Below are positions 1 to 64,000 of a stretch of 64,000 bases of DNA, one piece after another. Made by a program: the position numbers and the translations under genes. This DNA comes from an uncultured Clostridia bacterium. GTDB lineage: Bacteria > Bacillota > Clostridia > Christensenellales > Aristaeellaceae. Position 1 is the stretch's first letter. Every line of letters starts with the position of its first letter. Location: positions 1 to 64,000 of the forward strand of contig CAMVEB010000019.1 of NCBI GenBank assembly GCA_947166385.1, given 5' to 3'. The notes under the pieces were generated by a model. It was not told the DNA's origin. It was given only the letters and a program-made list of their open reading frames with translations, and did no database searches.

Positions 1-887
1 CTGCATAGCAAAAAGCCTGCAGATCCGGCTGGAACAGCAGGCATGTTGGGACGGATAATTGAAAATTTGTCGATGGTCTTTGCCGCCGTTTCCGGTGACT
101 TCAGGCAGAGGCCGCGGATGGTGGCGAGCGTATTGTACAGGAAATGGGGCTGAATCTGTGACATCATGATCTGAATGCGTTGCTCCGCGGCCAGATCCTT
201 CTCATGTGCCCGCACAAACTGAAAATGCAGCCAGATATAATACAGCACGCTGCTGATCACAATAGAAATAGTTAAAAAGCTGACGGGCTGCTGCGTTTCA
301 TGCACACTGGAATCCAGCACCACCGCGAAGAGAATGATGAAAACTGAAAAAACCGGAATCCAGATCTCTCTCAGCCTGAATGGGCGGTAATCGCGCAGCG
401 TGGATATGACCAGTGCGCCTAAAAGAAGCAGGCTGGAAATCAGGCAGCTGTTTCTCAGCACGGGCCAACCGCCCTGAAACATATTCTCCTCGTTGATCGT
501 GAAGCAGATATCAGTAAACATCGCCGTCAGATATACCCCGGCGTTGATTCCAATCAGGACCCACCACAGCCTGCCCGGTTTCCGTGGACAAACGATGTAC
601 AAAAAGAGCAGCAAAATGACAGGCCGGATGGTGTAGCCGTAGATATCGATCACTTTTCTGAGCGTGATCATTGGGGTTCCGTATGTCAGCAGATTATCCA
701 GAAAGTTCTGTGCGATCAGGCTGAAAACCAGTGCGCAGATGATCAGCATGATTCGTCTTTTCCGCCTGAGAATATATTGATCGATCCCTGTCGCAATTGA
801 CAGCCCGATCAGTAGAAGCACCACGGGAAAAATGGCGAGGACTTCCGTGTAATGCGCATGGATAAACCGATATAAGGCTTCGTGCAT
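1..887 (-). CDS. 7TM sensor histidine kinase, LytS/YehU type (3' end outside window)
   Basis: The first 295 codons of a membrane sensor kinase that runs off the left edge. About seven hydrophobic segments fill residues 10-240. A cytoplasmic stretch follows with the motif QIQPHFLYNTLATIRGL, typical of the internal His-kinase domain (HisKA of the LytS/YehU class), where the His is the autophosphorylation site. The ATPase domain lies beyond position 1. The start at 887 was chosen for the GGGAGG ribosome binding site about ten bases upstream. After the motif the sequence (FSIIRPNMPAV) departs from the usual FSxYLRxN pattern, so the very edge may be divergent or contain a sequence error. The signal it senses is unknown. 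Confidence 0.8.
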   Translation of the reverse strand, partial: MHEALYRFIHAHYTEVLAIFPVVLLLIGLSIATGIDQYILRRKRRIMLIICALVFSLIAQNFLDNLLTYGTPMITLRKVIDIYGYTIRPVILLLFLYIVCPRKPGRLWWVLIGINAGVYLTAMFTDICFTINEENMFQGGWPVLRNSCLISSLLLLGALVISTLRDYRPFRLREIWIPVFSVFIILFAVVLDSSVHETQQPVSFLTISIVISSVLYYIWLHFQFVRAHEKDLAAEQRIQIMMSQIQPHFLYNTLATIRGLCLKSPETAAKTIDKFSIIRPNMPAVPAGSAGFLLC

Positions 888-965
888 TCCTCTGTCATCC
901 TCCCTTTCGCGTTTTGATTATACTGTGTGAAGCGAAACCTCGTCAAATCTGTAATTATATCGCGA

Positions 966-1181
966 TCACGTTGATTCACGCTCAAGCTGTCTGTTCAGGT
1001 TGGTCAGGCAAACCCGGTCGTCGTCGATCAGATCCAGCGCACCGACGCCGGACCGGACAAGCGCTTCCACCGCGTATCCGCCCACACCGCCGATCCCAAA
1101 GACTGCTACCCGGCATTCAGACAGACACTGCATGGCCTCCGGGCCCAGCAGGAGCTATGTTCTTGAAAACTGATTCGGCAT
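966..1181 (-). pseudogene. tcdA: tcdA (tRNA threonylcarbamoyladenosine dehydratase) remnant
   Basis: A clear N-terminal fragment of the E1-like TcdA/CsdL family. It reads MPNQFSRT, then a TAG stop at 1157-1155, then LLLGPEAMQ..., the nucleotide-binding loop FGIGGVGGYAVEAL, LIDDDRVCLTNLNRQ, and unrelated residues to a TGA at 966. Family members normally have Glu where the TAG stands (GAG to TAG). Only about 60 of the usual 240-270 residues remain, so the gene is doubly inactivated. The start codon and a GGAG upstream are still present. It lies between a sensor kinase and azlCD with no visible functional link to either. The identification rests on the conserved ThiF/MoeB-like loop and start region; confidence in pseudogene status is high. 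Confidence 0.85.
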
Positions 1182-1278
1182 GGTCCATTCTCCGTTTCAT
1201 CAAAAAACTTCAGGGAGAAATGCTTTTATCCCCGGTATTTCCATGTAACCATCGCCTGTGAGGTATAGTCCGGATACA

Positions 1279-1602
1279 TTATGCAATCACCCGGATCAGC
1301 ATCATATAAACAGCAGTTCCAAGGAAGATGCTAAGAAGAGTCTGATGCTTCCATCGATAAATGACTGCGGTCAGAAGCACAGCAATCAGTCCCGGAACGC
1401 CTGTATGCGTCACATCACTTTTGGCCCCGCGCAGACAATAGACAATCAGCACTGCCATGATGGCTGAAGGGAGAACTGACCCAAGCCGCGCGAGCCATTC
1501 CGGCATTTTTCTGTCTCCGTGAAAGAGAAGAAACGGCAGTGCTCTGAGGAGAAAGGTGATCACCGCAGAAGCAGAAACCGCTAAAATAAAATAGACAGTC
1601 AC
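1279..1602 (-). CDS. azlD: Branched-chain amino-acid export subunit AzlD
   Basis: A 107-residue protein with four hydrophobic segments, the size and pattern of the AzlD family (RALPFLLF near residue 20). AzlD works with AzlC as a two-component inner-membrane exporter of branched-chain amino acids and analogues. Its start overlaps the azlC stop by four bases (ATGA), so the two are translationally coupled. The gene ends close to the tcdA remnant with no clear terminator. Confidence 0.85.
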   Translation of the reverse strand: MTVYFILAVSASAVITFLLRALPFLLFHGDRKMPEWLARLGSVLPSAIMAVLIVYCLRGAKSDVTHTGVPGLIAVLLTAVIYRWKHQTLLSIFLGTAVYMMLIRVIA

Positions 1603-2288
1603 GATTTCTCCTCCTCCCCTCTTGTATTCCAGACGACCAGCAATGCGGACGTAACCAGCAGGGCCGGAAGGATGAAGCTCCTTTCACCGAAAATCATCAA
1701 ACAGACAATGCCGGTAATCAGTCCTGCCACTGCCGGAAAATGGCAGTGTGCTTTTTCCCACTGATCGACAAAGATCGTCACAAAGAGCGCTGTCATGCAA
1801 AAGTCGATTCCATCCATGGAAACAGGAATCAGCTGGCCGAGCACACCGCCGATGACCGCGCCGATCATCCAATAGCAGCGGGCCAGTACTGCGACATAAA
1901 ACATCACTTCCCGCCGCTCTTTCTCCGGAAGGTCCAGCGTGCAATTGACCGCATAGGTTTCATCTGTCATGGTGTGAATCATGTAAGGCTTTCTCTTTCC
2001 CATGCGATTGAAAACGTCTGCAAAGGTCAGGCTGTAAAAGGTTTGCCTGCTGTTCATGAAACAGGCTGTCAGCCCGATCGTAATGACGGAGGCGCCTGCG
2101 GACAGAAGAGAAGTGAGCACAAACTGAAAAGCGCCTGTGTATACCGTCAGACTCACCAGCAAAGAATCATACCAGGGAAAGCCGGATTCCTCCATCAGGA
2201 TCCCATAAGCCATACTGACAAACAGATAACTGCACAGGATCGGAATGGACTTCATGAAAGAATAGTGCGCCAGTTCTCTTTTGTTCAT
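1599..2288 (-). CDS. azlC: Branched-chain amino-acid export subunit AzlC
   Basis: A 229-residue membrane protein with the AzlC family pattern: an N-terminal SIPILCSYLFVSMAYGIL segment, a TGAFQFVLTSLL helix, and a TDETYA motif near residue 108. It forms the larger half of the AzlCD exporter. The ribosome binding site AAGGAAG precedes the ATG. It is transcribed divergently from the Rrf2 regulator that starts 92 bases away, so the regulator could control it through the shared intergenic region (inference). Confidence 0.87.
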   Translation of the reverse strand: MNKRELAHYSFMKSIPILCSYLFVSMAYGILMEESGFPWYDSLLVSLTVYTGAFQFVLTSLLSAGASVITIGLTACFMNSRQTFYSLTFADVFNRMGKRKPYMIHTMTDETYAVNCTLDLPEKERREVMFYVAVLARCYWMIGAVIGGVLGQLIPVSMDGIDFCMTALFVTIFVDQWEKAHCHFPAVAGLITGIVCLMIFGERSFILPALLVTSALLVVWNTRGEEEKS

Positions 2289-2379
2289 CTCTGCTTCCTT
2301 ATTTCATCAGATTTCGAAAGATATCAAAGTTGATTTATCCATGAGAACACTGTACAATATCAGCAGAAGGGGGAATTCC

Positions 2380-2826
2380 ATGAAAATCTCAACGCGGGGA
2401 CGCTATGCCGTGCGGATTCTGCTGGATATTGCCATGCATCAGGGGACCGGGTATGTGGCCATGAAGGATATTGCAAGGAGGCAGCAGATTTCTAAAAAAT
2501 ACGGAGATCAGATCGGAATGCTGCTCAGCCAGGCCGGTCTTCTTTTGGCGGCAAGAGGCCGTCAGGGAGGATACCGCCTGATTCCGAGCGCCGGAGATGT
2601 GACTGTTCTGCAGGTGCTGAAAATCATGGAAGGCTCCCTTGCGTCAGTACAATGCCTGGAAACCAACCCTAATTTATGCGATCGTTGTTCATTCTGCATG
2701 ACGCTGTCTATGTGGGAGGGACTCAACCGGGTCATGACCGATTATTTGGGCGGGATCACGCTGCAAAGCCTAATCGATCAGGCAGCTCCGCAGCCGGAGC
2801 TTGAGGAAATGCCGGTGCCGGATTAG
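2380..2826 (+). CDS. Rrf2-family transcriptional regulator
   Basis: A 148-residue winged-helix regulator. It opens with MKISTRGRYAVRILLDIA, the hallmark of Rrf2 proteins (IscR, CymR, NsrR). The recognition helix region is IARRQQISKKYGDQI and the wing is GRQGGYRL. Four cysteines cluster near residues 95-110 with C-x7-C-x2-C-x2-C spacing, which could bind an iron-sulfur cluster but is not the exact IscR pattern. The ATG at 2380 follows an AGAAGGGGGA ribosome binding site; a longer reading frame begins at 2281 but lacks such a site and would add residues not found in the family. Possible targets are azlCD (divergent) and the ABC importer that begins downstream, where a palindrome sits on a strong promoter. 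The target is inferred, not shown. Confidence 0.88.
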   Translation: MKISTRGRYAVRILLDIAMHQGTGYVAMKDIARRQQISKKYGDQIGMLLSQAGLLLAARGRQGGYRLIPSAGDVTVLQVLKIMEGSLASVQCLETNPNLCDRCSFCMTLSMWEGLNRVMTDYLGGITLQSLIDQAAPQPELEEMPVPD

Positions 2827-2925
2827 GCTGCTTATCGGAAAAAATCTACAAATAGTTATCAATATATCCATGATTGATATGGAATGGATGTCGGAGCAAT
2901 GCTGCTTTCACGGAGGACTGATCTC

Positions 2926-3582
2926 ATGAACCTGACGATAAAAGCACTGACGCCAGAACTGGCACAGGACTACTTTGATTTTTTTGATAATCGTGCCTTT
3001 ACAGACGGGTCGCCCTATTATCCATGCTACTGCAATATGTACAATATGAGCCTGAAACAGATCAAAGAAAAGCTATATACTCGTTTTGGGGAATATGGCG
3101 GAGATGATGACGCCTGGAAACGTGTCTTGCGTGAATCGGCTTTGGAAATGGTAACGAGCGGCACGATTAAAGGCTATTTGACATATTGTGACGGATTATC
3201 CGTCGGCTGGTGCAATGCCAATGACAGACTGAGCTATTTCCGGGTCGGAGAATTCGATACGGACGACATTCCGGAAGATACAGCACCAACAGATTGCCCC
3301 GGAATGGGAATCATCAAATCAGTCGTGTGTTTTGAAATTGCTCCGGCATACCGGGGCAAGGGTATCGCAGGGAAGCTGTTGGAGAGAGTCTGTGAAGACG
3401 CCGCGAAGGAAGGATTCTCGTTTGTTGAAGCTTATCCAAAGGATCAACATCAGGATAGCTCGCTGGCATTCACCGGACCGTTGCGTCTATACGAGAAGGC
3501 TGGATTTAGAGAATATTGCCGTAATGGCTCCACGATTATTATGAGAAAGAGGCTGAAGCCGCAGGATGAGGTATCCTGCTAA
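2926..3582 (+). CDS. GNAT-family N-acetyltransferase
   Basis: A 218-residue protein with a C-terminal GNAT fold. The acetyl-CoA loop is YRGKGIAGKLLERVCEDA (about residues 141-158), preceded by the strand IKSVVCFEIAP and followed by LYEKAGFREY. The N-terminal half has a Cys/Tyr-rich stretch (YYPCYCNMYN) seen in a family of clostridial GNAT proteins of unknown substrate. The start at 2926 follows CGGAGGA at 2911; an in-frame ATG at 2884 has no ribosome binding site. It stands alone, convergent with the ABC binding-protein gene. Confidence 0.8.
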   Translation: MNLTIKALTPELAQDYFDFFDNRAFTDGSPYYPCYCNMYNMSLKQIKEKLYTRFGEYGGDDDAWKRVLRESALEMVTSGTIKGYLTYCDGLSVGWCNANDRLSYFRVGEFDTDDIPEDTAPTDCPGMGIIKSVVCFEIAPAYRGKGIAGKLLERVCEDAAKEGFSFVEAYPKDQHQDSSLAFTGPLRLYEKAGFREYCRNGSTIIMRKRLKPQDEVSC

Positions 3583-3620
3583 TATAAATCGATGATCTAT
3601 CCCTCCTGAAAACAATCAGA

Positions 3621-3642
3621 GGACGGAGATGCCGCTCCGTCC
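3621..3642. terminator. Hairpin between convergent genes
   Basis: A perfect 8-bp inverted repeat, GGACGGAG and CTCCGTCC, with a six-base loop. It lies between the acetyltransferase (plus) and the binding-protein gene (minus). In the minus direction it is followed by a T-rich stretch (CTGATTGTTTTC), so it most likely ends the binding-protein transcript. In the plus direction there is no T-run. Confidence 0.55.
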
Positions 3643-3727
3643 CCTGACCGGCTGTGCTGATTGCACGAGGTGTCAGAGGTGCAGTCAGTTTTTTGGTTGA
3701 TGTGGAGGTACTGCCCGGAATCGTCTT

Positions 3728-4558
3728 TCAGATCACGCCGCCTTCCACCACCAGGCTGTCCGCGTCGGCGTTTTCGCCGTAGGTTTCACGCAAGGTGGCT
3801 TCATAGTCGGCATGGAAGAAGTTTTCTTCGCCAAGCTTCACGATTTCCTCATTGATCCAGGCAAGCAGCGTTTCGTTGCCCTGGGATACAGCGGGATTGA
3901 TGGTGTCCAGGCTGCCCAGGGTTTCGATGCCCACGGAGAAGCCGGGATTTTCAATGGCCCAGGCCAGCACTTCCGTGTTGTCGGTGGAAAGGGCGTCTCC
4001 CCGTCCATCCAGCAGCGCGATATACGCTTCGGTGTAGCTGTCGTACTTGGCCAGCTTCACTTCGGGATAATTCTGCTCGAAGAAGGTTTCAGCGGTGGTG
4101 CCCTTGGAAACGATCAGGGTTTTTCCGTTCAGCTGTTCCACATCGGTGATCAGCGCGCTGTCGGGGCTGACTACGCCTAAAGCTACCTTCATGTAGGGCA
4201 GAGCGAAGTCCACCTGGGTGGCGCGGTCTTCGGTGTAGGTGAAGTTCGCCAGTACGATGTCCACCTTGAAGGACTGGAGGAATTCAATGCGGTTGGGCGC
4301 GTCCAGGGAAACGGGCACCAGTTCCACGCCCAGGTCTTCCGCCAGCCGCCGGGCCAGATACACGTCATAGCCCTGATATTCGCCGTATTCGTCGATATAG
4401 CCGAAGGGTTTCTTGTCAGAGAACAGGCCGATCACCAGCTTGCCGCTGGCTTTGATTTCATCCAGGGTACGATAGCCTTCCGCAGAGGCGGAAACAGTCA
4501 GGGAGAAAATGAGGGCCAGCGCCAGGGTCAGCGCGAAAATCTTGTTCAGCTTCTTCAT
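3728..4558 (-). CDS. Polar amino-acid ABC transporter substrate-binding protein
   Basis: A 276-residue family 3 solute-binding protein (SBP_bac_3). A Sec signal peptide (FALTLALALIFSLTVSASA) precedes the mature domain. Family features include LVIGLFSDKKPFGYID, a YQGYDVYLARRLAEDLG region and NFTYTEDRATQVDF. Unusually for a Gram-positive-type cell there is no lipobox cysteine: the signal peptide ends in ASA, as in a freely secreted or periplasmic protein. The start at 4558 follows AAAGGAAGG; the ATG at 4579 lies on that site. It has its own promoter, operator, leader peptide and terminator-like hairpin just upstream. The importer genes lie upstream on the same strand. The substrate is probably cyst(e)ine or a related polar amino acid, inferred from the Cys-rich leader. 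Confidence 0.88.
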   Translation of the reverse strand: MKKLNKIFALTLALALIFSLTVSASAEGYRTLDEIKASGKLVIGLFSDKKPFGYIDEYGEYQGYDVYLARRLAEDLGVELVPVSLDAPNRIEFLQSFKVDIVLANFTYTEDRATQVDFALPYMKVALGVVSPDSALITDVEQLNGKTLIVSKGTTAETFFEQNYPEVKLAKYDSYTEAYIALLDGRGDALSTDNTEVLAWAIENPGFSVGIETLGSLDTINPAVSQGNETLLAWINEEIVKLGEENFFHADYEATLRETYGENADADSLVVEGGVI

Positions 4559-4690
4559 GGAGAAAAACCTTCCTTTCATTTTTTACAAATCATTGTTTTG
4601 GGATTCTGTTTCCTGTTTCCTTGGATCGGGAAACATCGGTCCGTGGCATGGCTTATGTGAAACATCTTCGATCTTCCTTTCCGCACATAT

Positions 4691-4717
4691 GAAAAGAACC
4701 GGACACGTTTCGTCCGG
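4691..4717 (-). terminator. Candidate attenuator terminator before the binding-protein gene
   Basis: On the minus strand CCGGAC, a seven-base loop, then GTCCGG form a stem that two flanking G-T pairs extend. The run TTCTTTTC follows. This is a rho-independent terminator shape between the Cys-rich leader peptide and the binding-protein gene. Its 5' arm contains CGGACG, complementary to CGTCCG in codons 16-17 of the leader (positions 4784-4779), which gives an alternative antiterminator pairing of six bases. Confidence 0.6.
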
Positions 4718-4751
4718 CCCTTGGGAAAGCATCAGCCGCTCCGATACGGAT

Positions 4752-4829
4752 TCACCGCAAACAGAGCTCCCAGCGAGACGGACGCAAAGAGCCGCACATA
4801 CAACAATACATCGTCGTCTGCCGCTTCAT
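4752..4829 (-). CDS. Cys-rich leader peptide (25 aa) of the binding-protein transcript
   Basis: A 25-residue open frame starting MKRQTTMYCCMCGS and ending ELCLR, with a good ribosome binding site (GAAAGGAGAGGG). Cys codons lie at positions 9, 10, 12 and 23, a density that is very unlikely by chance. It sits between a consensus promoter and a terminator-like hairpin. The Cys codons precede a segment able to pair with the hairpin's 5' arm by about four codons, so a ribosome stalled for lack of Cys-tRNA could let transcription continue. This is the textbook layout of amino-acid attenuation; the cysteine specificity is inferred from the codons. Confidence 0.65.
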   Translation of the reverse strand: MKRQTTMYCCMCGSLRPSRWELCLR

Positions 4830-4869
4830 GTGTTCCCTCTCCTTTCTCAGTCAGGTCATCTCTGACAAA

Positions 4870-4892
4870 TTACCCACTAACTTGATGGGTTA
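4870..4892. promoter_or_regulatory. Imperfect palindromic operator over the transcription start
   Basis: The segment TTACCCACTAACTTGATGGGTTA is an imperfect palindrome with half-sites ACCCA and TGGGT. It begins six bases past the -10 box of the minus-strand promoter at 4898-4926, so it should cover the start of transcription. A protein bound here would repress. The Rrf2 regulator at 2380 is the nearest candidate, but the pairing is not proven. Confidence 0.55.
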
Positions 4893-4897
4893 TACGG

Positions 4898-4926
4898 ATT
4901 ATAGGACAAGCCTCTTTGATTGTCAA
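4898..4926 (-). promoter_or_regulatory. Consensus sigma-A promoter for leader and binding-protein gene
   Basis: On the minus strand TTGACA (4926-4921), 17 bases, then TATAAT (4903-4898): a perfect consensus promoter. The -35 box overlaps the stop codon of the ABC ATPase gene, so the binding-protein gene can be transcribed separately from the upstream permease genes. Confidence 0.85.
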
Positions 4927-5711
4927 TCCCCAAAAGTGTTTTTTGGCTGTACTTCGGTTTTGCCCCGTTTGGAAGCATAGGTGAAGCTTTGCAGGAAGCG
5001 CTGCGCCCTTTCCGTTGCGGGAGCGTGGAAAAACGCTTCCGGCGTTCCTTCCTCCAGCACCACGCCTTCTTCCAGGAACAGCACCCGATCGGCTACGGCC
5101 TCGGCAAAGCGCATTTCGTGGGTCACGATGGCCATGGTCATGCCGCCCCGGGCCAGGTCGATGACGACGTTCAGCACTTCGCTGACCATTTCCGGGTCCA
5201 GGGCCGCTGTGATTTCGTCCAGCAGCAGGATTTCCGGGTGCATCAGCATGGCCCGCACCAGGGCCACGCGCTGCTTCTGCCCGCCGGACAGGGTGCGGGG
5301 ATAGACGTGGGCTTTTTCCTTGAGGCCCACCCGTTCCAGCATTTGCAGCGCTTCCTGCTCCACTTCCTGCCGGGGCTTGCCCAGGGCTTTGGTGGGGCCC
5401 AGCAGCAGATTGTCCATCACCTTCATATGAGGGAAGAGATCATAGCTTTGAAAGACCATGCCGATCTTCTGGCGCACCACATGAAAATCCTTTGCACGGC
5501 CTGAGATTTTTTCATCCCGCAGCCAGATTTCGCCCTTGTCGATGGTTTCCAGGCCGTTGATGCAGCGAAGCAGCGTGCTTTTTCCGCATCCGCTGGGGCC
5601 TACGATCACCACCACTTCACCCTCCCGGATCTCCAGCGAAACGCCCCGAAGCACGCCGGTACCGTCAAAGGACTTATGAATATCGTTGACCTGAAGGATC
5701 GTATCAGACAT
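4923..5711 (-). CDS. Polar amino-acid ABC transporter ATP-binding protein
   Basis: A 262-residue ATPase of the GlnQ/HisP class. Walker A is GPSGCGKST (residues 37-45), the Q-loop is VFQSYDLFP, the signature is LSGGQKQRVALVRAM, Walker B is ILLLDEITAALD, and the switch His is in IVTHEM. It energises uptake through the two permeases encoded just upstream. The start at 5711 is preceded by AGGTTAGGTG; an in-frame GTG nine bases earlier is a possible alternative. The signature and Walker B are intact, so it should be active. A C-terminal tail of about 20 residues (KRGKTEVQPKNTFGD) extends past the usual family end. Confidence 0.93.
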   Translation of the reverse strand: MSDTILQVNDIHKSFDGTGVLRGVSLEIREGEVVVIVGPSGCGKSTLLRCINGLETIDKGEIWLRDEKISGRAKDFHVVRQKIGMVFQSYDLFPHMKVMDNLLLGPTKALGKPRQEVEQEALQMLERVGLKEKAHVYPRTLSGGQKQRVALVRAMLMHPEILLLDEITAALDPEMVSEVLNVVIDLARGGMTMAIVTHEMRFAEAVADRVLFLEEGVVLEEGTPEAFFHAPATERAQRFLQSFTYASKRGKTEVQPKNTFGD

Positions 5712-5728
5712 TTTTTGCACCTAACCTT

Positions 5729-6400
5729 TCACGCCCAGCGTTTTTCGAGTTGTTTGGCAAGCAGTGAGAAGGGCCAGCAAACAATAAAGTACAGCAGGAA
5801 GATCACGAAATACACCCAGAACGCGGTGTCGGGCTGCCGGTAAAACTGGCCGATGATCTGCTGGCCCACCTTCAATACCTCCGTCACGTTGATCATTTTC
5901 ACCAGCGCCGTGGTTTTGATGATGCGGGTGGACAGGTTGATGGCCTGGGGCAGCAGGCGTCGCAGAGTTTGCGGAATCAGCACGTAACGATAAACCTGCC
6001 CTTTTGTCAGGCCAATGGCCGCCGCTGACTCCGTTTGGTGCAGGGGAATGGAGGTGAGCGCGCCCCGGATCAAATCGCCCATTTCCGCCGTGCCCCAGAA
6101 GGTGAACACGATCACGGCGCTGGTTTCCCCGTCCAAATCCCAGCCGAACAGGCGGGCAAAGCCGAAATACACCAGATACAGCAGCACCAGCTGAGGCATA
6201 AAGCGCACGATCTCCAGCCACACCCGGCAGAAAAACTGAACGATTTTCCGTTTGGACAGCATCAGCAGCCCGAACAGCAGGCCGAACAGACAGGAAAGCC
6301 CGATGGTGATGAGGGCTAAGCGCAGCGTGACCCAGAGGCCGCCCAGGAGCCGCTGAAAATTGATGCCCTTAAACAGAACGCTGATCCCCAAATCCTGCAT
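5729..6400 (-). CDS. Amino-acid ABC transporter permease (second subunit)
   Basis: A 223-residue permease of the HisM/GlnP type with four to five membrane segments and the ABC coupling motif ESAAAIGLTKGQVYRYVLIP near residue 130. It starts within the end of the preceding permease gene (32-base overlap) behind an AAAGGAGG site. An in-frame start 30 bases earlier lies upstream of that site and was rejected. The paired permeases suggest a heterodimeric channel. Confidence 0.9.
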   Translation of the reverse strand: MQDLGISVLFKGINFQRLLGGLWVTLRLALITIGLSCLFGLLFGLLMLSKRKIVQFFCRVWLEIVRFMPQLVLLYLVYFGFARLFGWDLDGETSAVIVFTFWGTAEMGDLIRGALTSIPLHQTESAAAIGLTKGQVYRYVLIPQTLRRLLPQAINLSTRIIKTTALVKMINVTEVLKVGQQIIGQFYRQPDTAFWVYFVIFLLYFIVCWPFSLLAKQLEKRWA

Positions 6401-7040
6401 AGCGGAGCCTCCTTTCCACCATCGTCGCAATCACGGACACGGGCAGCAGAATGATGAGATACGCCGCCACCAGCATGAACAGCACCTCCACCGTGCGCCC
6501 GCCGCTGGTGCGCAGGGTATCCGCCACGTTCATTAAGTCCATCATAGCCAGCACGGAAAACACGCTGGTTTCTTTAATGAGGAAGATCACGTTGGCAAAC
6601 AAGGCGGGCACCGCCGTGGCAAGGGCCTGGGGAAAGATCACATAGCGAATATTCTGCCTCCGGGTCAGGCCGATGCACGCCCCGGCCTCCACCTGCGCAT
6701 TGTCCACAGCCTCCAGGCCGCTTCGGAACGCCTCCGCCATATACGCGCCGCCCAAAAATGTAAGCCCGATCACGGCGCAGGCTTCCGCGCTGAACTGGAT
6801 GCCCACCCTGGGCAGACCGGCATACAGAAAAAAGAGCTGCACCAACAGAGGCGTGTTCCGGGCCAGTTCGATGTACCCCGCCGCGAGCTGTCGAAGAACG
6901 GGCACACGAAAATAACGCGCCAGGCAGCAAAGCATCCCCAGCGCTAAGGAACACAGCACCCCATACAGCCCGAACCGCAGCGTCACCCACGCGCCGCCAA
7001 CATAATCCCATACATGGGAAGCAATAAAGGTCCAGTCCAC
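6369..7040 (-). CDS. Amino-acid ABC transporter permease (first subunit)
   Basis: A 223-residue HisQ/GlnP-type permease. It contains the ARNTPLLVQLFFLYAGLP motif of this family and the coupling loop VEAGACIGLTRRQNIRYVIFPQAL. The start codon is GTG at 7040 behind CCGGAGG. Upstream lie a TATAAT box (7111-7106) with a weak -35, and farther upstream a strong promoter with its own Cys-rich leader and terminator. The gene is first in the order permease, permease, ATPase, binding protein. Confidence 0.9.
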   Translation of the reverse strand: MDWTFIASHVWDYVGGAWVTLRFGLYGVLCSLALGMLCCLARYFRVPVLRQLAAGYIELARNTPLLVQLFFLYAGLPRVGIQFSAEACAVIGLTFLGGAYMAEAFRSGLEAVDNAQVEAGACIGLTRRQNIRYVIFPQALATAVPALFANVIFLIKETSVFSVLAMMDLMNVADTLRTSGGRTVEVLFMLVAAYLIILLPVSVIATMVERRLRYAGFGDQRSV

Positions 7041-7191
7041 TTGATCCTCCGGATAAACAGGCCGGGCAGCGGATCAACCGCCGCGCAGCCTGCGACTGTA
7101 TATCGATTATATGCGAACAGTCCAAAAAAGAAAGAACATTCCTGCTCTATTTGTGTATTTGTATCCGGGTAAACATTTTTTATCTGTCATT

Positions 7192-7263
7192 TTATTGGGG
7201 ATATAAGTGATTCCTTGTACATCGTCGCATTCGATCCCGACATCCGCCATATCTTCTGAGCAT
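7192..7263 (-). CDS. Short open frame behind a strong ribosome binding site (23 aa)
   Basis: A 23-codon frame (MLRRYGGCRDRMRRC...) preceded by AAAAAGGAGGAATC about ten bases from the ATG. It lies between the leader terminator and the first permease gene. It may be a second leader, the start of a lost gene, or chance. It holds two Cys and seven Arg residues. No family recognised. Confidence 0.3.
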   Translation of the reverse strand: MLRRYGGCRDRMRRCTRNHLYPQ

Positions 7264-7296
7264 GGAAATGATTCCTCCTTTTTATATCAGCAGAAA

Positions 7297-7327
7297 ATTA
7301 AAAGGCGCCCGCATCATGCGAGCGCCT
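7297..7327 (-). terminator. Candidate attenuator terminator before the permease operon
   Basis: On the minus strand AGGCGC, a bulge, CGCAT, a one-base loop, ATGCG, a bulge, then GCGCCT form a long stem, followed by TTTTAATTTT. It is the strongest hairpin in the region. Its 5' arm contains CGCATGA (7320-7314), complementary to TCATGCG in the leader peptide coding sequence (7370-7364); with a G-U pair the match extends to nine bases. That alternative pairing would break the terminator. Confidence 0.7.
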
Positions 7328-7346
7328 AAACATGTTAAAAGAATCA

Positions 7347-7436
7347 TCACATTCGGGTCTTCCCGCATGACAAAAACAGACACATGCACATCTGCATCTG
7401 CCGCTCATCCATGATGCGAATATCGCGCAGCATCAT
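7347..7436 (-). CDS. Cys/Met-rich leader peptide (29 aa) upstream of the permease operon
   Basis: A 29-residue frame starting MMLRDIRIMDERQMQM and continuing CMCLFLSCGKTRM, with a GCAGGAGGG ribosome binding site. Cys codons are at 17, 19 and 24, interleaved with Met codons. It sits between a strong promoter and a terminator, as does the leader before the binding-protein gene. The antiterminator segment lies four to six codons past the first two Cys codons, as in the other leader. Together these fit a cysteine-responsive (or sulfur amino-acid) attenuator. Confidence 0.65.
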   Translation of the reverse strand: MMLRDIRIMDERQMQMCMCLFLSCGKTRM

Positions 7437-7485
7437 ACCGGTTTCCCTCCTGCTTCTCATTTCTTCCGACCCTGAAGATGGGCAC

Positions 7486-7514
7486 ATCATATCATAGAGA
7501 ATTTATTTTGTCAA
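7486..7514 (-). promoter_or_regulatory. Sigma-A promoter for the Cys/Met leader
   Basis: On the minus strand TTGACA (7514-7509), 17 bases, TATGAT (7491-7486). Just upstream is a ten-base palindrome, TAGTAGACTA (7521-7530), which may be a regulator site. The promoter reads into the leader peptide at 7436 and towards the permease genes. Confidence 0.75.
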
Positions 7515-7586
7515 TGGATTTAGTAGACTATTATACATTCCATTTGCTGATGAGAAAAACGCTGCCGAAGCAGCGTACTGAATACA

Positions 7587-8038
7587 TCAATTTAGCTGTG
7601 ATTGCGCCTGTAATTTCATTTCTTCTTTAAACGCTTTCACTGTCATCCCGGCTTCTTCTGCGGCTTCCTCCACCGTATACTTCCCTTTTCGAACAGATCT
7701 GATCAACTGCATTACTGCTCCCTGCTGTTGTCCGATCTCGATTCCCTCTTTTCTTCCCAGCATCAGCATCGCGTCGCTATAGTTACACAATCCGCCCACA
7801 TCCTTCCTCAGTTCCTCTGTCATCTGCAGGTGATATTCGTTCTCCAGTTCCTTTTCCCGCTGCTCCACCGGCATCTCTTTTTCATGATATAGTCCACTGA
7901 AAAGCCCTGAAACTCTTCCACGCAGTACATCATCAGGACGGCCAGCACAGCCTTGTGACTGAACAGATTCACTACATGGCGGTCGAGTGTTGTTTTATTC
8001 GCCGCGATCTCCATCGAATCCGCAATCCCCGTATTCAC
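7587..8038 (-). pseudogene. Frameshifted, internally shortened nuclease-like gene (Rpn/PD-(D/E)XK-like)
   Basis: Two overlapping frames read as one protein if one base is restored in an A-run at about 7880 (ATGAAAAAGAGATG). The first frame gives ...FSHKAVLAVLMMYCVEEFQGFSVDYIMKK and the second continues KEMPVEQREKELENEYHLQM...GRKEGIEIGQQQG. The pieces resemble the beginning and end of the clostridial Rpn-like putative transposase/nuclease family. The central region expected to hold the nuclease motifs is absent, so the gene is shortened as well as frameshifted. A GTG start at 8038 has a GGGGAGGTGAG site. Family assignment is from general pattern only. Confidence 0.5.
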
Positions 8039-8233
8039 GCTGTACTCACCTCCCCGGCAGGATCATTTTATCATAGCTGTATAAGCTTTTCAATACAGCG
8101 GCTTTGTTTCTCCGCCTCGCTTTCCTCATCGCGTGATATTCCCTGTCTGCATTGCCGAAGATCAATCGGACTCGGTCGGCATATATGATGAAAATAGACA
8201 AGCAATCCTATGAGTTTACATGGTTTTAGAAGA

Positions 8234-8261
8234 TTGACATGTAGACATATGATGATATAAT
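8234..8261 (+). promoter_or_regulatory. Promoter of the toxin-antitoxin pair with repeated CATATGATGA element
   Basis: TTGACA (8234-8239), 16 bases, TATAAT (8256-8261). The ten-mer CATATGATGA occurs within the spacer (8246-8255) and again across the antitoxin start codon (8289-8298). These two copies could be binding sites for the antitoxin, since Phd/YefM proteins usually repress their own promoters (known of the family, inferred here). Confidence 0.65.
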
Positions 8262-8291
8262 TATGATATATTAAAGAAGGGAGCTTGTCAT

Positions 8292-8576
8292 ATGATGACA
8301 TTTCGGGAATCGATCAGACCATCGGCTGATCTCAGGAACCATTACAATGAGATTTCCAGACAGTGCAGAGAGAATAAAGAAGCTGTCGTTATAACCGTAA
8401 ACGGTCGGGGGGACACGGTTTCAATAGCATATGAAGAATACAGGAGAATGAAAGCCAGAATTGAATTGCTTGAAATCCTTGCAGAATCGGATGAAGATGT
8501 GAAGTTTGGAAGGGTTGCTCCTGTTCGGGATACTTTTGACGATATCCGAAAGATGCTGACGGAGGAAAAGCTTTGA
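8292..8576 (+). CDS. Type II antitoxin, Phd/YefM family
   Basis: A 94-residue protein with the Phd/YefM N-terminal DNA-binding fold: IRPSADLRNHYNEISRQCRE, then AVVITVNGRGDTVSIAYEEY, the usual VITxNGR pattern. The acidic C-terminal tail (ESDEDVKFGRVAPVRDTFDDI) should wrap and neutralise the toxin. The promoter at 8234 is close to consensus. The stop overlaps the toxin start. This intact pair is surrounded by gene debris, as is common for stabilising modules on mobile DNA. Confidence 0.87.
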   Translation: MMTFRESIRPSADLRNHYNEISRQCRENKEAVVITVNGRGDTVSIAYEEYRRMKARIELLEILAESDEDVKFGRVAPVRDTFDDIRKMLTEEKL

Positions 8577-8890
8577 AATACAAAGTATTACGTACCGATA
8601 CGGCAGACGCTCTGATCAGGAACATCATTCTGTACATTGCCGAAAAATTTGGAAGCGATATCGCATTGAATAAGCTGAACGATTTGGAAGAATCCATTCT
8701 GGCGCTGGAAAACAATCCGTATATCGGAACAGAACCAAGATATCCTGTTTTAAAACGGCAGGGATATAAGGTTCTCATTCTGGAAAAAGATCTGGTTTTT
8801 TATAAGATTGACGAAAATGCAAAAACGGTCACTGTTTATGCCGTTGTCGATCAAAGACAGGATTATCTTAGTATTATTCGGGGACTTTGA
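8573..8890 (+). CDS. Type II toxin, RelE/ParE family
   Basis: A 105-residue protein of the RelE/ParE superfamily, with YKVLRTDTADALIRNIILYI at the start, LEESILALENNPYIGTEPRY in the middle and LVFYKIDENAKTVTVYAVVDQRQD near the end, matching the compact ParE fold. It starts with TTG at 8573, overlapping the antitoxin stop (TTGA), behind GGAGGAAAAGC. Whether it cuts mRNA on the ribosome or poisons gyrase cannot be told from sequence alone. Confidence 0.85.
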   Translation: MKYKVLRTDTADALIRNIILYIAEKFGSDIALNKLNDLEESILALENNPYIGTEPRYPVLKRQGYKVLILEKDLVFYKIDENAKTVTVYAVVDQRQDYLSIIRGL

Positions 8891-8931
8891 CTGCGTACTG
8901 ATGCGCCAAGCTGCGGTGGCCCAATGCCCCT

Positions 8932-9213
8932 TTGAACCTGTATAAGGCTACGCTGACTCCACATTACTCCTGGCACAATTTCGTCACGATACTTTACCGG
9001 GCCGGGGTTGACCCGATGAAGGCCATGAAGATCGTGAGCCACAGCGATTACCAGACCACAGCGGACATCTACACGCATCTCGATGAACTGAGCATGAGGG
9101 TCACGGCGCAGGACATGGCGTGTCGCAACCCATGGGAGAGCCGTTTTCTTCCACTTGCAACTGAAGCAGGAACCGGTTCATGGCGGAAGTGGCCGGAAAG
9201 GCGCGGAATCTGA
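8932..9213 (+). pseudogene. C-terminal remnant of a tyrosine recombinase (integrase)
   Basis: The frame contains LTPHYSWHNFVTILYRAG, DPMKAMKIVSHSDYQTTADIYTH and a tail, matching the last third of phage-type integrases (HxxR, the G/S-H-S box and the catalytic Tyr in IYTH). The catalytic Arg of the HxxR box is replaced by Trp (HYSWHN instead of HYFRHN), and everything upstream of this segment is missing. The remnant is therefore inactive. It suggests that the toxin-antitoxin pair and neighbouring debris are the residue of an integrated element. The true end is uncertain; similarity fades after about 9120. Confidence 0.75.
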
Positions 9214-9441
9214 CAGAAAAAACCGGCAAACCGGCAAAACCGTCTGGTTTTTGAATTCGAGGCCAAAAGGCCGTGGACAAAAAAACGAGGGAAGCGTCTC
9301 CCCGGTGGGGAGTCGGGCGCAGCCGGAAGCGCCCCGAGTTTGTTTGTGCGAAAGGGAGTACAGAACCCGCTCCAAGGGTTCTGTACGACCATTGAGCAAA
9401 CGGCCCGAAGGGGAATCCCGCCACTTCAACTCCCGGGAGCG
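9214..9441. other. Non-coding tail with several hairpins
   Basis: No gene seen. The stretch is rich in inverted repeats: an imperfect AAAAACC/GGTTTTT pair at about 9215-9252, GGCCAAAAGGCC near 9262, CGGGCGC/GCGCCCCG around 9315-9337, and the perfect 11-bp repeat described separately. The density is higher than elsewhere in the window and may mark the end of a former mobile element. Confidence 0.5.
9358..9386. repeat. Perfect 11-bp inverted repeat
   Basis: GTACAGAACCC, a seven-base loop and GGGTTCTGTAC. Flanking GTTTG and CAAAC extend the symmetry outward with mismatches. It lies between the integrase remnant and the 3' end of the phosphatase gene, so it could be a terminator stem, an attachment-site remnant or an inverted repeat of a small element. 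There is no T-run on either side. Confidence 0.6.
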
Positions 9442-12400
9442 TTAGATATATGCGCTTCCGGGTTGATCCGTTTGTTTTTTTGTACCATAATATTTCATGC
9501 ACAGCATGGTGATATCGTCAAACTGTTCTGCATTGCCTGCGAAGCGGTTCACCGTCTCATGCACATGGCGGATCAGTTCTTCCGGTTCCGCGCCCGGGCG
9601 CTGGTTCAGGGCTTCACACAGCTGCTCTTCGCCGAACATTTCTTCCGCATCATTGGCGGCTTCCGGTACGCCGTCCGTATAAACAAAGATGCAATCTCCC
9701 GGCTGCAGTTCAAATTCACGGTTTTGATAGCGGGCTTTCTTCACCGCGCCCACAAACATGTTATGTGGATATTCCAGCAATTCAAATGCCCCGTCAGCGC
9801 GCCGGAGAGCCGGGTTTTCATGCCCTGCGTTGCAAGCCAGGCCCTTGCCGGTGGAAAGCTCGATCACCGCCGCCCAAACCGTCACGAACATGCTGGATTC
9901 ATTGTTTTCGCACAACTGCAGGTTGACGTTCGTCAACGCCTCCGCAGGCGCAAGCCCCGTCATCAGCTGATTTTTGATCAGCGCTTGAGATACCATCATG
10001 AAAAGCGCGGCTGGAATACCCTTTCCTGACACATCTGCTATGACCATTGCCAGATGATCGTCTTCGACCAGGAAATAATCATAGAAATCCCCGCCGATCT
10101 CTTTGGCTGGTGTCATGCTGGCATAGAGATCAAACTTTTTCCCCTCTGCAGCCTGCGGGAGGGTGCGCGGAAGCGCGGAAACCTGGATATCCGAAGCGAG
10201 GCGCAGATCTCCAGCAATGCGCTCCTGATCCTTCTTCCGTTCGATCCGTTGGGCCTGCCGCTTCAGCATGAGACGGATCAGCCAGATATCGATCAGCAGG
10301 ACAACCAACCCGACAACTATCCAGAACCATAGCTGCTCATGGATTGCCAGTTCTTTTCGAATCAGGATGGAAAGTTCATTGCTTCCGTATATACCCTCGT
10401 CATCAAGGCGCATGATATAATGATATTCTCCGCCACCAAGGTTTGTGTAATCCGCAGGCTTCAGGTCACTGCTGTTTACCGTTACCGAAGCTGTGTCGAA
10501 GCCCTCCAGGAAACAGGTAACCTTTGGATCTGTCGGCGCGAAATTAATGACAAAACCGGTGACAGTCAGCTTATGCGTGTCGGAAGGGATCGTAAACCCT
10601 CCATCGGAATCGGGCAGAATCCGCAATCCATCAGCATGCACAAAGGGAACGGCCATCTTTACCGCAGTATCCGTTTCAAAAGGTTCCTCAATGTTCACTT
10701 TGGTCACGCCGGTTGTGCAGGCGATATACAGATCTCCATCCTCCGTCAATTCGCTGTAGGAATTCGATGTGGCAATACCGGCCAGACCGTTGTTGACATT
10801 GTAGTGTATAGCTTCGATCGCACCGTTGGCGATCAGCTGTTCCACTGGCGTCACATAAATCCCGTCGCTGGACAATACCCACATTTCGCCTTTGCTGTTT
10901 TCATACAGGTCATAATTATTGGCGTAAGGGAATTCCCGGATTGTTGTCACCCGATGGTCCGGCGTCATATAGGCCAGCGAGTTGCCCGTGACGATCCAGA
11001 TCAGGTTTCCCTCCCGGCTGCGGCGGACGCGCATCACCACGTCCGAGGTGAGGCCGTCTTCGGAACCGATATGCGTGATCCCGTCCGGCCGGATAATGAA
11101 GATCCCGCCCCCGTCCGTGCCAAGGACATACTCCCCGTTGAAGCCTTCTGTCACGGTCAGGACCCCCAGGTTCGTCAGTCCCTGTTCCGCCCCGAAGACG
11201 GCAGCCACCCGGCCGTTCCGGATGACGCTGAGTCCGCCGCTCTGCGCCGCAAGGATGCTTCCGTCTTCACATTCGTAAACCGCACGGCACTTTTCCGAAG
11301 CCATGCCGTCCTCCGGCGTAAATAACACCATCTCTCCCGCGCTATAGCGAATCAGTCCGTCGCCGTTCCATGGGCTGATCCAAAGATATCCCCTGCTGTC
11401 CCGCATCACGGACCGAATCCGGGTATTGTTCAGATAAGCGAGCAGATCCGTTGCTTCCACGGCTTTCCCCGAAACGGTCTCCGCCCTGGACAGGGGGATG
11501 CTGTCCACAGGTTTCCCGTCTTTTACGGCCATCAGGCCCTCGTCTGTGGCAAGAAAGAGCATGGTATCATACAGGCAGGTGGAATTGATGACCTGGGAAG
11601 GAATCTCCCACCGGGCGAACAGATCCTCGAACTGATTGGGGACCACTTTCATCACACCCTGCCTGGTGGATGTGAACCACAGATTTCCCTGATGGTCTGT
11701 CATGACATGCTGAACGGAATTATCCATCGGGACATCCTGCAGCAAGGTGGCGCTGTCCCCGTCCAGCTTGCCGATGCCATTCCTTGCGCATACCCAGATC
11801 TGCCCGCCGATTTCTTCCAGGCATTCCGGATCCGTGAGTTCTCCGAGATCCACCACACCGGCATGCTGAAACGCTTCCGACGCTTTCCCGTAATAAATGC
11901 TGGAACCTGTAGCCCCTAGCCAGAACCAGCCGGGATTTTCAGCATCCGGGAGAATGCAGCTGATATTTTTAACAGGGCAGTCCTCCGCAGCCATCACGCT
12001 GACCTGGTGTCCTTTGCTATAGCATACCAGGTTCCCGGTCCGGGTAAGCGCGTAAACCAGGCCGTCGCTGCTCCTGCGGAGATTCTGAACAGAGCCTTCC
12101 ATCCGGCCGCTGTGGTCTGTTGAAAGCTCCAGATCAGGACTGATGATAACGATGCCGGAGGTTGTACCAACATAGATATAGCCGTCCGAGTCTTCCGAAA
12201 AGCATCGGATCACGACGGATTCAGACAGTTCAGCCTTGCCCCACCTTCTAAACCGCCCGTTTTCCATCATCAGGAAGCCTGTGTCGTTGGTTCCGATCCA
12301 CAGCCGGTTATGACTGTCCGTAAACAAAGCCCTGACATTGGAGATCGGCGTATCTGCGTCGATCCGTTCAAATGTATTTCCGTCGTAACGCATCAGGCCT

Positions 12401-12681
12401 GCATAGCTTCCGATCCAGATAAATCCATCGTCGGTTTGCGAGATGGCGTTTGCCTCGGAAGTGGGCAGGCCGTTCCCGTTATTGTACAGTACAGCGGTAA
12501 ATTTCGCACCATGTCCGATCGGATCAACAGCGGGATTAAGATTCAGGTTCCCGGAGGCGTTCATAGATTGAACCGCGTCGCTGCGCGCAGAACAGGTCGC
12601 TTCTGCCATAATGATTACAGTAAAAAGCAGGCATAGCAACAGCCTAAGGGCATGATTCATTGTCAGCTGTTTCCGAAACAT
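9442..12681 (-). CDS. Membrane PP2C (SpoIIE-type) phosphatase with two-component-type propeller sensor
   Basis: A 1079-residue protein. A signal/anchor segment lies at about 10-30. Then come many Reg_prop repeats (DGFIWIGSYAGLMRYDG, NRLWIGTNDTG, GNLWFTSTRQGV, GYLWISPWNGDGLIRY) to about residue 690, a Y_Y_Y-like domain to 770, and one membrane helix (about 784-803). The cytoplasmic PP2C/SpoIIE domain spans 850-1065. Metal-binding motifs are intact: EIGGDFYDYF, IADVSGKGIPAALFM, VYTDGVPEA, FDDITMLCM. Propellers of this kind sense ligands outside the cell. The PP2C should dephosphorylate a STAS-domain antagonist, and one is encoded just upstream. The start at 12681 was chosen because GGGAGG ends six bases before it. 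It is the last gene of the peptide-export operon. Confidence 0.9.
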   Translation of the reverse strand: MFRKQLTMNHALRLLLCLLFTVIIMAEATCSARSDAVQSMNASGNLNLNPAVDPIGHGAKFTAVLYNNGNGLPTSEANAISQTDDGFIWIGSYAGLMRYDGNTFERIDADTPISNVRALFTDSHNRLWIGTNDTGFLMMENGRFRRWGKAELSESVVIRCFSEDSDGYIYVGTTSGIVIISPDLELSTDHSGRMEGSVQNLRRSSDGLVYALTRTGNLVCYSKGHQVSVMAAEDCPVKNISCILPDAENPGWFWLGATGSSIYYGKASEAFQHAGVVDLGELTDPECLEEIGGQIWVCARNGIGKLDGDSATLLQDVPMDNSVQHVMTDHQGNLWFTSTRQGVMKVVPNQFEDLFARWEIPSQVINSTCLYDTMLFLATDEGLMAVKDGKPVDSIPLSRAETVSGKAVEATDLLAYLNNTRIRSVMRDSRGYLWISPWNGDGLIRYSAGEMVLFTPEDGMASEKCRAVYECEDGSILAAQSGGLSVIRNGRVAAVFGAEQGLTNLGVLTVTEGFNGEYVLGTDGGGIFIIRPDGITHIGSEDGLTSDVVMRVRRSREGNLIWIVTGNSLAYMTPDHRVTTIREFPYANNYDLYENSKGEMWVLSSDGIYVTPVEQLIANGAIEAIHYNVNNGLAGIATSNSYSELTEDGDLYIACTTGVTKVNIEEPFETDTAVKMAVPFVHADGLRILPDSDGGFTIPSDTHKLTVTGFVINFAPTDPKVTCFLEGFDTASVTVNSSDLKPADYTNLGGGEYHYIMRLDDEGIYGSNELSILIRKELAIHEQLWFWIVVGLVVLLIDIWLIRLMLKRQAQRIERKKDQERIAGDLRLASDIQVSALPRTLPQAAEGKKFDLYASMTPAKEIGGDFYDYFLVEDDHLAMVIADVSGKGIPAALFMMVSQALIKNQLMTGLAPAEALTNVNLQLCENNESSMFVTVWAAVIELSTGKGLACNAGHENPALRRADGAFELLEYPHNMFVGAVKKARYQNREFELQPGDCIFVYTDGVPEAANDAEEMFGEEQLCEALNQRPGAEPEELIRHVHETVNRFAGNAEQFDDITMLCMKYYGTKKQTDQPGSAYI

Positions 12682-12706
12682 GTTCATCCTCCCGCGGAAA
12701 TACTGG

Positions 12707-13015
12707 TTAATCTGCGATCACGTGCACCACGTTAATAAAGTTGGTAAGCTTGATGATCTTCATCACCGCAGCGTTGGCGTGGATCAGCTGCACTTCGCCT
12801 TCGCGCTCCTCCATCGTCTGTTCCAGCCACAAAAGCAGGCGAAGGCCGCTGGAGGAGATGTATTCCACGTCGGAAAAGTCCATCACGATTTGCTGCACCC
12901 CGTCCAGATACGGCTGCAGCTCCCGGTCCAGCAGCGGCGTTCTGACGGTATCTACGCGGCCCTGGGGCCGCACGGTCAGAACGGTCCCCTGCTTTTCAAT
13001 CACGGCGATTGCCAT
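12707..13015 (-). CDS. STAS-domain anti-sigma-factor antagonist
   Basis: A 102-residue single-domain STAS protein of the SpoIIAA/RsbV class. The phosphorylation loop is intact: IVMDFSDVEYISSSGLRLLL, with the conserved Ser in the SSSG turn. Such proteins are switched by a serine kinase (anti-sigma factor) and a PP2C phosphatase. The phosphatase gene is immediately downstream, but no kinase gene is seen nearby, so the partner must lie elsewhere. The start at 13015 follows AAGGAGG; an upstream in-frame ATG at 13090 lies inside the precursor gene and lacks a site. Confidence 0.9.
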   Translation of the reverse strand: MAIAVIEKQGTVLTVRPQGRVDTVRTPLLDRELQPYLDGVQQIVMDFSDVEYISSSGLRLLLWLEQTMEEREGEVQLIHANAAVMKIIKLTNFINVVHVIAD

Positions 13016-13041
13016 GGTTTTGTTCCTCCTTGTTCTATCTT

Positions 13042-13533
13042 TTAGTTGATCCAGCAGGAATAAGCGATGCTCCACATGTAGACCGCGCAATAGTACGGGC
13101 CGCCCTCGCGCAGTTTTACATCCCAGTCGCGGGTTTTACAATTAAAATATTCCATGCAGAACTCCGCCGTGATATCATGTCCAAAGTTTTCATAGACCGC
13201 CGCGATGAATTCCCCGCCCTCGATGTAGGTCATATTGTAGAAACAGGGGCAACGCCAGTCTTCGGGCGCCCATTTCTTGATTCCGTAAATCCCGCCGCCG
13301 CTCACGCCATCCAGATCATCCGGGGAGATACGCTCGACATCCTGATCCGCCTGGGCCTTGTCCATCAACGTCTTCACGAGTTCGGGATCCACCTCGAGGC
13401 TGTCCGGCGAATGTTCCGCAAGATCAACCTGAGGGCGCAGCTCCTTCTCCTTCAGTTCCGCGATCTTCTCCTCTGACATGTTCAGCTTCTTCAGGGCATC
13501 CTCCATCTCTCGATTCAGTTGCATCTTTGCCAT
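13042..13533 (-). CDS. Double-glycine leader peptide precursor with large Cys-containing core
   Basis: A 163-residue secreted-peptide precursor. The first 79 residues are charged and helical, ending DDLDGVSGG, a double-glycine type processing site like those cut by C39 peptidases. The predicted core of about 84 residues has six Cys (in RCPCFY, AEFCMEYFNC, YYCAVY and YSCW), many aromatic residues and a hydrophobic C-terminal end. The start follows AAAGGAG. No modifying enzyme (lanthionine synthase, radical SAM protein or cyclodehydratase) lies in the operon, so the core may be cross-linked only by disulfides. It follows the two ABC exporter genes. Function is unknown: bacteriocin, signal or other. 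Confidence 0.8.
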   Translation of the reverse strand: MAKMQLNREMEDALKKLNMSEEKIAELKEKELRPQVDLAEHSPDSLEVDPELVKTLMDKAQADQDVERISPDDLDGVSGGGIYGIKKWAPEDWRCPCFYNMTYIEGGEFIAAVYENFGHDITAEFCMEYFNCKTRDWDVKLREGGPYYCAVYMWSIAYSCWIN

Positions 13534-13562
13534 GGTTCTGTTCTCCTTTCATTGTTTGTGTT

Positions 13563-15770
13563 TTATGTTTTATGTTCAGGCGAAGAGGGCGCGTCCGTCC
13601 GCTGCCTTTCCACCAGTTCCGCGAAGAACCCGCCGAGGGCGATCAGTTCTTCATAGGTTCCTTCCTCCACGATCTGGCCGCCATCCAGCACCAGAATCCG
13701 GTCGCAGCGCCGGATAGTGCTCAGGCGGTGGGCGATCACAAGCCTTGTGCAGCCCATCCTGTCCAGGGCTTCGGATACCTGCCGCTGGGTCTTGTTGTCC
13801 AGGGCGGAGGTGGCCTCGTCAAAGATCAGGATCTTCGGCTTTGGCGCGATGGCACGGGCGATCATCAGGCGCTGGCGCTGGCCGCCGGAGATGCCGCCCT
13901 GGCCCTCGGAGATGATGGTGTGCATCCCCATGGGCATGGCGCGGATGTCCTCCGCGATCCCCGCCGTCTCCGCCGCCTCCCAGGCCGCATCCATGGACAG
14001 CTCCGGCGCGGTGATCACGATATTGGAATAGATGCTGCCCTGCATCAGCCCCGCGTCCTGGGTGACGGTGCCGATTTTGCGGCGCAGGGATGGCAGATCG
14101 AGGCTGCTTATATCCCGGCCGTCAAAATACACCGCGCCCTTTTCCGGCTTCTCAAAGCCCAGCAGCAGCCGCACCAGCGTGGATTTGCCGCAGCCCGTCC
14201 GGCCCACGACGGCCACATACTCGCCGGGGGCGATCTTCAGCGACAAATCCTTCAGCACATAGGGGGAATCCTCGTCATAGCGGAAGGACACGTGATCCAG
14301 TTCCATCCCGCCGGAGAGCCGGGTGATGATCTCCTTTCCCTCTGCCGTCTCCGGCTCCGTTTTCAAAAACGGCTCCGCCATCTCCAGAATGGGCTTGATC
14401 TGCGCCGCCCTGAAGGCCACGCCCATCAGGCTCATGAACGCGCCCAGCATCATGCCGTAGGCGGCGGTAAAGGCGTAATAGCCGGAAGGCGAAAGCCCCG
14501 TCTCCACCGCCAGATCGTACAGCACGATGTTGGAAATCAGCGTGATGCCCGTGGAAATCACCGAATTGACCTTGATGAAACCAGGCGGGTTATACTGGGT
14601 GGCGGCCCCATCGGCATACAGGCTGAGCCAACGGGCGAACACGCGCTTCTCGGCCCCCGCCAGCCTGATCTTCTGAACGCCGGAAATGATGCTGTAGCTC
14701 ATGCCGGATTCCCCCGCGTCGAGTTCCATCTGGCGCTTGCTGATGCGGATGCGCGTGATGGAAGAGACGAAGGAAAACCCTACTGTAACCAGGATGATCA
14801 CCAGCGAGGGCACGACCAGCGCCGGGGCAAAATTGAAAATCTGCGTGATATACAGCATGGAGGACAGCGAGGTAAGCCCAGTGCTGAGCACCATGCCCAG
14901 GAGAATGGAGCACAGCTGGTTCACCGACATGGCGCGGGACTTGAGCTCGCCCGCACTGTAGCGACGGAAGAACCCGGCGGGGAGGCTCAGCAGCCGCATC
15001 ATCATGGACGATGCCACGCCAAGAGAGGTTTTGGTATCCAGCCGGGACTGGATCAACTCCCGAATGCTGTCCAGGAGCTTGGAAGACAGGGTAATGCAGA
15101 TCACGGAAAGCGCGATGCCGATAAGGACGGAGCCTTGCCCGCTGGCCAGCACCGGGCCTGTGATCGCCTGGGTGACGCGGGGCAGCAGCAGACCCGACAG
15201 CGTCACCGCCAGCGTCGCCGCGGCCAGGAGCGCCAGATCGCCCGGTGATACGCATCGCCACATATAGACAAGCAGATCCGGGATGCCCAACTTCTTCCGG
15301 GGCAGCGGATAGTAGAAGCAGACGGCCTCCTGTTCAAACAGAGCGGCGTTTTTCCGGTTGACCTTTGTCCGCTTGCCGGTGTGCGGATCCGTGAAAGTAT
15401 ATCCTGTCAGCACGCCGGGCAGCAGTGCCACGGGGACGCCCCCCTCCTTCGTGAAAGCGAGGATGGGGCCGAAGGCGTCCCTGTACCAGTTCTTCGTCAG
15501 CTCGATATCCCGACGCATCAGGCCGTGGGGGCGAAGGCAGTAATCCAGCTGCTCCATGGCGTCGGTGACGCTGTCCGGCAGAGCGGAGGGCTTGCAGTGA
15601 TAGTATTTCAGTATTTCGTCAATGGCGCTTTGGGCCACGAAACGCTGATCGTTGATCCTGTCCGCGATCCGCTGCCCCAGCACCACGCCGGAAATCTTGG
15701 CAAAGGAATCCTCCAGCCGTTCCTGGTCGGCACGGCGGCGTTCCTTCACCTGGCTTTTAAACCATTGCAT
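13563..15770 (-). CDS. NHLM-type peptide exporter, second ABC transporter
   Basis: A 735-residue half transporter resembling the ATP-binding permease of NHLM (nitrile-hydratase-leader microcin) systems. The N-terminal 240 residues form a divergent cytoplasmic domain without protease motifs, followed by a six-helix membrane domain (about 245-530) and an ATPase domain. Walker A is GRTGCGKST, the signature ISGGQRQRLMIARA, Walker B ILIFDEATSALD, and the switch His is in VIAHRLS. It likely pairs with the C39-containing transporter encoded directly upstream. The ATG follows GAGGAGG by seven bases. Confidence 0.9.
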   Translation of the reverse strand: MQWFKSQVKERRRADQERLEDSFAKISGVVLGQRIADRINDQRFVAQSAIDEILKYYHCKPSALPDSVTDAMEQLDYCLRPHGLMRRDIELTKNWYRDAFGPILAFTKEGGVPVALLPGVLTGYTFTDPHTGKRTKVNRKNAALFEQEAVCFYYPLPRKKLGIPDLLVYMWRCVSPGDLALLAAATLAVTLSGLLLPRVTQAITGPVLASGQGSVLIGIALSVICITLSSKLLDSIRELIQSRLDTKTSLGVASSMMMRLLSLPAGFFRRYSAGELKSRAMSVNQLCSILLGMVLSTGLTSLSSMLYITQIFNFAPALVVPSLVIILVTVGFSFVSSITRIRISKRQMELDAGESGMSYSIISGVQKIRLAGAEKRVFARWLSLYADGAATQYNPPGFIKVNSVISTGITLISNIVLYDLAVETGLSPSGYYAFTAAYGMMLGAFMSLMGVAFRAAQIKPILEMAEPFLKTEPETAEGKEIITRLSGGMELDHVSFRYDEDSPYVLKDLSLKIAPGEYVAVVGRTGCGKSTLVRLLLGFEKPEKGAVYFDGRDISSLDLPSLRRKIGTVTQDAGLMQGSIYSNIVITAPELSMDAAWEAAETAGIAEDIRAMPMGMHTIISEGQGGISGGQRQRLMIARAIAPKPKILIFDEATSALDNKTQRQVSEALDRMGCTRLVIAHRLSTIRRCDRILVLDGGQIVEEGTYEELIALGGFFAELVERQRTDAPSSPEHKT

Positions 15771-15782
15771 CCCGTTGCCTCC

Positions 15783-17963
15783 TCACTCGTTCGCCGCCAG
15801 ATCGGCATAGACGCCGTTTCGGGCCATCAGTTCCTCATGGGTTCCCCGTTCTGCAACTTTTCCGTGATCCAGCACGATGATTTCGTCGCAATCCCGCACG
15901 GTGGACAGCCGATGCGCGATCACGATGCAGGTGATGCCGCGCTCGCGAATGGCCTTGACGACCTCGTATTCCGTTTTCGCGTCCAGGGCGCTGGTGGCTT
16001 CGTCCAGAATCAGGATGATGGGATCCTGCGTCAGTACCCGGGCGATCTCCATGCGCTGCCGCTGGCCGCCGGAAAGGTTGCGCCCGCCGCTGACCAGCCT
16101 GTGCTGATATCCGCCCGACATCTGCATGATGTCCTCGTGAAGCTGGGCGTCGTTGGCCGCCAGAATCATTTCAAAATCCTTGATGGTGTCGTCCCACATC
16201 CTGATGTTGTTGGCAATCGTATCCTCAAAGAGAATGATATCCTGATCCACCACGGCTATCGAGGCCGTCAGCACCTCCCGGGGCAATGCTTCTCGGGGTT
16301 TTCCGTCAAACAGGATTTCCCCGCTCCAGGGCTTGTACAGCCCGGAAACCAGCTTGGAGATGGTGGATTTTCCGCAGCCGGACGCGCCCACCAGCGCCAC
16401 CTGCTGGCCAGTCTGCAGGGTGAGGGAAAAATTCTCAATAAGCGGCTTTTCCAGCCGGGAATAGCCGAAGGTGACGTTTCTCAATTCCACATTGCCCCAG
16501 AGCTTGTCGATCTGATCGTCGCTCACCTCGCGTTCCGCCACGTTCTCATCCTCCGGGTATTCCATCACGTCCTCGATGCGCTCCATCTGGGTGCGCATCT
16601 CCTGAATCCTCTGCCCGGCACTCACAAACGTCATGGCCGGAGACATGAATGAGCCCAGAAAGCCCTGGAACATCAGTACCGCGCCCAGGGTGAACCGGCC
16701 TTCCATGGTAAGCCAGACCCCCAGGATCAGCACGGCATAGTTGGCGGCCGTGCTCAGGAACGTCGGGATCATGCCCAGCAGCGCGTCGTTTTTCCGGCTC
16801 CGCCCTTCCTGCTTGTTGACGGACGCCTGATACCCGGCCCATTTTTGGAAAAACCCGTTTTCAGCGCCGCTGGCTTTGATGGTCTCGATCATCGAAATGC
16901 CGCTGACCGTCGTGGCTTCCAGGTTTGCCGCGTCCCTCGTCTGCACCCGTGCGATGTTCACGCGCTTGGTTGAAATCAGGCGGGCTACGATAATGTTCAG
17001 AATCATCGTCAGCAGCCCGACCATCGTCAGCAGCAGGCTCTGGCGCAGCATCAGCACCAGGTAGAAGATCATCATCGCAGTATTGAGCAGAAGCGGCGCG
17101 AAGGTGTTCACCAGCGTTCCGGCCACGGAAGCGTTCAGCGCGGCGCGGCTCTGGATATCCCCGGCAAGGCGCTGGGAGAAAAACTCCATGGGAAGCCGTA
17201 GCACCTTCCACATATAGCTGGTTCTGCCAATGACGGACATTTTTCCGTTCACCCGCAGGGAAAAGATCGCCTGCGCCCAGGCCACCGTCAGCTGGACAGC
17301 TGCCAGCAAAAGCAGCAGCACCAGGAACGAACGCAGCCATATCCTGTTTTCTCCCGTCAGGATTCGATCCAGAAAAATACGGGATGTGACGGAGTTTATG
17401 ATGCCGAAGAGATAACTGATGGCAGTGGTGATCATGACAAACGCCACCGCCGCGCCCGCGCCGATCAGGCGCTTGCGGGCAAAATCAACTGTGCTGCGCC
17501 GCTTCCCGCCGGGCTCAAAAGTTTCGGAAGGCGTGGGGATGATCACGATCCCGGTAAAGGCTTTGTCGAATTCCTCGTCGGTGACCCTGATCTCGCCCTG
17601 GGCCGGATCATTGAGGTAAACGTGCTTTCCCCGAAACCCGTCCAGCACCACAAAATGATCCATGTTCCAATGGATGATGCAGGGAAATTTGCCCTTCTCC
17701 CGGATGCCCTTCGGAGTCATGCGGAATGCCTCCACGTCGAATCCGTAGTGCTCCGCCGCGAGGTAGATATTCTTGGCTTTGGAGCCATCGCGGGAAACGC
17801 CGCATTCCACGCGCACCTGTTCCAGGGGCACCCATTTGCCATAATAGGCCATCAACATGGCCAGCGCCGCCGCGCCGCATTCCAATGCCTCCAGCTGCAT
17901 GACCACAGGCACCTTCGCCACGCCCCTGGTCAGCGTCGGCTTGATTTTCCTCTTCTTTCCCAT
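15783..17963 (-). CDS. NHLM-type peptide exporter with C39 peptidase domain
   Basis: A 726-residue peptidase-containing ABC transporter. The N-terminal C39 domain (about 15-140) keeps its catalytic set: Cys in LEALECGAAALAMLMAYYG, His in HWNMDHFVVLDG and Asp in LNDPAQG. A six-helix membrane domain follows, then the ATPase domain with GASGCGKST, LSGGQRQRMEIARVL, ILILDEATSALD and VIAHRLS. It should cut the double-glycine leader of the precursor encoded downstream and export the core. The start at 17963 lies five bases after the stop of the upstream adaptor gene. A much longer in-frame extension overlaps the adaptor gene and is not expected. Confidence 0.93.
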   Translation of the reverse strand: MGKKRKIKPTLTRGVAKVPVVMQLEALECGAAALAMLMAYYGKWVPLEQVRVECGVSRDGSKAKNIYLAAEHYGFDVEAFRMTPKGIREKGKFPCIIHWNMDHFVVLDGFRGKHVYLNDPAQGEIRVTDEEFDKAFTGIVIIPTPSETFEPGGKRRSTVDFARKRLIGAGAAVAFVMITTAISYLFGIINSVTSRIFLDRILTGENRIWLRSFLVLLLLLAAVQLTVAWAQAIFSLRVNGKMSVIGRTSYMWKVLRLPMEFFSQRLAGDIQSRAALNASVAGTLVNTFAPLLLNTAMMIFYLVLMLRQSLLLTMVGLLTMILNIIVARLISTKRVNIARVQTRDAANLEATTVSGISMIETIKASGAENGFFQKWAGYQASVNKQEGRSRKNDALLGMIPTFLSTAANYAVLILGVWLTMEGRFTLGAVLMFQGFLGSFMSPAMTFVSAGQRIQEMRTQMERIEDVMEYPEDENVAEREVSDDQIDKLWGNVELRNVTFGYSRLEKPLIENFSLTLQTGQQVALVGASGCGKSTISKLVSGLYKPWSGEILFDGKPREALPREVLTASIAVVDQDIILFEDTIANNIRMWDDTIKDFEMILAANDAQLHEDIMQMSGGYQHRLVSGGRNLSGGQRQRMEIARVLTQDPIILILDEATSALDAKTEYEVVKAIRERGITCIVIAHRLSTVRDCDEIIVLDHGKVAERGTHEELMARNGVYADLAANE

Positions 17964-17968
17964 TTGCT

Positions 17969-18394
17969 TCACCTGCTTTCCAGCAGGAAACTGATGAGAT
18001 GCGTTTGCGCTGTGACCACAATCCCATCGTAGACGCCGTCTGGCAGCTTGACCACCGCGTTGCCGAAGGACCGGTCGTATTCGTCCGTGCCGACATTGTC
18101 GAGCGTATATTCGTCGGATGCCACGCGCAGCGGCATTCCTTCCGTAAGTACGGCCGCTTCCCTGGGAATGACCGTCGCCTGCTGGCCCGCCACACTCACT
18201 TTCACCGCGGCCGTGCTTTCCAGCGTGCCGATGGTAAACCACACAAAGACGCCCGCAAGAAAAAGAACAATGCTGGCAAGAAGCACCCAGATCCCCGGAT
18301 TGGTCACGCGCAGATAATCCGTCAGCTGATCCGGGGAAGAGATGCGATCCCGCGTTTTCTGCCGAGACACATTCGCTTTCTCCTGCTCACCCAT
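17969..18394 (-). CDS. Short membrane adaptor of the NHLM-type exporter
   Basis: A 141-residue protein with a cytoplasmic start (RDRISSPDQLTDYLRVTNPG), one membrane helix at about 35-57 and an outer domain of some 85 residues. The SSPDQL-to-helix region resembles the start of the HlyD-like secretion proteins of NHLM systems, but the long coiled-coil hairpin and barrel of that roughly 400-residue family are absent. It is the first gene of the operon and lies five bases before the C39 transporter. The ribosome binding site is AAGGGGA. It may be a reduced adaptor suited to a cell without an outer membrane. Confidence 0.7.
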   Translation of the reverse strand: MGEQEKANVSRQKTRDRISSPDQLTDYLRVTNPGIWVLLASIVLFLAGVFVWFTIGTLESTAAVKVSVAGQQATVIPREAAVLTEGMPLRVASDEYTLDNVGTDEYDRSFGNAVVKLPDGVYDGIVVTAQTHLISFLLESR

Positions 18395-18543
18395 GCTATC
18401 GTCCCCTTCAAGACAAAGATGAAATATATGCTATAGTTCGCAAACAGAGTGCATTGCGGCAATTGTGTGTCAATAGGATATAATGCACCATTAAGTATTT
18501 TACTACAAATAATGCCTCACATCAATATGCACGGGTGGGTTAG

Positions 18544-18657
18544 AAGTCATGGGCGAAGGTGTTTGCTGATGAAATCTTCCCCACGATAGACGAAGAACGG
18601 TTCAGCGTGCTGTATTCCGACAAGGACTCCAGACCGAATACACCGGTAAACATGTGA
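18544..18657 (+). pseudogene. IS1182-family transposase N-terminal remnant
   Basis: The frame reads AKVFADEIFPTIDEERF then SVLYSDKDSRPNTPVN and a stop after NM. This is the highly conserved start region of IS1182/IS5-like DDE transposases (EERFxxLYSDxxSRPNxPVN). Only about 38 residues survive and no catalytic residues remain. Confidence 0.7.
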
Positions 18658-18740
18658 ACAACTCGGGTCACCATTCCGTTCACACAGTCGTCTGGCTCAG
18701 TTGCCGGAAAATCGGGGTGGCTTTGTTGGTGAAATCTGTG

Positions 18741-18779
18741 GAAAAAGAGCATCACCGAGGTGTTGCTCAGGTGATGCTC
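18741..18779 (-). terminator. Rho-independent terminator in the IS debris
   Basis: On the minus strand GAGCATCACC, a 13-base loop, GGTGATGCTC (perfect 10-bp stem), then TTTTTCC. It would stop transcripts coming from the right, possibly from the ATPase gene that ends at 19170, before they enter the exporter operon. Confidence 0.7.
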
Positions 18780-18950
18780 CCCATCTGATTTGCTTTCCGG
18801 GTTACCGGCGTATCATTTCTGCCCAGAATGCTTTTCCCGTCATTCACCTGTTAGGCCTTCTTTCGTTAGTCTTAGGACTCTTCCTGGCCAGTCACTCATC
18901 AGAATCCGGTCATGCGTTACGCAAATAATGGCTCCCGAAAAGTTTCTTCA

Positions 18951-19076
18951 GGCAAACGCGAAAACATGAAGAAAACTATGAGGGACTTGGGCTATCCTGG
19001 CAGACAAGCACTTCGCCAATGACTGAAAGAAGAAACACCTGAACCTTACCGGCAGCACTTGAGCACTGAAATCTAA
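18951..19076 (+). pseudogene. IS3-type orfA remnant
   Basis: The frame reads GKRENMKKTMRDLGYPGRQA then LRQ, a TGA at 19020 where a Trp codon (TGG) is expected, then LKEETPEPYRQHLSTEI. The LGYPxRxxLxxW pattern is typical of the helix-turn-helix protein of IS3-type elements. It is short, interrupted and inactive. Confidence 0.45.
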
Positions 19077-19169
19077 AATAAATTAGCCTAATTATAATTT
19101 GACTAAATCAATTGGTCCAAAAGAAATAAACAAAACATCGTCAATCAGCCTGTTTTCCCCATTCCAAAT

Positions 19170-20375
19170 TCAGCGCAGTAACCATTCTAAGGCATTGATC
19201 TGCTTGATACCATTGTGGGAAGTCAAAGGAACAAAATCCATAGTAATCAGGTACTTTGGATTGTGATCCTTGATACTCTCCAGCGATGCAAGCTCGCGCG
19301 CGAGGGTTTTACCATCAGCGTCATTTACGGTATAAGCCACCTGATAATATTCTTCGCCATAGTCACCAATTGCCATAAAATCAACCTCAGCCGAGCCAAC
19401 TTTTCCAACGTGTATTTCATATCCCCGGCGCAGCAACTCCAGATATACAATGTTCTCGAGAATATGCCCCATGTCAACTCGCTTGCTGCCGAGCAGGTAG
19501 TACCTCAATCCGATGTCGGAGAGATAATACTTGCTGCCGGTAGCAAGGTACTGTTTTCCTTTCACATCATATCTGCCTGCCTTGTAGAGAACAAAGCTGT
19601 CAACAAGTGCAGAAAGATAGTTTTCCACCGTAGGCGCTGAAATCTTGCGCCCGTAAGAAGTCATGGTGTTCGCTATATTGGTTGCAGAACACAGATTGCC
19701 AACGTTGTCAAACATAAAGCGAATCACGCTGTCAAGCATCCCCGCATCGGATATACGATGTCTTACAACAATGTCTTTCAGGACGATAGAGGTATAAATG
19801 CCTTCAAGATACGCATGAATGTCCCTACGGCGGGATAATTGCAGAATATAGGGGAACGAGCCATCCTGAATATAGCGCTGATATTTTATCTGCAGATCGG
19901 TCTCATCTTCCAATGCGGAAATGTATTCCTTAAAAGAAAGCGGCAGCATCCTGATCTCAACGTAGCGGCCGGAGAGAAGAGTGGCCAGCTCGCCGGAAAG
20001 CATATAGGCATTTGATCCCGTAATATAAACATCGCAGTTAGACTTGATGAACAGACCATCCACCGCTTTCTGAAAGTCTGGAACGGTCTGTACCTCGTCA
20101 ATGAAGATATAATTCATTTTATCGGGATTTAGCCGATCCGAAACCAGATGATAAAGCTGCATATAATCCTGTATATCGTGATAATCGGGATCTTCAAGAT
20201 TGAAGCGGATGATCTGATCTTCCTGAACGCCATTGTTTAGAAGATACTCGCAGTACAAATCAAACAGCGTTGATTTTCCACAGCGACGAATTCCCGTAAC
20301 AACCTTTATAATGTGTTTTTCCCGGAAGCTGATAAGTTGTTCCATATAGACCGGGCGATAGATAAGGGCACGCAT
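19170..20375 (-). CDS. AAA_14/DUF4143 family ATPase
   Basis: A 401-residue protein of a family common in anaerobes and archaea. Walker A is GIRRCGKST (residues 28-36), Walker B is NYIFIDEVQ, and ITGSNAYML carries the sensor region. The C-terminal DUF4143 domain (about 200-330) ends with a nuclease-like segment (EVDFMAIGDYGEEYYQVAY) related to PD-(D/E)XK folds. The role is unproven: DNA transactions or defence have been suggested for relatives. The ATG follows AGGAGGTG. It sits between insertion-sequence debris and a small-protein pair, which fits mobile ancestry. Confidence 0.87.
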   Translation of the reverse strand: MRALIYRPVYMEQLISFREKHIIKVVTGIRRCGKSTLFDLYCEYLLNNGVQEDQIIRFNLEDPDYHDIQDYMQLYHLVSDRLNPDKMNYIFIDEVQTVPDFQKAVDGLFIKSNCDVYITGSNAYMLSGELATLLSGRYVEIRMLPLSFKEYISALEDETDLQIKYQRYIQDGSFPYILQLSRRRDIHAYLEGIYTSIVLKDIVVRHRISDAGMLDSVIRFMFDNVGNLCSATNIANTMTSYGRKISAPTVENYLSALVDSFVLYKAGRYDVKGKQYLATGSKYYLSDIGLRYYLLGSKRVDMGHILENIVYLELLRRGYEIHVGKVGSAEVDFMAIGDYGEEYYQVAYTVNDADGKTLARELASLESIKDHNPKYLITMDFVPLTSHNGIKQINALEWLLR

Positions 20376-20556
20376 CGCTCACACCTCCTATTTCGCAAAA
20401 CGAGTTTATCATATTTGCTGAAAATTATCAAGTTTGCGAAGCGTGATTTGCAAATTCATCATATCATGCTTGTTTGTCAATCGCGTTTAGTATAGCAAGT
20501 CGATAGAAGCTATTCTACAGATTTGCGATGCTTAGGGACTTCACCATTCAAATTTA

Positions 20557-20772
20557 TTAGTCTGGATCCGGTACATAGTTAAGCGGCCATTGAGCTCCCA
20601 TCCAGTGATCCCGATCAGCGTCATCAACAAAGATCACGATGTTATCCAAATCTTTTAGTTCTTCGTAGTGCGCATCATACTCGTCTTCTGTGACCGCAAT
20701 CATGTAGTCTTTCTTCTTCGGAACTGCCTTTTCTTGCTCTTGTTCCGCCGAGACCTTCTTTTTCCTTGGCAT
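20557..20772 (-). CDS. Small charged protein (71 aa), unknown
   Basis: A 71-residue protein with a Lys-rich start (PRKKKVSAEQEQEKAVPKKK) and an acidic C-terminal half (VTEDEYDAHYEELKDLDNIV). It has a strong AGGAGGTG ribosome binding site and follows another small acidic gene by 16 bases, so the two form a mini-operon. No family recognised. The charge pattern fits a nucleic-acid-binding or inhibitor protein, but that is a guess. Confidence 0.65.
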   Translation of the reverse strand: MPRKKKVSAEQEQEKAVPKKKDYMIAVTEDEYDAHYEELKDLDNIVIFVDDADRDHWMGAQWPLNYVPDPD

Positions 20773-20788
20773 AAGGCACCTCCTGCAC

Positions 20789-20959
20789 TCACTTGTTCAG
20801 TAGCTCTTCCAGATGTCTTTCATAGGCCAGATCAGCGGCTATTGCGTCCGCTTCCTCTTTGTCTTTCAACCACTGGTTATAGTCATCAACAGCATCGTAG
20901 TAATCATCAGCACTGGGATAATCGTAAGGACTGGGATACGCTCTCGTTTTTCCGTACAT
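20789..20959 (-). CDS. Small acidic Tyr-rich protein (56 aa), unknown
   Basis: A 56-residue frame starting MYGKTRAYPSPYDYPSADDY and rich in Asp, Tyr and Glu, with an AAAGGG site upstream. It lies 16 bases before the 71-residue gene and shares its direction. A TATACT box lies upstream at about 20996-21010 on the minus strand. Coding potential is supported by the ribosome binding site, the acidic bias and the tandem arrangement. No homologue recognised. Confidence 0.55.
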   Translation of the reverse strand: MYGKTRAYPSPYDYPSADDYYDAVDDYNQWLKDKEEADAIAADLAYERHLEELLNK

Positions 20960-21088
20960 GGAAACTGCCCTTTCGCTTGTTTTTCAGTCATTCGTGAAAA
21001 TCAGTATACCATGTTGTTCCTTCAAAAGCAAAGGGATTCATGGTATAATTGCCCCATATACAATATCCGGATGAAAGGGGGTTCGCCC

Positions 21089-21292
21089 GTGCCGACAAAG
21101 TTTAATGCTTCCCAGATGGAAGCCATTAAAACCGGTGTTGCTCCGGAAGCCGCCACTCAATTTGTCGATTTCAGCGATATGCCGAATGTCCGCCTGTGTC
21201 TGCAAAAAACAGTAGCCGCAGACCTGCAGCTGCGAATCGATTCCACCGGGGATTATCACATTGTTTCAGGAGGACTGGATGAGGGTTATTGA
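21089..21292 (+). CDS. Small conserved-looking protein (67 aa) before the DUF89 gene
   Basis: A 67-residue protein (PTKFNASQMEAIKTGVAPEA...) starting with GTG at 21089 behind GAAAGGGGG. An in-frame ATG at 21071 lies on that ribosome binding site and was rejected. A TATAAT box lies at 21044-21049. Its stop is inside the DUF89 gene (14-base overlap), so the two are translationally coupled and may act together. No family recognised. Confidence 0.6.
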   Translation: MPTKFNASQMEAIKTGVAPEAATQFVDFSDMPNVRLCLQKTVAADLQLRIDSTGDYHIVSGGLDEGY

Positions 21293-22124
21293 AAGCTGTG
21301 CGGAGTGCTTGTATGACAAACAGCGTCATTTGTCGAATGATCCCGCTTATCTTTCCGAAATACAGGAAATCATCAGAAACAGAGCCGAAGACGATTCAGC
21401 TCCCTATCTGGTTTATCTATTCGGTAAGGTTTATGAAAAGCATTTTGGTCCCAGAAAGCCTTACGCGGAAATCAAGCGGAAATACAACGATCTTGTTCTC
21501 ATAAGAGAAGAAACAATTCGCCGAAAGATTGAAGATTCGGATCATCCTTTACAGACGGCCCTGGGATATGCAAGAGTCGGTAATTATATTGACTTTGGCG
21601 CGATGAACGTGGTAAAGGACGAAGAATTCCTGAAGCTGCTGGAACAGGCAGATCTGGTGGATCGGGATCAAGCTGTCATGGAGTCGTTTCTCCGGCAATG
21701 TGCAAAAGCAAAACGGTTCCTTCTGATCGCGGACAACTGTGGAGAGATTGTCCTGGACAAACTGTTTATTGAACAGCTCAAAAAGAAGTTCCCGCAGATG
21801 GAAATGACCGTGATGGTCCGCGGCGGTGAAGTTCTGAATGACGCGACAGAAGAAGATGCAATATATTCCGGGATCGATCAGGTTGCCTGTATTGTATCAA
21901 ATGGCAGCACAGTAGCTGGCACGGTTTACGACATGCTGTCAAATGAGGCCAGGACAGCAATTGATTCAGCAGACGTCATTCTGGCAAAAGGACAAGGAAA
22001 CTATGAAACGCTGAACGGACAAGGAAGGCATATTTTCTACGCCTTCCTTTGCAAATGTGAATTATTCACAAGCCGCTTCAGCGTTCCCAGGTTAACCGGG
22101 ATACTTGTTGAAGAAAACGCATAA
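21279..22124 (+). CDS. DUF89/ARMT1-like damage-control phosphatase
   Basis: A 281-residue protein of the DUF89 family. The metal and phosphate-binding signatures are present: FLLIADNCGEIVLDKLFIEQL (DN motif near residue 160), VRGGEVLNDATEEDA, and DVILAKGQGNYETL with a catalytic Asp. Family members are metal-dependent phosphatases that remove damaged or excess phosphometabolites. A CAECLY motif near the start is usual for the prokaryotic branch. The start at 21279 follows CAGGAGGA. Confidence 0.87.
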   Translation: MRVIESCAECLYDKQRHLSNDPAYLSEIQEIIRNRAEDDSAPYLVYLFGKVYEKHFGPRKPYAEIKRKYNDLVLIREETIRRKIEDSDHPLQTALGYARVGNYIDFGAMNVVKDEEFLKLLEQADLVDRDQAVMESFLRQCAKAKRFLLIADNCGEIVLDKLFIEQLKKKFPQMEMTVMVRGGEVLNDATEEDAIYSGIDQVACIVSNGSTVAGTVYDMLSNEARTAIDSADVILAKGQGNYETLNGQGRHIFYAFLCKCELFTSRFSVPRLTGILVEENA

Positions 22125-22163
22125 TCCCTGCAGCAACATATCTATCAAAAGAAGAGGGGCTCC

Positions 22164-22850
22164 TCACCATACTTTCAGAGCCCGTCCGCCGTGCTTTTCC
22201 AGGCATCTTGGTGTCAGGTTGATCCAGCTCTTACAGTTGTCCAGTATAACGGAATCTGACGTGATGACATTTTCCTTTCCGTACAACTCACGGTCTACAT
22301 CCTTTCGGATCTGAATGTCCAGGGTGAATGGATACTTTTCTCCGATATCAGCAATAAGGACCTTCAGCCTTCCGGAATTCGATACAGGCTCATCAAGAAG
22401 AATATGAACGGATTCTGCTCGTGCTTCAAGCAAGGTGTCAAGCAGCATGTTCGCTGCGTCTGTTGTTTCAGGAATAATCCTGTATGTTCCTCTTAAAGCA
22501 GCGAGATCCCTGATTGTTCCGTCCATGCAGTTAAACAGAATAGAATCACAGAGGAGAACCTCAAGGGTGATAATCATGTTGAAACCATCTATCCAGACTT
22601 CCGCTCCGTCTTCCTTTTCTTTTCCCCTGCGGGTCTCCAATTGCTCCTTCGCGGCCAGACTCCTCACGATTGCAAGCCGCTGCCGTTCAGAAAGCAGGAA
22701 ATGATTCCCCACAAAAGTCGATGCTGATTTCAGATCGTACCCTTGATTAATCAGATAATTGATGTGACAGGAAGCGGTCCGCATTGTTTCCAGTGCCGAA
22801 GCAGAAAAGTTTCTTTCATCCTCCGGCACATATCCGCGTTTTGCGTTCAT
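22164..22850 (-). CDS. DUF434 family protein
   Basis: A 228-residue protein that begins with the DUF434 domain (RGYVPEDERNFSASALETMRTA, then INYLINQGYDLKSASTFVGNHFLLSERQR) and continues into its usual C-terminal partner (WIDGFNMIITLEVLL, DGTIRDLAALRG, ILLDEPVSNSGRLKVLI). The function is unknown; the DGFN segment and conserved acidic residues suggest a PIN-like nuclease-type fold, which is speculative. The stop of the NUDIX gene lies six bases upstream, so the two are probably co-transcribed. Confidence 0.85.
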   Translation of the reverse strand: MNAKRGYVPEDERNFSASALETMRTASCHINYLINQGYDLKSASTFVGNHFLLSERQRLAIVRSLAAKEQLETRRGKEKEDGAEVWIDGFNMIITLEVLLCDSILFNCMDGTIRDLAALRGTYRIIPETTDAANMLLDTLLEARAESVHILLDEPVSNSGRLKVLIADIGEKYPFTLDIQIRKDVDRELYGKENVITSDSVILDNCKSWINLTPRCLEKHGGRALKVW

Positions 22851-22856
22851 TTCACA

Positions 22857-23405
22857 TCACCCCAGGTATTCTCTCAGCACTTTAAGCCCTGCAGTAGGGA
22901 CGCAGAATCTTTCCCGGCTTCGTAGTATTTCGCCCCATACTTCATCCAGATCAAACCAGCGCACTTCGGAAACTTCGCTTTCCTGGAGCGTCAGATCCTG
23001 AATGTTTACAGGCTTATCGTACACATAAACTCTTGTTACTTCGTTGTCCCGGAACAATCGTCCATGAAATTCTTTCTCGTACTGGATACGGAAGGTCCCG
23101 GCAAACTTCAGTTCTTCCGGCGATGCTGTTAACCCCAGTTCTTCTTTCAGTTCCCGCAGCGCTGATTGCAGCGGTTCATCACCGGCAGGGATATGGCCGG
23201 CAGAAGATGTGTCAAACATCCCGGGAAATGAATCTTTTTCCTCGCTGCGCTTTTGCAGAAGAATATCGTAGCCCTCTGGCTTTTTCTTCACCAGCCATAC
23301 ATGAGCTGTACGATGAAGTGTTCCTTTTTGATGGGCCTCATCCCGGCTGATGACTTTACCCGTTGGCTGGCCAGCCACATCCACAACATCGAAAAATTCA
23401 GTCAT
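22857..23405 (-). CDS. NUDIX hydrolase (IDI/YfcD-like)
   Basis: A 182-residue NUDIX protein. The NUDIX box is intact: AGDEPLQSALRELKEELGL at about residues 75-93. The start FFDVVDVAGQPTGKVISRDEAH and the HRTAHVWLV strand resemble the isopentenyl-diphosphate isomerase-like and YfcD branch, whose substrates are mostly unknown diphosphates. The start at 23405 follows AGGAAAGG; the ATG 27 bases upstream lies on the other side of that site. Confidence 0.87.
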   Translation of the reverse strand: MTEFFDVVDVAGQPTGKVISRDEAHQKGTLHRTAHVWLVKKKPEGYDILLQKRSEEKDSFPGMFDTSSAGHIPAGDEPLQSALRELKEELGLTASPEELKFAGTFRIQYEKEFHGRLFRDNEVTRVYVYDKPVNIQDLTLQESEVSEVRWFDLDEVWGEILRSRERFCVPTAGLKVLREYLG

Positions 23406-23428
23406 CTCAAAGTGCCTTTCCTGATATG

Positions 23429-23761
23429 TCATTCATCGTTTTTCAATCCGATATAAACAACAGAATTCGGTTTCTCTGGCAGGTAACGAATCCTGATCCG
23501 TGCGCCAAGCGCCAATCCCTTCCTCTTTGGATTCGATATTGTTGCTTCTATTGTTCTGCCTTCCTGATCCTGATAGCGGACATAATAGTCATCGTAATAT
23601 GTCACACCATCTGAATCATGCGATTCGCGCTCTTCAATGCGCGTCACAAAAGCATCTGTCTCGATACCGTTTTTCTTTGTCCGCCAAATGTTATATCCGG
23701 CATAGAGAAAGCTTCCGGCAACTACCACGATGATAACCAACGAGAATGTATCTATCTGCAT
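23429..23761 (-). CDS. DUF3592-like single-pass membrane protein
   Basis: A 110-residue protein with one N-terminal membrane helix (LVIIVVVAGSFLYAGYNIW) and a small beta-rich domain resembling DUF3592 (GIETDAFVTRIEERES, YYVRYQDQEGRTIEA, GARIRIRYLPEKPNSVVY). The start at 23761 follows GGAGG; a start at 23794 lies within the upstream HD-type frame. Function unknown. Confidence 0.75.
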   Translation of the reverse strand: MQIDTFSLVIIVVVAGSFLYAGYNIWRTKKNGIETDAFVTRIEERESHDSDGVTYYDDYYVRYQDQEGRTIEATISNPKRKGLALGARIRIRYLPEKPNSVVYIGLKNDE

Positions 23762-23780
23762 CGGTACGCCTCCACACCAA

Positions 23781-24245
23781 TCATCTGATTTCACGTGTCT
23801 CGTCCAGAATATCCGCTTCGCAGTTTTCTTCTACGAACAGAGAGATTTCCTCCATCAGTCCGAATTCCTTGCATAGATTTTCATACCTGGCGCGTTCTTT
23901 TTCCTTGATCTCTTTTGTCGGATCAGTTAAGCAATGATCGATCACATCAGCATCCTTCAGCACTTCAGCAAATTGACTGTCAATATTTGCCTTGTCATCA
24001 TGATGCCAAATGGCATCACAGATGATATCTGTCTCAGCAGACGTGGCTATATCCATTTTCCCCAGCACTTTCCGTGCGTAATCAGCGCCGAGATGGGCAT
24101 GGTCATCATAAGAGCCAGACTTGTATGCCCACAAATCATGGTCCTCCTTGAACATCTGCGGCACCACGTATGATGGCGCGCGGGCGCGCGCCTGTTTCCG
24201 GCTTTTTGCTGGAAATATCATAGCAGGAAACCGGTTTGGGGTCAA
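23781..24245 (-). pseudogene. HD-domain phosphohydrolase, N-terminal part missing
   Basis: The readable part (from about MFKEDHDLWAYKSGSYDDH) matches the C-terminal portion of clostridial HD-type phosphohydrolases, with AIWHHDDK, EVLKDADVIDH and EKERARYENL. The N-terminal region that should carry the first His and the HD pair is not present: the frame is closed by a stop at about 24270, and residues before 24155 are Arg/Ala-rich and unlike the family. The gene is either truncated or has a sequence error here. No clear ribosome binding site is seen for the TTG at 24245. Confidence 0.5.
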
Positions 24246-24383
24246 TAGCGCCGCGGGCGGGTTGCGTCATCCGCGGTGTAGTCTCACGGCATCGGCCAGG
24301 CGTGTCCCGGAAATCGCGCTGGAACTGATTCACCTGATCCCAGGTTCTTTGGGGAAGTTTTCCTTTCCATTCGGTGCGGTGTC

Positions 24384-25502
24384 TCATTCGGTTTTTATCT
24401 TCATCCGGTATGACGTACTGACCGGCCAGTCCGTTACTCCCTCCGTCTCCTGATAATACCAGTACAAATGATGCTGTTCACCTGCCGGAAAGCCGCTCTC
24501 CAGCCGGATCACTTTGACCAGATCACCGTCCCGCATTGAGATTTCCCCGAAGCAGCTTCCGTTCCATACGGGCTTCAGTTCGCCGTCAACAAGCATGAAC
24601 ATGATTCCTTCACTGTTATCATATAGTCCCGGATTATTCATATTATCCAGGTAAAAATGCAGAGTAGGATCCGGTTTTGATGTCATCAGATAATGACCAT
24701 AATGATCCGACTGAAAGTCTGTCATTTCTCCGTCGGATAAGAAATCCATCCCGGCATACTGCCCCAGTTCTTTTTTGTTCTGTATCGTCACGATGTCAAT
24801 TTCATTTTCCGGGCACGGGACAATTGAAACACCGTCATTTTTGATGTCGGACAGGAAGGTTCCCATTATGCTCTGCGGTTCCAGATAGAGATCCTGATCC
24901 TTGCAGTATACGAAAGCAACCAGGATCAGCTTGTTCTCTCCCGCGGCTGCCGGAAGATCTTCCGCACTGAGGGACATGATGTAATCCTGATTGGAATTCA
25001 GGGAAACAGTCAGGATCCCTTCCCGGCTGCTGTTTTCATTCAGGCGGAAACTGACTGGCTTTCCGTTCGCCAGCAGAACCGCTGTCATTGAAAAACCGGA
25101 AGATTCGTTGCTGTCTGCTTCTTCAATTCTCATAACAACGGTAGCATGAACACCGCTGCCTTCGGCTGCTATCTTCTCAATCCGGGTGTAAGGTGTATCG
25201 TCCTCCGCAAATGACATCAGAAGGTACTTTCTGACAGCATAAAACCCCTGCTGCTCCATGAGCTCGTCCGTTTGATTGATCTCGTCAATCCATTCTCTCA
25301 TGAACGCAACGGAAGAAACAGGATGCAGGCAGTCCTCAGATACCTCCGTTGCTTTTGGGTTCTGATTCTCCGGATCAGCGAAAGAAGCATATGCATCTGT
25401 TTTGCCTGAGAACCGGAATGCACAGATCAGAGCCAGGGCAATAGCCATACACTTCATGTGCCTGTTTTTGCACTTTTTCCCGTATTCATTCCGCATATCC
25501 AT
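24384..25502 (-). CDS. Secreted protein of unknown function (372 aa)
   Basis: The protein has a signal peptide (MAIALALICAFRFSG, then AYA) and a 330-residue extracytoplasmic domain without a recognised family. It is acidic and contains several beta-like stretches, ending in a segment LVKVIRLESGFPAGEQHHLYWYYQETEG. The ATG at 25502 (or 25496) follows AAAGGGG. Its promoter (25554-25582) shares spacer sequence with two other promoters of this window. No clear operon partner is visible. Confidence 0.75.
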   Translation of the reverse strand: MDMRNEYGKKCKNRHMKCMAIALALICAFRFSGKTDAYASFADPENQNPKATEVSEDCLHPVSSVAFMREWIDEINQTDELMEQQGFYAVRKYLLMSFAEDDTPYTRIEKIAAEGSGVHATVVMRIEEADSNESSGFSMTAVLLANGKPVSFRLNENSSREGILTVSLNSNQDYIMSLSAEDLPAAAGENKLILVAFVYCKDQDLYLEPQSIMGTFLSDIKNDGVSIVPCPENEIDIVTIQNKKELGQYAGMDFLSDGEMTDFQSDHYGHYLMTSKPDPTLHFYLDNMNNPGLYDNSEGIMFMLVDGELKPVWNGSCFGEISMRDGDLVKVIRLESGFPAGEQHHLYWYYQETEGVTDWPVSTSYRMKIKTE

Positions 25503-25553
25503 TTTGTCCCCTTTCGTAAATACTGATTTGTTACCCCGAAAAATCCAGGGTTT

Positions 25554-25582
25554 ATTATATCCTCTGACACCTCATCCCGTAA
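25554..25582 (-). promoter_or_regulatory. Conserved-spacer promoter, copy 1
   Basis: On the minus strand TTACGG, 17 bases beginning GATGAGG, then TATAAT. It precedes the secreted protein that starts at 25502. The copies at 33421-33449 and 34337-34365 share GATGAGG and the GG-rich end of the spacer as well as both boxes. Confidence 0.65.
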
Positions 25583-25721
25583 GAAAAGAGAAACGATCAT
25601 CCGTCACAGGAGCAAACAATGTCATGGATATCATGCTCGCGGGTTTTTCATTTCTTCAAGCTTATTTTAAGGTTCGCCCTTTACAATGACACCATTACGA
25701 AAGGAAAGGTGGTGCTTACTG

Positions 25722-26903
25722 ATGAAACAGAAACGCACATGGATAAGGAAAATGACAGGGACGGTTGCCTGCCTGCTGGCGGCCATGATGATCCTGGCGG
25801 GAGGATTCCCGCAGGCGGCCTCAGCCGCGGCCGGCGGCACGCCGGTATACAGCAGCGCGGACCTGTTTACCGACAGGGACCTTGCGCAGGAGGCGGACCT
25901 GAGCGAAGCGGCGTACATTTCCGTCAGCGACGGACAGGAGGTCCGGATTACGGAAGCCGGGGTCTACGTGCTGAGCGGGACGGCTGCGGACGCCACGGTA
26001 TATGTGGAAGCGCCTGACGACGCGAAGGTGCAGATGGTGCTGCAGAACCTGCAGGTGACGAACAGCGATTTTCCCGTCATCAACGTGGTATCGGCGGACA
26101 AGGTGTTCATCACGACGGTGGCTGACAGCGCCCTGGCGGTGACCGGAACCTTCCGGGCGGATGGCGGCACCAGCACGGACGGAGTGATTTTTTCCAAACA
26201 GGACCTGACGCTGAACGGAACAGCGATGCTGACGATTGCCTCCACGGAGAACGGTGTGGTCTGCAAGGACGACCTGAAGATCAGCGGAGGAACCTATGCG
26301 ATTACGGCGAAATCCAAGGCCTTCGAGGCGAACGACTCCATCCGTGTGGCGGGAGGCATCTTTACGCTGCGTGCCGGCACCGACGGGTTCCACGCCGAGA
26401 ACAGCGGCGACGACAGCAAAGGATACATCTGGATCGGCGGCGGCAGCATGAACATCACCTGCGGGGACGACGGCATCCACGCCGCCTCCGTAGTGCAGAT
26501 TGACGATGGCGAAATCACCATCAGCGCGGCCGAAGGCATCGAAGGAACCTTCATCCAGCTCAACGGCGGCACGATCAGCATCACCGCGTCGGACGACGGC
26601 ATCAACGCCGCGAACAAATCCGCCGCGGTGGAAGTGGCGGTCGAGTTCAACGGCGCAACGGTGAATGTGGCGATGGGCGCCGGGGACACCGACGGGATTG
26701 ACTCCAACGGGAACCTGTACATCAACGGCGGCGTCATCAGCGTAACCGGAAACAGCACATTCGACTACGACGGAACGGTTTCCTTCACGGGCGGCACGGT
26801 TTACATCAACGGCCAGCAGACCTCCTCCATCCCGAACCAGATGATGGGCGTCGGAGGCGGCTGGGGCATGGGCGGAGGCCGCCGCGAACGCGGTGGCTGG
26901 TAA
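25722..26903 (+). CDS. Secreted carbohydrate-binding protein, Cthe_2159 type
   Basis: A 393-residue secreted protein. After a signal peptide (GTVACLLAAMMILAGGFPQ, AASA) it forms a parallel beta-helix of short repeats (VFITTVADSALAVTG, LTLNGTAMLTIAS, LKISGGTYAITAKSKAFEA, MNITCGDDGIHAAS, ISITASDDGINAAN), as in the Cthe_2159 family (carbohydrate-binding domain DUF4353), which binds acidic polysaccharides and needs calcium. Asp/Gly turns in GDDGIHA and SDDGINA are likely metal sites. The C-terminus is Gly/Arg-rich. The ATG follows AAAGGTGGTG. It is first in a surface cluster that includes a VTC polymerase and CotH. Confidence 0.85.
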   Translation: MKQKRTWIRKMTGTVACLLAAMMILAGGFPQAASAAAGGTPVYSSADLFTDRDLAQEADLSEAAYISVSDGQEVRITEAGVYVLSGTAADATVYVEAPDDAKVQMVLQNLQVTNSDFPVINVVSADKVFITTVADSALAVTGTFRADGGTSTDGVIFSKQDLTLNGTAMLTIASTENGVVCKDDLKISGGTYAITAKSKAFEANDSIRVAGGIFTLRAGTDGFHAENSGDDSKGYIWIGGGSMNITCGDDGIHAASVVQIDDGEITISAAEGIEGTFIQLNGGTISITASDDGINAANKSAAVEVAVEFNGATVNVAMGAGDTDGIDSNGNLYINGGVISVTGNSTFDYDGTVSFTGGTVYINGQQTSSIPNQMMGVGGGWGMGGGRRERGGW

Positions 26904-26934
26904 GGAAAACAGATGACTGCAGGGGGTGATCCGC

Positions 26935-27678
26935 ATGACAGAGGGAACTGAGCGCTTCACCAACGTCATGATGCGCTATGAACTGAAATACCTGATGGAC
27001 CGCGGGCAGACCGCCTTCCTGGTCCGGCAGCTGAAGGGCCATATGGAATCGGACCGGTACGGAAAGACGACCATCGCCTCCCTGTACTACGATACGCCGG
27101 ACCGGCGGCTGATCCGGGCGTCGATGGACAAGCCGGATTTCAAGGAAAAGATGCGGCTGCGCTCCTACGGGCCGGCGACGGAACACTCCCCGGTGTTCCT
27201 GGAACTGAAACGCAAGGCGTCCGGCATCGTATACAAGCGGCGGGTACGGAGCACAATTCCTGAGGTACGGGCGTTCTTCGACGGGGAAAACGAACTGTTC
27301 GCAGACCGGCAGATCAGCCGGGAGCTGAACTGGTTCCGCGATTCCTACGAACCGCTGGAGCCGGCCTGCCTGATCCTGTATGACCGGGTGGCTTACTTCG
27401 AACCCAACGGGGACCTGCGGCTGACGATTGACTTCAACCCCAGGTATCGGATGGAGGACCTGAGGCTGACGGGAGATATGGAAGGCAATCCGCTGCTGGC
27501 GGAGGGCGACGCAATCCTGGAGGTCAAGGTACAGGCGGCGATGCCCCTGTGGCTGAGCGCCATCCTGGACGAGGGGCAGATCTGCCAAAGCAGCTTCTCT
27601 AAATATGGGGAGGCATACCGGAAAGAAAAGGCAGCCGGGACGAAGCCGGCCCTGCGGCTCCTCCGGATCGCGGGATAA
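26935..27678 (+). CDS. VTC-domain polyphosphate polymerase
   Basis: A 247-residue protein made of one VTC domain, a tunnel fold that makes polyphosphate from ATP. Diagnostic residues are present: MRYELKYLMD at the start, ASLYYDTPDRRLIRASMDKP, KMRLRSYG, VFLELKRKASGIVYKRR (basic tunnel), and LTIDFNPRYR and AILEVKVQAAMP near the end. It is soluble and probably works with the DUF4956 membrane protein encoded next. The ATG at 26935 follows AGGGGGTGAT. Confidence 0.9.
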   Translation: MTEGTERFTNVMMRYELKYLMDRGQTAFLVRQLKGHMESDRYGKTTIASLYYDTPDRRLIRASMDKPDFKEKMRLRSYGPATEHSPVFLELKRKASGIVYKRRVRSTIPEVRAFFDGENELFADRQISRELNWFRDSYEPLEPACLILYDRVAYFEPNGDLRLTIDFNPRYRMEDLRLTGDMEGNPLLAEGDAILEVKVQAAMPLWLSAILDEGQICQSSFSKYGEAYRKEKAAGTKPALRLLRIAG

Positions 27679-27726
27679 GGAAAGAAAACCGCTGGAGCTG
27701 AAAAACATGCAAAGGAGAGAGAAACC

Positions 27727-28398
27727 ATGTTCAATTCGATCTATTCCGCGGCTGTGACACCGGTGCAGCTGCTGATGATGGCTGTGGCAGCGCTGGGATC
27801 CGGCATCCTGTATTCCTGGCTGATGAGCTTCAGGATCCGGGCGAACCGGCGGTTTTTCATCGTCAGCTCGGTGCTGCCCTTCGTGGTGGGCCTTGTGTTG
27901 ACGTTCATCAATGGCAACATCGGAGCAGGGATCGCCTTCGGCGGCGCGTTCGCGCTGACCCGGTTCCGCTCCGCCCAGGGCACCAGCGACGAGATTGTAG
28001 CGGTGCTGATCGCCATGGCAGCCGGATGCGCTTTCGGGATGGGCTACATCGCCTACGGCGTACTGGTGCTGGTGCTGATGGGACTGCTGTTCCTGGGGCT
28101 GTCCGGGACGAAACTGTTTGACCATAAAGAGCATCAGCAGGAAAAACTGCTGAAGATCACGATTCCGGAATCGCTGGACTACGCCAGGGCCTTTGAGGAG
28201 CCTTTCGCCCGCTATCTGCAGGAATCGGAAAACGTGGGCGTGAAAACAACCGGAATGGGCAGCATGTACAGGCTCAGCTTCCGGATCCGGATGAAGAACC
28301 CGGAAGAGGAAAAGGAAATGATCGACGAGCTGCGGACCCGCAACGGCAACCTGGAAATCGCCGTGCTTCCCTGGGCGGAACCCCAGGCGCAGCTGTAA
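27727..28398 (+). CDS. DUF4956 membrane protein
   Basis: A 223-residue protein with four membrane helices in the first 135 residues and a cytoplasmic C-terminal domain. The core motif GGAFALTRFRSAQGTSDEIVAVLIAMAAG is that of DUF4956. Genes of this family sit beside VTC-domain and CotH genes in many bacteria, so it may channel or regulate polymer production. The ATG follows AAAGGAGAG. Function unproven. Confidence 0.9.
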   Translation: MFNSIYSAAVTPVQLLMMAVAALGSGILYSWLMSFRIRANRRFFIVSSVLPFVVGLVLTFINGNIGAGIAFGGAFALTRFRSAQGTSDEIVAVLIAMAAGCAFGMGYIAYGVLVLVLMGLLFLGLSGTKLFDHKEHQQEKLLKITIPESLDYARAFEEPFARYLQESENVGVKTTGMGSMYRLSFRIRMKNPEEEKEMIDELRTRNGNLEIAVLPWAEPQAQL

Positions 28399-28424
28399 AG
28401 ACCTTTCCGGAAAGGAGACATACC

Positions 28425-29648
28425 ATGAAAAAGAAACACCCGGTCCTGCGGAACCTGCTGCTGGACGCGGCGGCGGCCGGGCTGGCGCTGACGGTTTTCG
28501 CGCTGTTCCACCATGTGCTGCCGAACCGGCAGCAGAGCCTGAACCTGCAGACAGTGAGACCGGCAACGGCACAGACGGCCGCGATGCAGGAGACGGAAAC
28601 CGTACAGGAAACGGCTGCGGAACAGAAAGCAGACACGATTCAGGAAGCAGCCGCGACGCAGGATACAGAAGAAACCTTCCGGCCGGAGGTGCGGATGACG
28701 GCATCGGCTGGCACAAGCGACACGGGACGGGGAAGCCCGCCCGGCAGAAGCAGCGGCCGCGGCAGCGGGAAAGGCAGCGGGAAAGGCAGCGGCGGTATGG
28801 GCGGAAACTCCAAGGGCGGCAGCGCCCTGGAGGAGAGCGGCGAAACGCCAGCCGCGGAAACCGCGGAAACCGTGAACATCCCGATCGCGGAGAAATTCGC
28901 GGACAAATATACGGACGAGGTCATTGAAACGGAGAACAGCTATTCGAGTCCGGATCTTTCGATAACGGTGAGCGAAGTGAACGACGGAAACGTTACCTAC
29001 TATCTGGCGGATATTTACGTGCGTGATATCATGTGCTTCCAGACGGCGCTGGCTTCAGATACCTACGGAAGCGGGTTCCGGGACAGCATCGCCGGGATGG
29101 CTGCGCTGAAAGGCGCGCTGCTGGCGGTGAACGGGGACTATTACGGTAACACCAGCGAAGGCGTCGTGATCCGGAACGGAACGATCTACCGGGCGAACGC
29201 TACGGACTGCGATGTATGCGTGCTGTACTGCGACGGGACGATGAAGGTGATGCCCGGGAGCAGTTTCTCCGTGGAGGAGGCTGTGGCGGACGGCGCCTGG
29301 CAGGCCTGGACCTTCGGGCCGGCGCTGCTGGGCAGCGGCGGGGAAATCCTGACAAACTTCTCCAGCCCGAACCGGATCATCTCCGCTAATCCGCGGACGG
29401 CCATCGGTTACTACGAGCCGGGACACTACTGCCTGGTCGTGGTGGACGGGCGGGGCGAATCCGCCGGCATCACGCTGCCGCAGCTGAGCAAACTGTTTTA
29501 CGGGCTTGGATGCAGCGCGGCCTACAACCTGGACGGCGGAAACTCCTCCATCATGGTATGGGGAAACGAAGTGATCAATAATCCTTCTGGCGGCGGAAGG
29601 GAAAGCAGCGACGCGCTGCTGATTGCGGAGGTGCGAAGCAATGAGTAA
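28425..29648 (+). CDS. Secreted phosphodiester glycosidase (NAGPA-type)
   Basis: A 407-residue protein. An N-terminal membrane segment (AAAGLALTVFALFHHVLP) is followed by a low-complexity linker rich in Thr/Glu and then Gly/Ser/Lys (GRGSGKGSGKGSGGMGG), about residues 40-150. The C-terminal NAGPA/DUF2233 domain includes LLAVNGDYYGNTSEGVVIRNG, ANPRTAIGYY, CLVVVDGRG and YNLDGGNSSIMVW, the catalytic-site pattern. The family cleaves phosphodiester links to sugars, such as on cell-wall polymers. It overlaps the next small gene by eight bases. Confidence 0.9.
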   Translation: MKKKHPVLRNLLLDAAAAGLALTVFALFHHVLPNRQQSLNLQTVRPATAQTAAMQETETVQETAAEQKADTIQEAAATQDTEETFRPEVRMTASAGTSDTGRGSPPGRSSGRGSGKGSGKGSGGMGGNSKGGSALEESGETPAAETAETVNIPIAEKFADKYTDEVIETENSYSSPDLSITVSEVNDGNVTYYLADIYVRDIMCFQTALASDTYGSGFRDSIAGMAALKGALLAVNGDYYGNTSEGVVIRNGTIYRANATDCDVCVLYCDGTMKVMPGSSFSVEEAVADGAWQAWTFGPALLGSGGEILTNFSSPNRIISANPRTAIGYYEPGHYCLVVVDGRGESAGITLPQLSKLFYGLGCSAAYNLDGGNSSIMVWGNEVINNPSGGGRESSDALLIAEVRSNE

Positions 29649-29862
29649 GGCCATGAAATGGATGAACCACGGGACAGCGATCCTCGGAATGATGTTCCTC
29701 GTATTCCTGGTGTTGGACCAGTTCAATCCGATGATGAACTTTACGGACAATACCATTTCCCGGTGGCTGCTGGCCGCCCTGTGCCTGAGCGCTGTTGCCC
29801 GGAGCATCCTGGGCTGGCGGCGGGAGGGCGAAAACGAAGGAAAAAGCCATGAACTGCCTTAA
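29641..29862 (+). CDS. Small two-helix membrane protein (73 aa)
   Basis: Two hydrophobic segments (TAILGMMFLVFLVLDQF and WLLAALCLSAVARSILG) and a charged tail. The ATG overlaps the end of the glycosidase gene (ATGAGTAA), behind GGAGGTG. Probably an accessory protein of the surface cluster; function unknown. Confidence 0.7.
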   Translation: MSKAMKWMNHGTAILGMMFLVFLVLDQFNPMMNFTDNTISRWLLAALCLSAVARSILGWRREGENEGKSHELP

Positions 29863-29966
29863 AGCAGGCCCTCTCGAATCATGTCAGTTTCCCGCTGTTC
29901 TTCTCCGCCAGAAATCATCCAGTTCCTAATGACGAAATCCGGATCCGCGCCGCGGTCGATGTCATA
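29859..29966 (-). pseudogene. Short C-terminal remnant on the minus strand
   Basis: An open stretch of about 35 codons reading YDIDRGADPDFVIRNWMISG and on to a TAA. It looks like the end of a protein (a DIDRGADPDFVI turn followed by a charged helix) but has no start codon or ribosome binding site of its own. I cannot identify the parent gene. Confidence 0.3.
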
Positions 29967-30060
29967 ACAAAAGAAAAAGGATTGTTCGTGCTTCTTGGAT
30001 GATGGTATAATAGGTCCCGAAAGCGATTCCCTTTAAAACCGATGATCGGAGGAAAAAAGG

Positions 30061-32136
30061 TTGAAGCGGTTCATGATCATGGCAGCGGTTCTGCTTCTGA
30101 CGGCAATGGCCTGGAATGTGACAATCGCGGAGAAAGCACTTCATCCGGTGATTGTGATCAGCGAAGTGATGGCCAGCAATGATTCGGTCGAAACTTATCC
30201 GAAAGCGGGATATACCGACTGGGTCGAGATCTTCAATTCCGGAGATGCAGCCGTGGATCTGAGCGGATGGGGGCTGAGCGATAATCCGGAAAAGCCGTGG
30301 AAATGGCAGTTTCCCGACGGAACGATGATTCGTCCCGGGGAATACAGGGTCATTCTGTGCGACAAGGACACGGAAAAGAGCAGGGACGCGGAGCTGCACG
30401 CGTCTTTCACGATCGGCCGGAAGAGCGGAGAGGTCATCATCCTGACGGACGCGGACGGCGCCGTGCATGACCGGATCACGCTTCCTGAAATGAAGACGGA
30501 TATCTCCTTCGGACGGAGTTCGGAGGATGGCGGTCTGTACTATTTTGACCCGCCTGCGCCTTTTGCGGCAAACAGCGGCGGCTTCGTGGGATATGCCGCG
30601 GCGCCGTCGTTCTCGGAGGAGCCGGGTTTTTATGATTCGGCCCGGAATCTGCGGATCATCGTCCCGGAAGGCACACAGGTGTTTTATACCCTGGACGGAT
30701 CGGAGCCGACGCGAAAATCCGCGCCTTACAATGGGGAAACGCTGGAAATTGCCGCTACAACCGTGATCCGGGCCAGGGCTTTCGCGGAGGAGAGGCTCCG
30801 GCCCGGCGATACGCTCACAGGCACATTCTTTATCCAGGCGGATCACAGCCTGCCGGTGGTATCCGTCACGGTGGATCCGGACGACCTGTGGAATCCCAAA
30901 CGGGGAATGCTGACCGTTGGAAAGGGCGTCAGCAAAAAAGAGGGGCTGCCCTTCAAAAACACCGTTTACCGGAAAGTGAAGAACTCCGGGGTCAAATATG
31001 AAAGCTATGTGGAGATGTACGACGACGCTGGAAAAAGGATCGTCAGTCAGGGGGCGGATATCTCCCTGAACGGCGACTATTCGCTGGACATGCCCCAGAA
31101 GAGTTTCAAATTCAAAGCGAAAAGCAAATACGGTGAAAAAACGTTCAGTGCAAAACTGTTTCCGGATCGGGATTATGAGGAATATAAAAGCTTCGTGCTG
31201 CGGAACAGCGGGAATGACTGCATGTGGACCCGCCTGCAGGACGGGTTTCAGAGCCGGCTGATGGATCTGTTCGGGCGCACCGTGACCCATCAGGCATGGA
31301 AACCCTATGCGGTATATCTGAACGGCCGGTACTGGGGCCATATGAACCTGCGGGAACGGGTGGACGAGTATATGGTCGCGCAGTTTGAAGGGATGGACCT
31401 GGAGGATGCGGACCGGCTGGACCTGCTGCAGGCAAACGGCAAGGCAAAGAACGGATCCAATACGGAATACAAAGCCATGATGAAAAAGATCAAAGCCGGC
31501 AATCCGGCCAGAAAGCAGAAGGATCTGCAGTACATCCTGGACAGTGTCGATGTGGACAGTTATTTCTGGTTCATGGCCTTCGAGATGTTCTTCGGCAACA
31601 GCGATATCGGCAATTTCCGCATCTACCGCCTGAACGCTCCCGGCAGCAAATGGAAATGGCTGATCAACGATCTGGACTACGGCCTGTGGAACTCCGGATT
31701 CAACAGTCCGAAGAGTTTTACCAAGAAGAGCGGCATGGGTCAGCTGAATTACGACAATACGATCTTTCGGAAGCTGCTGACCGTTCCGGAATATAAGGAC
31801 CGGTACCTGACCATATACGGCGAAATCTATCGAAAACTGACAACGGACACGATGATGGAAGTGCTGGACGAACTGGTGCAGCTGATCGAACCGGAGATGG
31901 AGCGGCACTGGACCCGCTGGGGACCGGAAAACGACAGAAACGTCATTTCCGAAGTGCCGACGACGGCGGAAGGCGCCTACAAATACTGGCAGAAGCGGGT
32001 GGAACGCCTGCGGAACGTGATCCGGAAACGGCCGACGCGGCTGTGGGATTTTACGAAAAAAGCCTTCGGCCTGAGCAATGCGGAAATGGAGAAGTACTTT
32101 GGTCCAAAACCGCCGATGCCGCCTGAAGTCATCTGA
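30061..32136 (+). CDS. CotH-family kinase with lamin-tail domain
   Basis: A 691-residue secreted protein. After the signal segment there are a lamin-tail domain (SEVMASNDSVETYP to about residue 105), a chitobiase/beta-hexosaminidase C-terminal-like repeat (VFYTLDGSEPTRKSAPYNGE, about residues 210-255) and a CotH kinase domain (about 330-620). The kinase signatures YKSFVLRNSGNDCMWTRLQDG, YWGHMNLRERVDEY and LINDLDYGLWNSGF are present. CotH is a secreted atypical kinase that phosphorylates surface proteins in spore coats. The start codon is TTG at 30061 behind GGAGGAAAAAAGG. CotH next to VTC and DUF4956 is a recurring neighbourhood. Confidence 0.92.
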   Translation: MKRFMIMAAVLLLTAMAWNVTIAEKALHPVIVISEVMASNDSVETYPKAGYTDWVEIFNSGDAAVDLSGWGLSDNPEKPWKWQFPDGTMIRPGEYRVILCDKDTEKSRDAELHASFTIGRKSGEVIILTDADGAVHDRITLPEMKTDISFGRSSEDGGLYYFDPPAPFAANSGGFVGYAAAPSFSEEPGFYDSARNLRIIVPEGTQVFYTLDGSEPTRKSAPYNGETLEIAATTVIRARAFAEERLRPGDTLTGTFFIQADHSLPVVSVTVDPDDLWNPKRGMLTVGKGVSKKEGLPFKNTVYRKVKNSGVKYESYVEMYDDAGKRIVSQGADISLNGDYSLDMPQKSFKFKAKSKYGEKTFSAKLFPDRDYEEYKSFVLRNSGNDCMWTRLQDGFQSRLMDLFGRTVTHQAWKPYAVYLNGRYWGHMNLRERVDEYMVAQFEGMDLEDADRLDLLQANGKAKNGSNTEYKAMMKKIKAGNPARKQKDLQYILDSVDVDSYFWFMAFEMFFGNSDIGNFRIYRLNAPGSKWKWLINDLDYGLWNSGFNSPKSFTKKSGMGQLNYDNTIFRKLLTVPEYKDRYLTIYGEIYRKLTTDTMMEVLDELVQLIEPEMERHWTRWGPENDRNVISEVPTTAEGAYKYWQKRVERLRNVIRKRPTRLWDFTKKAFGLSNAEMEKYFGPKPPMPPEVI

Positions 32137-32177
32137 AAACCAGCAAAATTGGGGCGGGTTCTCCATTTTCATCCGGC

Positions 32178-33371
32178 TCAGATCCCGCACAAACGCAGCG
32201 GTTCCCTGCGGAGGCTCTCATAGCCGATTCCTGCCGCGTCCAGTTCCTCCAGAAAACATCTGAAATACTTCTCTGAGGAAAAAGGCTGCATGAACGCAAG
32301 GAAAAAATGGTGATGGATGCAGGTGATCTCACAGAGGATATCTGTGATTTTCGACAGCGAAGTCACGACGTACAGCTCTTCGATATAGGGATCCAGCGGC
32401 CCGAAGCTTCTGCTGTTGACATAGGAAACACAGATGCTTGCCCTTGCGATATCCGGGGACGGAGGCGGCAGCATTCGCTTCATCTGTTTGATTTCCCACA
32501 GGGAATTCTCCGGCTGGGCCTGCAGCATCAGCTGTCCGCGGGCGATGGTGCATGCTTTGCCAAGATCTTTCAGATCCCGTTCCGTCGGGAAATCCAGGAT
32601 GGCTTCGCCTGTAAACATTCGGTAGTTGTTATGATTCCCCAGCATCGCTTTGTGATCGATGCATACGGATACGGTGACTGTTTTTTCACATCCCGGATCC
32701 CAGCGCCTCGCGGCTTTTGCCAGCAATACGGACACGAAGGCATTCGGACTGCCGTCATAGTCCCTGCAGCGCTGCATGATCTGCGCTTCAGACAGCTTCA
32801 CATAAAAAACGGTTTTGTCGTGATCTGCTGTGTCAGTCAGCCGAAAGAAATCGGGGATCGGTTTCTTTTGATACAGGGGCGCTTCCGTGTTGTCGATATC
32901 CGGTTCGCTGAACGGATTCCCTGTTTCGGATCCCGGGATCACATCGCCCGGCAGGCGGAATCCGGCCGGATCAAAGGTTTGTCCGGTCACTTTTGACAGA
33001 TACAGGAACATGACGCTCTTGATATAGGGCATCACGCCTGATCCGTCGGTCAGAGCGTGATGAATCTCAAATGCCAGCCGGCGGTCTTCGTATTTCCAGG
33101 CTGCGAGGTGGCCGTTGGACGCTTCGGAATGAAGACGGATGGGCTCCCATGTGTTCCGGACGGTCATGGGCAGATCATTCGGCACGGGGACCAGGGCCTT
33201 CCCTTTGTGCACCGCCCTGACATAAAAGTATGGAAAACGCTCCTTCATCTCTTCCACGGCGCAGCGGAGGATTTCACCGTCCACAGGATCCCTGAGGGAA
33301 AGGATCACACCCAGGATGCTCTGGTATTCAGATACAGAAAAATCCAGATGCGGTTCATAGAATTCCGGCAT
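32178..33371 (-). CDS. HHxxxDG acyltransferase (condensation/alcohol acetyltransferase type)
   Basis: A 397-residue protein of the acyl-CoA-dependent acyltransferase fold. The catalytic motif is intact: LAFEIHHALTDGSGVMPYIKS at about residues 120-140. Such enzymes transfer acyl groups to alcohols or amines; relatives make esters, mycolates or lipopeptides. No adjacent acyl-carrier or synthetase gene is present, so the substrate is unknown. The start at 33371 follows TGGAGG; an in-frame ATG 78 bases upstream lies in the promoter region and is unlikely. Its promoter is copy 2 of a repeated type. Confidence 0.83.
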   Translation of the reverse strand: MPEFYEPHLDFSVSEYQSILGVILSLRDPVDGEILRCAVEEMKERFPYFYVRAVHKGKALVPVPNDLPMTVRNTWEPIRLHSEASNGHLAAWKYEDRRLAFEIHHALTDGSGVMPYIKSVMFLYLSKVTGQTFDPAGFRLPGDVIPGSETGNPFSEPDIDNTEAPLYQKKPIPDFFRLTDTADHDKTVFYVKLSEAQIMQRCRDYDGSPNAFVSVLLAKAARRWDPGCEKTVTVSVCIDHKAMLGNHNNYRMFTGEAILDFPTERDLKDLGKACTIARGQLMLQAQPENSLWEIKQMKRMLPPPSPDIARASICVSYVNSRSFGPLDPYIEELYVVTSLSKITDILCEITCIHHHFFLAFMQPFSSEKYFRCFLEELDAAGIGYESLRREPLRLCGI

Positions 33372-33420
33372 GGCTTTCCTCCATAAAATCCAGATTGTTG
33401 CGCCGAAAAAGCTCCTGTTT

Positions 33421-33449
33421 ATTATACCCGCCGGCTCCTCATCCCGCAA
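33421..33449 (-). promoter_or_regulatory. Conserved-spacer promoter, copy 2
   Basis: On the minus strand TTGCGG, 17 bases (GATGAGGAGCCGGCGGG), TATAAT. It precedes the acyltransferase that starts at 33371. The spacer matches copies 1 and 3 at GATGAGG and near its G-rich end. Confidence 0.7.
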
Positions 33450-33537
33450 GCAAAGATGAACAGTCGCTTAAACGCTGATCACCGAGTCAATGCAGCTGTG
33501 GATGGATTGCTGTACCGTATATTCGACCCCTGCGGTG

Positions 33538-33568
33538 AAAAAAACCTTCCGGCGTGCTTCCGGCCGGA
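33538..33568 (-). terminator. Rho-independent terminator of the M15 peptidase gene
   Basis: On the minus strand TCCGGC, a nine-base loop, GCCGGA, then AGG and seven T. It lies 8-38 bases past the stop of the peptidase gene. Confidence 0.75.
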
Positions 33569-33575
33569 TGCATTG

Positions 33576-34274
33576 TTACTGGTTCGACGGATACCATTCT
33601 TCAATCAGCGCCGTGGGAATTTCAAAGTGCTGGTAATCCTTCCGGTCTTCCCAGTCTCCGCCCCATTCGAAGCCATGTTCGGTAAACAGCCTGAAGCACA
33701 GATCATCATGATCGATCTTATACGGGAAATCCGCTTCGCGATCCAGATAGGGTTCCCCTGTGATTGGTTCAACGATGCGTTCGCCGTCGACCGTTTTCGT
33801 ATACGGGTTGTAGAGTGTGTTGATATCCACTGCAAGGCCCAGTCCGTGCTTTGAAACCATGGTGGTATGGGAGATGAAGCGGAAGTTGAAGGAAGATGAA
33901 TTGTTGTCTTCCATTGAAAGTTCATCGTCCGCGCCGTATTCGTCCACCAGGCGGATTTTTTCGATGGGATACTTCGCTTCGTACAACTGCCTGAGGATCT
34001 CCAGCACATCCTCCGCGATGTGGTAATTGACGATCATCTCCCCTGTATGGGTTTTCCCGTCCAGGTCCACATGCAGCACATGCAGGTAACGAAGGTCTTC
34101 CCGGGAAAGGGTACAGTCCTCCTTGAATGATTTCCCCTGGATCCTCTCAAACAATTCATCCGTGATTCCGGAGATCCAGAATTCGGAATCCGCGTCCGGT
34201 GTGCCTGATTCCGCGCAGGCTGTGCCAATCAGCAGCGCGGCGGCCATCACAAAAGCCAGTAATACTCTTCCCAT
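33576..34274 (-). CDS. Secreted M15-family D-alanyl-D-alanine carboxypeptidase-like peptidase
   Basis: A 232-residue protein with a signal peptide (LLAFVMAAALLIGTACA). The M15 metallopeptidase signatures are intact: the zinc site SKHGLGLAVDINTLYN (SxHxxGxAxD) at about residues 141-156, and EWGGDWEDRKDYQHFEIP with the second His. The family trims D-Ala residues or crosslinks of peptidoglycan. A Cys near the cleavage site (GTAC) could allow lipid attachment, but the ACA end also fits ordinary cleavage. The promoter is copy 3 of a conserved type, and a terminator follows the gene. Confidence 0.87.
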   Translation of the reverse strand: MGRVLLAFVMAAALLIGTACAESGTPDADSEFWISGITDELFERIQGKSFKEDCTLSREDLRYLHVLHVDLDGKTHTGEMIVNYHIAEDVLEILRQLYEAKYPIEKIRLVDEYGADDELSMEDNNSSSFNFRFISHTTMVSKHGLGLAVDINTLYNPYTKTVDGERIVEPITGEPYLDREADFPYKIDHDDLCFRLFTEHGFEWGGDWEDRKDYQHFEIPTALIEEWYPSNQ

Positions 34275-34336
34275 ACATTTCTCCTCCTGTTAGAAATTTT
34301 CTCGTTTATCCATCTCTCCCCTTTTCGCTTGATTGT

Positions 34337-34365
34337 ATTATACCCGCCGCCCCCTCATCCTGCAA
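34337..34365 (-). promoter_or_regulatory. Conserved-spacer promoter, copy 3
   Basis: On the minus strand TTGCAG, 17 bases (GATGAGGGGGCGGCGGG), TATAAT. It precedes the M15 peptidase gene. The spacer is nearly the same as that of copy 2. Confidence 0.7.
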
Positions 34366-34424
34366 GAACAATTGTTTCGGCCGGATTCCGGTTCCTCTGA
34401 ACAGCTTGATATCCGGACAGGTTC

Positions 34425-34610
34425 ATGATCGGCAGCGACAAGGTCGGCCACTGGAATGGCTATGAAAGCGAAATCCGGAAGTATGATCCGCTGATCGCTC
34501 TGCTGGATGAGGACACCAGGCTGATGGTCACCCAGACAAACATCCTGGATCTGATCCATGTGGATCCCGTAACGATGCAGCGGGTGGAAGCGCTGGCCCC
34601 GGCCGCCTGA
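34425..34610 (+). CDS. Small protein or C-terminal fragment (61 aa), unknown
   Basis: A 61-codon frame (KVGHWNGYESEIRKYDPLIA then LLDEDTRLMVTQTN...) with protein-like composition and conserved-looking helices, but only a weak upstream site (CCGGACAGG). It may be the end of a lost larger gene. It lies between the M15 peptidase and pyruvate-binding genes in the opposite orientation. Not identified. Confidence 0.4.
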   Translation: MIGSDKVGHWNGYESEIRKYDPLIALLDEDTRLMVTQTNILDLIHVDPVTMQRVEALAPAA

Positions 34611-34631
34611 CATCCCTTTCACCCATCAGGG

Positions 34632-37208
34632 TCAGGCATTCATCGCAATCAGTAAATGCTCGTCGGCAATGTCGTTATAGACTTCGCATGCTTTTTGTCG
34701 GACATCGTATACATGAACGATGTCCGACAGTTTGTTTCCATGTTCAAACTGGGTGATAAGATCCGGGCAGTCCGAAAGCTTCTCCGGCGCGAAATGGATC
34801 GTCTTGTGATTGTCAAACACGGCTGTATAAAGTATTTCAGCCTCGACCAGATCCTGGAAGATATGGCTGCCGTAGGACAGTTCCGGGTTGTATCCCGCTT
34901 TCCGTTCTTCTGTTTCACAGATAATTTCAAACGCGCTGATGTCTGAAAAGGCTGTCGGCACACCCAGTTCAGGCGAGGATGTCCCGACCCGCCCGGGAAC
35001 AATCAGCATCATATGTTTCTGCAGATCCCGGTAATGCCAGTTGATGGCGCCGATCAGCCGGGCGACGGTATTTTTCTCGTGATAAGGCATTTCATAGTAC
35101 CGGACGGGATCGACATAAACGATCAGATCCAGCGCGGACGCTTTGGACATTCCCATGGATGCCCCTCTGCTTTCCAGAAAAATCCTGTCTTCCGGGATAT
35201 GCTCCGGGATCATGGTGCCTGTCTTCCCTTTCTGGATCTGAAGCGGGCGGCACTGAAGCAGATCAATGGAGTATTCGCCGCTTTCTGAGACGTTGATCGT
35301 GAACTCCGTGTCCACCGGATAATCGTATTCCTCCTGGATGCAGTGAAGCATCCTGCGCATCTGTTCCATCAGTGTTTTGTTGGTGGCCAGCCCTTTGCAG
35401 GAGATGAATTTCACCTCCCGCGGCCTGCCGGATTCCCGGAGATGGTATTCGGCATCCCAGTCATGCTCCAGCAGAATTTTATCCAGATACGGCGGCAGAT
35501 TCGGGGCGATCCGTTCAAACGGAAGCCTGATCAGCGCCTGATCCGCCATGCTGATCACTTCCGCTTTCCCCTGGGAAAACTTATGCTGATCCGCCGAAGA
35601 GGAATAAGAAGTCCTTTCGGGCATATCCAGGTTCACGATCCTCGGATACGATCCTTCGGTCCGGTCAACGGCTGACGTGCCAAGCCCCATGACCAGGCGG
35701 AGCATTCCCGCGGTCGGATCTGTATCCTTCATGATCCGGTAGGGACTGTACGAATACCCGACGCCTGCCGCGCAGGGCATATAATACGAGCCGTAATAGG
35801 AGCCCGAAACGCGCTGGATCAGCAGCGCCATCTGCTCATCCCGCTTGTCCAGTCCGCGCCGTTTCCGGTAATCCAGCGCGGACAGGCTCATGGTGCTGGC
35901 GTAAACGGTCTTGACGGCCTTTTCGAATTCGTCCAGGCGGTCTTTCAGTTCGCCCGTGTTGATACAGAAAACAGATTCATATTTCCCCGCGAAGGCATTG
36001 CCGAAACCGTCTTCCAGAATGCTGCTGGAGCGGACAATATACGGATCCTGACCGTAGTATTCAATGATGCGGACGAACTGCTCCCTCATGCTGTCGGAAA
36101 AGGATCCGCCCGTCAGTTTCTCCGCGAATTCCTTTGCCAGCGTGAAATATCCCTCGTCTGTGCGCTGCCTGACCCGGTAATCCCACAGGTTGTTGTCCAC
36201 GATATAGGTGTAATAAACATCCGACCCGACATAGAAGGAATCATGCGGCTCCAGCACATCGCCGATGTCCGGCTCCTGATTGCGGATAATGGCCCGGGCC
36301 AGCAGCATACCGCAGGCTTTTCCGCCGATCATCCCCGTGCCGATCATATGGTCCCGGACAGCAAAATAGTCTTCCGGGGTAAAATGCTTTTTGACCATCT
36401 CCCGCATCTTTTCATCCCGGGTCATCATAATGTTGCACATTCTGCCGCAGTCTTCCGTGATGTCCGCGCTGCTTTCATGAAGCAGTTTGGTCCGGTTGAA
36501 AAAACGGTCCCAGGAGTCGGCATACTGTTCTTCCGCCGATCGCTGTGCCTGCGCCAGCGTCTGATAGAAGCGGCTGGACTTCACGCCGTCCAGGATCGGT
36601 CGGAAATGCCCGGTCTCCGGTTCATAGGTATGCGGAAGAAACATCGTATCGGAATGGCGGTTCCAGACCTTTTCAGGCCGGACATAGATATTCCTGCTGT
36701 CCGCGTAAACATCGATGAACAGCTGGGTGGTATTCAGGATTTTATTGACAGCCTGGACGGAATGTTTGCCCCGGATGATCGGAAAGAAGGCAACCGTATC
36801 CAGAATAAAAAGGAACGGGCAGGTGACCCGGAAAAAGTTGCCCATCATCAGGTCTGTGGCCCAGGCCGCCTGCAGATCGGAAAGGCAGTCGAAAACATAA
36901 AAGGCGTCCTTCCCTTCCCGTTCGATGATATTGTGAATGTCCACGGTAAAGGTTTCAAAGCGGTGAGACAGCGGCAGCTGAACCGTTTTCACCTCCGGCC
37001 GGTCGGCAATCAGCGGCTCATGGCCCGCAAAGCGGAAATAGATGATATTCCGCTGATCACGGATCGCCTGTTCCACATAGGGTTCCATAAACAGCCTGAA
37101 CTGGGACAGATCCGATACCCGCCAGACGACGTTATCGCCCAGCCGGATATGGTCAAACGCGGTATCCATCTCCGGAATGCCTGATAATATGCGGTCAAAT
37201 GCTGCCAT
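34632..37208 (-). CDS. Pyruvate/PEP-binding protein with degenerate RecA-like N-terminal domain
   Basis: An 858-residue protein. The first 200 residues resemble a KaiC/RecA-type domain (AFDRILSGIPEMDTAFDHI) but with no Walker A loop. A PPDK/PEP-synthase N-terminal ATP-grasp domain follows: TGMIGGKACGMLLARAI near residue 300, DPYIVRSSSILEDGFGNAFA and KYESVFC near 410, and EFTINVSESGEYSIDLLQCRPLQIQ near 650. The phosphohistidine swivel domain and PEP-binding barrel of PEP synthase are absent, and about 190 extra residues follow. It is therefore not a complete PEP synthase; its true reaction is unknown. The start at 37208 follows GGGGGAAGATC. Confidence 0.8.
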   Translation of the reverse strand: MAAFDRILSGIPEMDTAFDHIRLGDNVVWRVSDLSQFRLFMEPYVEQAIRDQRNIIYFRFAGHEPLIADRPEVKTVQLPLSHRFETFTVDIHNIIEREGKDAFYVFDCLSDLQAAWATDLMMGNFFRVTCPFLFILDTVAFFPIIRGKHSVQAVNKILNTTQLFIDVYADSRNIYVRPEKVWNRHSDTMFLPHTYEPETGHFRPILDGVKSSRFYQTLAQAQRSAEEQYADSWDRFFNRTKLLHESSADITEDCGRMCNIMMTRDEKMREMVKKHFTPEDYFAVRDHMIGTGMIGGKACGMLLARAIIRNQEPDIGDVLEPHDSFYVGSDVYYTYIVDNNLWDYRVRQRTDEGYFTLAKEFAEKLTGGSFSDSMREQFVRIIEYYGQDPYIVRSSSILEDGFGNAFAGKYESVFCINTGELKDRLDEFEKAVKTVYASTMSLSALDYRKRRGLDKRDEQMALLIQRVSGSYYGSYYMPCAAGVGYSYSPYRIMKDTDPTAGMLRLVMGLGTSAVDRTEGSYPRIVNLDMPERTSYSSSADQHKFSQGKAEVISMADQALIRLPFERIAPNLPPYLDKILLEHDWDAEYHLRESGRPREVKFISCKGLATNKTLMEQMRRMLHCIQEEYDYPVDTEFTINVSESGEYSIDLLQCRPLQIQKGKTGTMIPEHIPEDRIFLESRGASMGMSKASALDLIVYVDPVRYYEMPYHEKNTVARLIGAINWHYRDLQKHMMLIVPGRVGTSSPELGVPTAFSDISAFEIICETEERKAGYNPELSYGSHIFQDLVEAEILYTAVFDNHKTIHFAPEKLSDCPDLITQFEHGNKLSDIVHVYDVRQKACEVYNDIADEHLLIAMNA

Positions 37209-37302
37209 GATCTTCCCCCCTGTGCCCGGAATAAAACAAGTACTCCGCCTGCATCCCAGCTGGATCACTCCGCTGCGGCACGAACGAATGCATCTTTTCC
37301 GG

Positions 37303-37336
37303 AAAAATAAACAAGGGAGCCAATTCAGCTCCCTTG
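37303..37336 (-). terminator. Rho-independent terminator downstream of the AAA-ATPase gene
   Basis: On the minus strand CAAGGGAGC, a seven-base loop, GCTCCCTTG (perfect 9-bp stem), then TTTATTTTT. It separates the AAA-ATPase gene and the STAS remnant from the pyruvate-binding gene. Confidence 0.85.
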
Positions 37337-37384
37337 CTCGCAGAAAATGTATCACCTGAGTAACGCTGTGTCAAGTCTTTCCTC

Positions 37385-37485
37385 TTACGCTTCGAACGTC
37401 AGCACATGGGAATATCCCGTCAGATCAAACACTTCCCGCACTGTGTCGCTGACATTCCGCACCACTCCGTAACGTCTTGCCTGAT
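37385..37485 (-). pseudogene. C-terminal remnant of a STAS-domain protein
   Basis: Read in a different frame from the AAA-ATPase gene it overlaps, this stretch gives ARRYGVVRNVSDTVREVFDL and on to TGYSHVLTFEA, ending at a TAA. That matches the last helix and strand of anti-sigma-factor antagonist STAS domains. Only about 33 residues remain; the rest of the domain was replaced by the ATPase gene's 3' end. Confidence 0.55.
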
Positions 37486-39182
37486 CCCATCCGGATCAGG
37501 CATTCCTTTCCCCGGAATGCCAGGCCGTATTTCAGAATATGCTCCGCGGGAATGCCGCGGCTGATCAGTTCCGCGTCATACTGCTTCTCTTCAATCTGTT
37601 TCAGGGCGCTTTGAGCGGTATCCTCCAGGCTTGTTTCCCCTGCCGCTTCATTCTGCACCTTGAATTCCATAATAACCGCCGGCCCGGAGGGATCCTTCGG
37701 CTCCATCATCACATCATACCGGCCGAATCCGCTTTCCCGGTTCGATCGCAGGAGATAATCCTTTGTCCGCTCCGCCATCAGTCCCAGCACAAAACCGTGG
37801 TAGAACCGTTCCGGTTGTGCGCCGCCGGGATGGTTTCCGGCGTCAAAGGAACTGAAGGTCTGCAGGGCAATCCTTTTCATATAATGATTCATTTCATCAA
37901 CACGGCCATGCAGCATTGCCTGCACAAAAGACGGCATGCTCTCATCCTGCTCAAACCATTCCATAACCAGATTTCTGAACATAATCCAGACTTCCAGATT
38001 TGTGATCGTCAGCCGATAGACTGGATCTTCCCAGAAGGAGGATTCCCTCATCGCCGGGGTTGGAATCACTTTCATATATCCCGAGGCCAGCAGCAGGCTC
38101 CAGATCGCGTTCTTCTTCCGATCCAGCTGATTGAAAACAATCTGCTCGTCCAGCGGAACCTCGATGTAATCTCCCTGCAGCAGGGTTTCAAACTGCTTTT
38201 TGATCTCCGGACTGCCTTTCCTCAGCAGGCTCCCCACCAGCCCGTTGCTGCTGGTGTTCGCCCAGTAAACGCCGGTTTTTTTCTTGTCCAGGAAATTTGT
38301 CACCGACCATGGATTATAGATATCCGTCACCGTACCGAAGGTAAACCCGTCATACCAGATTTTCACTTTTTGCTTGTCCGCCTCAGAAAAACCCTGTTCA
38401 TCCAGCGCCCGGAAAACCTCTTCCTCCGTAAAGCCGAAGCAGTCAGCGTATTTATCGGAAGTTGTGGTCACCACATCCAGATTGTTCAGATCGGAAAAGA
38501 TCGATTCCTTGCTCACACGGGTAATCCCGGTCATGATCCCCCTCTCCAGGGAGGGATTTGTCTTGAAGGCGTTGTTGAACATTGTCCTGGTGAAGGCAAC
38601 CAGATCATCCCAGTATCCGTTGATATAGGCTTCCTGCAGGGGCGTATCATACTCATCCAGGAAGATCAGCACCCTTTTTCCATGGATCTTCATCAGAAGG
38701 CTTGATAACAGATTCACGGAAAACGCGGCATCCGTATCAGTCATATCTTCACAGACCGCTTTCAGCGCCCGTTGTTCGTTCTCACCAAAACCTTTGTATT
38801 GATATAATTCCGGAAAACAAAGATAAAGCTTTACCAGCAGCTTTTTCATCTGGACCATCGTATCTTCATACGTTCTTCCCTTTATCCCGGCAAAACTCAG
38901 AAAGATGACAGGCCATTTGCCCTGCTGATCCCGCAGCTCAGCGTCTTCCCAGACCTTCAGGCCTTCAAAGAGTTCCTCCCGGTTTTCAAACTTATTGGAG
39001 AAGAAGCAGTTGAGCGTGGACATATTCAGGGTTTTGCCAAAGCGGCGCGGACGGGTGATCAGCGTCACGTCGTCTCCGCCGTTCCACCACTTTGATATGA
39101 AATCTGTCTTATCTACATAGAAACGCTGATTCACCCGCAGTTTCTCAAAGTCCTGAACTCCAGTAGCAATTTCCCTCTTCAT
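37425..39182 (-). CDS. AAA-ATPase-like/PD-(D/E)XK nuclease family protein
   Basis: A 585-residue protein of the family joining an AAA-ATPase-like domain with a DUF1703 nuclease-like domain. It starts KREIATGVQDFEKLRVNQRF, has a Walker A-like loop TRPRRFGKTLNMST and Walker B VLIFLDEYDTPLQEAY, and ends with a PD-(D/E)XK-like segment (GFGRYDVMMEP, AVIMEFKVQN). Such genes occur in many copies in gut bacteria and may be mobile or defence-related. The last 20 residues are read through from a STAS-like remnant in another frame, so the natural C-terminus has been replaced. The start at 39182 follows GGGGAG. Confidence 0.85.
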   Translation of the reverse strand: MKREIATGVQDFEKLRVNQRFYVDKTDFISKWWNGGDDVTLITRPRRFGKTLNMSTLNCFFSNKFENREELFEGLKVWEDAELRDQQGKWPVIFLSFAGIKGRTYEDTMVQMKKLLVKLYLCFPELYQYKGFGENEQRALKAVCEDMTDTDAAFSVNLLSSLLMKIHGKRVLIFLDEYDTPLQEAYINGYWDDLVAFTRTMFNNAFKTNPSLERGIMTGITRVSKESIFSDLNNLDVVTTTSDKYADCFGFTEEEVFRALDEQGFSEADKQKVKIWYDGFTFGTVTDIYNPWSVTNFLDKKKTGVYWANTSSNGLVGSLLRKGSPEIKKQFETLLQGDYIEVPLDEQIVFNQLDRKKNAIWSLLLASGYMKVIPTPAMRESSFWEDPVYRLTITNLEVWIMFRNLVMEWFEQDESMPSFVQAMLHGRVDEMNHYMKRIALQTFSSFDAGNHPGGAQPERFYHGFVLGLMAERTKDYLLRSNRESGFGRYDVMMEPKDPSGPAVIMEFKVQNEAAGETSLEDTAQSALKQIEEKQYDAELISRGIPAEHILKYGLAFRGKECLIRMGSGKTLRSGAECQRHSAGSV

Positions 39183-39344
39183 GCTTTTCACGCTCCCCGC
39201 TGATTCCGCCTCCATTATATCAGTTTCCGCCATGAACCACAACCCGGCGGTTTGGATAGACGCAGACGATGACGTTCTTTTCAGAATGCTTTTTCTGAAG
39301 GAGAGGAATCATGTTATATTCCGGCAGGGATGCCGGTGACAGCG

Positions 39345-39491
39345 ATGACAGAGAGAATCAAAGAAAATGAAATTCGGGTTCCGGGCGGTGGAATTGACGC
39401 GGAGCCTTATTTCAGAACAACATTTTTCGAAGAAGTGTCAGAGGGATACGTCCTGATGGTTCTGTCTTTTCCGGCGCTGAGGATTTACTGA
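39345..39491 (+). CDS. Short open frame or fragment (48 aa), unknown
   Basis: A 48-codon frame (MTERIKENEIRVPGGGIDAE...) that looks protein-like but has a weak start signal and overlaps the 3' end of the PPOX gene by seven bases (convergent). It may be the beginning of a truncated enzyme gene. Not identified. Confidence 0.3.
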   Translation: MTERIKENEIRVPGGGIDAEPYFRTTFFEEVSEGYVLMVLSFPALRIY

Positions 39492-39970
39492 CCCTGACTG
39501 TTCACGTTGACGGCATTGTATCCGTTCTCAAATTCCCTGCCCGCATCAAATGCTGCGATTTCAGATGCGGATAAATCGCCCTTTCCGTCATAACGGTAAT
39601 AGCGCCCGCTTTCAGCGACAAACTCCAGAATGCAGTAGTCTTCGTCTTCAACACCCTTTGGATAATACTTCTCATCGCCCTCGTTCCAAAGGAGTTCTCT
39701 GTATGCTCTTTCAAAATGGACGACGGCTTTTCCGAACAGGCAAACCCCTTCAAAAGTCGAATCGTCAGAAAAATACAGGCAGGCGTTCCCGTTCGCCAGC
39801 AGACTTCGCACATGAGCAGAACTTGTATTGGTCGAGATCAGATGCCTGCCCAGTCCCCTGTGCCACACGCAGAAAGCCCTGCGGACATTTTGCCTGCCCG
39901 TCTCATCGGTATATCCGATGGTGGCGAACAGGGACCGGTTGATCAGATTCATGATTTCATCTTTTGTCAT
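39485..39970 (-). CDS. Pyridoxamine 5'-phosphate oxidase-family protein
   Basis: A 161-residue protein with a split-barrel flavin-binding fold: LINRSLFATIGYTDETGRQNV, AFCVWHRGLGRHLISTNTSS, VRSLLANGNACLYFSDD and FEGVCLFGKAVV. It resembles the PPOX-like/FMN-binding proteins whose substrate is often unknown. Its start overlaps the PAP2 phosphatase stop by 14 bases, so the two are translationally coupled. The ATG follows GGAGAGGAAAA. Confidence 0.85.
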   Translation of the reverse strand: MTKDEIMNLINRSLFATIGYTDETGRQNVRRAFCVWHRGLGRHLISTNTSSAHVRSLLANGNACLYFSDDSTFEGVCLFGKAVVHFERAYRELLWNEGDEKYYPKGVEDEDYCILEFVAESGRYYRYDGKGDLSASEIAAFDAGREFENGYNAVNVNSQGQ

Positions 39971-40955
39971 GGTTTTTTTCCTCTCCGTCCTGTTTTGCTG
40001 TCAGTCCGTGATCTCCGTGAAGCACGGTGCAATGCTTGATACACCACGGGAAAAGGAAAGAAACATAAAACATCTGAAGGAAACAGGAGGAGATGGTGCC
40101 TGCGGCGCCGGGGATCCAGCCTTTGATCAGCGGAACAAAAATCAGGGTCACCGCGTAAAAACCGAGAATCCCTGTCACGAACCGTGTGACTCTCGTCACC
40201 ATGGGAACATCGGTGGAGAAACCGATAAACCTTCTTTCCAGCACCCAGCCGACCAGATAGCCGATGACCCAGCCGACGCCCTTGTACGTGTCATTGGCCA
40301 TTTTCTTGCCGTCCACCAGCAGCTTCCCTGCCGCGTCTTTGTCTTCCGGATAGCCCTTAATCGCGGCAAACACCGCCACGGCTACGGCAATGGCGATCCC
40401 GATGATCATCACCGGGATATCTTTTTCGGGATGAGTTTCGATCCATTTCAGCAGTCTGCCGGTCAGCCACATGACCAGCAGACCGGTCGCCGTGCCCACC
40501 AGGATATCCTGGGGCGTATGCACGCCGAGGAAGTTGCGGCTGAAAGCAATCAGCACGACAATCAGCCCAAGGAAAATACGCAGCGCGCGAGGCAGCTCCT
40601 TCCTGATGGCCGCGCCGCCGTACAGGGAGGCGCCGTTCATGCTGTGGCCGCTGGGAAAGGAATAGCCTGTGGCGGTGATCATGGCTTCATGGTGAGGGGC
40701 CATGCGGGGATCCCTGATCCACGGGCGATAAGCGCAGACCGTGACCTTCAGGAGGCCGTTGACGATCCTGTTGCCGCTCCAGCCCATCAGAAGATAATTT
40801 CCAAACTCCTTGCTCACACACCAGTAAATCTCACCGATGATGATCAGCACAACGCTCATCTCTCCGATGAAGCTCATCTTCTGGAAAAACTCCGTGAGAA
40901 AAGCGCCTGCGCCTTCCCTGAATTTCTGAAGAGCCAAAAGAATTTCAATATCCAT
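39957..40955 (-). CDS. PAP2-family membrane phosphatase
   Basis: A 332-residue protein with about eight membrane segments. The phosphatase motifs of the PAP2 family are present: KVTVCAYRPWIRDPR, YSFPSGHSMNG and SRNFLGVHTPQDILVG, giving the Lys/Arg, His and Asp of the catalytic site. Substrates in this family include undecaprenyl diphosphate and phosphatidylglycerophosphate. The start at 40955 follows CAGGAGGAG. A Lys/Asp/Glu-rich tail ends the protein. Confidence 0.88.
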   Translation of the reverse strand: MDIEILLALQKFREGAGAFLTEFFQKMSFIGEMSVVLIIIGEIYWCVSKEFGNYLLMGWSGNRIVNGLLKVTVCAYRPWIRDPRMAPHHEAMITATGYSFPSGHSMNGASLYGGAAIRKELPRALRIFLGLIVVLIAFSRNFLGVHTPQDILVGTATGLLVMWLTGRLLKWIETHPEKDIPVMIIGIAIAVAVAVFAAIKGYPEDKDAAGKLLVDGKKMANDTYKGVGWVIGYLVGWVLERRFIGFSTDVPMVTRVTRFVTGILGFYAVTLIFVPLIKGWIPGAAGTISSCFLQMFYVSFLFPWCIKHCTVLHGDHGLTAKQDGEEKNHDKR

Positions 40956-41019
40956 GCCGTTCTCCTCCTGAAGTGTGTCTTGATTCCATATCCTTCTGCC
41001 TGTCTCCTTCCCTGCGGTC

Positions 41020-41049
41020 TTGTCAGCCATCCGGCCTTTGCCGTATAAT
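41020..41049 (+). promoter_or_regulatory. Promoter of the MutT-type gene
   Basis: TTGTCA (41020-41025), 18 bases, TATAAT (41044-41049), about 40 bases before the ATG at 41091. Confidence 0.65.
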
Positions 41050-41090
41050 GGGTTATCACATAGGACCGCCCCGGTCATGAGGAGACTTGC

Positions 41091-41492
41091 ATGAAAACGC
41101 TTCAAGTTGTTGCTGCGATCATTTACCACCGGGGGAAGATTTTTGCGACCCAGCGCGGTTACGGGGAGTTTAAGGATGGCTGGGAATTCCCCGGCGGCAA
41201 AATCCAGGATGGCGAAACGCCGGAGGAAGCCCTGTCGCGTGAGATCCTGGAAGAGCTGGACACCCGGATAGCGGTGGGGGCTTATATCGGACAGATTGAG
41301 TATGACTATCCGGCTTTTCATCTGTCCATGAAATGCTTCTGGTGCACGGTCGTCTCAGGCAATCTGATCCTGAAAGAGCACGAAGCGGCAAAATGGCTTG
41401 CTTTGGAAGAGCTTGATGCTGTGGAATGGCTCCCGGCCGACTGGCAGTTGCTGCCCATGCTGCGGGAGCACGGACTCCCGGATGCTGAATGA
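41091..41492 (+). CDS. mutT: NUDIX (MutT-type) 8-oxo-dGTP diphosphatase
   Basis: A 133-residue protein with the full MutT NUDIX box GGKIQDGETPEEALSREILEEL at about residues 38-60 and a following DTRIAVGAYIGQIEYDYP strand. The FATQRGYGEFKDGWEFPGGK start is typical of MutT. It hydrolyses oxidised nucleotides such as 8-oxo-dGTP. It is the only gene in its direction here and ends convergently with the HD-GYP gene. Confidence 0.9.
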   Translation: MKTLQVVAAIIYHRGKIFATQRGYGEFKDGWEFPGGKIQDGETPEEALSREILEELDTRIAVGAYIGQIEYDYPAFHLSMKCFWCTVVSGNLILKEHEAAKWLALEELDAVEWLPADWQLLPMLREHGLPDAE

Positions 41493-41506
41493 ATGAACGA
41501 CCCGGA

Positions 41507-42718
41507 TCACGCCTGACGCTTTTCAAGCGCATGAAGGAATAAATCGGTAAGCTCAGGATCAAACTGTGTTCCTTCTCCTTCGGCAATAATACTCCTGGCA
41601 TACTCTATGGAAAAAGCAGGTTTGTAGATCCGGACAGAGATCAGCGCGTCATACACATCGCAGAGGGCCATGATCCTGGCTTCGAGCGGGATTTCTTCTC
41701 CGGCCAGTCCGCTCGGATATCCCTTCCCGTCATATCGTTCGTGATGATACCGGGCGATATTGGCGGCCGTCTTCAGATACAGTTCCTCTGTGTGGCCTTT
41801 GCCCATCGTCTTCAGAATAATCTCATACCCGTATTCGGAATGCTTTTTCATGATTTCGAACTCTTCGGGGGTTAACTTCCCCGGTTTGTTCAGAATCCGG
41901 TCCGGAATCTTCACCTTGCCGATATCATGCAGCGGAGCGCCGAGGATGATGTTGTCCCGGTATTCTTCTGTCAGCTCCGGATATTTCCCTGACTCCTCCA
42001 TCTCACGGACAAGCATTCTGACAAAGTCTTCCGAGCGTTCGATATGATTTCCGGTATCCTGATCCCGTTCTTCCACAACTTCCGCGAAGGTGGAAATAAT
42101 ATCCCGCTGCAGGATCCCGATCCGATTGCTCTGGGCGATCTCCCGGATCACCTGGCTGCAGATCAGCAGATACAGCAGCTGCCCGGTGAAAGTAAATGCC
42201 GCCGCGTTCTCGATATCCAGGATAAACGCCTGATGTTCCTTATAGATCGAGGATCCGATCAGATATCCTGCGGCAAGCGGAAGGATAACGCACATCATCC
42301 GGATGGGGCGGTCATAGAGCGTGATCGGCATCAAAGCAAGAAATACAATGATGCTTGTTCCCGGAATATCAGCGTTGTTGGGTTGCAGGCTCAGCAGAAT
42401 CGCGTAGGCGATGATAATAATGATCTGCAGATAACAGGCGGCAAGCTTCCTGCCGTTGCTGGAATGTTTGAGGGCGTGAAGGATGCCGATTTCCGCCGCT
42501 TCTGCCGCTGAAATGAAGATATAAGGGATAATTCTGTTGATGCCGTTGGGCAGATTGGCCAGCAGATAAATGAGGCCAAGGATAAAACCGGCGTACGAAG
42601 TCACCCGGGCCGAAAGCATATTTCGCCTGGTCACATGCGGAAAGACAAGCTCAAACTCCTTCTTGTTCAGTCCGCCGTAAAAGAGATATCTGGAAATTGC
42701 GGATTTCCTGGTTTGCAT
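41507..42718 (-). CDS. HD-GYP domain membrane phosphodiesterase
   Basis: A 403-residue protein with six membrane helices (residues 30-210) and a C-terminal HD-GYP domain: DQDTGNHIERS, APLHDIGKVKIPD, ARYHHERYDGKGYPSGLAG and GTQFDPEL. HD-GYP enzymes degrade cyclic di-GMP. Metal-binding His/Asp residues are all present. The start at 42718 was chosen for the ATG and GGAGGAG upstream; a TTG at 42745 is an alternative. The membrane region may sense an unknown signal. Confidence 0.92.
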   Translation of the reverse strand: MQTRKSAISRYLFYGGLNKKEFELVFPHVTRRNMLSARVTSYAGFILGLIYLLANLPNGINRIIPYIFISAAEAAEIGILHALKHSSNGRKLAACYLQIIIIIAYAILLSLQPNNADIPGTSIIVFLALMPITLYDRPIRMMCVILPLAAGYLIGSSIYKEHQAFILDIENAAAFTFTGQLLYLLICSQVIREIAQSNRIGILQRDIISTFAEVVEERDQDTGNHIERSEDFVRMLVREMEESGKYPELTEEYRDNIILGAPLHDIGKVKIPDRILNKPGKLTPEEFEIMKKHSEYGYEIILKTMGKGHTEELYLKTAANIARYHHERYDGKGYPSGLAGEEIPLEARIMALCDVYDALISVRIYKPAFSIEYARSIIAEGEGTQFDPELTDLFLHALEKRQA

Positions 42719-42810
42719 GTACGATAATACTCCTCCGTTTTCCAAAGGAATAAATCAAGCTTTATTATTATAATTATATCACGGATAAGCCTGAACCAAA
42801 AGAATTATTT

Positions 42811-43806
42811 TCAGTTGTCCTGCCGGGAAGTCCGGGAATTTGCGGCATTGACAATCACAATGCCTGCGCAGACCAGCAGCAGCGCGAAAAGGCCTGACAG
42901 CGAAAAAGCTTCGCTTTCCTCTCCTGTTAAAAACAGTGCGGAAAGCAGCACGCCCATGATCGGATTCATGAAGCCCAGAATGGACACCCTGCTGACGGGA
43001 TTATACTTCAGCAGAACACCCCAGAGCGTGTAGGCTCCGGCGCTGATGAATCCCATGTACAGCAGATTCCAGGTGCAGGAGGATGAATAGAAATGAAGAT
43101 GTCCGCCCATCAGGGCGCCGATAGCATACAGAATGATCCCGCCGAAGGCAAACTGATAGCCGCTCAGCGTGACAGGATTTTCATCCCGGGCGTAGATTTT
43201 AATCAGGCATCCGGAAAGTCCGTAGAACAGATCCGCCGCCAGCATGGCGCCTTCGCCGGCCAGCGTAATGGCGCCTCCGGCCATCAGGGCGCCGGGGCCG
43301 CCCATGATCAGGATGATGCCCGCAAACCCGATAACGCAGCCGATCAGCTTCCGCCAGGTCATTTTTTCAAAATGAAACAGAAAGACGGCAAAAAGGATCG
43401 CGATAAAATTCCCGGATGCGTTGATAATGGATCCCCGGACGCCGGACGTATTCGCCAGCGCCATGAAAAAGAAGAAATACTGCCCGACCGTCTGGATCAG
43501 GGACAGGATTCCGATTTTCTTCCACGATGCCGCTTTGGGGATCAGGAAACCGCGGGAAAGCAGGGATCCGAAAGCAATCGTCATGAAACCGGCGATCACG
43601 AAGCGGGCTCCCGCCAGCATGATCCGGGAAGCCGTGTCTTCCGCCGGAATTCGGAATAGCTGATATGCGATTTTGATGGCAGGGGAAGCGCTCCCCCAGA
43701 GAACGCAGCAGAAAAGCGCCGTAGCGAAAACGACGGGCATGCGTGTCCAGATCACGGGCTTTTCCGCCGGCCTTTGTTCTTTCTTTTCTCTCTGGGAAAA
43801 AATCAT
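42811..43806 (-). CDS. DMT-superfamily (EamA) transporter
   Basis: A 331-residue protein with ten membrane helices in two EamA halves. The LWGSASPAIKIAYQ segment early, GSIINASGNFIAILFAVFLF in the middle and SILGFMNPIMGVLLSALFLTGE near the end are typical of the family. EamA proteins export amino acids or metabolites; the substrate is unknown. The ATG follows AGGAGG. Confidence 0.9.
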   Translation of the reverse strand: MIFSQREKKEQRPAEKPVIWTRMPVVFATALFCCVLWGSASPAIKIAYQLFRIPAEDTASRIMLAGARFVIAGFMTIAFGSLLSRGFLIPKAASWKKIGILSLIQTVGQYFFFFMALANTSGVRGSIINASGNFIAILFAVFLFHFEKMTWRKLIGCVIGFAGIILIMGGPGALMAGGAITLAGEGAMLAADLFYGLSGCLIKIYARDENPVTLSGYQFAFGGIILYAIGALMGGHLHFYSSSCTWNLLYMGFISAGAYTLWGVLLKYNPVSRVSILGFMNPIMGVLLSALFLTGEESEAFSLSGLFALLLVCAGIVIVNAANSRTSRQDN

Positions 43807-44212
43807 CGATGATGCCTCCTGGGGTACGGTTGTTCTTCACACGTCCATGTGATTCATGCTTTACGTTCCGATGTTGTTCATCTTATCTGAAAAATGTTCT
43901 TTGGTCAATGACGATCGTCCAAATCCGCATGCCGTCTCCCATGAACCAGTGCCTGCTTGTTCTTGATCAGAAAGACAACCTGACAATGGAGAACAAAAAA
44001 GGGAAACAGATGGAAAGGACCTTGACGGTTTGATCGGAACAGAGATAAAATAGAAGAAGAGACAGATATTGATGATACTACAGACAGAAGATACGGATAG
44101 GAGGAAGAAAGAAAGCTACAGCGAAGTAAATTATCTGGCTCACGCTCTTCTGGTCAGACAATTCTGTCCCTTGTGGAGCCGGACCGCATATCAACGATCT
44201 GTACTGACAGAA
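43807..44212. other. Intergenic stretch without a clear gene
   Basis: About 400 bases. A plus-strand frame from about 43911 (MTIVQIRMPSPMNQCLLVLD) and one near 44090 (RRKKESYSEVNYLAHALLVR) look weakly protein-like but have no consistent start signals. Neither is identified, and I report no gene here. Confidence 0.5.
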
Positions 44213-44605
44213 TCAGCCGATCCGTAAATACTCCGGGATTTCCATATGGATGGTCTTCATCGCGTCCTCCAGTCCGCTGATGATCTCATCCCGGCTGAAA
44301 TCCGCCCGGGCCAGAAAGTCATCGTCCTTGCTGTTCACGTGGTCGTAAAAAGCAATGATGAGCGCCGCCTTCTGCCGCTCATCCCACGCGGCATTCTGGA
44401 TCAGATCAAACAGTTTTTCCTCTGCGGCGTTGATCTGTCCGTTGTCAACCATCTGCCGGAGATATTCATGGTTTTCCCGGCAAAGAGCTTCCATCGCCGA
44501 GACCAGCTCGCCGTGTTCCAGTTTCTGGCCGAAAAGCATCCTGGCCAGCACCTGGGCGATGCCGTGAATCAGGCGCATGATGTAGTCTTTCTCAAAATAA
44601 TACAT
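44213..44605 (-). CDS. DUF6483 family protein
   Basis: A 130-residue helical protein starting MYYFEKDYIMRLIHGIAQVL, with the IAQVLARMLFGQ pattern of DUF6483. It is rich in charged helices (MEALCRENHEYLRQMVDNGQ) and has no catalytic motif. Relatives occur widely in Clostridia with no known role. The start at 44605 follows GGAG. Divergent from the PHP gene, which begins 55 bases away. Confidence 0.8.
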   Translation of the reverse strand: MYYFEKDYIMRLIHGIAQVLARMLFGQKLEHGELVSAMEALCRENHEYLRQMVDNGQINAAEEKLFDLIQNAAWDERQKAALIIAFYDHVNSKDDDFLARADFSRDEIISGLEDAMKTIHMEIPEYLRIG

Positions 44606-44659
44606 GATCTTACTCCAGCCGTATATAATAATCACAGATCTTTCCCTCAGGAGGTGCCC

Positions 44660-45535
44660 ATGAAACTGTTTTCCGATTCCCTCCCGTTTTTCAAAGCAAA
44701 CTTCCACTGTCATACCCTGAACTCAGACGGCAGGCTCAGCCCGGAAGAATGCGTAAATTTCTATCAGAGCGCCGGTTACAGGATCCTTGCGGTCACGGAT
44801 CATCGGACGGTCACTTCCCCGCCTCCTTCGGATGGGATGCTTTTCCTTCCCGGTATCGAAATCGATTATGTGCTTCCCGGCCAGTGGGTGCATATCCTGG
44901 GAATCGGCATGGAGGGCAGCATTGGCCGGCAATGGGATCCCTCCGGAACTCCGCAGGAAGGCATTGATCTGATCTGCTCTCTCGGCGGTATTGCCGTACT
45001 GGCGCACCCGGCCTGGTCGCTGAACACGCCTGCTTTTATGCGTTCCCTGTCCGGTCTCTCCGGGGTGGAAATCTGGAATTCCGTCTCCACACTGCCGATG
45101 AACGCGGACCGGGCGGATTCCTCTTCCCTCCTGGATGTGACCTGGGCCTCGGGAGGGCAGCTTCTTCCGGTGTACGCCAATGATGATTCCCATCCCTACC
45201 GGACCGAAGCGGGTGTCGCGGCAACGATGGTGCAGGCGGAAGAGCTGACAGTTCCTGCCGTGATGGATGCCCTGAAACAGGGGCATTTCTATGCGACCAC
45301 AGGCCCCCTGATCAAACAGATCGAGATCACGAACCGCCGGGAAATCCTGGTCCGTTGTTCCCCGGCGGAAGCAGTCATTTTCTATTCGGATGCCCCCTGG
45401 TCTGCGGGTCGGGCCGTCATCGAATCCGGCATGACCGAATGCAGCTATTTCATCGGGAAAAACGATCATTTTGTCCGGGTGGAAGTCAGGGACGCGGCAG
45501 GCCGAAAAGCCTGGTCATCCCCTGTGAAAGTATAA
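44660..45535 (+). CDS. PHP-domain phosphoesterase
   Basis: A 291-residue PHP protein. The four metal motifs appear in order: FHCHTLNSDGRLSPEE, LAVTDHRTV, GIEID and VLAHPAWS, with a further YANDDSHPYR that fits the C-terminal Asp-His motif. Enzymes of this fold hydrolyse phosphoesters such as histidinol phosphate or 3',5'-bisphosphates; the substrate here is unknown. The start at 44660 follows CAGGAGGTG. Confidence 0.88.
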   Translation: MKLFSDSLPFFKANFHCHTLNSDGRLSPEECVNFYQSAGYRILAVTDHRTVTSPPPSDGMLFLPGIEIDYVLPGQWVHILGIGMEGSIGRQWDPSGTPQEGIDLICSLGGIAVLAHPAWSLNTPAFMRSLSGLSGVEIWNSVSTLPMNADRADSSSLLDVTWASGGQLLPVYANDDSHPYRTEAGVAATMVQAEELTVPAVMDALKQGHFYATTGPLIKQIEITNRREILVRCSPAEAVIFYSDAPWSAGRAVIESGMTECSYFIGKNDHFVRVEVRDAAGRKAWSSPVKV

Positions 45536-45556
45536 CGGAGCCATCTTTTGATACAG

Positions 45557-45640
45557 CTATTCGCTTCTGTCCTGCATTTCCCGGAGCAGGTAATAGGTAT
45601 TAATATACTTCTGGAACTTCTTCCTGTGTTCTGCGCCCAT
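45557..45640 (-). CDS. Very short open frame (27 aa)
   Basis: A 27-codon frame (MGAEHRKKFQKYINTYYLLR...) with a CGGAGGG site. A perfect 7-bp inverted repeat (GAAAGCA-TG-TGCTTTC, 45651-45666) lies over its upstream region, where it could hide the ribosome binding site. It may be a leader or a lost small gene. Not identified. Confidence 0.35.
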   Translation of the reverse strand: MGAEHRKKFQKYINTYYLLREMQDRSE

Positions 45641-45700
45641 TTCACCCTCCGAAAGCATGTGCTTTCACGGCATTCCCGGCCGTAATCAAATAAAACCGAA

Positions 45701-47269
45701 TCATCTGTGAAAGCTTTCCACCATCTGCCGGATCAGATCTGCGGCTTCAGGGTGTTCTTCTGTCAGTTCCGCCATCAATGCCGCTTTTTCCTCCGGCCCC
45801 GGTTCTCCGTTTTCCCAGGCAGCCGCCAGAAGATCGGCGATCTCCACCATCAGGTCATAGTCTTCAAATTCCGGTTCCTTCAGGTCTTCCCTCGTTCCGT
45901 CCTGACGATAATGAAGGTTCAGCACGTTGTGCGAAATGCCGGCATATTTGACATACCGGACGGTCAGGTCTTCATAGTTCTTCAGGCTCATGACGGTGAC
46001 AGGGTCGTAGGAATCGCCGGCCCGGCGTTCGCTGTATACCTCATAGGACTCGTTGATCACCAGATCGTAATTCCAGAACCCTTTAGCCAGATGAAAAGTA
46101 ATATCCTTCCCCGCTTCGGCGTCTTCCGGATAACTGCACATCTGCATCTCCCACGGCAGTGACATGACTTCCGCAATGGTCCTTCCGGCCATGGCGTCCA
46201 GTTCCTCCTGGGGTAGCGGAGCGACGATCAGCTCCTCCGTATACTGAACAGGCAGCGTCATCAGGTATGTTTCCAGCGTCTGATATTCTTCCTCCCCAAA
46301 GACCCCCTGATCCGGCGAAATGGTGTTCAGATACGCGGCGTACAGTTCCGTTGCGCGGTCATCAAAGAATGTTACGGCCCGGTAGTAACGCCCGTCCTTT
46401 TCAATCAGGGCAGCACCGTATCCTTCGCTGGTGATGCCGTAGGTGATTTCCGGTCCGCTGGCCATATTGACGGCCTCGCCGAATGTCGAAAAGTGAAACG
46501 GATCCGCCTCCGCTGTTTCATCGGAGATGTTTTCGCCTTCGGGTACCGGAGGAGCGCCGCAGATTTCGCAGGGTTTCAGATGCCGGTACGGCTCCGAATT
46601 CAGTTCCGCATATGGGAATGAGCCCTGCAGCGGCAGGTACTTCGGATTGACACGCCTGCAGTTCTGGTCCAGGTGATAGTATTCCCCGCCGTCTGGCTGG
46701 TAATAGAGAATCGGATCGGCTGTCTCCTCCGCCGGGATCTCCTCTTCCGCTTTTTCACAGGTGTCGAGACCGTCTGGATTGATGTACCAGAGTCCGTCCT
46801 CTTCTTTCCGCACAAGGAAGCGGAGACGGTATCTTTCCGGAGCTGTACCGTTGTTTCTGTCCAGAACGGAGGTGACCGTTACCAGATAATAGACCAGGCC
46901 ATCCGGACCCTCGCCCGCGATTTCATTGACTGATTCGATCACGACATCCTGAGGCGTTCTGTTTGCCAGGATGCCGAACAGTTTTGCCCGGGGATCCTCA
47001 GCGATTGCCCGCCACCCGGAATCGCACATCGTCATCATGGTGTCCGGATCATTGCTGTTCCAGGCCGAAAAGAATGCGACGACGCGTTTTCTGATCTCCG
47101 CCTGTTCCGTGGTTTCCGGTCCGTCCGGAAGTCCCCGGCGCATCATTTCCTCCTGTACCTGCTGATACAGGGCAATCAGTTCCTGATCCGTCATGCCGGA
47201 CAGATCTTCCGCGAAGGCCGTCGCGGCCAGGAACACCGTCATGACAGCCAGAATGATCAACTTCTTCAT
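45701..47269 (-). CDS. Secreted protein with Cys-containing segment (522 aa), unknown
   Basis: A signal peptide (LIILAVMTVFLAATAFA) is followed by a 500-residue extracytoplasmic protein. The first part (QAEIRKRVVAFFSAWNSNDP) resembles NTF2-like secreted domains. A middle segment with YYHLDQNCRRVNP then PYRHLKPCEICG is a putative metal-binding or disulfide site like Ada-type zinc ribbons. The rest is unrecognised. The ATG follows AGGGAGG. The gene lies just upstream of a short unassigned frame. Confidence 0.75.
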   Translation of the reverse strand: MKKLIILAVMTVFLAATAFAEDLSGMTDQELIALYQQVQEEMMRRGLPDGPETTEQAEIRKRVVAFFSAWNSNDPDTMMTMCDSGWRAIAEDPRAKLFGILANRTPQDVVIESVNEIAGEGPDGLVYYLVTVTSVLDRNNGTAPERYRLRFLVRKEEDGLWYINPDGLDTCEKAEEEIPAEETADPILYYQPDGGEYYHLDQNCRRVNPKYLPLQGSFPYAELNSEPYRHLKPCEICGAPPVPEGENISDETAEADPFHFSTFGEAVNMASGPEITYGITSEGYGAALIEKDGRYYRAVTFFDDRATELYAAYLNTISPDQGVFGEEEYQTLETYLMTLPVQYTEELIVAPLPQEELDAMAGRTIAEVMSLPWEMQMCSYPEDAEAGKDITFHLAKGFWNYDLVINESYEVYSERRAGDSYDPVTVMSLKNYEDLTVRYVKYAGISHNVLNLHYRQDGTREDLKEPEFEDYDLMVEIADLLAAAWENGEPGPEEKAALMAELTEEHPEAADLIRQMVESFHR

Positions 47270-47353
47270 GCTGCAATCCTCCCTGATGAAAACCTCTTCC
47301 GGAAGCCTCCTCCGGTTTCGCGTTCCGACCTCTGCTTTTCGGGCCGGAATCTG

Positions 47354-48130
47354 TCAGTCCTTGTTTCGAAGGGCTTTGAGCCTTTTCATGTTAAACTTTG
47401 CGATTTCTTCCCATAGCTTTTTTAGCTGTTTTTTATGGGTGCAGAGCTTTTCTGTGCAGCTCCGGCACCGCAGATAATCATTCGTTTGATCCGAAAAGCG
47501 CTCAGGATGCTTGTAAAAAGTGACTTCCCAGCGGATGAGCAAACCGACCGAAAGAGCGAGAAGCCCCCATGTATATGGCTTCATGACAAAGAAAAGCGGT
47601 GTGAACATCATGGCATAATCCCAGTTGTAGATTCTGCAGGTGGCGCAGCATTTGTTTTTCAGGAACCAGGTCTGGAACGGGCAGAAAAACAGAATGCAGA
47701 TCATATCGCAGACGGAATAGGCGCAGCTCAGCAGCAGCATGATGCCGTCGTCAAATATGCCCGCGATATACAGCGCGCCGAAAATGGCGTTGAAGCCGAG
47801 CCAGATCAACAGCACGAGGACCGTGCCGTTATTGTCCTGAATGGAAATCTCCGTACTGCCGGATTTGACATAGTTGCGGGCAAACTGCTTCTGGGATCCC
47901 GGGCTTTCCAGTTTCGAAGGGAAAAAACGAAAGATCATTTCCACCGCGAACAGCACGCAGATGAACGCGATGATGCCCGGCTTCTCCTCCAGGGAGTCAA
48001 GGATAGCCGGGCCGTTCTGGCTCCTGTAAATGATATACTGAATCAGCAGCAGAATAAACAGCACAGAACGGTAAACAAGCCGGAAATAGTGGGCGGCGCT
48101 GACTGCGGTCAGTCTGGTTTTCCTTTTCAT
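47354..48130 (-). CDS. Membrane protein with Cys-rich tail (258 aa), unknown
   Basis: The protein has about six membrane helices, an acidic outer loop near residue 90, and two cysteine groups: FLKNKCCATCRIYNWDYA and LRCRSCTEKLCTHKK near the C-terminus. Such CxxC pairs suggest metal or redox binding, which is inferred. The start overlaps the upstream gene stop by four bases, so it is translationally coupled to the large secreted protein. No family recognised. Confidence 0.7.
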   Translation of the reverse strand: MKRKTRLTAVSAAHYFRLVYRSVLFILLLIQYIIYRSQNGPAILDSLEEKPGIIAFICVLFAVEMIFRFFPSKLESPGSQKQFARNYVKSGSTEISIQDNNGTVLVLLIWLGFNAIFGALYIAGIFDDGIMLLLSCAYSVCDMICILFFCPFQTWFLKNKCCATCRIYNWDYAMMFTPLFFVMKPYTWGLLALSVGLLIRWEVTFYKHPERFSDQTNDYLRCRSCTEKLCTHKKQLKKLWEEIAKFNMKRLKALRNKD

Positions 48131-51100
48131 GTTTCGCCGTAATACACAATCCGTCCGCCGAGCTCCGTGAAACTTTTTTCGAAGGTTCCGTAATCGATCG
48201 CCACGGTCGTACCGGCGTTCGGATCGCGGTAGATCAGGGATGTATCGTCATATCCGCAGATCACAATCGCGTGCTCGCCGCCCGGCCATGAGACTGTCTC
48301 CCCGTTTTCATCCAGCCACTTCCAGCGGTACATGATATCCCGCATCGGAGCGGACACATACCAGGCCAGTACCGGGTTTCCGGTATCCAGAATCGCTTTG
48401 ATGTCGTCAATCGTCGCGTTCTTCTCTGTGTGGACGCCCGGCATCAGCTGCTCCGCGACCTGCGCGATCGGCTCGTTGAATACGCCGTAGGAATACTCGC
48501 TCCGCGGATCCCCGACAAATTCACGCTCCGGGTTTGCGCCGTGCCGCACACCGTTCTCATCGTCGTACGGCTGTGCTCCCATCGGCAGCAGGTCATAAAT
48601 CTGGTCCACCGTGACCCCCGCTCCGTAGTATTCCAGCAGCATATACAGGGAAACGCTTTCGCAGCCCGTGGGATAGTCCGGATACTGGCAGAATTCAATC
48701 ACGTCCAGCATAACGCTGTTTTCCGTTGCCTTTGCTTCCTGGATGGATCCGTCCGGCCGTGTCTCCCCGGCTTGCCACTGGTCCCATTTCACCGGGGTGA
48801 CCACGTTCGTGTACAGATATAGTTTTTTCGAGAATGCGTCCGCCGCTTTCTTTGTAAACAGCGGATTGTAGTAATGCTCCTGCACCGCCGCCACCATTTC
48901 TGGCGTGATGCCTTCGTCGCGCCAGGCCGGCAGCGAATGGTCATACATCCATTTTTCGCTGTAGCCCTTTTCCCCAATCACGATGGTGCTCGGTGAGGCG
49001 AAATACGCCATGGCCGCCGCCTGATCGTCGCCCAGCAGCAGGTCGATCTCTTCATCGGTAAACGCCTTGCGGTGAACCATCTGCTCGGCGTCTGACAGCA
49101 CTTCCCGCACCTTGTCCGCGTCCAGCTCATGGGTATGGATAAAGGAATAGATGTTCGCGTAGTCCATCAGTGTCAGCGCGTAAGCCGGTTTGTCCGCCAC
49201 GTAGTCGTATTCCCAGGAATAGCCGCCGTCAGCCATCTTCATCAGCGCCTCCGGCAGAGACGCGAGCCGTTCGTTGCAGGGCTTTGCGTAATACGGAGAA
49301 GAAGCGCTGGCGGTGCCGAAGGGTTTCTCCGGCATTTTCTGCGCGTCCCAGGCTTTCCAGACTGCCGTGCCGGTTTCTGCCAGTCCTCGCCGCGTGACCG
49401 TTGCGTCCGGCGTCGGGAAGCTTCCGTACAGTGTATCGCCCAGGAACTTCCGGACAATCTCCCCGAGGAATTCCTGCGTCAGCGCCGTGTTCCCCTGGAA
49501 CTCTCCGTCCTCCCCATCGTAGACTCCGGTCTGTTTTGCCCAAAGAGCAGACCGTTCATAGGGCGATCCTGCCGTCACATCCGGGAAGTTCTCCCCGGCC
49601 ATGTCCGGTTCCGGTTTTTCGGCGGTCCGCCACAGCATCTCAATGGCTTCCCCCCGGGTTGCCGGGCGATCCGGCAGGAAGTATCCTGTCTCATAGGCAT
49701 CAATGAGCTTCTTTTCAATACAGAACGCGGTATATTCATGACCGGCTGGCAGTTCAGGCTGCGGGTATTCCTCGCCCTCTGCCAGGTAAATCCACGGTAT
49801 ATACACCTTGTTCAGGTCCTGCATCCAGGTCCGCCCGTTCGCCCGTTTCATATCGAGCCGGTTGATCTGTGTGCACCGCGTCCGCTGGCGTTTTCCGCTG
49901 TTGGGGCTCATCAGGCTGCTGACGGTGCTTACCACATAGTATTCCCCGGCACACTTCCCCAGGTACATCATCTGATGTCCGGGGAAGTTCAGCAGCGTGC
50001 CCATCGGCAGCACATCCAGCAGCGTTTCCTTTTCTTCCTGGCTGTACCCCGCGATGTTGATCCGCGGATTCCGTTCCACCAGCCACTGCCAGGTTCCGTT
50101 GCGCGGCATGTCCAGGCCGAAGCAGCAGAATACGGAATGATTCAGGCTGGTACAGTCCTCGTTGTTCAGCCCGGCTCCCCATCCGTACGCGTCGCCCAGG
50201 GACGCCAGCGCAACTTTTGCCAGGTTTCCCACGGTCAGCGGCAGGTAATCTTCGCTCACCCGTTCCCGCGCGTTGATGAGTGCCGGCGTCTTGCCGTAGC
50301 TGCCGTCCTCGTTCCGCACGGGCAGGTAAACCGCGTAGTTATGAACCGGCAGCCGGTTGATCACCAGGGCATCCGGATCTGTGTCATCCATCCGTTCGAG
50401 TACCGTTCCCATGGTAATCAGACGACAGACGGTCTCCTGCGCGGAGCAGGAGTAATCGGTATACATCTTGTCGCCCCAGAACACCAGGCGCTTGTCCGCG
50501 GGGATGTCCCAGGCGCTCAGCCATTCTTCTTTATCCCGGCACAGGGCGATGTCTTCCGCCCGGACCCAGCCGGTGCAGCAGGAGGTGGCTGCCTGGAAGT
50601 ATTTACCGTCCGCCGAGGTCGCGTAAATAGCCACCGGCTCGTTCACCCGGATGCCGACCAGCGGCTGGTAGTCAAAGTCCAGGTCTGTCGGGTCGTCCAG
50701 CAGCTTTCCGTCCCAGGGGAAGGTAATCAGGTCAGTCCGCTTCACCGCAATACCCCATCTGACGGGCATTTCTTCCGCTGCGTTGGGATCGATGCAGTTG
50801 GCCGCAATGACGTCGAAATCTTCCTGCTCCAGTTTCTTTCCGGTCTCGTCCCAGATCCATCCCAGGTAGTATTTCACATCATCGGCCGTACTTTTCTTCA
50901 GCGCTTCCCGCTTTTCAAATCCGTTATAGGTCTCCTGCAGGGTTCGCATATTCCGCCGGTTGGTGCCTTCGCCGGCGATGGCAGCCTCGTTGATCCGTGC
51001 GATCTCCTCCGCCGTGGCCAGCAGCGCGTCCGGATCTCCCGTCAGACCTGCCCAGAATGCGGAATGCGTCATTTCTTCCGTAACGCCCGGCATATAGACA

Positions 51101-51213
51101 ACCTCCCTGACCGCCGCCTGGGCCGCCTGCAGCGACGGCACGGCGATGATCCCGCACAGCGCCAGGATGATCATCGTGATCCTGCCTGAATGTTTCCTGG
51201 TATTCTTTCGCAT
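48127..51213 (-). CDS. Secreted three-module protein: NlpC/P60-like, SLH-like and C39-like domains
   Basis: A 1028-residue protein. After the signal peptide (MIILALCGIIAVPSLQAAQA) an SH3-like region leads to an NlpC/P60-like cysteine hydrolase segment (GDAYGWGAGLNNEDCTSLNH). A SLH-like module follows (ATRGEAIEMLWRTAEKPEPD, NFPDVTAGSPYERSALWAKQ), which would attach it to the wall. A C39-type peptidase-like domain ends the protein (TGCESVSLYMLLEYYGAGVT, GGEHAIVICGYDDTSLIYRD) with Cys, His and Asp in place. It likely acts on peptidoglycan or extracellular peptides. The start at 51213 follows GGCGGAGG. It is followed by the coupled membrane protein gene. Confidence 0.8.
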   Translation of the reverse strand: MRKNTRKHSGRITMIILALCGIIAVPSLQAAQAAVREVVYMPGVTEEMTHSAFWAGLTGDPDALLATAEEIARINEAAIAGEGTNRRNMRTLQETYNGFEKREALKKSTADDVKYYLGWIWDETGKKLEQEDFDVIAANCIDPNAAEEMPVRWGIAVKRTDLITFPWDGKLLDDPTDLDFDYQPLVGIRVNEPVAIYATSADGKYFQAATSCCTGWVRAEDIALCRDKEEWLSAWDIPADKRLVFWGDKMYTDYSCSAQETVCRLITMGTVLERMDDTDPDALVINRLPVHNYAVYLPVRNEDGSYGKTPALINARERVSEDYLPLTVGNLAKVALASLGDAYGWGAGLNNEDCTSLNHSVFCCFGLDMPRNGTWQWLVERNPRINIAGYSQEEKETLLDVLPMGTLLNFPGHQMMYLGKCAGEYYVVSTVSSLMSPNSGKRQRTRCTQINRLDMKRANGRTWMQDLNKVYIPWIYLAEGEEYPQPELPAGHEYTAFCIEKKLIDAYETGYFLPDRPATRGEAIEMLWRTAEKPEPDMAGENFPDVTAGSPYERSALWAKQTGVYDGEDGEFQGNTALTQEFLGEIVRKFLGDTLYGSFPTPDATVTRRGLAETGTAVWKAWDAQKMPEKPFGTASASSPYYAKPCNERLASLPEALMKMADGGYSWEYDYVADKPAYALTLMDYANIYSFIHTHELDADKVREVLSDAEQMVHRKAFTDEEIDLLLGDDQAAAMAYFASPSTIVIGEKGYSEKWMYDHSLPAWRDEGITPEMVAAVQEHYYNPLFTKKAADAFSKKLYLYTNVVTPVKWDQWQAGETRPDGSIQEAKATENSVMLDVIEFCQYPDYPTGCESVSLYMLLEYYGAGVTVDQIYDLLPMGAQPYDDENGVRHGANPEREFVGDPRSEYSYGVFNEPIAQVAEQLMPGVHTEKNATIDDIKAILDTGNPVLAWYVSAPMRDIMYRWKWLDENGETVSWPGGEHAIVICGYDDTSLIYRDPNAGTTVAIDYGTFEKSFTELGGRIVYYGET

Positions 51214-51336
51214 GGTTTTTCCTCCGCCTTTCCGCCTTTGATGAAGATTGATTTGTTGGTCTTTCATCCTGATACGTTTATTTATTTTATCCTTCTGAAA
51301 ATCCCTTGTCAATCTTGCGCTCCGTAACCTTTTTCG

Positions 51337-51366
51337 TTGACAATCTTTCCCTTTTGCCTGTACAAT
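51337..51366 (+). promoter_or_regulatory. Promoter of tldD-tldE
   Basis: TTGACA (51337-51342), 18 bases, TACAAT (51361-51366), 35 bases before the tldD start at 51401. Confidence 0.75.
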
Positions 51367-51400
51367 ATCTGTGTCGTTGAAAATTGAAAGGAGAGGTACC

Positions 51401-52846
51401 ATGAAAGCACCTTTTTCATCTTATCTCGCGGGGATTGCTCCCGGTCTGAAGGAGCTGGTTTCCCTGCTGCGGAAGCGGTATGACTATGTTTCTGTGCTGT
51501 CCACCGATTCCGTCGGTTTCTCTGTTTCCATCTCCCAGCGGGCAAAATCTGTTGCCCGCCAGAACATGACCACCGAGCGCGGCACGGTCGTTCGGGTATA
51601 CCGGGACGGGCTCTACGCCGAATCCGCGTTCACCGGCTTTGATCCTTCAAAGGCCGCCGAACGGTATGAATCCATTGTCGGGGAGCTGGATGCCCAGCTG
51701 CGCCTTCTGAAAGCCGCCGGTGTCGAGCCTTTTGAGACCGGAATTCTCCCGGATGAGGAGCGCACCGTCTTCGCGGAGATGGAGATGGCCCGCCTTCCCC
51801 AGGCGGAGGAGATTGCCGTTCTGGTGGACAGGCTTTCCTCCGTCTCCGACAGCGGCATGGAGCATGGCAGAGCGAAAGGCCTGACCCTGATTGATTTCCA
51901 GACCCGTGCTTCCTCCACGCATGTCTGTAAATTATTCCTGACGGAAAATCAGGATCTGCGCCAGTCCTATGTCTACAGTGAAGGCATGCTGGCCGCCCTG
52001 GTCGCCGGCAAAGAGCGGACCGACCTGGCCTACGTCTCCCTCTCCGGCCGGAAAGGCCCCGAGCTCTTCGACGATATGGACCGGAGAATTCCGGAAGTCC
52101 TGCGCATCGCCGCCGATCTCGTTTCCGCCGAGCGCGTGGAGCCCGGAGAGTATGAAGTGATTACCGCCCCGGAGGTCACCGGCCTGATCGCCCATGAAGC
52201 CTTCGGCCATGGTGTGGAAATGGATATGTTCGTCAAGGGCCGCGCCCTGGGCGCTGAGTATATCGGAAAGCGTGTCGGTTCCGACAAGGTTACGATGCAC
52301 GAGGGCGCTCTCTGTGCCGAGGATGTGACCTCCTACGCTTTTGATGACGAAGGCACCCCAGCCGGGGATGTGACAGAGATCGACCGCGGCATCCTCCGCG
52401 CCGGCATCTGTGACGCGCTGAGCGCTCTCCGCCTCGGCGTAAAGCCCACCGGCAACGGCAAGCGGCAGAACTTCGCGCACAAGGTCTACACCCGGATGAC
52501 CAACACGGTTTTTGATTCCGGTGAAAGTTCGCTGGAGGAAATGATCGCCTCCATCAAAAAAGGTTATCTTCTCGAAGGCATGCAGTCCGGCATGGAGGAT
52601 CCCAAGCACTGGGGCATCCAGTGCATCCTGGACCGGGGTTATGAAATCATCGACGGCAAGCTCACCGGCAAAGTCGTCTCTCCGCTGGTCATGACCGGTT
52701 ATGTACCGGATCTGCTGGGTTCTGTCTCCATGGTCTCGAAGGACCGCGAGATCTTCGGCGCCGGTTACTGCGGCAAGGGCCATAAGGAATGGGTCAAGGT
52801 CGCCGACGGCGGTCCCTATCTGAAAGCGAAAGTGAGGCTGGGATAA
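51401..52846 (+). CDS. tldD: Metalloprotease TldD
   Basis: A 481-residue TldD. The zinc motif GLIAHEAFGHGVEMDMF is intact, with HExxxH giving the metal ligands, and the MTNTVFDSGESSLEEMI region is conserved. TldD pairs with TldE to form a protease that degrades unfolded peptides and matures some RiPPs (microcin B17 in E. coli). The ATG follows GAAAGGAGAGG. The downstream tldE start overlaps the stop codon by one base. There is no precursor gene adjacent here. Confidence 0.93.
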   Translation: MKAPFSSYLAGIAPGLKELVSLLRKRYDYVSVLSTDSVGFSVSISQRAKSVARQNMTTERGTVVRVYRDGLYAESAFTGFDPSKAAERYESIVGELDAQLRLLKAAGVEPFETGILPDEERTVFAEMEMARLPQAEEIAVLVDRLSSVSDSGMEHGRAKGLTLIDFQTRASSTHVCKLFLTENQDLRQSYVYSEGMLAALVAGKERTDLAYVSLSGRKGPELFDDMDRRIPEVLRIAADLVSAERVEPGEYEVITAPEVTGLIAHEAFGHGVEMDMFVKGRALGAEYIGKRVGSDKVTMHEGALCAEDVTSYAFDDEGTPAGDVTEIDRGILRAGICDALSALRLGVKPTGNGKRQNFAHKVYTRMTNTVFDSGESSLEEMIASIKKGYLLEGMQSGMEDPKHWGIQCILDRGYEIIDGKLTGKVVSPLVMTGYVPDLLGSVSMVSKDREIFGAGYCGKGHKEWVKVADGGPYLKAKVRLG

Positions 52847-54135
52847 TGGCTGAAGGAATGAATACCGCGCTGAATACATTGTTGGATGTCCTGAAATCTT
52901 CCGGGGCTGACGCCTGGGAAGTCTCCGACCGGGAGGAGTCCGGCTGGGAGTTCTATTTCATCCGCCATCGCCTGGACCAGCACCGTGCGAAACAGATCCG
53001 CGCTTTCTCGGTCAAGGTGTATAAAAAGTTTGATGCCTTCCTCGGCTCCGCCACGGCGGAAATTCCCTGCGACGCCTCCGCGGAAGAGATGCGCCGCACG
53101 GTGGATGGTCTCTGTTCCGACGCGTCCTACATCCGCAACCCCTTCTATACGCTGAATCAGCCGAAGCCCGCGGAGGAAAGCGGCGATCCGTCGGCTGAGC
53201 CGGATCTGGAAGCCATCAGCGGAGACTTTATCCGCGCGATGGCCGCCGTTCCCGAAACAGAGACGGAGGACCTGAACAGTTATGAGATCTTCGTCAGCAA
53301 AATCCGTAATCACTTTATGAACAGTGAAGGCATTGATGTCACGGCCGTCTATCCTTCCTCCATGCTGGAGGCGGTGGTCAATGCCCGGCGCGACGGCCAT
53401 GAGATCGAGCTGTACCGGCTCTTCGATTCCGGCTCCTGCAACAGGGAACAGCTGACAGAGGATATTTCCGAAGCCCTGGCTTACGGCCGGGACCGGCTGA
53501 TTACATCGCCCACTCCCGCCCTCGGCAAAATCGATGTCGTCTTCTCGACAGACCCTGCCCGGGAATTGTATAGCTATTTTATCGACCGCCTGAGTACCGG
53601 CATGGTGTACCGCGGCATTTCTGACTGGAAGCCCGGCGATACCGTCGCCCCGCCCACCCTGACGCTGCAGGCAGTAAAATTCCTGCCCAATTCTTCCCGG
53701 AACGCTGCCTACGATGTAGAAGGCGCACCGATCCGCGACCTGACGCTGATTGACAACGGCGTCGCGAAAAGCTACTGGGGCAGCCGTCAGTTCAGCCAGT
53801 ATCTGAAGGTGGAGGATTCCTTCCAGGCTTCCAATTTCAAAGTCACGGGCGGCACGGAGTCCGCGGAAAGCCTGCGCTCAGGCGATTTCCTGGAAGTCGT
53901 CGAGTTCTCTGATTTCCAGTGCGATGCCATCACTGGCGATATTGCCGGCGAAATCCGCCTGGCCTATCTGCATCAGAACGGAAAAGTGACCCCGGTCTGC
54001 GGCGGCTCTGTTTCCGGCAGCATGCCGGAGCTGATCTCCTCCTTCCGTTTCTCGGAGGAGCTCCGCCAGTATGACTGTCTCCAGATCCCCGCTGTCACCC
54101 GTCTTCATGACGTCACCGTCACCGGCGCGGAATAA
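52846..54135 (+). CDS. tldE: Metalloprotease partner TldE (PmbA)
   Basis: A 429-residue PmbA/TldE subunit. The catalytic HExxxH is absent, as is normal for TldE, and the conserved stretch APPTLTLQAVKFLPNSSRNA replaces it. It forms a heterodimer with TldD. The ATG overlaps the tldD stop (TAATGG). An in-frame ATG at 52858 is another possible start. Confidence 0.9.
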   Translation: MAEGMNTALNTLLDVLKSSGADAWEVSDREESGWEFYFIRHRLDQHRAKQIRAFSVKVYKKFDAFLGSATAEIPCDASAEEMRRTVDGLCSDASYIRNPFYTLNQPKPAEESGDPSAEPDLEAISGDFIRAMAAVPETETEDLNSYEIFVSKIRNHFMNSEGIDVTAVYPSSMLEAVVNARRDGHEIELYRLFDSGSCNREQLTEDISEALAYGRDRLITSPTPALGKIDVVFSTDPARELYSYFIDRLSTGMVYRGISDWKPGDTVAPPTLTLQAVKFLPNSSRNAAYDVEGAPIRDLTLIDNGVAKSYWGSRQFSQYLKVEDSFQASNFKVTGGTESAESLRSGDFLEVVEFSDFQCDAITGDIAGEIRLAYLHQNGKVTPVCGGSVSGSMPELISSFRFSEELRQYDCLQIPAVTRLHDVTVTGAE

Positions 54136-54204
54136 GAACGGAACAAGGGGACATTTTCTCCACTAGCTACCCTACCGACAAACGCAAAGAAGGAGGCCAA
54201 CCCC

Positions 54205-55692
54205 ATGCTGAAGGACTTCGAAAAATCAACCCCCGAAGACAAATCCAAACTCAACGACCAGATCAAAGCCCTCCGGGCTCACCTCGTTGCCCAGCAGCAG
54301 CGCATCCGCGAGGGAAAGCTGCCGATCCTCGTCCTGATCGAAGGCTGGTCTGCCGCCGGCAAGGGCAGCCTGATCAAGGAACTGATCAGTGAAATGGATC
54401 CCCGCTTCTACAGCGTCGTCTCCCCGGCTATTCAGCCGGAAAGTGAAGCTCGCTACCCCTTCCTCTATCCCTTCGCAAAGGCCATCCCGGAAAACGGTCA
54501 GGTCGTCTTCCTGGATTCCGGCTGGATGGAAAGCGCCGTCCGCAAAAAGCTCCGCCTGGAGATCACACAGGACGAGTACAAACGCCGGATCCGCATGATC
54601 AACGAGTTTGAGCGCCAGCTGCGCGACGGCGGCTACCTGGTCCTGAAGATCTTCCTGCATATCGGTAAGCAGGAACAGCATCAGCGCCTGGAATCCCTGA
54701 CTTCCAACCCGGATACCGACTGGCGTGTCACGAAGGACGATCTCTGGCAGCACCAGGAGTACGCCCAGTTCATGAAGGCCTACGGCGATTTCATGGACAA
54801 AACCCAGGAGGCGGTTCCGTGGCAGGTTCTCGACGGCCAGCGCGGCAAGACTGCGGTTCGGGATGCCCTGAAGCTCCTTGTGAATAAAACGGATAAGGCT
54901 CTCGAAAAGGGCCGCTATATCGGCGAACCCTTTGAGGAGAAGTTCCCGCTCCTCTCCATGCCGAAGCTGAAGGATGTGGATCTCTCCCCCTGCATCCCGG
55001 AGGAGGATTATAAGAAAGAGCTGAAAAAACTGCAGGCCAGGCTTGCTGACCTGCACAATAAGATCTACCGCAAAAAGATCCCCGTGATCCTCTGCTATGA
55101 GGGCTGGGACGCCGCCGGCAAGGGTGGCAACATCCGCCGCGTCGCCTACCCGCTGGATCCCCGCGGCGTCGATGTGCATCCCATCGCCTCCCCCGAACCC
55201 CATGAGCTGAACCGCCAGTACCTCTGGCGTTTCTGGACCCGTCTTCCCCGCTCAGGCCATATCTGTATCTTTGACCGCACCTGGTACGGCCGTGTCATGG
55301 TGGAACGCCTGGAAGGCTTCTGTACCGAGAAGGACTGGCAGCGCGCCTACAATGAGATCAACGAGTTTGAGCGCCAGTTGACGGACTGGGGTGCCGTCCT
55401 CCTGAAGTTCTGGATCCATATCGATTCCGATACCCAGCTTGCCCGTTTCACCGACCGCCAGAACACTCCGGAAAAGCAGTGGAAGATCACCGATGAAGAC
55501 TGGCGCAACCGCGAAAAGTGGCCCCAGTATGAAGTTGCGGTCGATGAAATGATCCAGAAGACCAGCACCAAAAACGCCCCCTGGTACATCATCGAGTCCA
55601 ATGACAAGAAATACGCCCGCCTCAAGACCCTGAAGATCATCATCAAAGCCCTCGAAAAAGCCTGCGATGAATCCTTCGCCAGACAATTCTGA
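54205..55692 (+). CDS. pap: Two-domain polyphosphate kinase 2 (polyphosphate:AMP phosphotransferase)
   Basis: A 495-residue two-domain PPK2 of the PAP class. Both domains have Walker A loops: LVLIEGWSAAGKGSLIKELI (about 45-60) and VILCYEGWDAAGKGGNIRRV (about 295-312). The C-terminal domain also has a complete Walker B and lid (ICIFDRTWYGRVMVERLEGF), while the N-terminal one has VVFLDSGWM and lacks the RTWY feature. The C-terminal copy is therefore probably the active one. The enzyme uses polyphosphate to phosphorylate AMP to ADP. The ATG follows AGGAGG. Confidence 0.93.
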   Translation: MLKDFEKSTPEDKSKLNDQIKALRAHLVAQQQRIREGKLPILVLIEGWSAAGKGSLIKELISEMDPRFYSVVSPAIQPESEARYPFLYPFAKAIPENGQVVFLDSGWMESAVRKKLRLEITQDEYKRRIRMINEFERQLRDGGYLVLKIFLHIGKQEQHQRLESLTSNPDTDWRVTKDDLWQHQEYAQFMKAYGDFMDKTQEAVPWQVLDGQRGKTAVRDALKLLVNKTDKALEKGRYIGEPFEEKFPLLSMPKLKDVDLSPCIPEEDYKKELKKLQARLADLHNKIYRKKIPVILCYEGWDAAGKGGNIRRVAYPLDPRGVDVHPIASPEPHELNRQYLWRFWTRLPRSGHICIFDRTWYGRVMVERLEGFCTEKDWQRAYNEINEFERQLTDWGAVLLKFWIHIDSDTQLARFTDRQNTPEKQWKITDEDWRNREKWPQYEVAVDEMIQKTSTKNAPWYIIESNDKKYARLKTLKIIIKALEKACDESFARQF

Positions 55693-55726
55693 TGAAGTGT
55701 CATCCTGAGCGCAGCGGATGATCATA

Positions 55727-55774
55727 AAATGGACGGTTCTGCCTGTTTCACCGTAACAGCTGAACCGTCCATTT
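55727..55774. terminator. Perfect 13-bp inverted repeat between convergent genes
   Basis: AAATGGACGGTTC, a 22-base loop, GAACCGTCCATTT. It lies between the convergent pap and the secreted-protein gene and may serve both as a terminator. In the minus direction it is followed by T-containing sequence but no strong T-run. Confidence 0.6.
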
Positions 55775-55777
55775 GCT

Positions 55778-56449
55778 TTACTCTTCTGTCGCCAAAAACT
55801 CCGAATATCCGGGAAGCAGATACCGTGTCTCCACTGACCCGTCTTCCCCGGTCACGGTCATCCGCAAAAACGCGTCCGCTTGCATCTCCAGCTTCACGGC
55901 AGCGCCTTCATTCTCCCCGTTCAGCCCGCCATTCTCGAAAGTCATTCGCACCAGTACATCCCGGAATGCCGGTCCGCCCAGGATCACGCTGTTCCCTTCA
56001 ATGTATAAATCCGTCCTGTCATGCATCGTCATAGCCGGCACCGCTGTTCCGCCGACATCCACAAACGCGCACTGCCAATATCCGGCATAAAGTTCCCCGG
56101 GCAGCTCCCCGTTGACTTCCGCCGGCTGATAGTAATTACTGTCCTGTTCCCGGCCAAAGAATACCATCGAGTCTGCCCATTTCAGCTTGTCTCCCAGGAT
56201 CAGCACCTCCGGCGGCTCCTCCCCGTCCAGACAGATGAACCCGCCTTCCTGTTCCTCCCAGGTGCCGTCCACCGGCTCCTCTCCCGGGAACTGCAGGGAA
56301 TATCCCCCGTCTTCATTCAGGTTCATTGCAATCGGTATTCCGTCCAGGTCTGCGTACCACACACCGGTCAGAGAGGTTTCTTCTGCCTGTACCGGCATGA
56401 ATGCCATCAAAAGGATACAGGATAATATCAGCGCAATTCTATTTTTCAT
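55778..56449 (-). CDS. Secreted protein of unknown function (223 aa)
   Basis: The protein has a signal peptide (ALILSCILLMAFMPVQA) and a 195-residue acidic beta-rich domain (TGVWYADLDGIPIAMNL, DGTWEEQEGGFICL, VRMTFENGGLNG). This resembles lipocalin-like or META-like secreted domains by eye, without certain homology. The ATG at 56449 follows AGAGGAG. Confidence 0.75.
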   Translation of the reverse strand: MKNRIALILSCILLMAFMPVQAEETSLTGVWYADLDGIPIAMNLNEDGGYSLQFPGEEPVDGTWEEQEGGFICLDGEEPPEVLILGDKLKWADSMVFFGREQDSNYYQPAEVNGELPGELYAGYWQCAFVDVGGTAVPAMTMHDRTDLYIEGNSVILGGPAFRDVLVRMTFENGGLNGENEGAAVKLEMQADAFLRMTVTGEDGSVETRYLLPGYSEFLATEE

Positions 56450-56514
56450 ATTGGATACTCCTCTCAGCATGGAATAATACGAGAATAAAGCGATATTTCA
56501 TTTGATCTCTGAAA

Positions 56515-59500
56515 CTAATATATTTCTGATACAAACGGAGTTCCTGCTGAATCAATGACGATCAGATAATACTCTGCATGAAAATCCTGCGAAACCCATC
56601 TTCCATTATCATATACTGGTGTAGTGTATTTATCTTTGACGTATACTTCATATTCTCCTGGTTCATAGATAATTATTTGCTTTTCTTTCACTTCAGCATA
56701 TTCCCATTTGTTATTTTGATCTCTTTCACCTGTTTCGACATGGGCCATAATAGAAACTTTGTAAGGTGGTACTCCGCCTCGTATTTCATATTTCATACGT
56801 GACACAGTAGAATCATGACCTGTCATTCCGTTGATTTTTGCGCTTAATTCGTATTTCACTTCAGCTTCATGACTGTTCGTGCTTTCTCCGGTGTCAGCAT
56901 TAATTGCCTTGCAATAGTATACTCCGATTGCTGTAGCATTGTATTCCGATCCGGTTCCTGCTGAATACCAGCCACCGCTGGATAAATCTCTTTTAAACCA
57001 CACATATTTGATGTTTTGATCGTCTCCGCTGCCGGTAATGGCTTTGCAGGAGATGATCGTACTGACAGATCCGTCTTGATACACTAATAATGCATCTGAC
57101 GGTTGATCAACAATAATCGGTTTTGAACTGGTATATGTAACTTCAATCTCAGTGGTATCCATCTCGCCGTTATTGTCTGTCACCGTAATTCGGGAAGTGG
57201 CCGGTCGTATGTGAGTAATTACAAACCCTTTTTCATTGGATGTCTTTTCACGTCGATCACTGAAACTGTCACTTCCGATTTCTTTCCATTCCCATTCGTA
57301 AACGTATGGTGGGGTACCGCCGTCTATGATAAACCAAATGTTATACCTCCCGTCTAAATCATTAATCTCTATATCTTTTGACTGCTTAACAAAATGAACA
57401 GATTGATAACCATTCACAATGGCCGTATCCGAATAAGCATAATTTCCTTCTGCATCCTCCACATAAATGTCACACCAGCCGCCCTCGGTGACAGTGAACG
57501 TGCAGTTCCCATCTGGCATCTCTTTAACCTGATTGTAATCCGTATCGGTATGAAGCAGGTTGAACGTATAAGGTGCTTTTCCGCCTTCCACGGCGATAGT
57601 CAGATCAATTCCGCCGTCTTTTGAAAGATCTCCGCCCTGCGGCTGCTGGGTAATCGACAGTCCTCGGTACGTATAGCTCGTTGTAGCGTATACAGAATTC
57701 CCGATATAATCAGTACAGACACAATAATAGCTCTTTTGCTCGCCGATTTCCCCGCTGGTCACTTCAGTGGTATAAAACCCTGTTTCATCAATTGTCGTCG
57801 GAACCGGAGCGCTGCCGTCCGCTCTCGTGGACCAGGTCACCGTATAAGGCGGAACACCGCCGAGAAAGAAGGCCTTGAATGTTGCTTTCTCTCCCTTGCG
57901 CAGGGAAACGGGTGCGGTGTACGATCCAACCTGCAAGGGTTCCGCGTCATAAACAGCAACTCGATCCGACCAGACGGACTGCTCATTGGCATCGACGACA
58001 ACGCAGACAATAGTCGTTCCTGCAGGAACACCGGCAGCAGCCGGATCAAAGTTTTCTGTCATAGGAGCACCCGCGATCATGTCAGCCGTTCCGCCGTTGA
58101 CAATACTCCACCGGTACTCATATGGCGCTTTGCCGCCTTCTGCCCGGCAGATCATGCTTTCGCCATTGCGGAGATTGGCGTTCTTGGGTTGTTCAGAAAC
58201 ACAGAGTGCGCGGTAAACCTGAGCGGTATCAGAGATGACTTCATGGTAATCCCGGTCCCGGATAATGCAGTAGTATTTTCCGGCGCTTCGAGCATAATAG
58301 GTGTTTTCGTTGTCTCCGACAGTCCTGTCAAATCCTTTCTTCCCGATGCGGAAAGAATGATGCCACTCATAAGTGTATGGCGGCCGGCCGCCTTCTGCTT
58401 CCACAGACAGCTCATATGCGCCGATCGTTCCGTCCATCGTACCGCTTGCCGGCTGAGTCACGATATGCAGTTCTGTATCTTCCGTTTCGCCTCCCGGAGG
58501 ATCCCCGCGCAGCAGGCTCATAAAGTCAGCCGGAGTATCAGTCTCTTCCTTCATCTTCACCGGAATTTCTTCCGTCTTCGTATGGCTTGGATCCCGCCGG
58601 CAGGTATAGAGCATTTCGCCCGGCTCAAGATACCCCGCTTCCTTCGTGACGACGCCCTCATCCCAGTCGTGACCTTGGGCAGGAATGGCTTCCTGGTTCT
58701 TCAGGATCTCCCCGCACCTCGTGCACTTTTCCCCGTTGCTCAGTCCCGTTTTTTCACAGGTCGCCGGATATCCCCAGATCGTCTCCGGCATGTGTCCCTT
58801 GGCCTTGATTTTCTGTTGCTCTCTGATGACTGCACCACAGACCTTGCAGACAGCTCCTTCCGTCAGTCCGGCTTCTGTGCAGGTTGCTTCCTTCCCCGGA
58901 AGCTTTTTCTCCTTATGCCCCTTGGCTGGAATGGATTTCTGTTTTTCCAGGATCGTGCCGCAGACGGAGCACTTTACCCCCGGTGTTTTTCCTTTTTCAG
59001 TACAGGTCGCGTCTTTCCCGGGGATCGTCTCCCGCTGGTGACCCTTTGCGGGAAGGTATTCATAGTCGGTTTCGTAGCACCTAGTACAGGTGTAGGTGAT
59101 AACTCCCTGCTCGGTACATGTCGGCTGCCGGGTGGTGGAACCGCCGTCCCATGCATGTCCCAGCACCGCCACATCCTTCTGTTCCGTCAGAATGGTGCCG
59201 CAGACGGAACACTTGCTGCCCTCCGTCTTACCGCCTGCCGTGCAGGTCGCCGCTACCGCGGGAATCACAGTCGGCTTGTGTCCCGTTGCCGGAATGCTCT
59301 CCGTCTGGGTATCCCCGCAACGACTGCAGATTCTCGTCTTCACTCCGTCACCGGTACAGGTCGGCGCCGTAACAGTTTCAACATAGGAATGCCCCAGGGC
59401 CGGGATTTCTGTAACAAAGGTTAGACTGCACATGGTGCATGTCTCTTCAATGAATCCATCTTCTGTGCAGGTTGCCTCTTCTCTTTGCGTTACCGTCTTC

Positions 59501-59607
59501 TCCCGATGCTCACAATTCTCCGGGAGCATGGCCTGCGATACAATCGGCAAACAGAGCAGCAGTAAAACAACCAGTGAAAAATAAAGTCCCCTCAGTCTCC
59601 TTCTCAT
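56515..59607 (-). CDS. Large secreted protein with Cys-rich repeats and Ig/PKD-like repeats
   Basis: A 1030-residue protein. After the signal peptide (LYFSLVVLLLLCLPIVSQAM) come about seven tandem repeats of 40-45 residues with the pattern ATCTExG, CxxCGxIL and IPAxGH, each with four Cys that could bind metal or form disulfides. From about residue 370, Ig/PKD-like repeats follow, each centred on a GGxPPY[T/K]YxW motif (GGRPPYTYEWHHSFR, GGKAPYEYRWSI, GGVPPYTVTWS, GGTPPYVYEWEW). No enzymatic domain is seen. The overall shape is that of a surface adhesin or fibre. The start at 59607 follows AGGAGG. Confidence 0.82.
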   Translation of the reverse strand: MRRRLRGLYFSLVVLLLLCLPIVSQAMLPENCEHREKTVTQREEATCTEDGFIEETCTMCSLTFVTEIPALGHSYVETVTAPTCTGDGVKTRICSRCGDTQTESIPATGHKPTVIPAVAATCTAGGKTEGSKCSVCGTILTEQKDVAVLGHAWDGGSTTRQPTCTEQGVITYTCTRCYETDYEYLPAKGHQRETIPGKDATCTEKGKTPGVKCSVCGTILEKQKSIPAKGHKEKKLPGKEATCTEAGLTEGAVCKVCGAVIREQQKIKAKGHMPETIWGYPATCEKTGLSNGEKCTRCGEILKNQEAIPAQGHDWDEGVVTKEAGYLEPGEMLYTCRRDPSHTKTEEIPVKMKEETDTPADFMSLLRGDPPGGETEDTELHIVTQPASGTMDGTIGAYELSVEAEGGRPPYTYEWHHSFRIGKKGFDRTVGDNENTYYARSAGKYYCIIRDRDYHEVISDTAQVYRALCVSEQPKNANLRNGESMICRAEGGKAPYEYRWSIVNGGTADMIAGAPMTENFDPAAAGVPAGTTIVCVVVDANEQSVWSDRVAVYDAEPLQVGSYTAPVSLRKGEKATFKAFFLGGVPPYTVTWSTRADGSAPVPTTIDETGFYTTEVTSGEIGEQKSYYCVCTDYIGNSVYATTSYTYRGLSITQQPQGGDLSKDGGIDLTIAVEGGKAPYTFNLLHTDTDYNQVKEMPDGNCTFTVTEGGWCDIYVEDAEGNYAYSDTAIVNGYQSVHFVKQSKDIEINDLDGRYNIWFIIDGGTPPYVYEWEWKEIGSDSFSDRREKTSNEKGFVITHIRPATSRITVTDNNGEMDTTEIEVTYTSSKPIIVDQPSDALLVYQDGSVSTIISCKAITGSGDDQNIKYVWFKRDLSSGGWYSAGTGSEYNATAIGVYYCKAINADTGESTNSHEAEVKYELSAKINGMTGHDSTVSRMKYEIRGGVPPYKVSIMAHVETGERDQNNKWEYAEVKEKQIIIYEPGEYEVYVKDKYTTPVYDNGRWVSQDFHAEYYLIVIDSAGTPFVSEIY

Positions 59608-59666
59608 ATTCTTCCTCCTCCTGTTTTCACCCTGTCCGGGTTTCTCCTCCGTTTCCCTATCCTCTA

Positions 59667-60323
59667 TCACTCTGACCTTTTTCCTTTTCGGTCTTCCTCA
59701 CTGACCACCAGTCCCAGCGCTTTGGCGTTCATCGCCAGGTCCAGTCGGCTGTCATATCCGGTCTTTTCCATGATGTTCTGAATATGCCGCTTGACAGTAT
59801 TCGGGGAGATGCTCAGTCTTTCTGCAATCTCCTCATTCATGAGACCGCCGGTCAGCTCCCTCAGCACATCCAGTTCCCGTTCCGTCAGGTCGGCCCTCGT
59901 CACATTCCCGAATGGAACTTTCGGCGTGTCCCCGGGATAAACTGATTCCCCGTTCATCGTTCGGTCCATCAGCTCGATCAGGCTGTGCTCGTCATACTCC
60001 TTGTACCAGAAGCTTTCCACCCCGATCTTCCTGGCCTTCTCCTCCCAGCTGGTTTCCGAGGAGGATGTTGTCAGGATGATCTTAATCTCCGGATGTTTCC
60101 GCTTGATTTCCCCGGCAGCGGTCAGTCCGTCTACCCCGTCCTGCATCATCACATCCAGGATCAGCAGATCGGTTTCATGCCCATCCACGTATGCGACAGC
60201 CTCCCGAGCTGTCCGCAGTCCGGCCAGCAGCTGATACCGGAGCGCTGCCCGGACATACAGTTCAAAAAAGCCCCGGGAGATATTCTGGTCATCCGCGACC
60301 ACCACCCGAATCCGGTTCTCCAA
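59667..60323 (-). CDS. NarL/LuxR-type response regulator
   Basis: A 218-residue regulator with a CheY-like receiver (VVVADDQNISRGFFELYVRA, LLILDVMMQDGVDG with the phosphoacceptor Asp) and a LuxR helix-turn-helix at residues 150-210 (TERELDVLRELTGGLMNEEI, NTVKRHIQNIMEKTGY). The start is TTG at 60323 behind GAAGGGGGTGA. It follows the histidine-kinase gene after a gap of about 190 bases and probably ends the same sensor pathway. Confidence 0.92.
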   Translation of the reverse strand: MENRIRVVVADDQNISRGFFELYVRAALRYQLLAGLRTAREAVAYVDGHETDLLILDVMMQDGVDGLTAAGEIKRKHPEIKIILTTSSSETSWEEKARKIGVESFWYKEYDEHSLIELMDRTMNGESVYPGDTPKVPFGNVTRADLTERELDVLRELTGGLMNEEIAERLSISPNTVKRHIQNIMEKTGYDSRLDLAMNAKALGLVVSEEDRKGKRSE

Positions 60324-60511
60324 TGCCTGTCACCCCCTTCGCCGGGTTGTAACTGCCCGCTGACTATGTCCGAGTTTTCTTCCAGATCTTATTGTATCCA
60401 GGATTTCCCAGTCTGTATATCACCTGTTTGTACCATTTTCGGAAAAAGCACAAATCAAAAAAAGACAGAATCCCGTTTCGCGCAATCGCGGAACAGAATT
60501 CCTGTCCTCTG

Positions 60512-61828
60512 TTACTGATAAGATGTTGATCCCGGCAGTGTGAGGTGCAGGACAAACACCGGTTGGCTCTCCACAGTCATTCGTCCGCCGACTTCCTCCA
60601 CTGACCTTCGAAGGGACAGCAATCCGCCGCTTTCCGCAACGATTCCCTTCGGCGCTTTCCCATTATTGGTAATCCGGACAGTCAGCGACACCCCCTCTTT
60701 CTTCAGTTCCGCATTAATCCAGTCGCCTTCCGCGTGCTTGACCGTGTTTACGGCACACTCCTGAATCGCGTGTGCCAGCAGGACCCGCCGTGTAGAATCA
60801 TTCGGCATCTCCCCGTGGATCTCCGCTGTAACGCCGATGCTCTTCACCATCGCCAGTGTCTGCTGCAGCAGGTCTTCTCCGAGATTGTTCACTTCGGTTT
60901 CCGCTTCCGTCAGCACTTCCGCTTCCCGGAGCAGAAACCGGTTCATTTCCCGTGTGGCGGTTAGAACCATATTCGCATCTGTGCTTTCCGGGTGTTCCAG
61001 GGTATACCGCCCCATCAGCAACACCTGCCCCAGTTGGTTGTGCAAAGTGGCCCGGGCATTGGCCTCCTCCCGGGCAATGAACATGTCCCCGGAAAGCTCG
61101 CTGACCTCTTTCATGCGGCGCTGGATATCCCGCAACCGCTCGTTCTTTTTCTGCAGTTCCTCCGTCACTCGGTACTGCGCCGTCACATCCGTCACGGTGA
61201 TCCGGTCGTAAATCTCCCCGTTTTCGGTTAGCTTATCCCTCGAGAATCTTCGGATGGTTCCATCCGGCATCCGGACCAGAATTTCTTCCCCCTGTTTTTC
61301 CCCGGCTGTCTCAATCTGTTCCTGGAATCGGACCGCGTCGGAAAGCACGCCGCCGGTCATCTGCCGGCAGACAGTATTGATCTGCAGGTTCGAAAGCCGG
61401 ACTGTGCCGTCCGCGCTGCTGATACAGATCCCCTCCGGTAGCAGGTCCACCGTTTCATGGATGGCCTCTGGTGTCAGATGGCTTCGGCGGTACTGGAAAT
61501 CGTTCCGGAAAAACCACCCAAGCAGGAGTCCGAACAGGACTTCCATAGCGGCATACAGCCACCAGGGTGCTTCAAACAAGGCAACTTGGAAAAACTGATA
61601 CCGCGGATCCGGTTCCGTCAGGTAGGCGTACCGGGCGCAGTCCATCAGGATCAGAAACAGGAGAAAGATGCCCGTCATATTCAATCCGGTCAGGAAAGCG
61701 AGTCTTTTTCCGCGCTGTGTCCGAAGAGTGTTGATCAGGACGATTAGCCCGCCAATCACCAGCGCCAGAGCTGTCAGTTCAATCGCATACCAGAGCAGGT
61801 GGTTTTTCGTCATCCACATCGCATTCAT
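60512..61828 (-). CDS. Sensor histidine kinase (NarX/LuxR-partner type)
   Basis: A 438-residue kinase with three membrane segments near the start, a PAS-like region (ETVDLLPEGICISSADGTVR) and a HisKA_3-type dimerisation helix (ARATLHNQLGQVLLMGRYTL, with the phosphoacceptor His). It ends with an ATPase domain with HAIQECAVNTVKHAEGD (N box) and GLLSLRRSVEEVGG (G box). Its start overlaps the upstream 7TM gene by four bases (ATGA). It probably phosphorylates the downstream regulator. Confidence 0.9.
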   Translation of the reverse strand: MNAMWMTKNHLLWYAIELTALALVIGGLIVLINTLRTQRGKRLAFLTGLNMTGIFLLFLILMDCARYAYLTEPDPRYQFFQVALFEAPWWLYAAMEVLFGLLLGWFFRNDFQYRRSHLTPEAIHETVDLLPEGICISSADGTVRLSNLQINTVCRQMTGGVLSDAVRFQEQIETAGEKQGEEILVRMPDGTIRRFSRDKLTENGEIYDRITVTDVTAQYRVTEELQKKNERLRDIQRRMKEVSELSGDMFIAREEANARATLHNQLGQVLLMGRYTLEHPESTDANMVLTATREMNRFLLREAEVLTEAETEVNNLGEDLLQQTLAMVKSIGVTAEIHGEMPNDSTRRVLLAHAIQECAVNTVKHAEGDWINAELKKEGVSLTVRITNNGKAPKGIVAESGGLLSLRRSVEEVGGRMTVESQPVFVLHLTLPGSTSYQ

Positions 61829-63513
61829 ACCATTTCTCCTCCCTTCCGCCTCCGGATGGTCAGGAAAACAGTGCTTTCGCTGATGCGTGCTTCAGTCAGA
61901 AGAATTGTATCCGGGATCGCAAGCTCCTTTTTCAGCTCCACTGCCAGCCTGATCCCATCCTCCAGCAGAGAAACCGTCATCCTCCGCAGAGCGGGCAGCC
62001 AGGCTTCGATCACGGTTTCGAAACTGTCATACAGATCGTGGATATCGGAAAGCGGAAATTCAGCCATCTCCTCCCCGATCGCCGCGGCTTCCACTCCGCA
62101 GCATTTCAAGAACCGGGCGGACTCCTGCAGAGCCAGAAACAGCTCACGGTTTTTCTTCGGCAGCATATGCTCATCCAGGAGCAGCAAGTTGCTCTTGCGC
62201 TTGCACCACGCGTTCAGCACACAGCATTCTCCCAGCGCATTTCGGAACTGCTCCGGATCTTCTGTCCCGGAGATTTCCAGCAGCTCCGCAATCCGTCGCT
62301 GTCGTGGATACAGTTCCCGGGCAATCCTGTCATACACCTGATTCTGCGCATCAAGCCGCGCTTTTTTCTCTTTCAGTTCATTCTCTGCGCGGATCAGATC
62401 ATTTTCTTCCCGAAGAATATCATTGGCCGATTCCAGCCGCCGGTTCTCCCGGTGCAGTTCTGTCTCATCCTCTGTCCAGAAAGCATATCCGGCCCGAATC
62501 TTCATGCCCGACAGTCGGATATCCTCCTGCAGATATACGGGCCTCTTCAGGGAGGCCTGTAGCTCCGCTTTTGAAGCGTTGACTGTCCGGTTGGTCCAGT
62601 AAACCGGATCCAGTTCCGGATTTGTAATTATGACCGGCAAACCCAGCTGTTTGAAAAAGCCGATATGGTTTTCATTGCTGGGGATCAGACGGTTCCGGAT
62701 ACAGACCTCGAAAATCCCCAGCATGCCGAAAATGTTAATCTCCTGCGTGCTGTACGGTTGGTGGACATGCAACAGGTCAAATACGAGCATGTTCATCACC
62801 AGCATAACGAGCCAGATCAGAGTCGCTCCTGTGAGCAGGGCAATACCCTTGGCAGAGCGTCGTCCTGTAGCCCGGAAAAGAAGGATCAGTCCGATCACAG
62901 ATGTCAGGATCATCCAGGCATACAGCAGATAGAAGCCGACGCCGTGGGAATATCTCCCGGTTACAATCATCAGCTCCGGGAATTCGGCTTTGGGGCAATA
63001 GACCAGATGATGAAGATCATTTGTCAGTACCGTCATAGACAGGAATGCCGCGGGGATCAGTAGCATTCGTTCGTCCCATCTGTCGCTGTCCTGTTCACCG
63101 CGGCAGATTCGAACACAGGCCATCAGGAACAGGGCTGGATTCATGGCCTGCGGAATCCAGTAGGCATATTTGCTGTATCGGTTCACTTTCAGGGCACCGG
63201 TATGATCCCCAACAATCCGGTTACTGAAAACCTGTGTTGTCAGAAGAAAGAGCATCATGATCCCGGCTGCTATCAGATAGGTCCGCTCCCGTGACGGCAG
63301 CAGCCGGGATCGTACGGACTGGGTCCAGAACAGGATCAGGCCGGCAAAAATGGTAAACCGACCGCTGAACAGGAAGCTGTTCAGCGCCAGGTTCTCCGTC
63401 GGATCAAAATAATGCAACACCCCACCCAACAGAAGGAATCCGATAAACAGCCAGGTATTCCTTTGAATAGCCCTCTTTCCGGAAGAATGAGGTTCTTCTG
63501 TTCTGCTCATCAT
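61825..63513 (-). CDS. 7TM sensor protein lacking a kinase core
   Basis: A 562-residue protein with seven or eight membrane helices in the first 250 residues, a PAS-like or linker region, and a coiled coil (ESANDILREENDLIRAENEL). The remaining 180 residues have no histidine or ATPase motifs expected of a kinase, although the overall layout resembles HisKA_7TM proteins. It probably passes the signal to the adjacent kinase. The start at 63513 lies two bases past the upstream stop, so translation is coupled. Confidence 0.75.
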   Translation of the reverse strand: MMSRTEEPHSSGKRAIQRNTWLFIGFLLLGGVLHYFDPTENLALNSFLFSGRFTIFAGLILFWTQSVRSRLLPSRERTYLIAAGIMMLFLLTTQVFSNRIVGDHTGALKVNRYSKYAYWIPQAMNPALFLMACVRICRGEQDSDRWDERMLLIPAAFLSMTVLTNDLHHLVYCPKAEFPELMIVTGRYSHGVGFYLLYAWMILTSVIGLILLFRATGRRSAKGIALLTGATLIWLVMLVMNMLVFDLLHVHQPYSTQEINIFGMLGIFEVCIRNRLIPSNENHIGFFKQLGLPVIITNPELDPVYWTNRTVNASKAELQASLKRPVYLQEDIRLSGMKIRAGYAFWTEDETELHRENRRLESANDILREENDLIRAENELKEKKARLDAQNQVYDRIARELYPRQRRIAELLEISGTEDPEQFRNALGECCVLNAWCKRKSNLLLLDEHMLPKKNRELFLALQESARFLKCCGVEAAAIGEEMAEFPLSDIHDLYDSFETVIEAWLPALRRMTVSLLEDGIRLAVELKKELAIPDTILLTEARISESTVFLTIRRRKGGEMV

Positions 63514-63515
63514 GG

Positions 63516-64000
63516 TTACTGCGGTACAGATGGATGAGCGGGCTTCGGCAGCCCGCACTCCGAGCAGAACTTCCCGGTATTCCCCTCATGGCCGTTTTCG
63601 CAGGTCCAGGGGCCTTCCGGGATCACAGGCTTTGGCAGTCCGCATTCGGTGCAGAATTTCCCCGTGTTCCCCTCATGTCCGTTCTCACAGGTCCAGGTTT
63701 CAGCCGCCGGTTCCGGCGTGGGCGACGGTTCCGGCTTGGGGGCTCCGCATTCTGAGCAGAACTTCCCGGTATTCCCCTCATGTCCGTTCTCGCAGGTCCA
63801 GAATGTCTCTGCCTGAACAGGGGCCAGCGTCACGTCCGGGATCGGGTCAGCGGGCACAAAAACATCCTCAAAGGAAGGCACCTGAATATCCACGCCCCTG
63901 GACAGAGGGTCGGTCTCTGTCGCTGCGCTGCGGCTGTAGAGATCATACTCCCGGTAGGACCGCTGGCACAGGATCACCGACAGGTCATTGTTGATCTCGA
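63516..64000 (-). CDS. Protein with three zinc-ribbon repeats (5' end outside window)
   Basis: The last 161 codons of a protein running off the right edge. It ends with three near-identical repeats, each containing WTCENGHEGNTGKFCSECG, with four Cys that should bind zinc (CxxxH/CxxC style). Pro/Thr/Glu-rich linkers separate the repeats. Before them is a soluble region (DLSVILCQRSYREYDLYSRS). It is the first readable gene of the sensor operon. Full domain content cannot be judged from this fragment. Confidence 0.8.
   Translation of the reverse strand, partial: EINNDLSVILCQRSYREYDLYSRSAATETDPLSRGVDIQVPSFEDVFVPADPIPDVTLAPVQAETFWTCENGHEGNTGKFCSECGAPKPEPSPTPEPAAETWTCENGHEGNTGKFCTECGLPKPVIPEGPWTCENGHEGNTGKFCSECGLPKPAHPSVPQ

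Follow-up and report, generated by a model that had tools for sequence, protein, structure and literature searches.

A peptidase-containing peptide exporter with an attached partner-switch pair in a gut-type Clostridia bacterium, a possible sensing half of an export control circuit

The window, the whole analysed stretch of 64,000 nucleotides, carries on its minus strand a row of six genes (18394 to 9442) in which an NHLM-type exporter and a peptide precursor are joined to a partner-switch pair (Table 1). Open reading frames and family profiles placed all six genes where the first-pass annotation of this gut-type bacterium had put them. From the adaptor to the PP2C the intergenic gaps are 5, 12, 29, 26 and 19 bp. 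For STAS, the start listed first falls within the precursor gene, and the ATG at 13015 is the likelier one. Between precursor and STAS genes, where a transcript boundary would have spoken against the earlier interpretation, the terminator scan listed no terminator-like site and the promoter scan no minus-strand promoter-like site. Across the region, the 9 terminator-like sites correspond to chance (9.3 expected), and promoter-like sites number 10 against 5.9 expected (sd 2.9). Neither a kinase nor a sigma gene is present in the operon, and none of the six genes encodes a modifying enzyme.

Table 1. Genes of the exporter and partner-switch row, in order of transcription.
Feature	Positions	Strand	Basis
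Short adaptor, truncated HlyD-like membrane protein, 141 aa	17969..18394	-	TIGR03794 partial match below cut-off
ABC1, C39 peptidase/permease/ATPase	15783..17963	-	TIGR03796 over cut-off, PF03412
ABC2, partner permease/ATPase without peptidase	13563..15770	-	TIGR03797 over cut-off, no Peptidase_C39 match
Precursor, 163 aa: 80-aa leader ending GVSGG and 83-aa core with 6 Cys	13042..13533	-	Sequence; no family match
STAS anti-sigma antagonist	12707..13015	-	TIGR00377, PF01740
Membrane PP2C with Reg_prop propeller	9442..12687	-	PF07494, PF07228

Both ABC proteins exceed the curated thresholds, ABC1 with 899.5 bits for TIGR03796 (cut-off 853.3) and ABC2 with 719.4 bits for TIGR03797 (cut-off 709.4); a Peptidase_C39 match is missing from ABC2 in the Pfam search. 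The adaptor covers only positions 1–46 of the 421 in TIGR03794 and does not pass (17.4 bits, cut-off 156.2); homologues of it occur in 132 of 154 exporter loci. In the comparison with the PDB, ABC1 aligns over nearly its full length with a bacteriocin transporter (4ry2), which we take to be PCAT1, and with ComA (8hf4). Its sequence contains a Cys (LECGAA), a His (MDHFVVL) and an Asp (LNDPA), presumably the residues of the C39 site. A defence function was rejected, since PADLOC matches nothing but the ATPase parts of ABC1 and ABC2. ComA and PCAT1-type transporters are likewise C39 peptidase-ABC exporters; their export is controlled by a histidine kinase, whereas here two different ABC subunits are found and a partner switch would be in control. 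The precursor is of the double-Gly type (SPDDLDGVSGG followed by G). It has no match in Pfam or NCBIfam, the curated NHLP and Nif11-like models included, and apart from itself gave two weak matches in 150 genomes; no core alignment was possible.

The genome of this bacterium contains three NHLM-type peptide exporters, that of the window among them, the third lying below the ABC2 cut-off. Of 150 genomes sampled from the family, 57 have such exporters, but class-wide only 22 of 391. Compared with the NHLM/NHLP export system as described in the part of Haft et al. 2010 available to us (PMC2887384), the locus is similar in its two ABC subunits above curated cut-offs and the adjoining double-Gly-type precursor. 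It differs in that the adaptor corresponds to no more than the beginning of TIGR03794, the precursor lies outside the NHLP and Nif11 models, and a partner switch is attached in a row free of modifying enzymes. A term search of that text returned neither 'sigma' nor 'phosphatase' nor 'STAS'.

The STAS protein passes TIGR00377 (61.9, cut-off 53.45) as well as PF01740 and has PDB 4hyl and 1sbo as structural relatives. Its serine, which we take to be the phosphorylation site of known relatives, is conserved in 47 of 48 aligned STAS proteins from exporter loci, the window's included. The PP2C matches PF07228 (SpoIIE-type phosphatase) with 177.4 bits and PF07494 (Reg_prop) with 79.2 bits. An N-terminal hydrophobic segment is followed by the Reg_prop propeller, a hydrophobic segment near residue 778 and the SpoIIE phosphatase; the propeller presumably lies outside the cell. 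Relatives of the phosphatase part are PDB 3es2, 6k4e and 3ke6. Among solved structures, the propeller is closest to the two-component hybrid sensors 4a2l and 3v9f, presumably carbohydrate sensors. By a simple hydropathy count with duplicates included, a membrane segment precedes the phosphatase in all 37 PP2Cs of exporter loci, and 32 of them have a loop of more than 100 aa between the segments; these loops presumably face outside as well. The exported peptide as ligand finds no support, because the propeller resembles hybrid sensors and the precursor has no relatives in the 150 genomes beyond the two weak ones.

The linkage of exporter and switch genes seen at the single locus recurs in relatives, far above chance. 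In 57 genomes of the family, STAS genes lie within 5 kb of 21 of 74 exporter loci against 0.61 expected (34-fold) and PP2C genes within 5 kb of 14 of 74 against 0.83 expected (17-fold), the observed numbers being taken from purpose-made profiles and the expected ones from Pfam hits. A recount of STAS with the listed Pfam hits yields 17 of 74 against 0.73 expected (23-fold). STAS genes are also near the exporter in 24 of 79 loci of a second, partly overlapping collection and, outside the family, within 5 kb in 4 of 20 exporter loci from three other families. Against the interpretation, by the refuting condition set in the first-pass annotation, most relatives do not have the switch genes close by: among 76 fully flanked loci, 31 have a STAS or PP2C gene within 5 kb and 45, the majority, have neither. 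The switch is an optional companion of the exporter.

PP2C genes occur in 38 of the 154 exporter loci. The kinase missing from the window operon, for which a search had been proposed, was found as an RsbW-like HATPase kinase in 47 of the 154, beside the switch in many relatives. In one such locus (L114) the kinase exceeds the HATPase_c_2 cut-off, with RsbW and RsbA as the best NCBIfam models, both below cut-off. A family of ~205 aa in six loci (members in L034, L058 and L126) is a candidate diverged kinase; it has no match above cut-off. The genome of the bacterium itself holds several kinases in trans, including a MATE-kinase fusion beside the second exporter and modules on contigs C21 and C29. 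As it contains several further STAS/kinase/PP2C sets away from exporters, the partners of the window's switch cannot be assigned.

The sigma factor search suggested earlier was successful in part. A candidate ECF sigma factor is present at 42 of 154 exporter loci, but is not associated with the switch more often than by chance. It has the ECF layout with regions 2 and 4, and the factor of locus L025 (4731–5219) passes TIGR02937; none is present in the window's first 30 kb. At exporters of relatives the sigma factor is paired with a protein of ~62 aa, here called f7, and the pair either shares a row with the switch or lies in another. This protein occurs in 38 of 57 exporter genomes against 3 of 93 others, and its end is similar to a double-Gly leader, with AAG replacing GG. 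Pfam and NCBIfam gave nothing above cut-off for f7, and the PDB gave no match. A fold predicted with medium confidence (pLDDT 72.3, pTM 0.35) has helices at 2–15, 19–31 and 38–47, the last running into A46-A47-G48. One f7-ECF pair exists in the genome of the bacterium, outside the window's exporter locus.

Switch and f7-sigma pair share a locus or row in L039, L060, L063, L158, L162, L266 and L271. The order f7-sigma-STAS is found in L049 and also in L207 (with a MATE-kinase fusion), and f7-sigma-PP2C in L190. Overall, both occur in 13 of 154 loci, with ~12 expected from 58 and 32; after removal of near-copies, f7 is present in 9 of 35 switch loci against 11 of 47 others. A single inseparable unit is not borne out by this chance-level co-occurrence; the two are independent companions of the exporter.

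Upstream of f7 we found a promoter-like dyad, CTGCCA-N15/16-CGTAT, in 26 of 62 upstream regions; at all six f7-sigma loci outside the family it is absent. The genome of the bacterium has 16 dyad sites against 0 in the control, and the open reading frames 3' of them encode double-Gly peptides at 10 of 16 sites, compared with 114 of 6000 random positions. Two of these ten leader peptides carry a LysM domain in Pfam. Of 43 dyad sites in exporter loci, none has an adaptor, ABC, STAS or PP2C gene as nearest open reading frame, and 12 are without a called one. Throughout the genome, the f7-ECF pair seems to activate genes for double-Gly peptides. For the window operon itself, control by the ECF factor was rejected for now, because no strict dyad is present and sites with up to three mismatches are at chance level.

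We propose, with a probability of roughly 0.4, that the window contains the sensory half of a circuit controlling a peptide exporter, whose likeliest output is the peptide-export programme via the f7-ECF pair. In response to an outside ligand, the PP2C would dephosphorylate STAS at its serine, and the STAS protein thus freed would bind a kinase encoded elsewhere in the genome, such as the MATE-kinase fusion or those of the C21 or C29 modules, and the bound kinase would release its target. As transcription arm, the f7-ECF pair would act on the double-Gly peptide genes. This target of the switch is inferred: the chance-level co-occurrence of switch and f7 and the lack of the dyad at the window operon speak against joining the two arms. 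RsbW-type kinases are not known to target ECF sigma factors in Clostridia.

For f7 we tentatively consider a role that is doubtful at present, that of an export-gated anti-sigma factor imitating a cargo leader, so that exporter traffic would determine whether the sigma factor is available for making more double-Gly peptides. With its N-terminal helices f7 would capture the ECF sigma factor, presenting the leader-like AAG end to the C39 domain of the exporter. FlgM is a precedent for such export-gated anti-sigma logic. At some exporters PP2C, STAS and kinase would add an outside signal to this gating, a reinvention of the FlgM/BtrA logic.

By analogy, the closest parallel is the Bordetella type III system with the ECF sigma factor BtrS, the exported anti-sigma factor BtrA, the PP2C BtrU, the STAS protein BtrV and the kinase BtrW, as described in the available parts of two papers (PMC7498569, PMC8256260). 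Some relatives similarly bring an ECF sigma factor together with PP2C, STAS, kinase and a small gene that may encode an anti-sigma factor, all on a secretion machine. In contrast to Btr, the machine here is a C39 ABC peptide exporter, and the window locus has STAS and PP2C only, without an ECF sigma factor. SigB and SigF switching (RsbU/V/W; SpoIIE/IIAA/IIAB) agrees in domains, conserved serine and, in L114, the HATPase_c_2 kinase, but the exporter-linked sigma factor has the ECF layout and the cargo is presumed to be exported peptides.

Alternatively, the switch might act on the exporter itself, with free or phosphorylated STAS gating the ABC pair or the adaptor without any sigma factor. Five loci (L115, L117, L119, L126 and L154), whose exporter row continues from ABC2 to STAS but has no PP2C or kinase gene running the same way, point in this direction, as do the independence of f7-sigma and switch and the missing ECF site at the window operon. 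In Bordetella, moreover, BtrU/V/W govern secretion by a mechanism that the review, in its available part, describes as unknown (PMC7498569). However, PP2C and kinase are of sigma-control types and in a few loci the switch shares a row with f7-sigma, and we regard direct gating as somewhat unlikely. Unlikely, too, is that the switch governs a general or unlinked sigma factor of the SigB/SigF class, or another target, the exporter operon being one output or simply co-transcribed. The partner-switch sets away from exporters and the majority of exporters without a switch would agree with this explanation, but the enrichment beside exporters (34-fold, or 23-fold in the recount, for STAS and 17-fold for PP2C) and the recurrence of the pairing in three other families argue against it. 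A chance neighbourhood, or carriage as passengers in a single inherited or mobile cluster, is very improbable. On the exporter tree the switch label changes 23 times against 25–36 times in 40 shuffles; it thus tracks the tree in part, and the exporter loci are not independent, but 21 STAS neighbours were observed where 0.61 were expected, and the 23 changes together with several different gene orders argue for repeated rebuilding.

In the literature searched, we found no account of what turns on NHLM-type exporters. The loci yield a control circuit open to testing, whose parts are the sensor, the switch and its kinase, the ECF sigma factor, a promoter sequence and the target peptides. Lying outside pathogens, they are also a simpler setting in which to ask how secretion is governed by partner switching, a point that the Bordetella review, in the part available, calls unknown (PMC7498569). 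Through the dyad promoter, ten short leader peptides came to light in the genome of the bacterium; a search around exporters alone could miss them because most sit on other contigs. If the proposed role of f7 is true, the FlgM/BtrA logic would have been invented anew for a peptidase ABC exporter.

All six genes of the exporter operon lie on the minus strand with intergenic gaps of 5–29 bp. Both ABC subunits score above the NHLM cut-offs, STAS and PP2C above those of their families, and the adaptor is a shortened TIGR03794, which confirms the six-gene exporter and STAS/PP2C operon proposed in the first-pass annotation. The leader of the precursor terminates in GVSGG, and the peptide has no family match. 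The PP2C begins with a hydrophobic segment and has another near residue 778, just ahead of the phosphatase; since the two segments flank the propeller, it is presumably located outside the cell. Closest among solved structures are the two-component hybrid sensors 4a2l and 3v9f, which we take to be carbohydrate sensors of Bacteroides. Two further window features, beyond the operon, are included in the table.

The genome (4.33 Mb, 96 contigs; window on C19) contains two more NHLM-type exporters. At one of them, L026, Pfam identifies three radical SAM proteins, and a leader-type peptide of 75 aa contains NVAGG. Pfam confirmed MatE in the MATE–kinase fusions of L025 and L207, the loci scanned, with the L207 ATPase domain just below cut-off. 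Long kinase-domain proteins resembling this fusion were observed at L052, L053, L056, L070, L073, L094 and L123. In a relative (L140, genome G031) the exporter locus contains about ten short leader-type peptides with AGG, SGG or VGG sites, and one leader weakly matches the window precursor.

Locations and gene orders of the features
Feature	Locus	Coordinates	Remarks
Second exporter	L025 (own genome, C20)		ABC2 720.6 bits, over cut-off; neighbours MATE–kinase fusion, f7, ECF sigma factor
Third exporter, NHLM-type	L026 (own genome, C12)	9990–14447	ABC2 674 bits, below cut-off
MATE transporter fused to anti-sigma-kinase-type ATPase domain	L025	3020–4765	
Same fusion	L207	10787–12523	
f7–ECF pair with promoter-like dyad	L025 (own genome, C20)	5200–5400 and 4731–5219	
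STAS-PP2C-kinase-adaptor-ABC1-ABC2	L057, L077, L080, L091		same strand
PP2C-STAS-kinase-adaptor-ABC1-ABC2	L114		same strand
adaptor-ABC1-ABC2-STAS-PP2C/kinase	L152		same strand; window-like
STAS-PP2C-kinase-adaptor-ABC1-ABC2-f7-sigma	L158, L162		similar rows L039, L060, L063
STAS-adaptor-ABC1-ABC2-f7-sigma	L266		another family
~205-aa family near STAS	L034	9681–10316	as oriented
~205-aa family near STAS	L058	6679–7296	as oriented
~205-aa family near STAS	L126	16490–17095	as oriented
Small gene, then ParE-type toxin gene (PF05016)	window	8292–8890 (+)	past operon end; likely toxin-antitoxin
1091-aa protein: C39-like peptidase domain (PF13529), SH3 domain, S-layer homology	window	48127–51402 (−)	likely at cell surface

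The linkage of exporter and switch genes was counted in two sets. ABC2 relatives in 57 of 150 family genomes gave 74 loci, the three of the own genome included; a second set of 80 out of 264 confirmed relatives overlaps the first (e.g. L063, L149), and near-copies between sets were retained in the 154 loci unless stated. STAS was located no more than 5 kb from the exporter at 21/74 first-set loci versus 0.61 expected, and PP2C at 14/74 versus 0.83, the observed counts being based on custom profiles and the expected ones on Pfam matches (171 STAS and 234 SpoIIE in about 173.7 Mb of the 57 genomes). The proposed coupling is therefore upheld. A Pfam recount of STAS by distance from ABC2 resulted in at least 17/74 among the matches listed, versus 0.73 expected. 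In the second set the numbers were 24/79 for STAS and 20/79 for PP2C, one of the 80 loci having no ABC2 match. Nominal enrichment p-values are too low owing to kinship among loci. Clustering of the 147 usable exporters at 95% identity yielded 136 clusters, of which 97 were labelled (50 with switch, 47 without), a share of switch loci inflated by the omission of 39 short-flank clusters without switch. On a FastTree tree the label requires at least 23 changes versus 25–36 in 40 shuffles; its distribution is thus partly inherited, with frequent changes. Gene order in other genomes, suggested as a check, includes several same-strand rows of exporter and switch genes (table). STAS or PP2C is present at 31 of the 76 loci whose flanks extend at least 5 kb in each direction. 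Enrichment, repeated label changes and this fraction show that the pairing is real but optional.

STAS or PP2C belongs to the exporter's own row at 29/154 loci (at most 250 bp between recognised genes, duplicates retained); the window falls outside this count, since the precursor was not among the recognised genes. Whole fetched regions contained STAS at 51 loci and PP2C at 38. As candidates for the missing partners, a kinase gene was found at 47/154 and an ECF-type sigma gene at 42/154 loci. A serine, presumably the phosphorylated residue, is conserved in 47/48 aligned STAS proteins. All 37 PP2Cs above 300 aa possess a hydrophobic segment ahead of the phosphatase, and 32 of them a loop of more than 100 aa. 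Among five sensors scanned, L103 contains 5TM-5TMR and L071 Cache, HAMP and EamA over Pfam cut-offs; the other three have no part over cut-off besides SpoIIE or kinase domain. The L114 kinase is a HATPase_c_2 protein with RsbW and RsbA as best NCBIfam models, both below cut-off. A family of about 205 aa, found in 6 loci, matched nothing in Pfam or NCBIfam above cut-off and may represent a diverged switch partner.

At 32/154 exporter loci we found f7, a protein of about 62 aa paired with an ECF sigma factor, whose end resembles a double-glycine leader with AAG for GG. Sigma regions 2 and 4 are present in the proteins of L025, L039 and L266. Mostly f7 lies upstream of the sigma gene and overlaps it; in L093, L102, L105 and L107 it lies downstream. 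All 26 aligned sequences share Q, F, L, I and AAG, and some others, e.g. in G036 (L249), depart from these residues. In the family, f7 occurs in 41/150 genomes, 38/57 with exporter and 3/93 others (one weakly). Class-wide, 4 of 391 sampled genomes contain f7, the own genome being one of them, and each of the four belongs to the 22 genomes with an exporter; in the three others f7 lies within 1 kb after an ABC2 gene.

An unsupervised dyad count over 62 f7 upstream regions placed CTGCC-N16-CGTAT among the top signals (17 regions), compared to 3–4 regions for top dyads in three shuffles. With N16 or N17 it occurs in 26/62 regions, 60–115 bp before the start. L192, L195, L198, L201 and L203 carry f7 and the same dyad, with no adjacent sigma gene found. 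CTGCCA-N15/16-CGTAT-HWA gave 16 sites (L217–L232) in the own genome versus 0 in the reversed control. The best-scoring ORFs within 300 bp, classified by fixed expressions, were 10 double-glycine peptides, 4 Sec-type secreted proteins, 1 f7 and 1 unclear; at 6000 random positions (coding included) the same rule called an ORF at 2209, 114 being double-glycine. A leader of these peptides reads, for example, MELNLDEMSMINGG, and the leader-like part of the own f7 ends RELSLDEMEWVSAAG, close to those of the regulon. Of nine peptides scanned, LysM exceeded the Pfam cut-off in two, and Bacteriocin_IIc remained below it in three. The pattern occurred 221 times in the 41 f7-bearing genomes versus 10 in the control (150 genomes), and 22 versus 22 times in the 109 genomes without f7. 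One site each in 19 other f7-bearing genomes yielded 4 double-glycine peptides, 4 f7 and 6 Sec-type proteins; sampled sites in 10 genomes without f7 yielded 1 double-glycine peptide. At 43 locus dyad sites (12 without called ORF) the nearest ORF was never adaptor, ABC, STAS or PP2C, and the dyad is absent from the window operon.

Switch and f7–sigma might form a single joined circuit, as both stand in one row at several loci, including L266 from a survey of 20 of the 26 class-wide matches outside the own genome. The 29 f7 loci distant from fetched exporters include L190, where PP2C comes after f7–sigma, and L207, where STAS and the MATE–kinase fusion do. Joint occurrence at exporters is about chance (13/154 versus about 12 expected), and with near-copies removed f7 is found at 9/35 switch loci versus 11/47 others. 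We conclude from the chance-level co-occurrence that switch and f7–sigma accompany the exporter independently of each other.

The simplest view of the observed linkage, protein families and promoter–peptide association would be a secretion programme that can receive two inputs, each optional: PP2C and STAS would relay a signal from outside, and passage of cargo through the exporter would act as the second input, provided that f7 is an anti-sigma factor. We infer that f7 would bind sigma, that the kinase would bind sigma or exporter, and that the window STAS and PP2C could feed the f7–sigma circuit. The target of the switch is unproven, and the exported peptide as feedback ligand, suggested in the first-pass annotation, is unsupported.

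In the parts of the literature consulted, the btr locus of Bordetella comprises the ECF sigma factor BtrS, the exported anti-sigma factor BtrA, PP2C BtrU, STAS BtrV and kinase BtrW (PMC7498569; also PMC8256260), the same set of parts as some exporter loci with both arms, where f7 is the candidate anti-sigma factor; how this switch governs secretion is described there as a mechanism yet unknown (PMC7498569). The terms "sigma", "phosphatase" and "STAS" are absent from the searched portion of Haft et al. 2010 on NHLM exporters (PMC2887384), and titles and abstract beginnings of the papers searched, mostly outside subscription journals, link these exporters neither to partner switching nor to ECF sigma factors. 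The window locus is a variant of a known control type, and the f7–ECF circuit is the more novel part.
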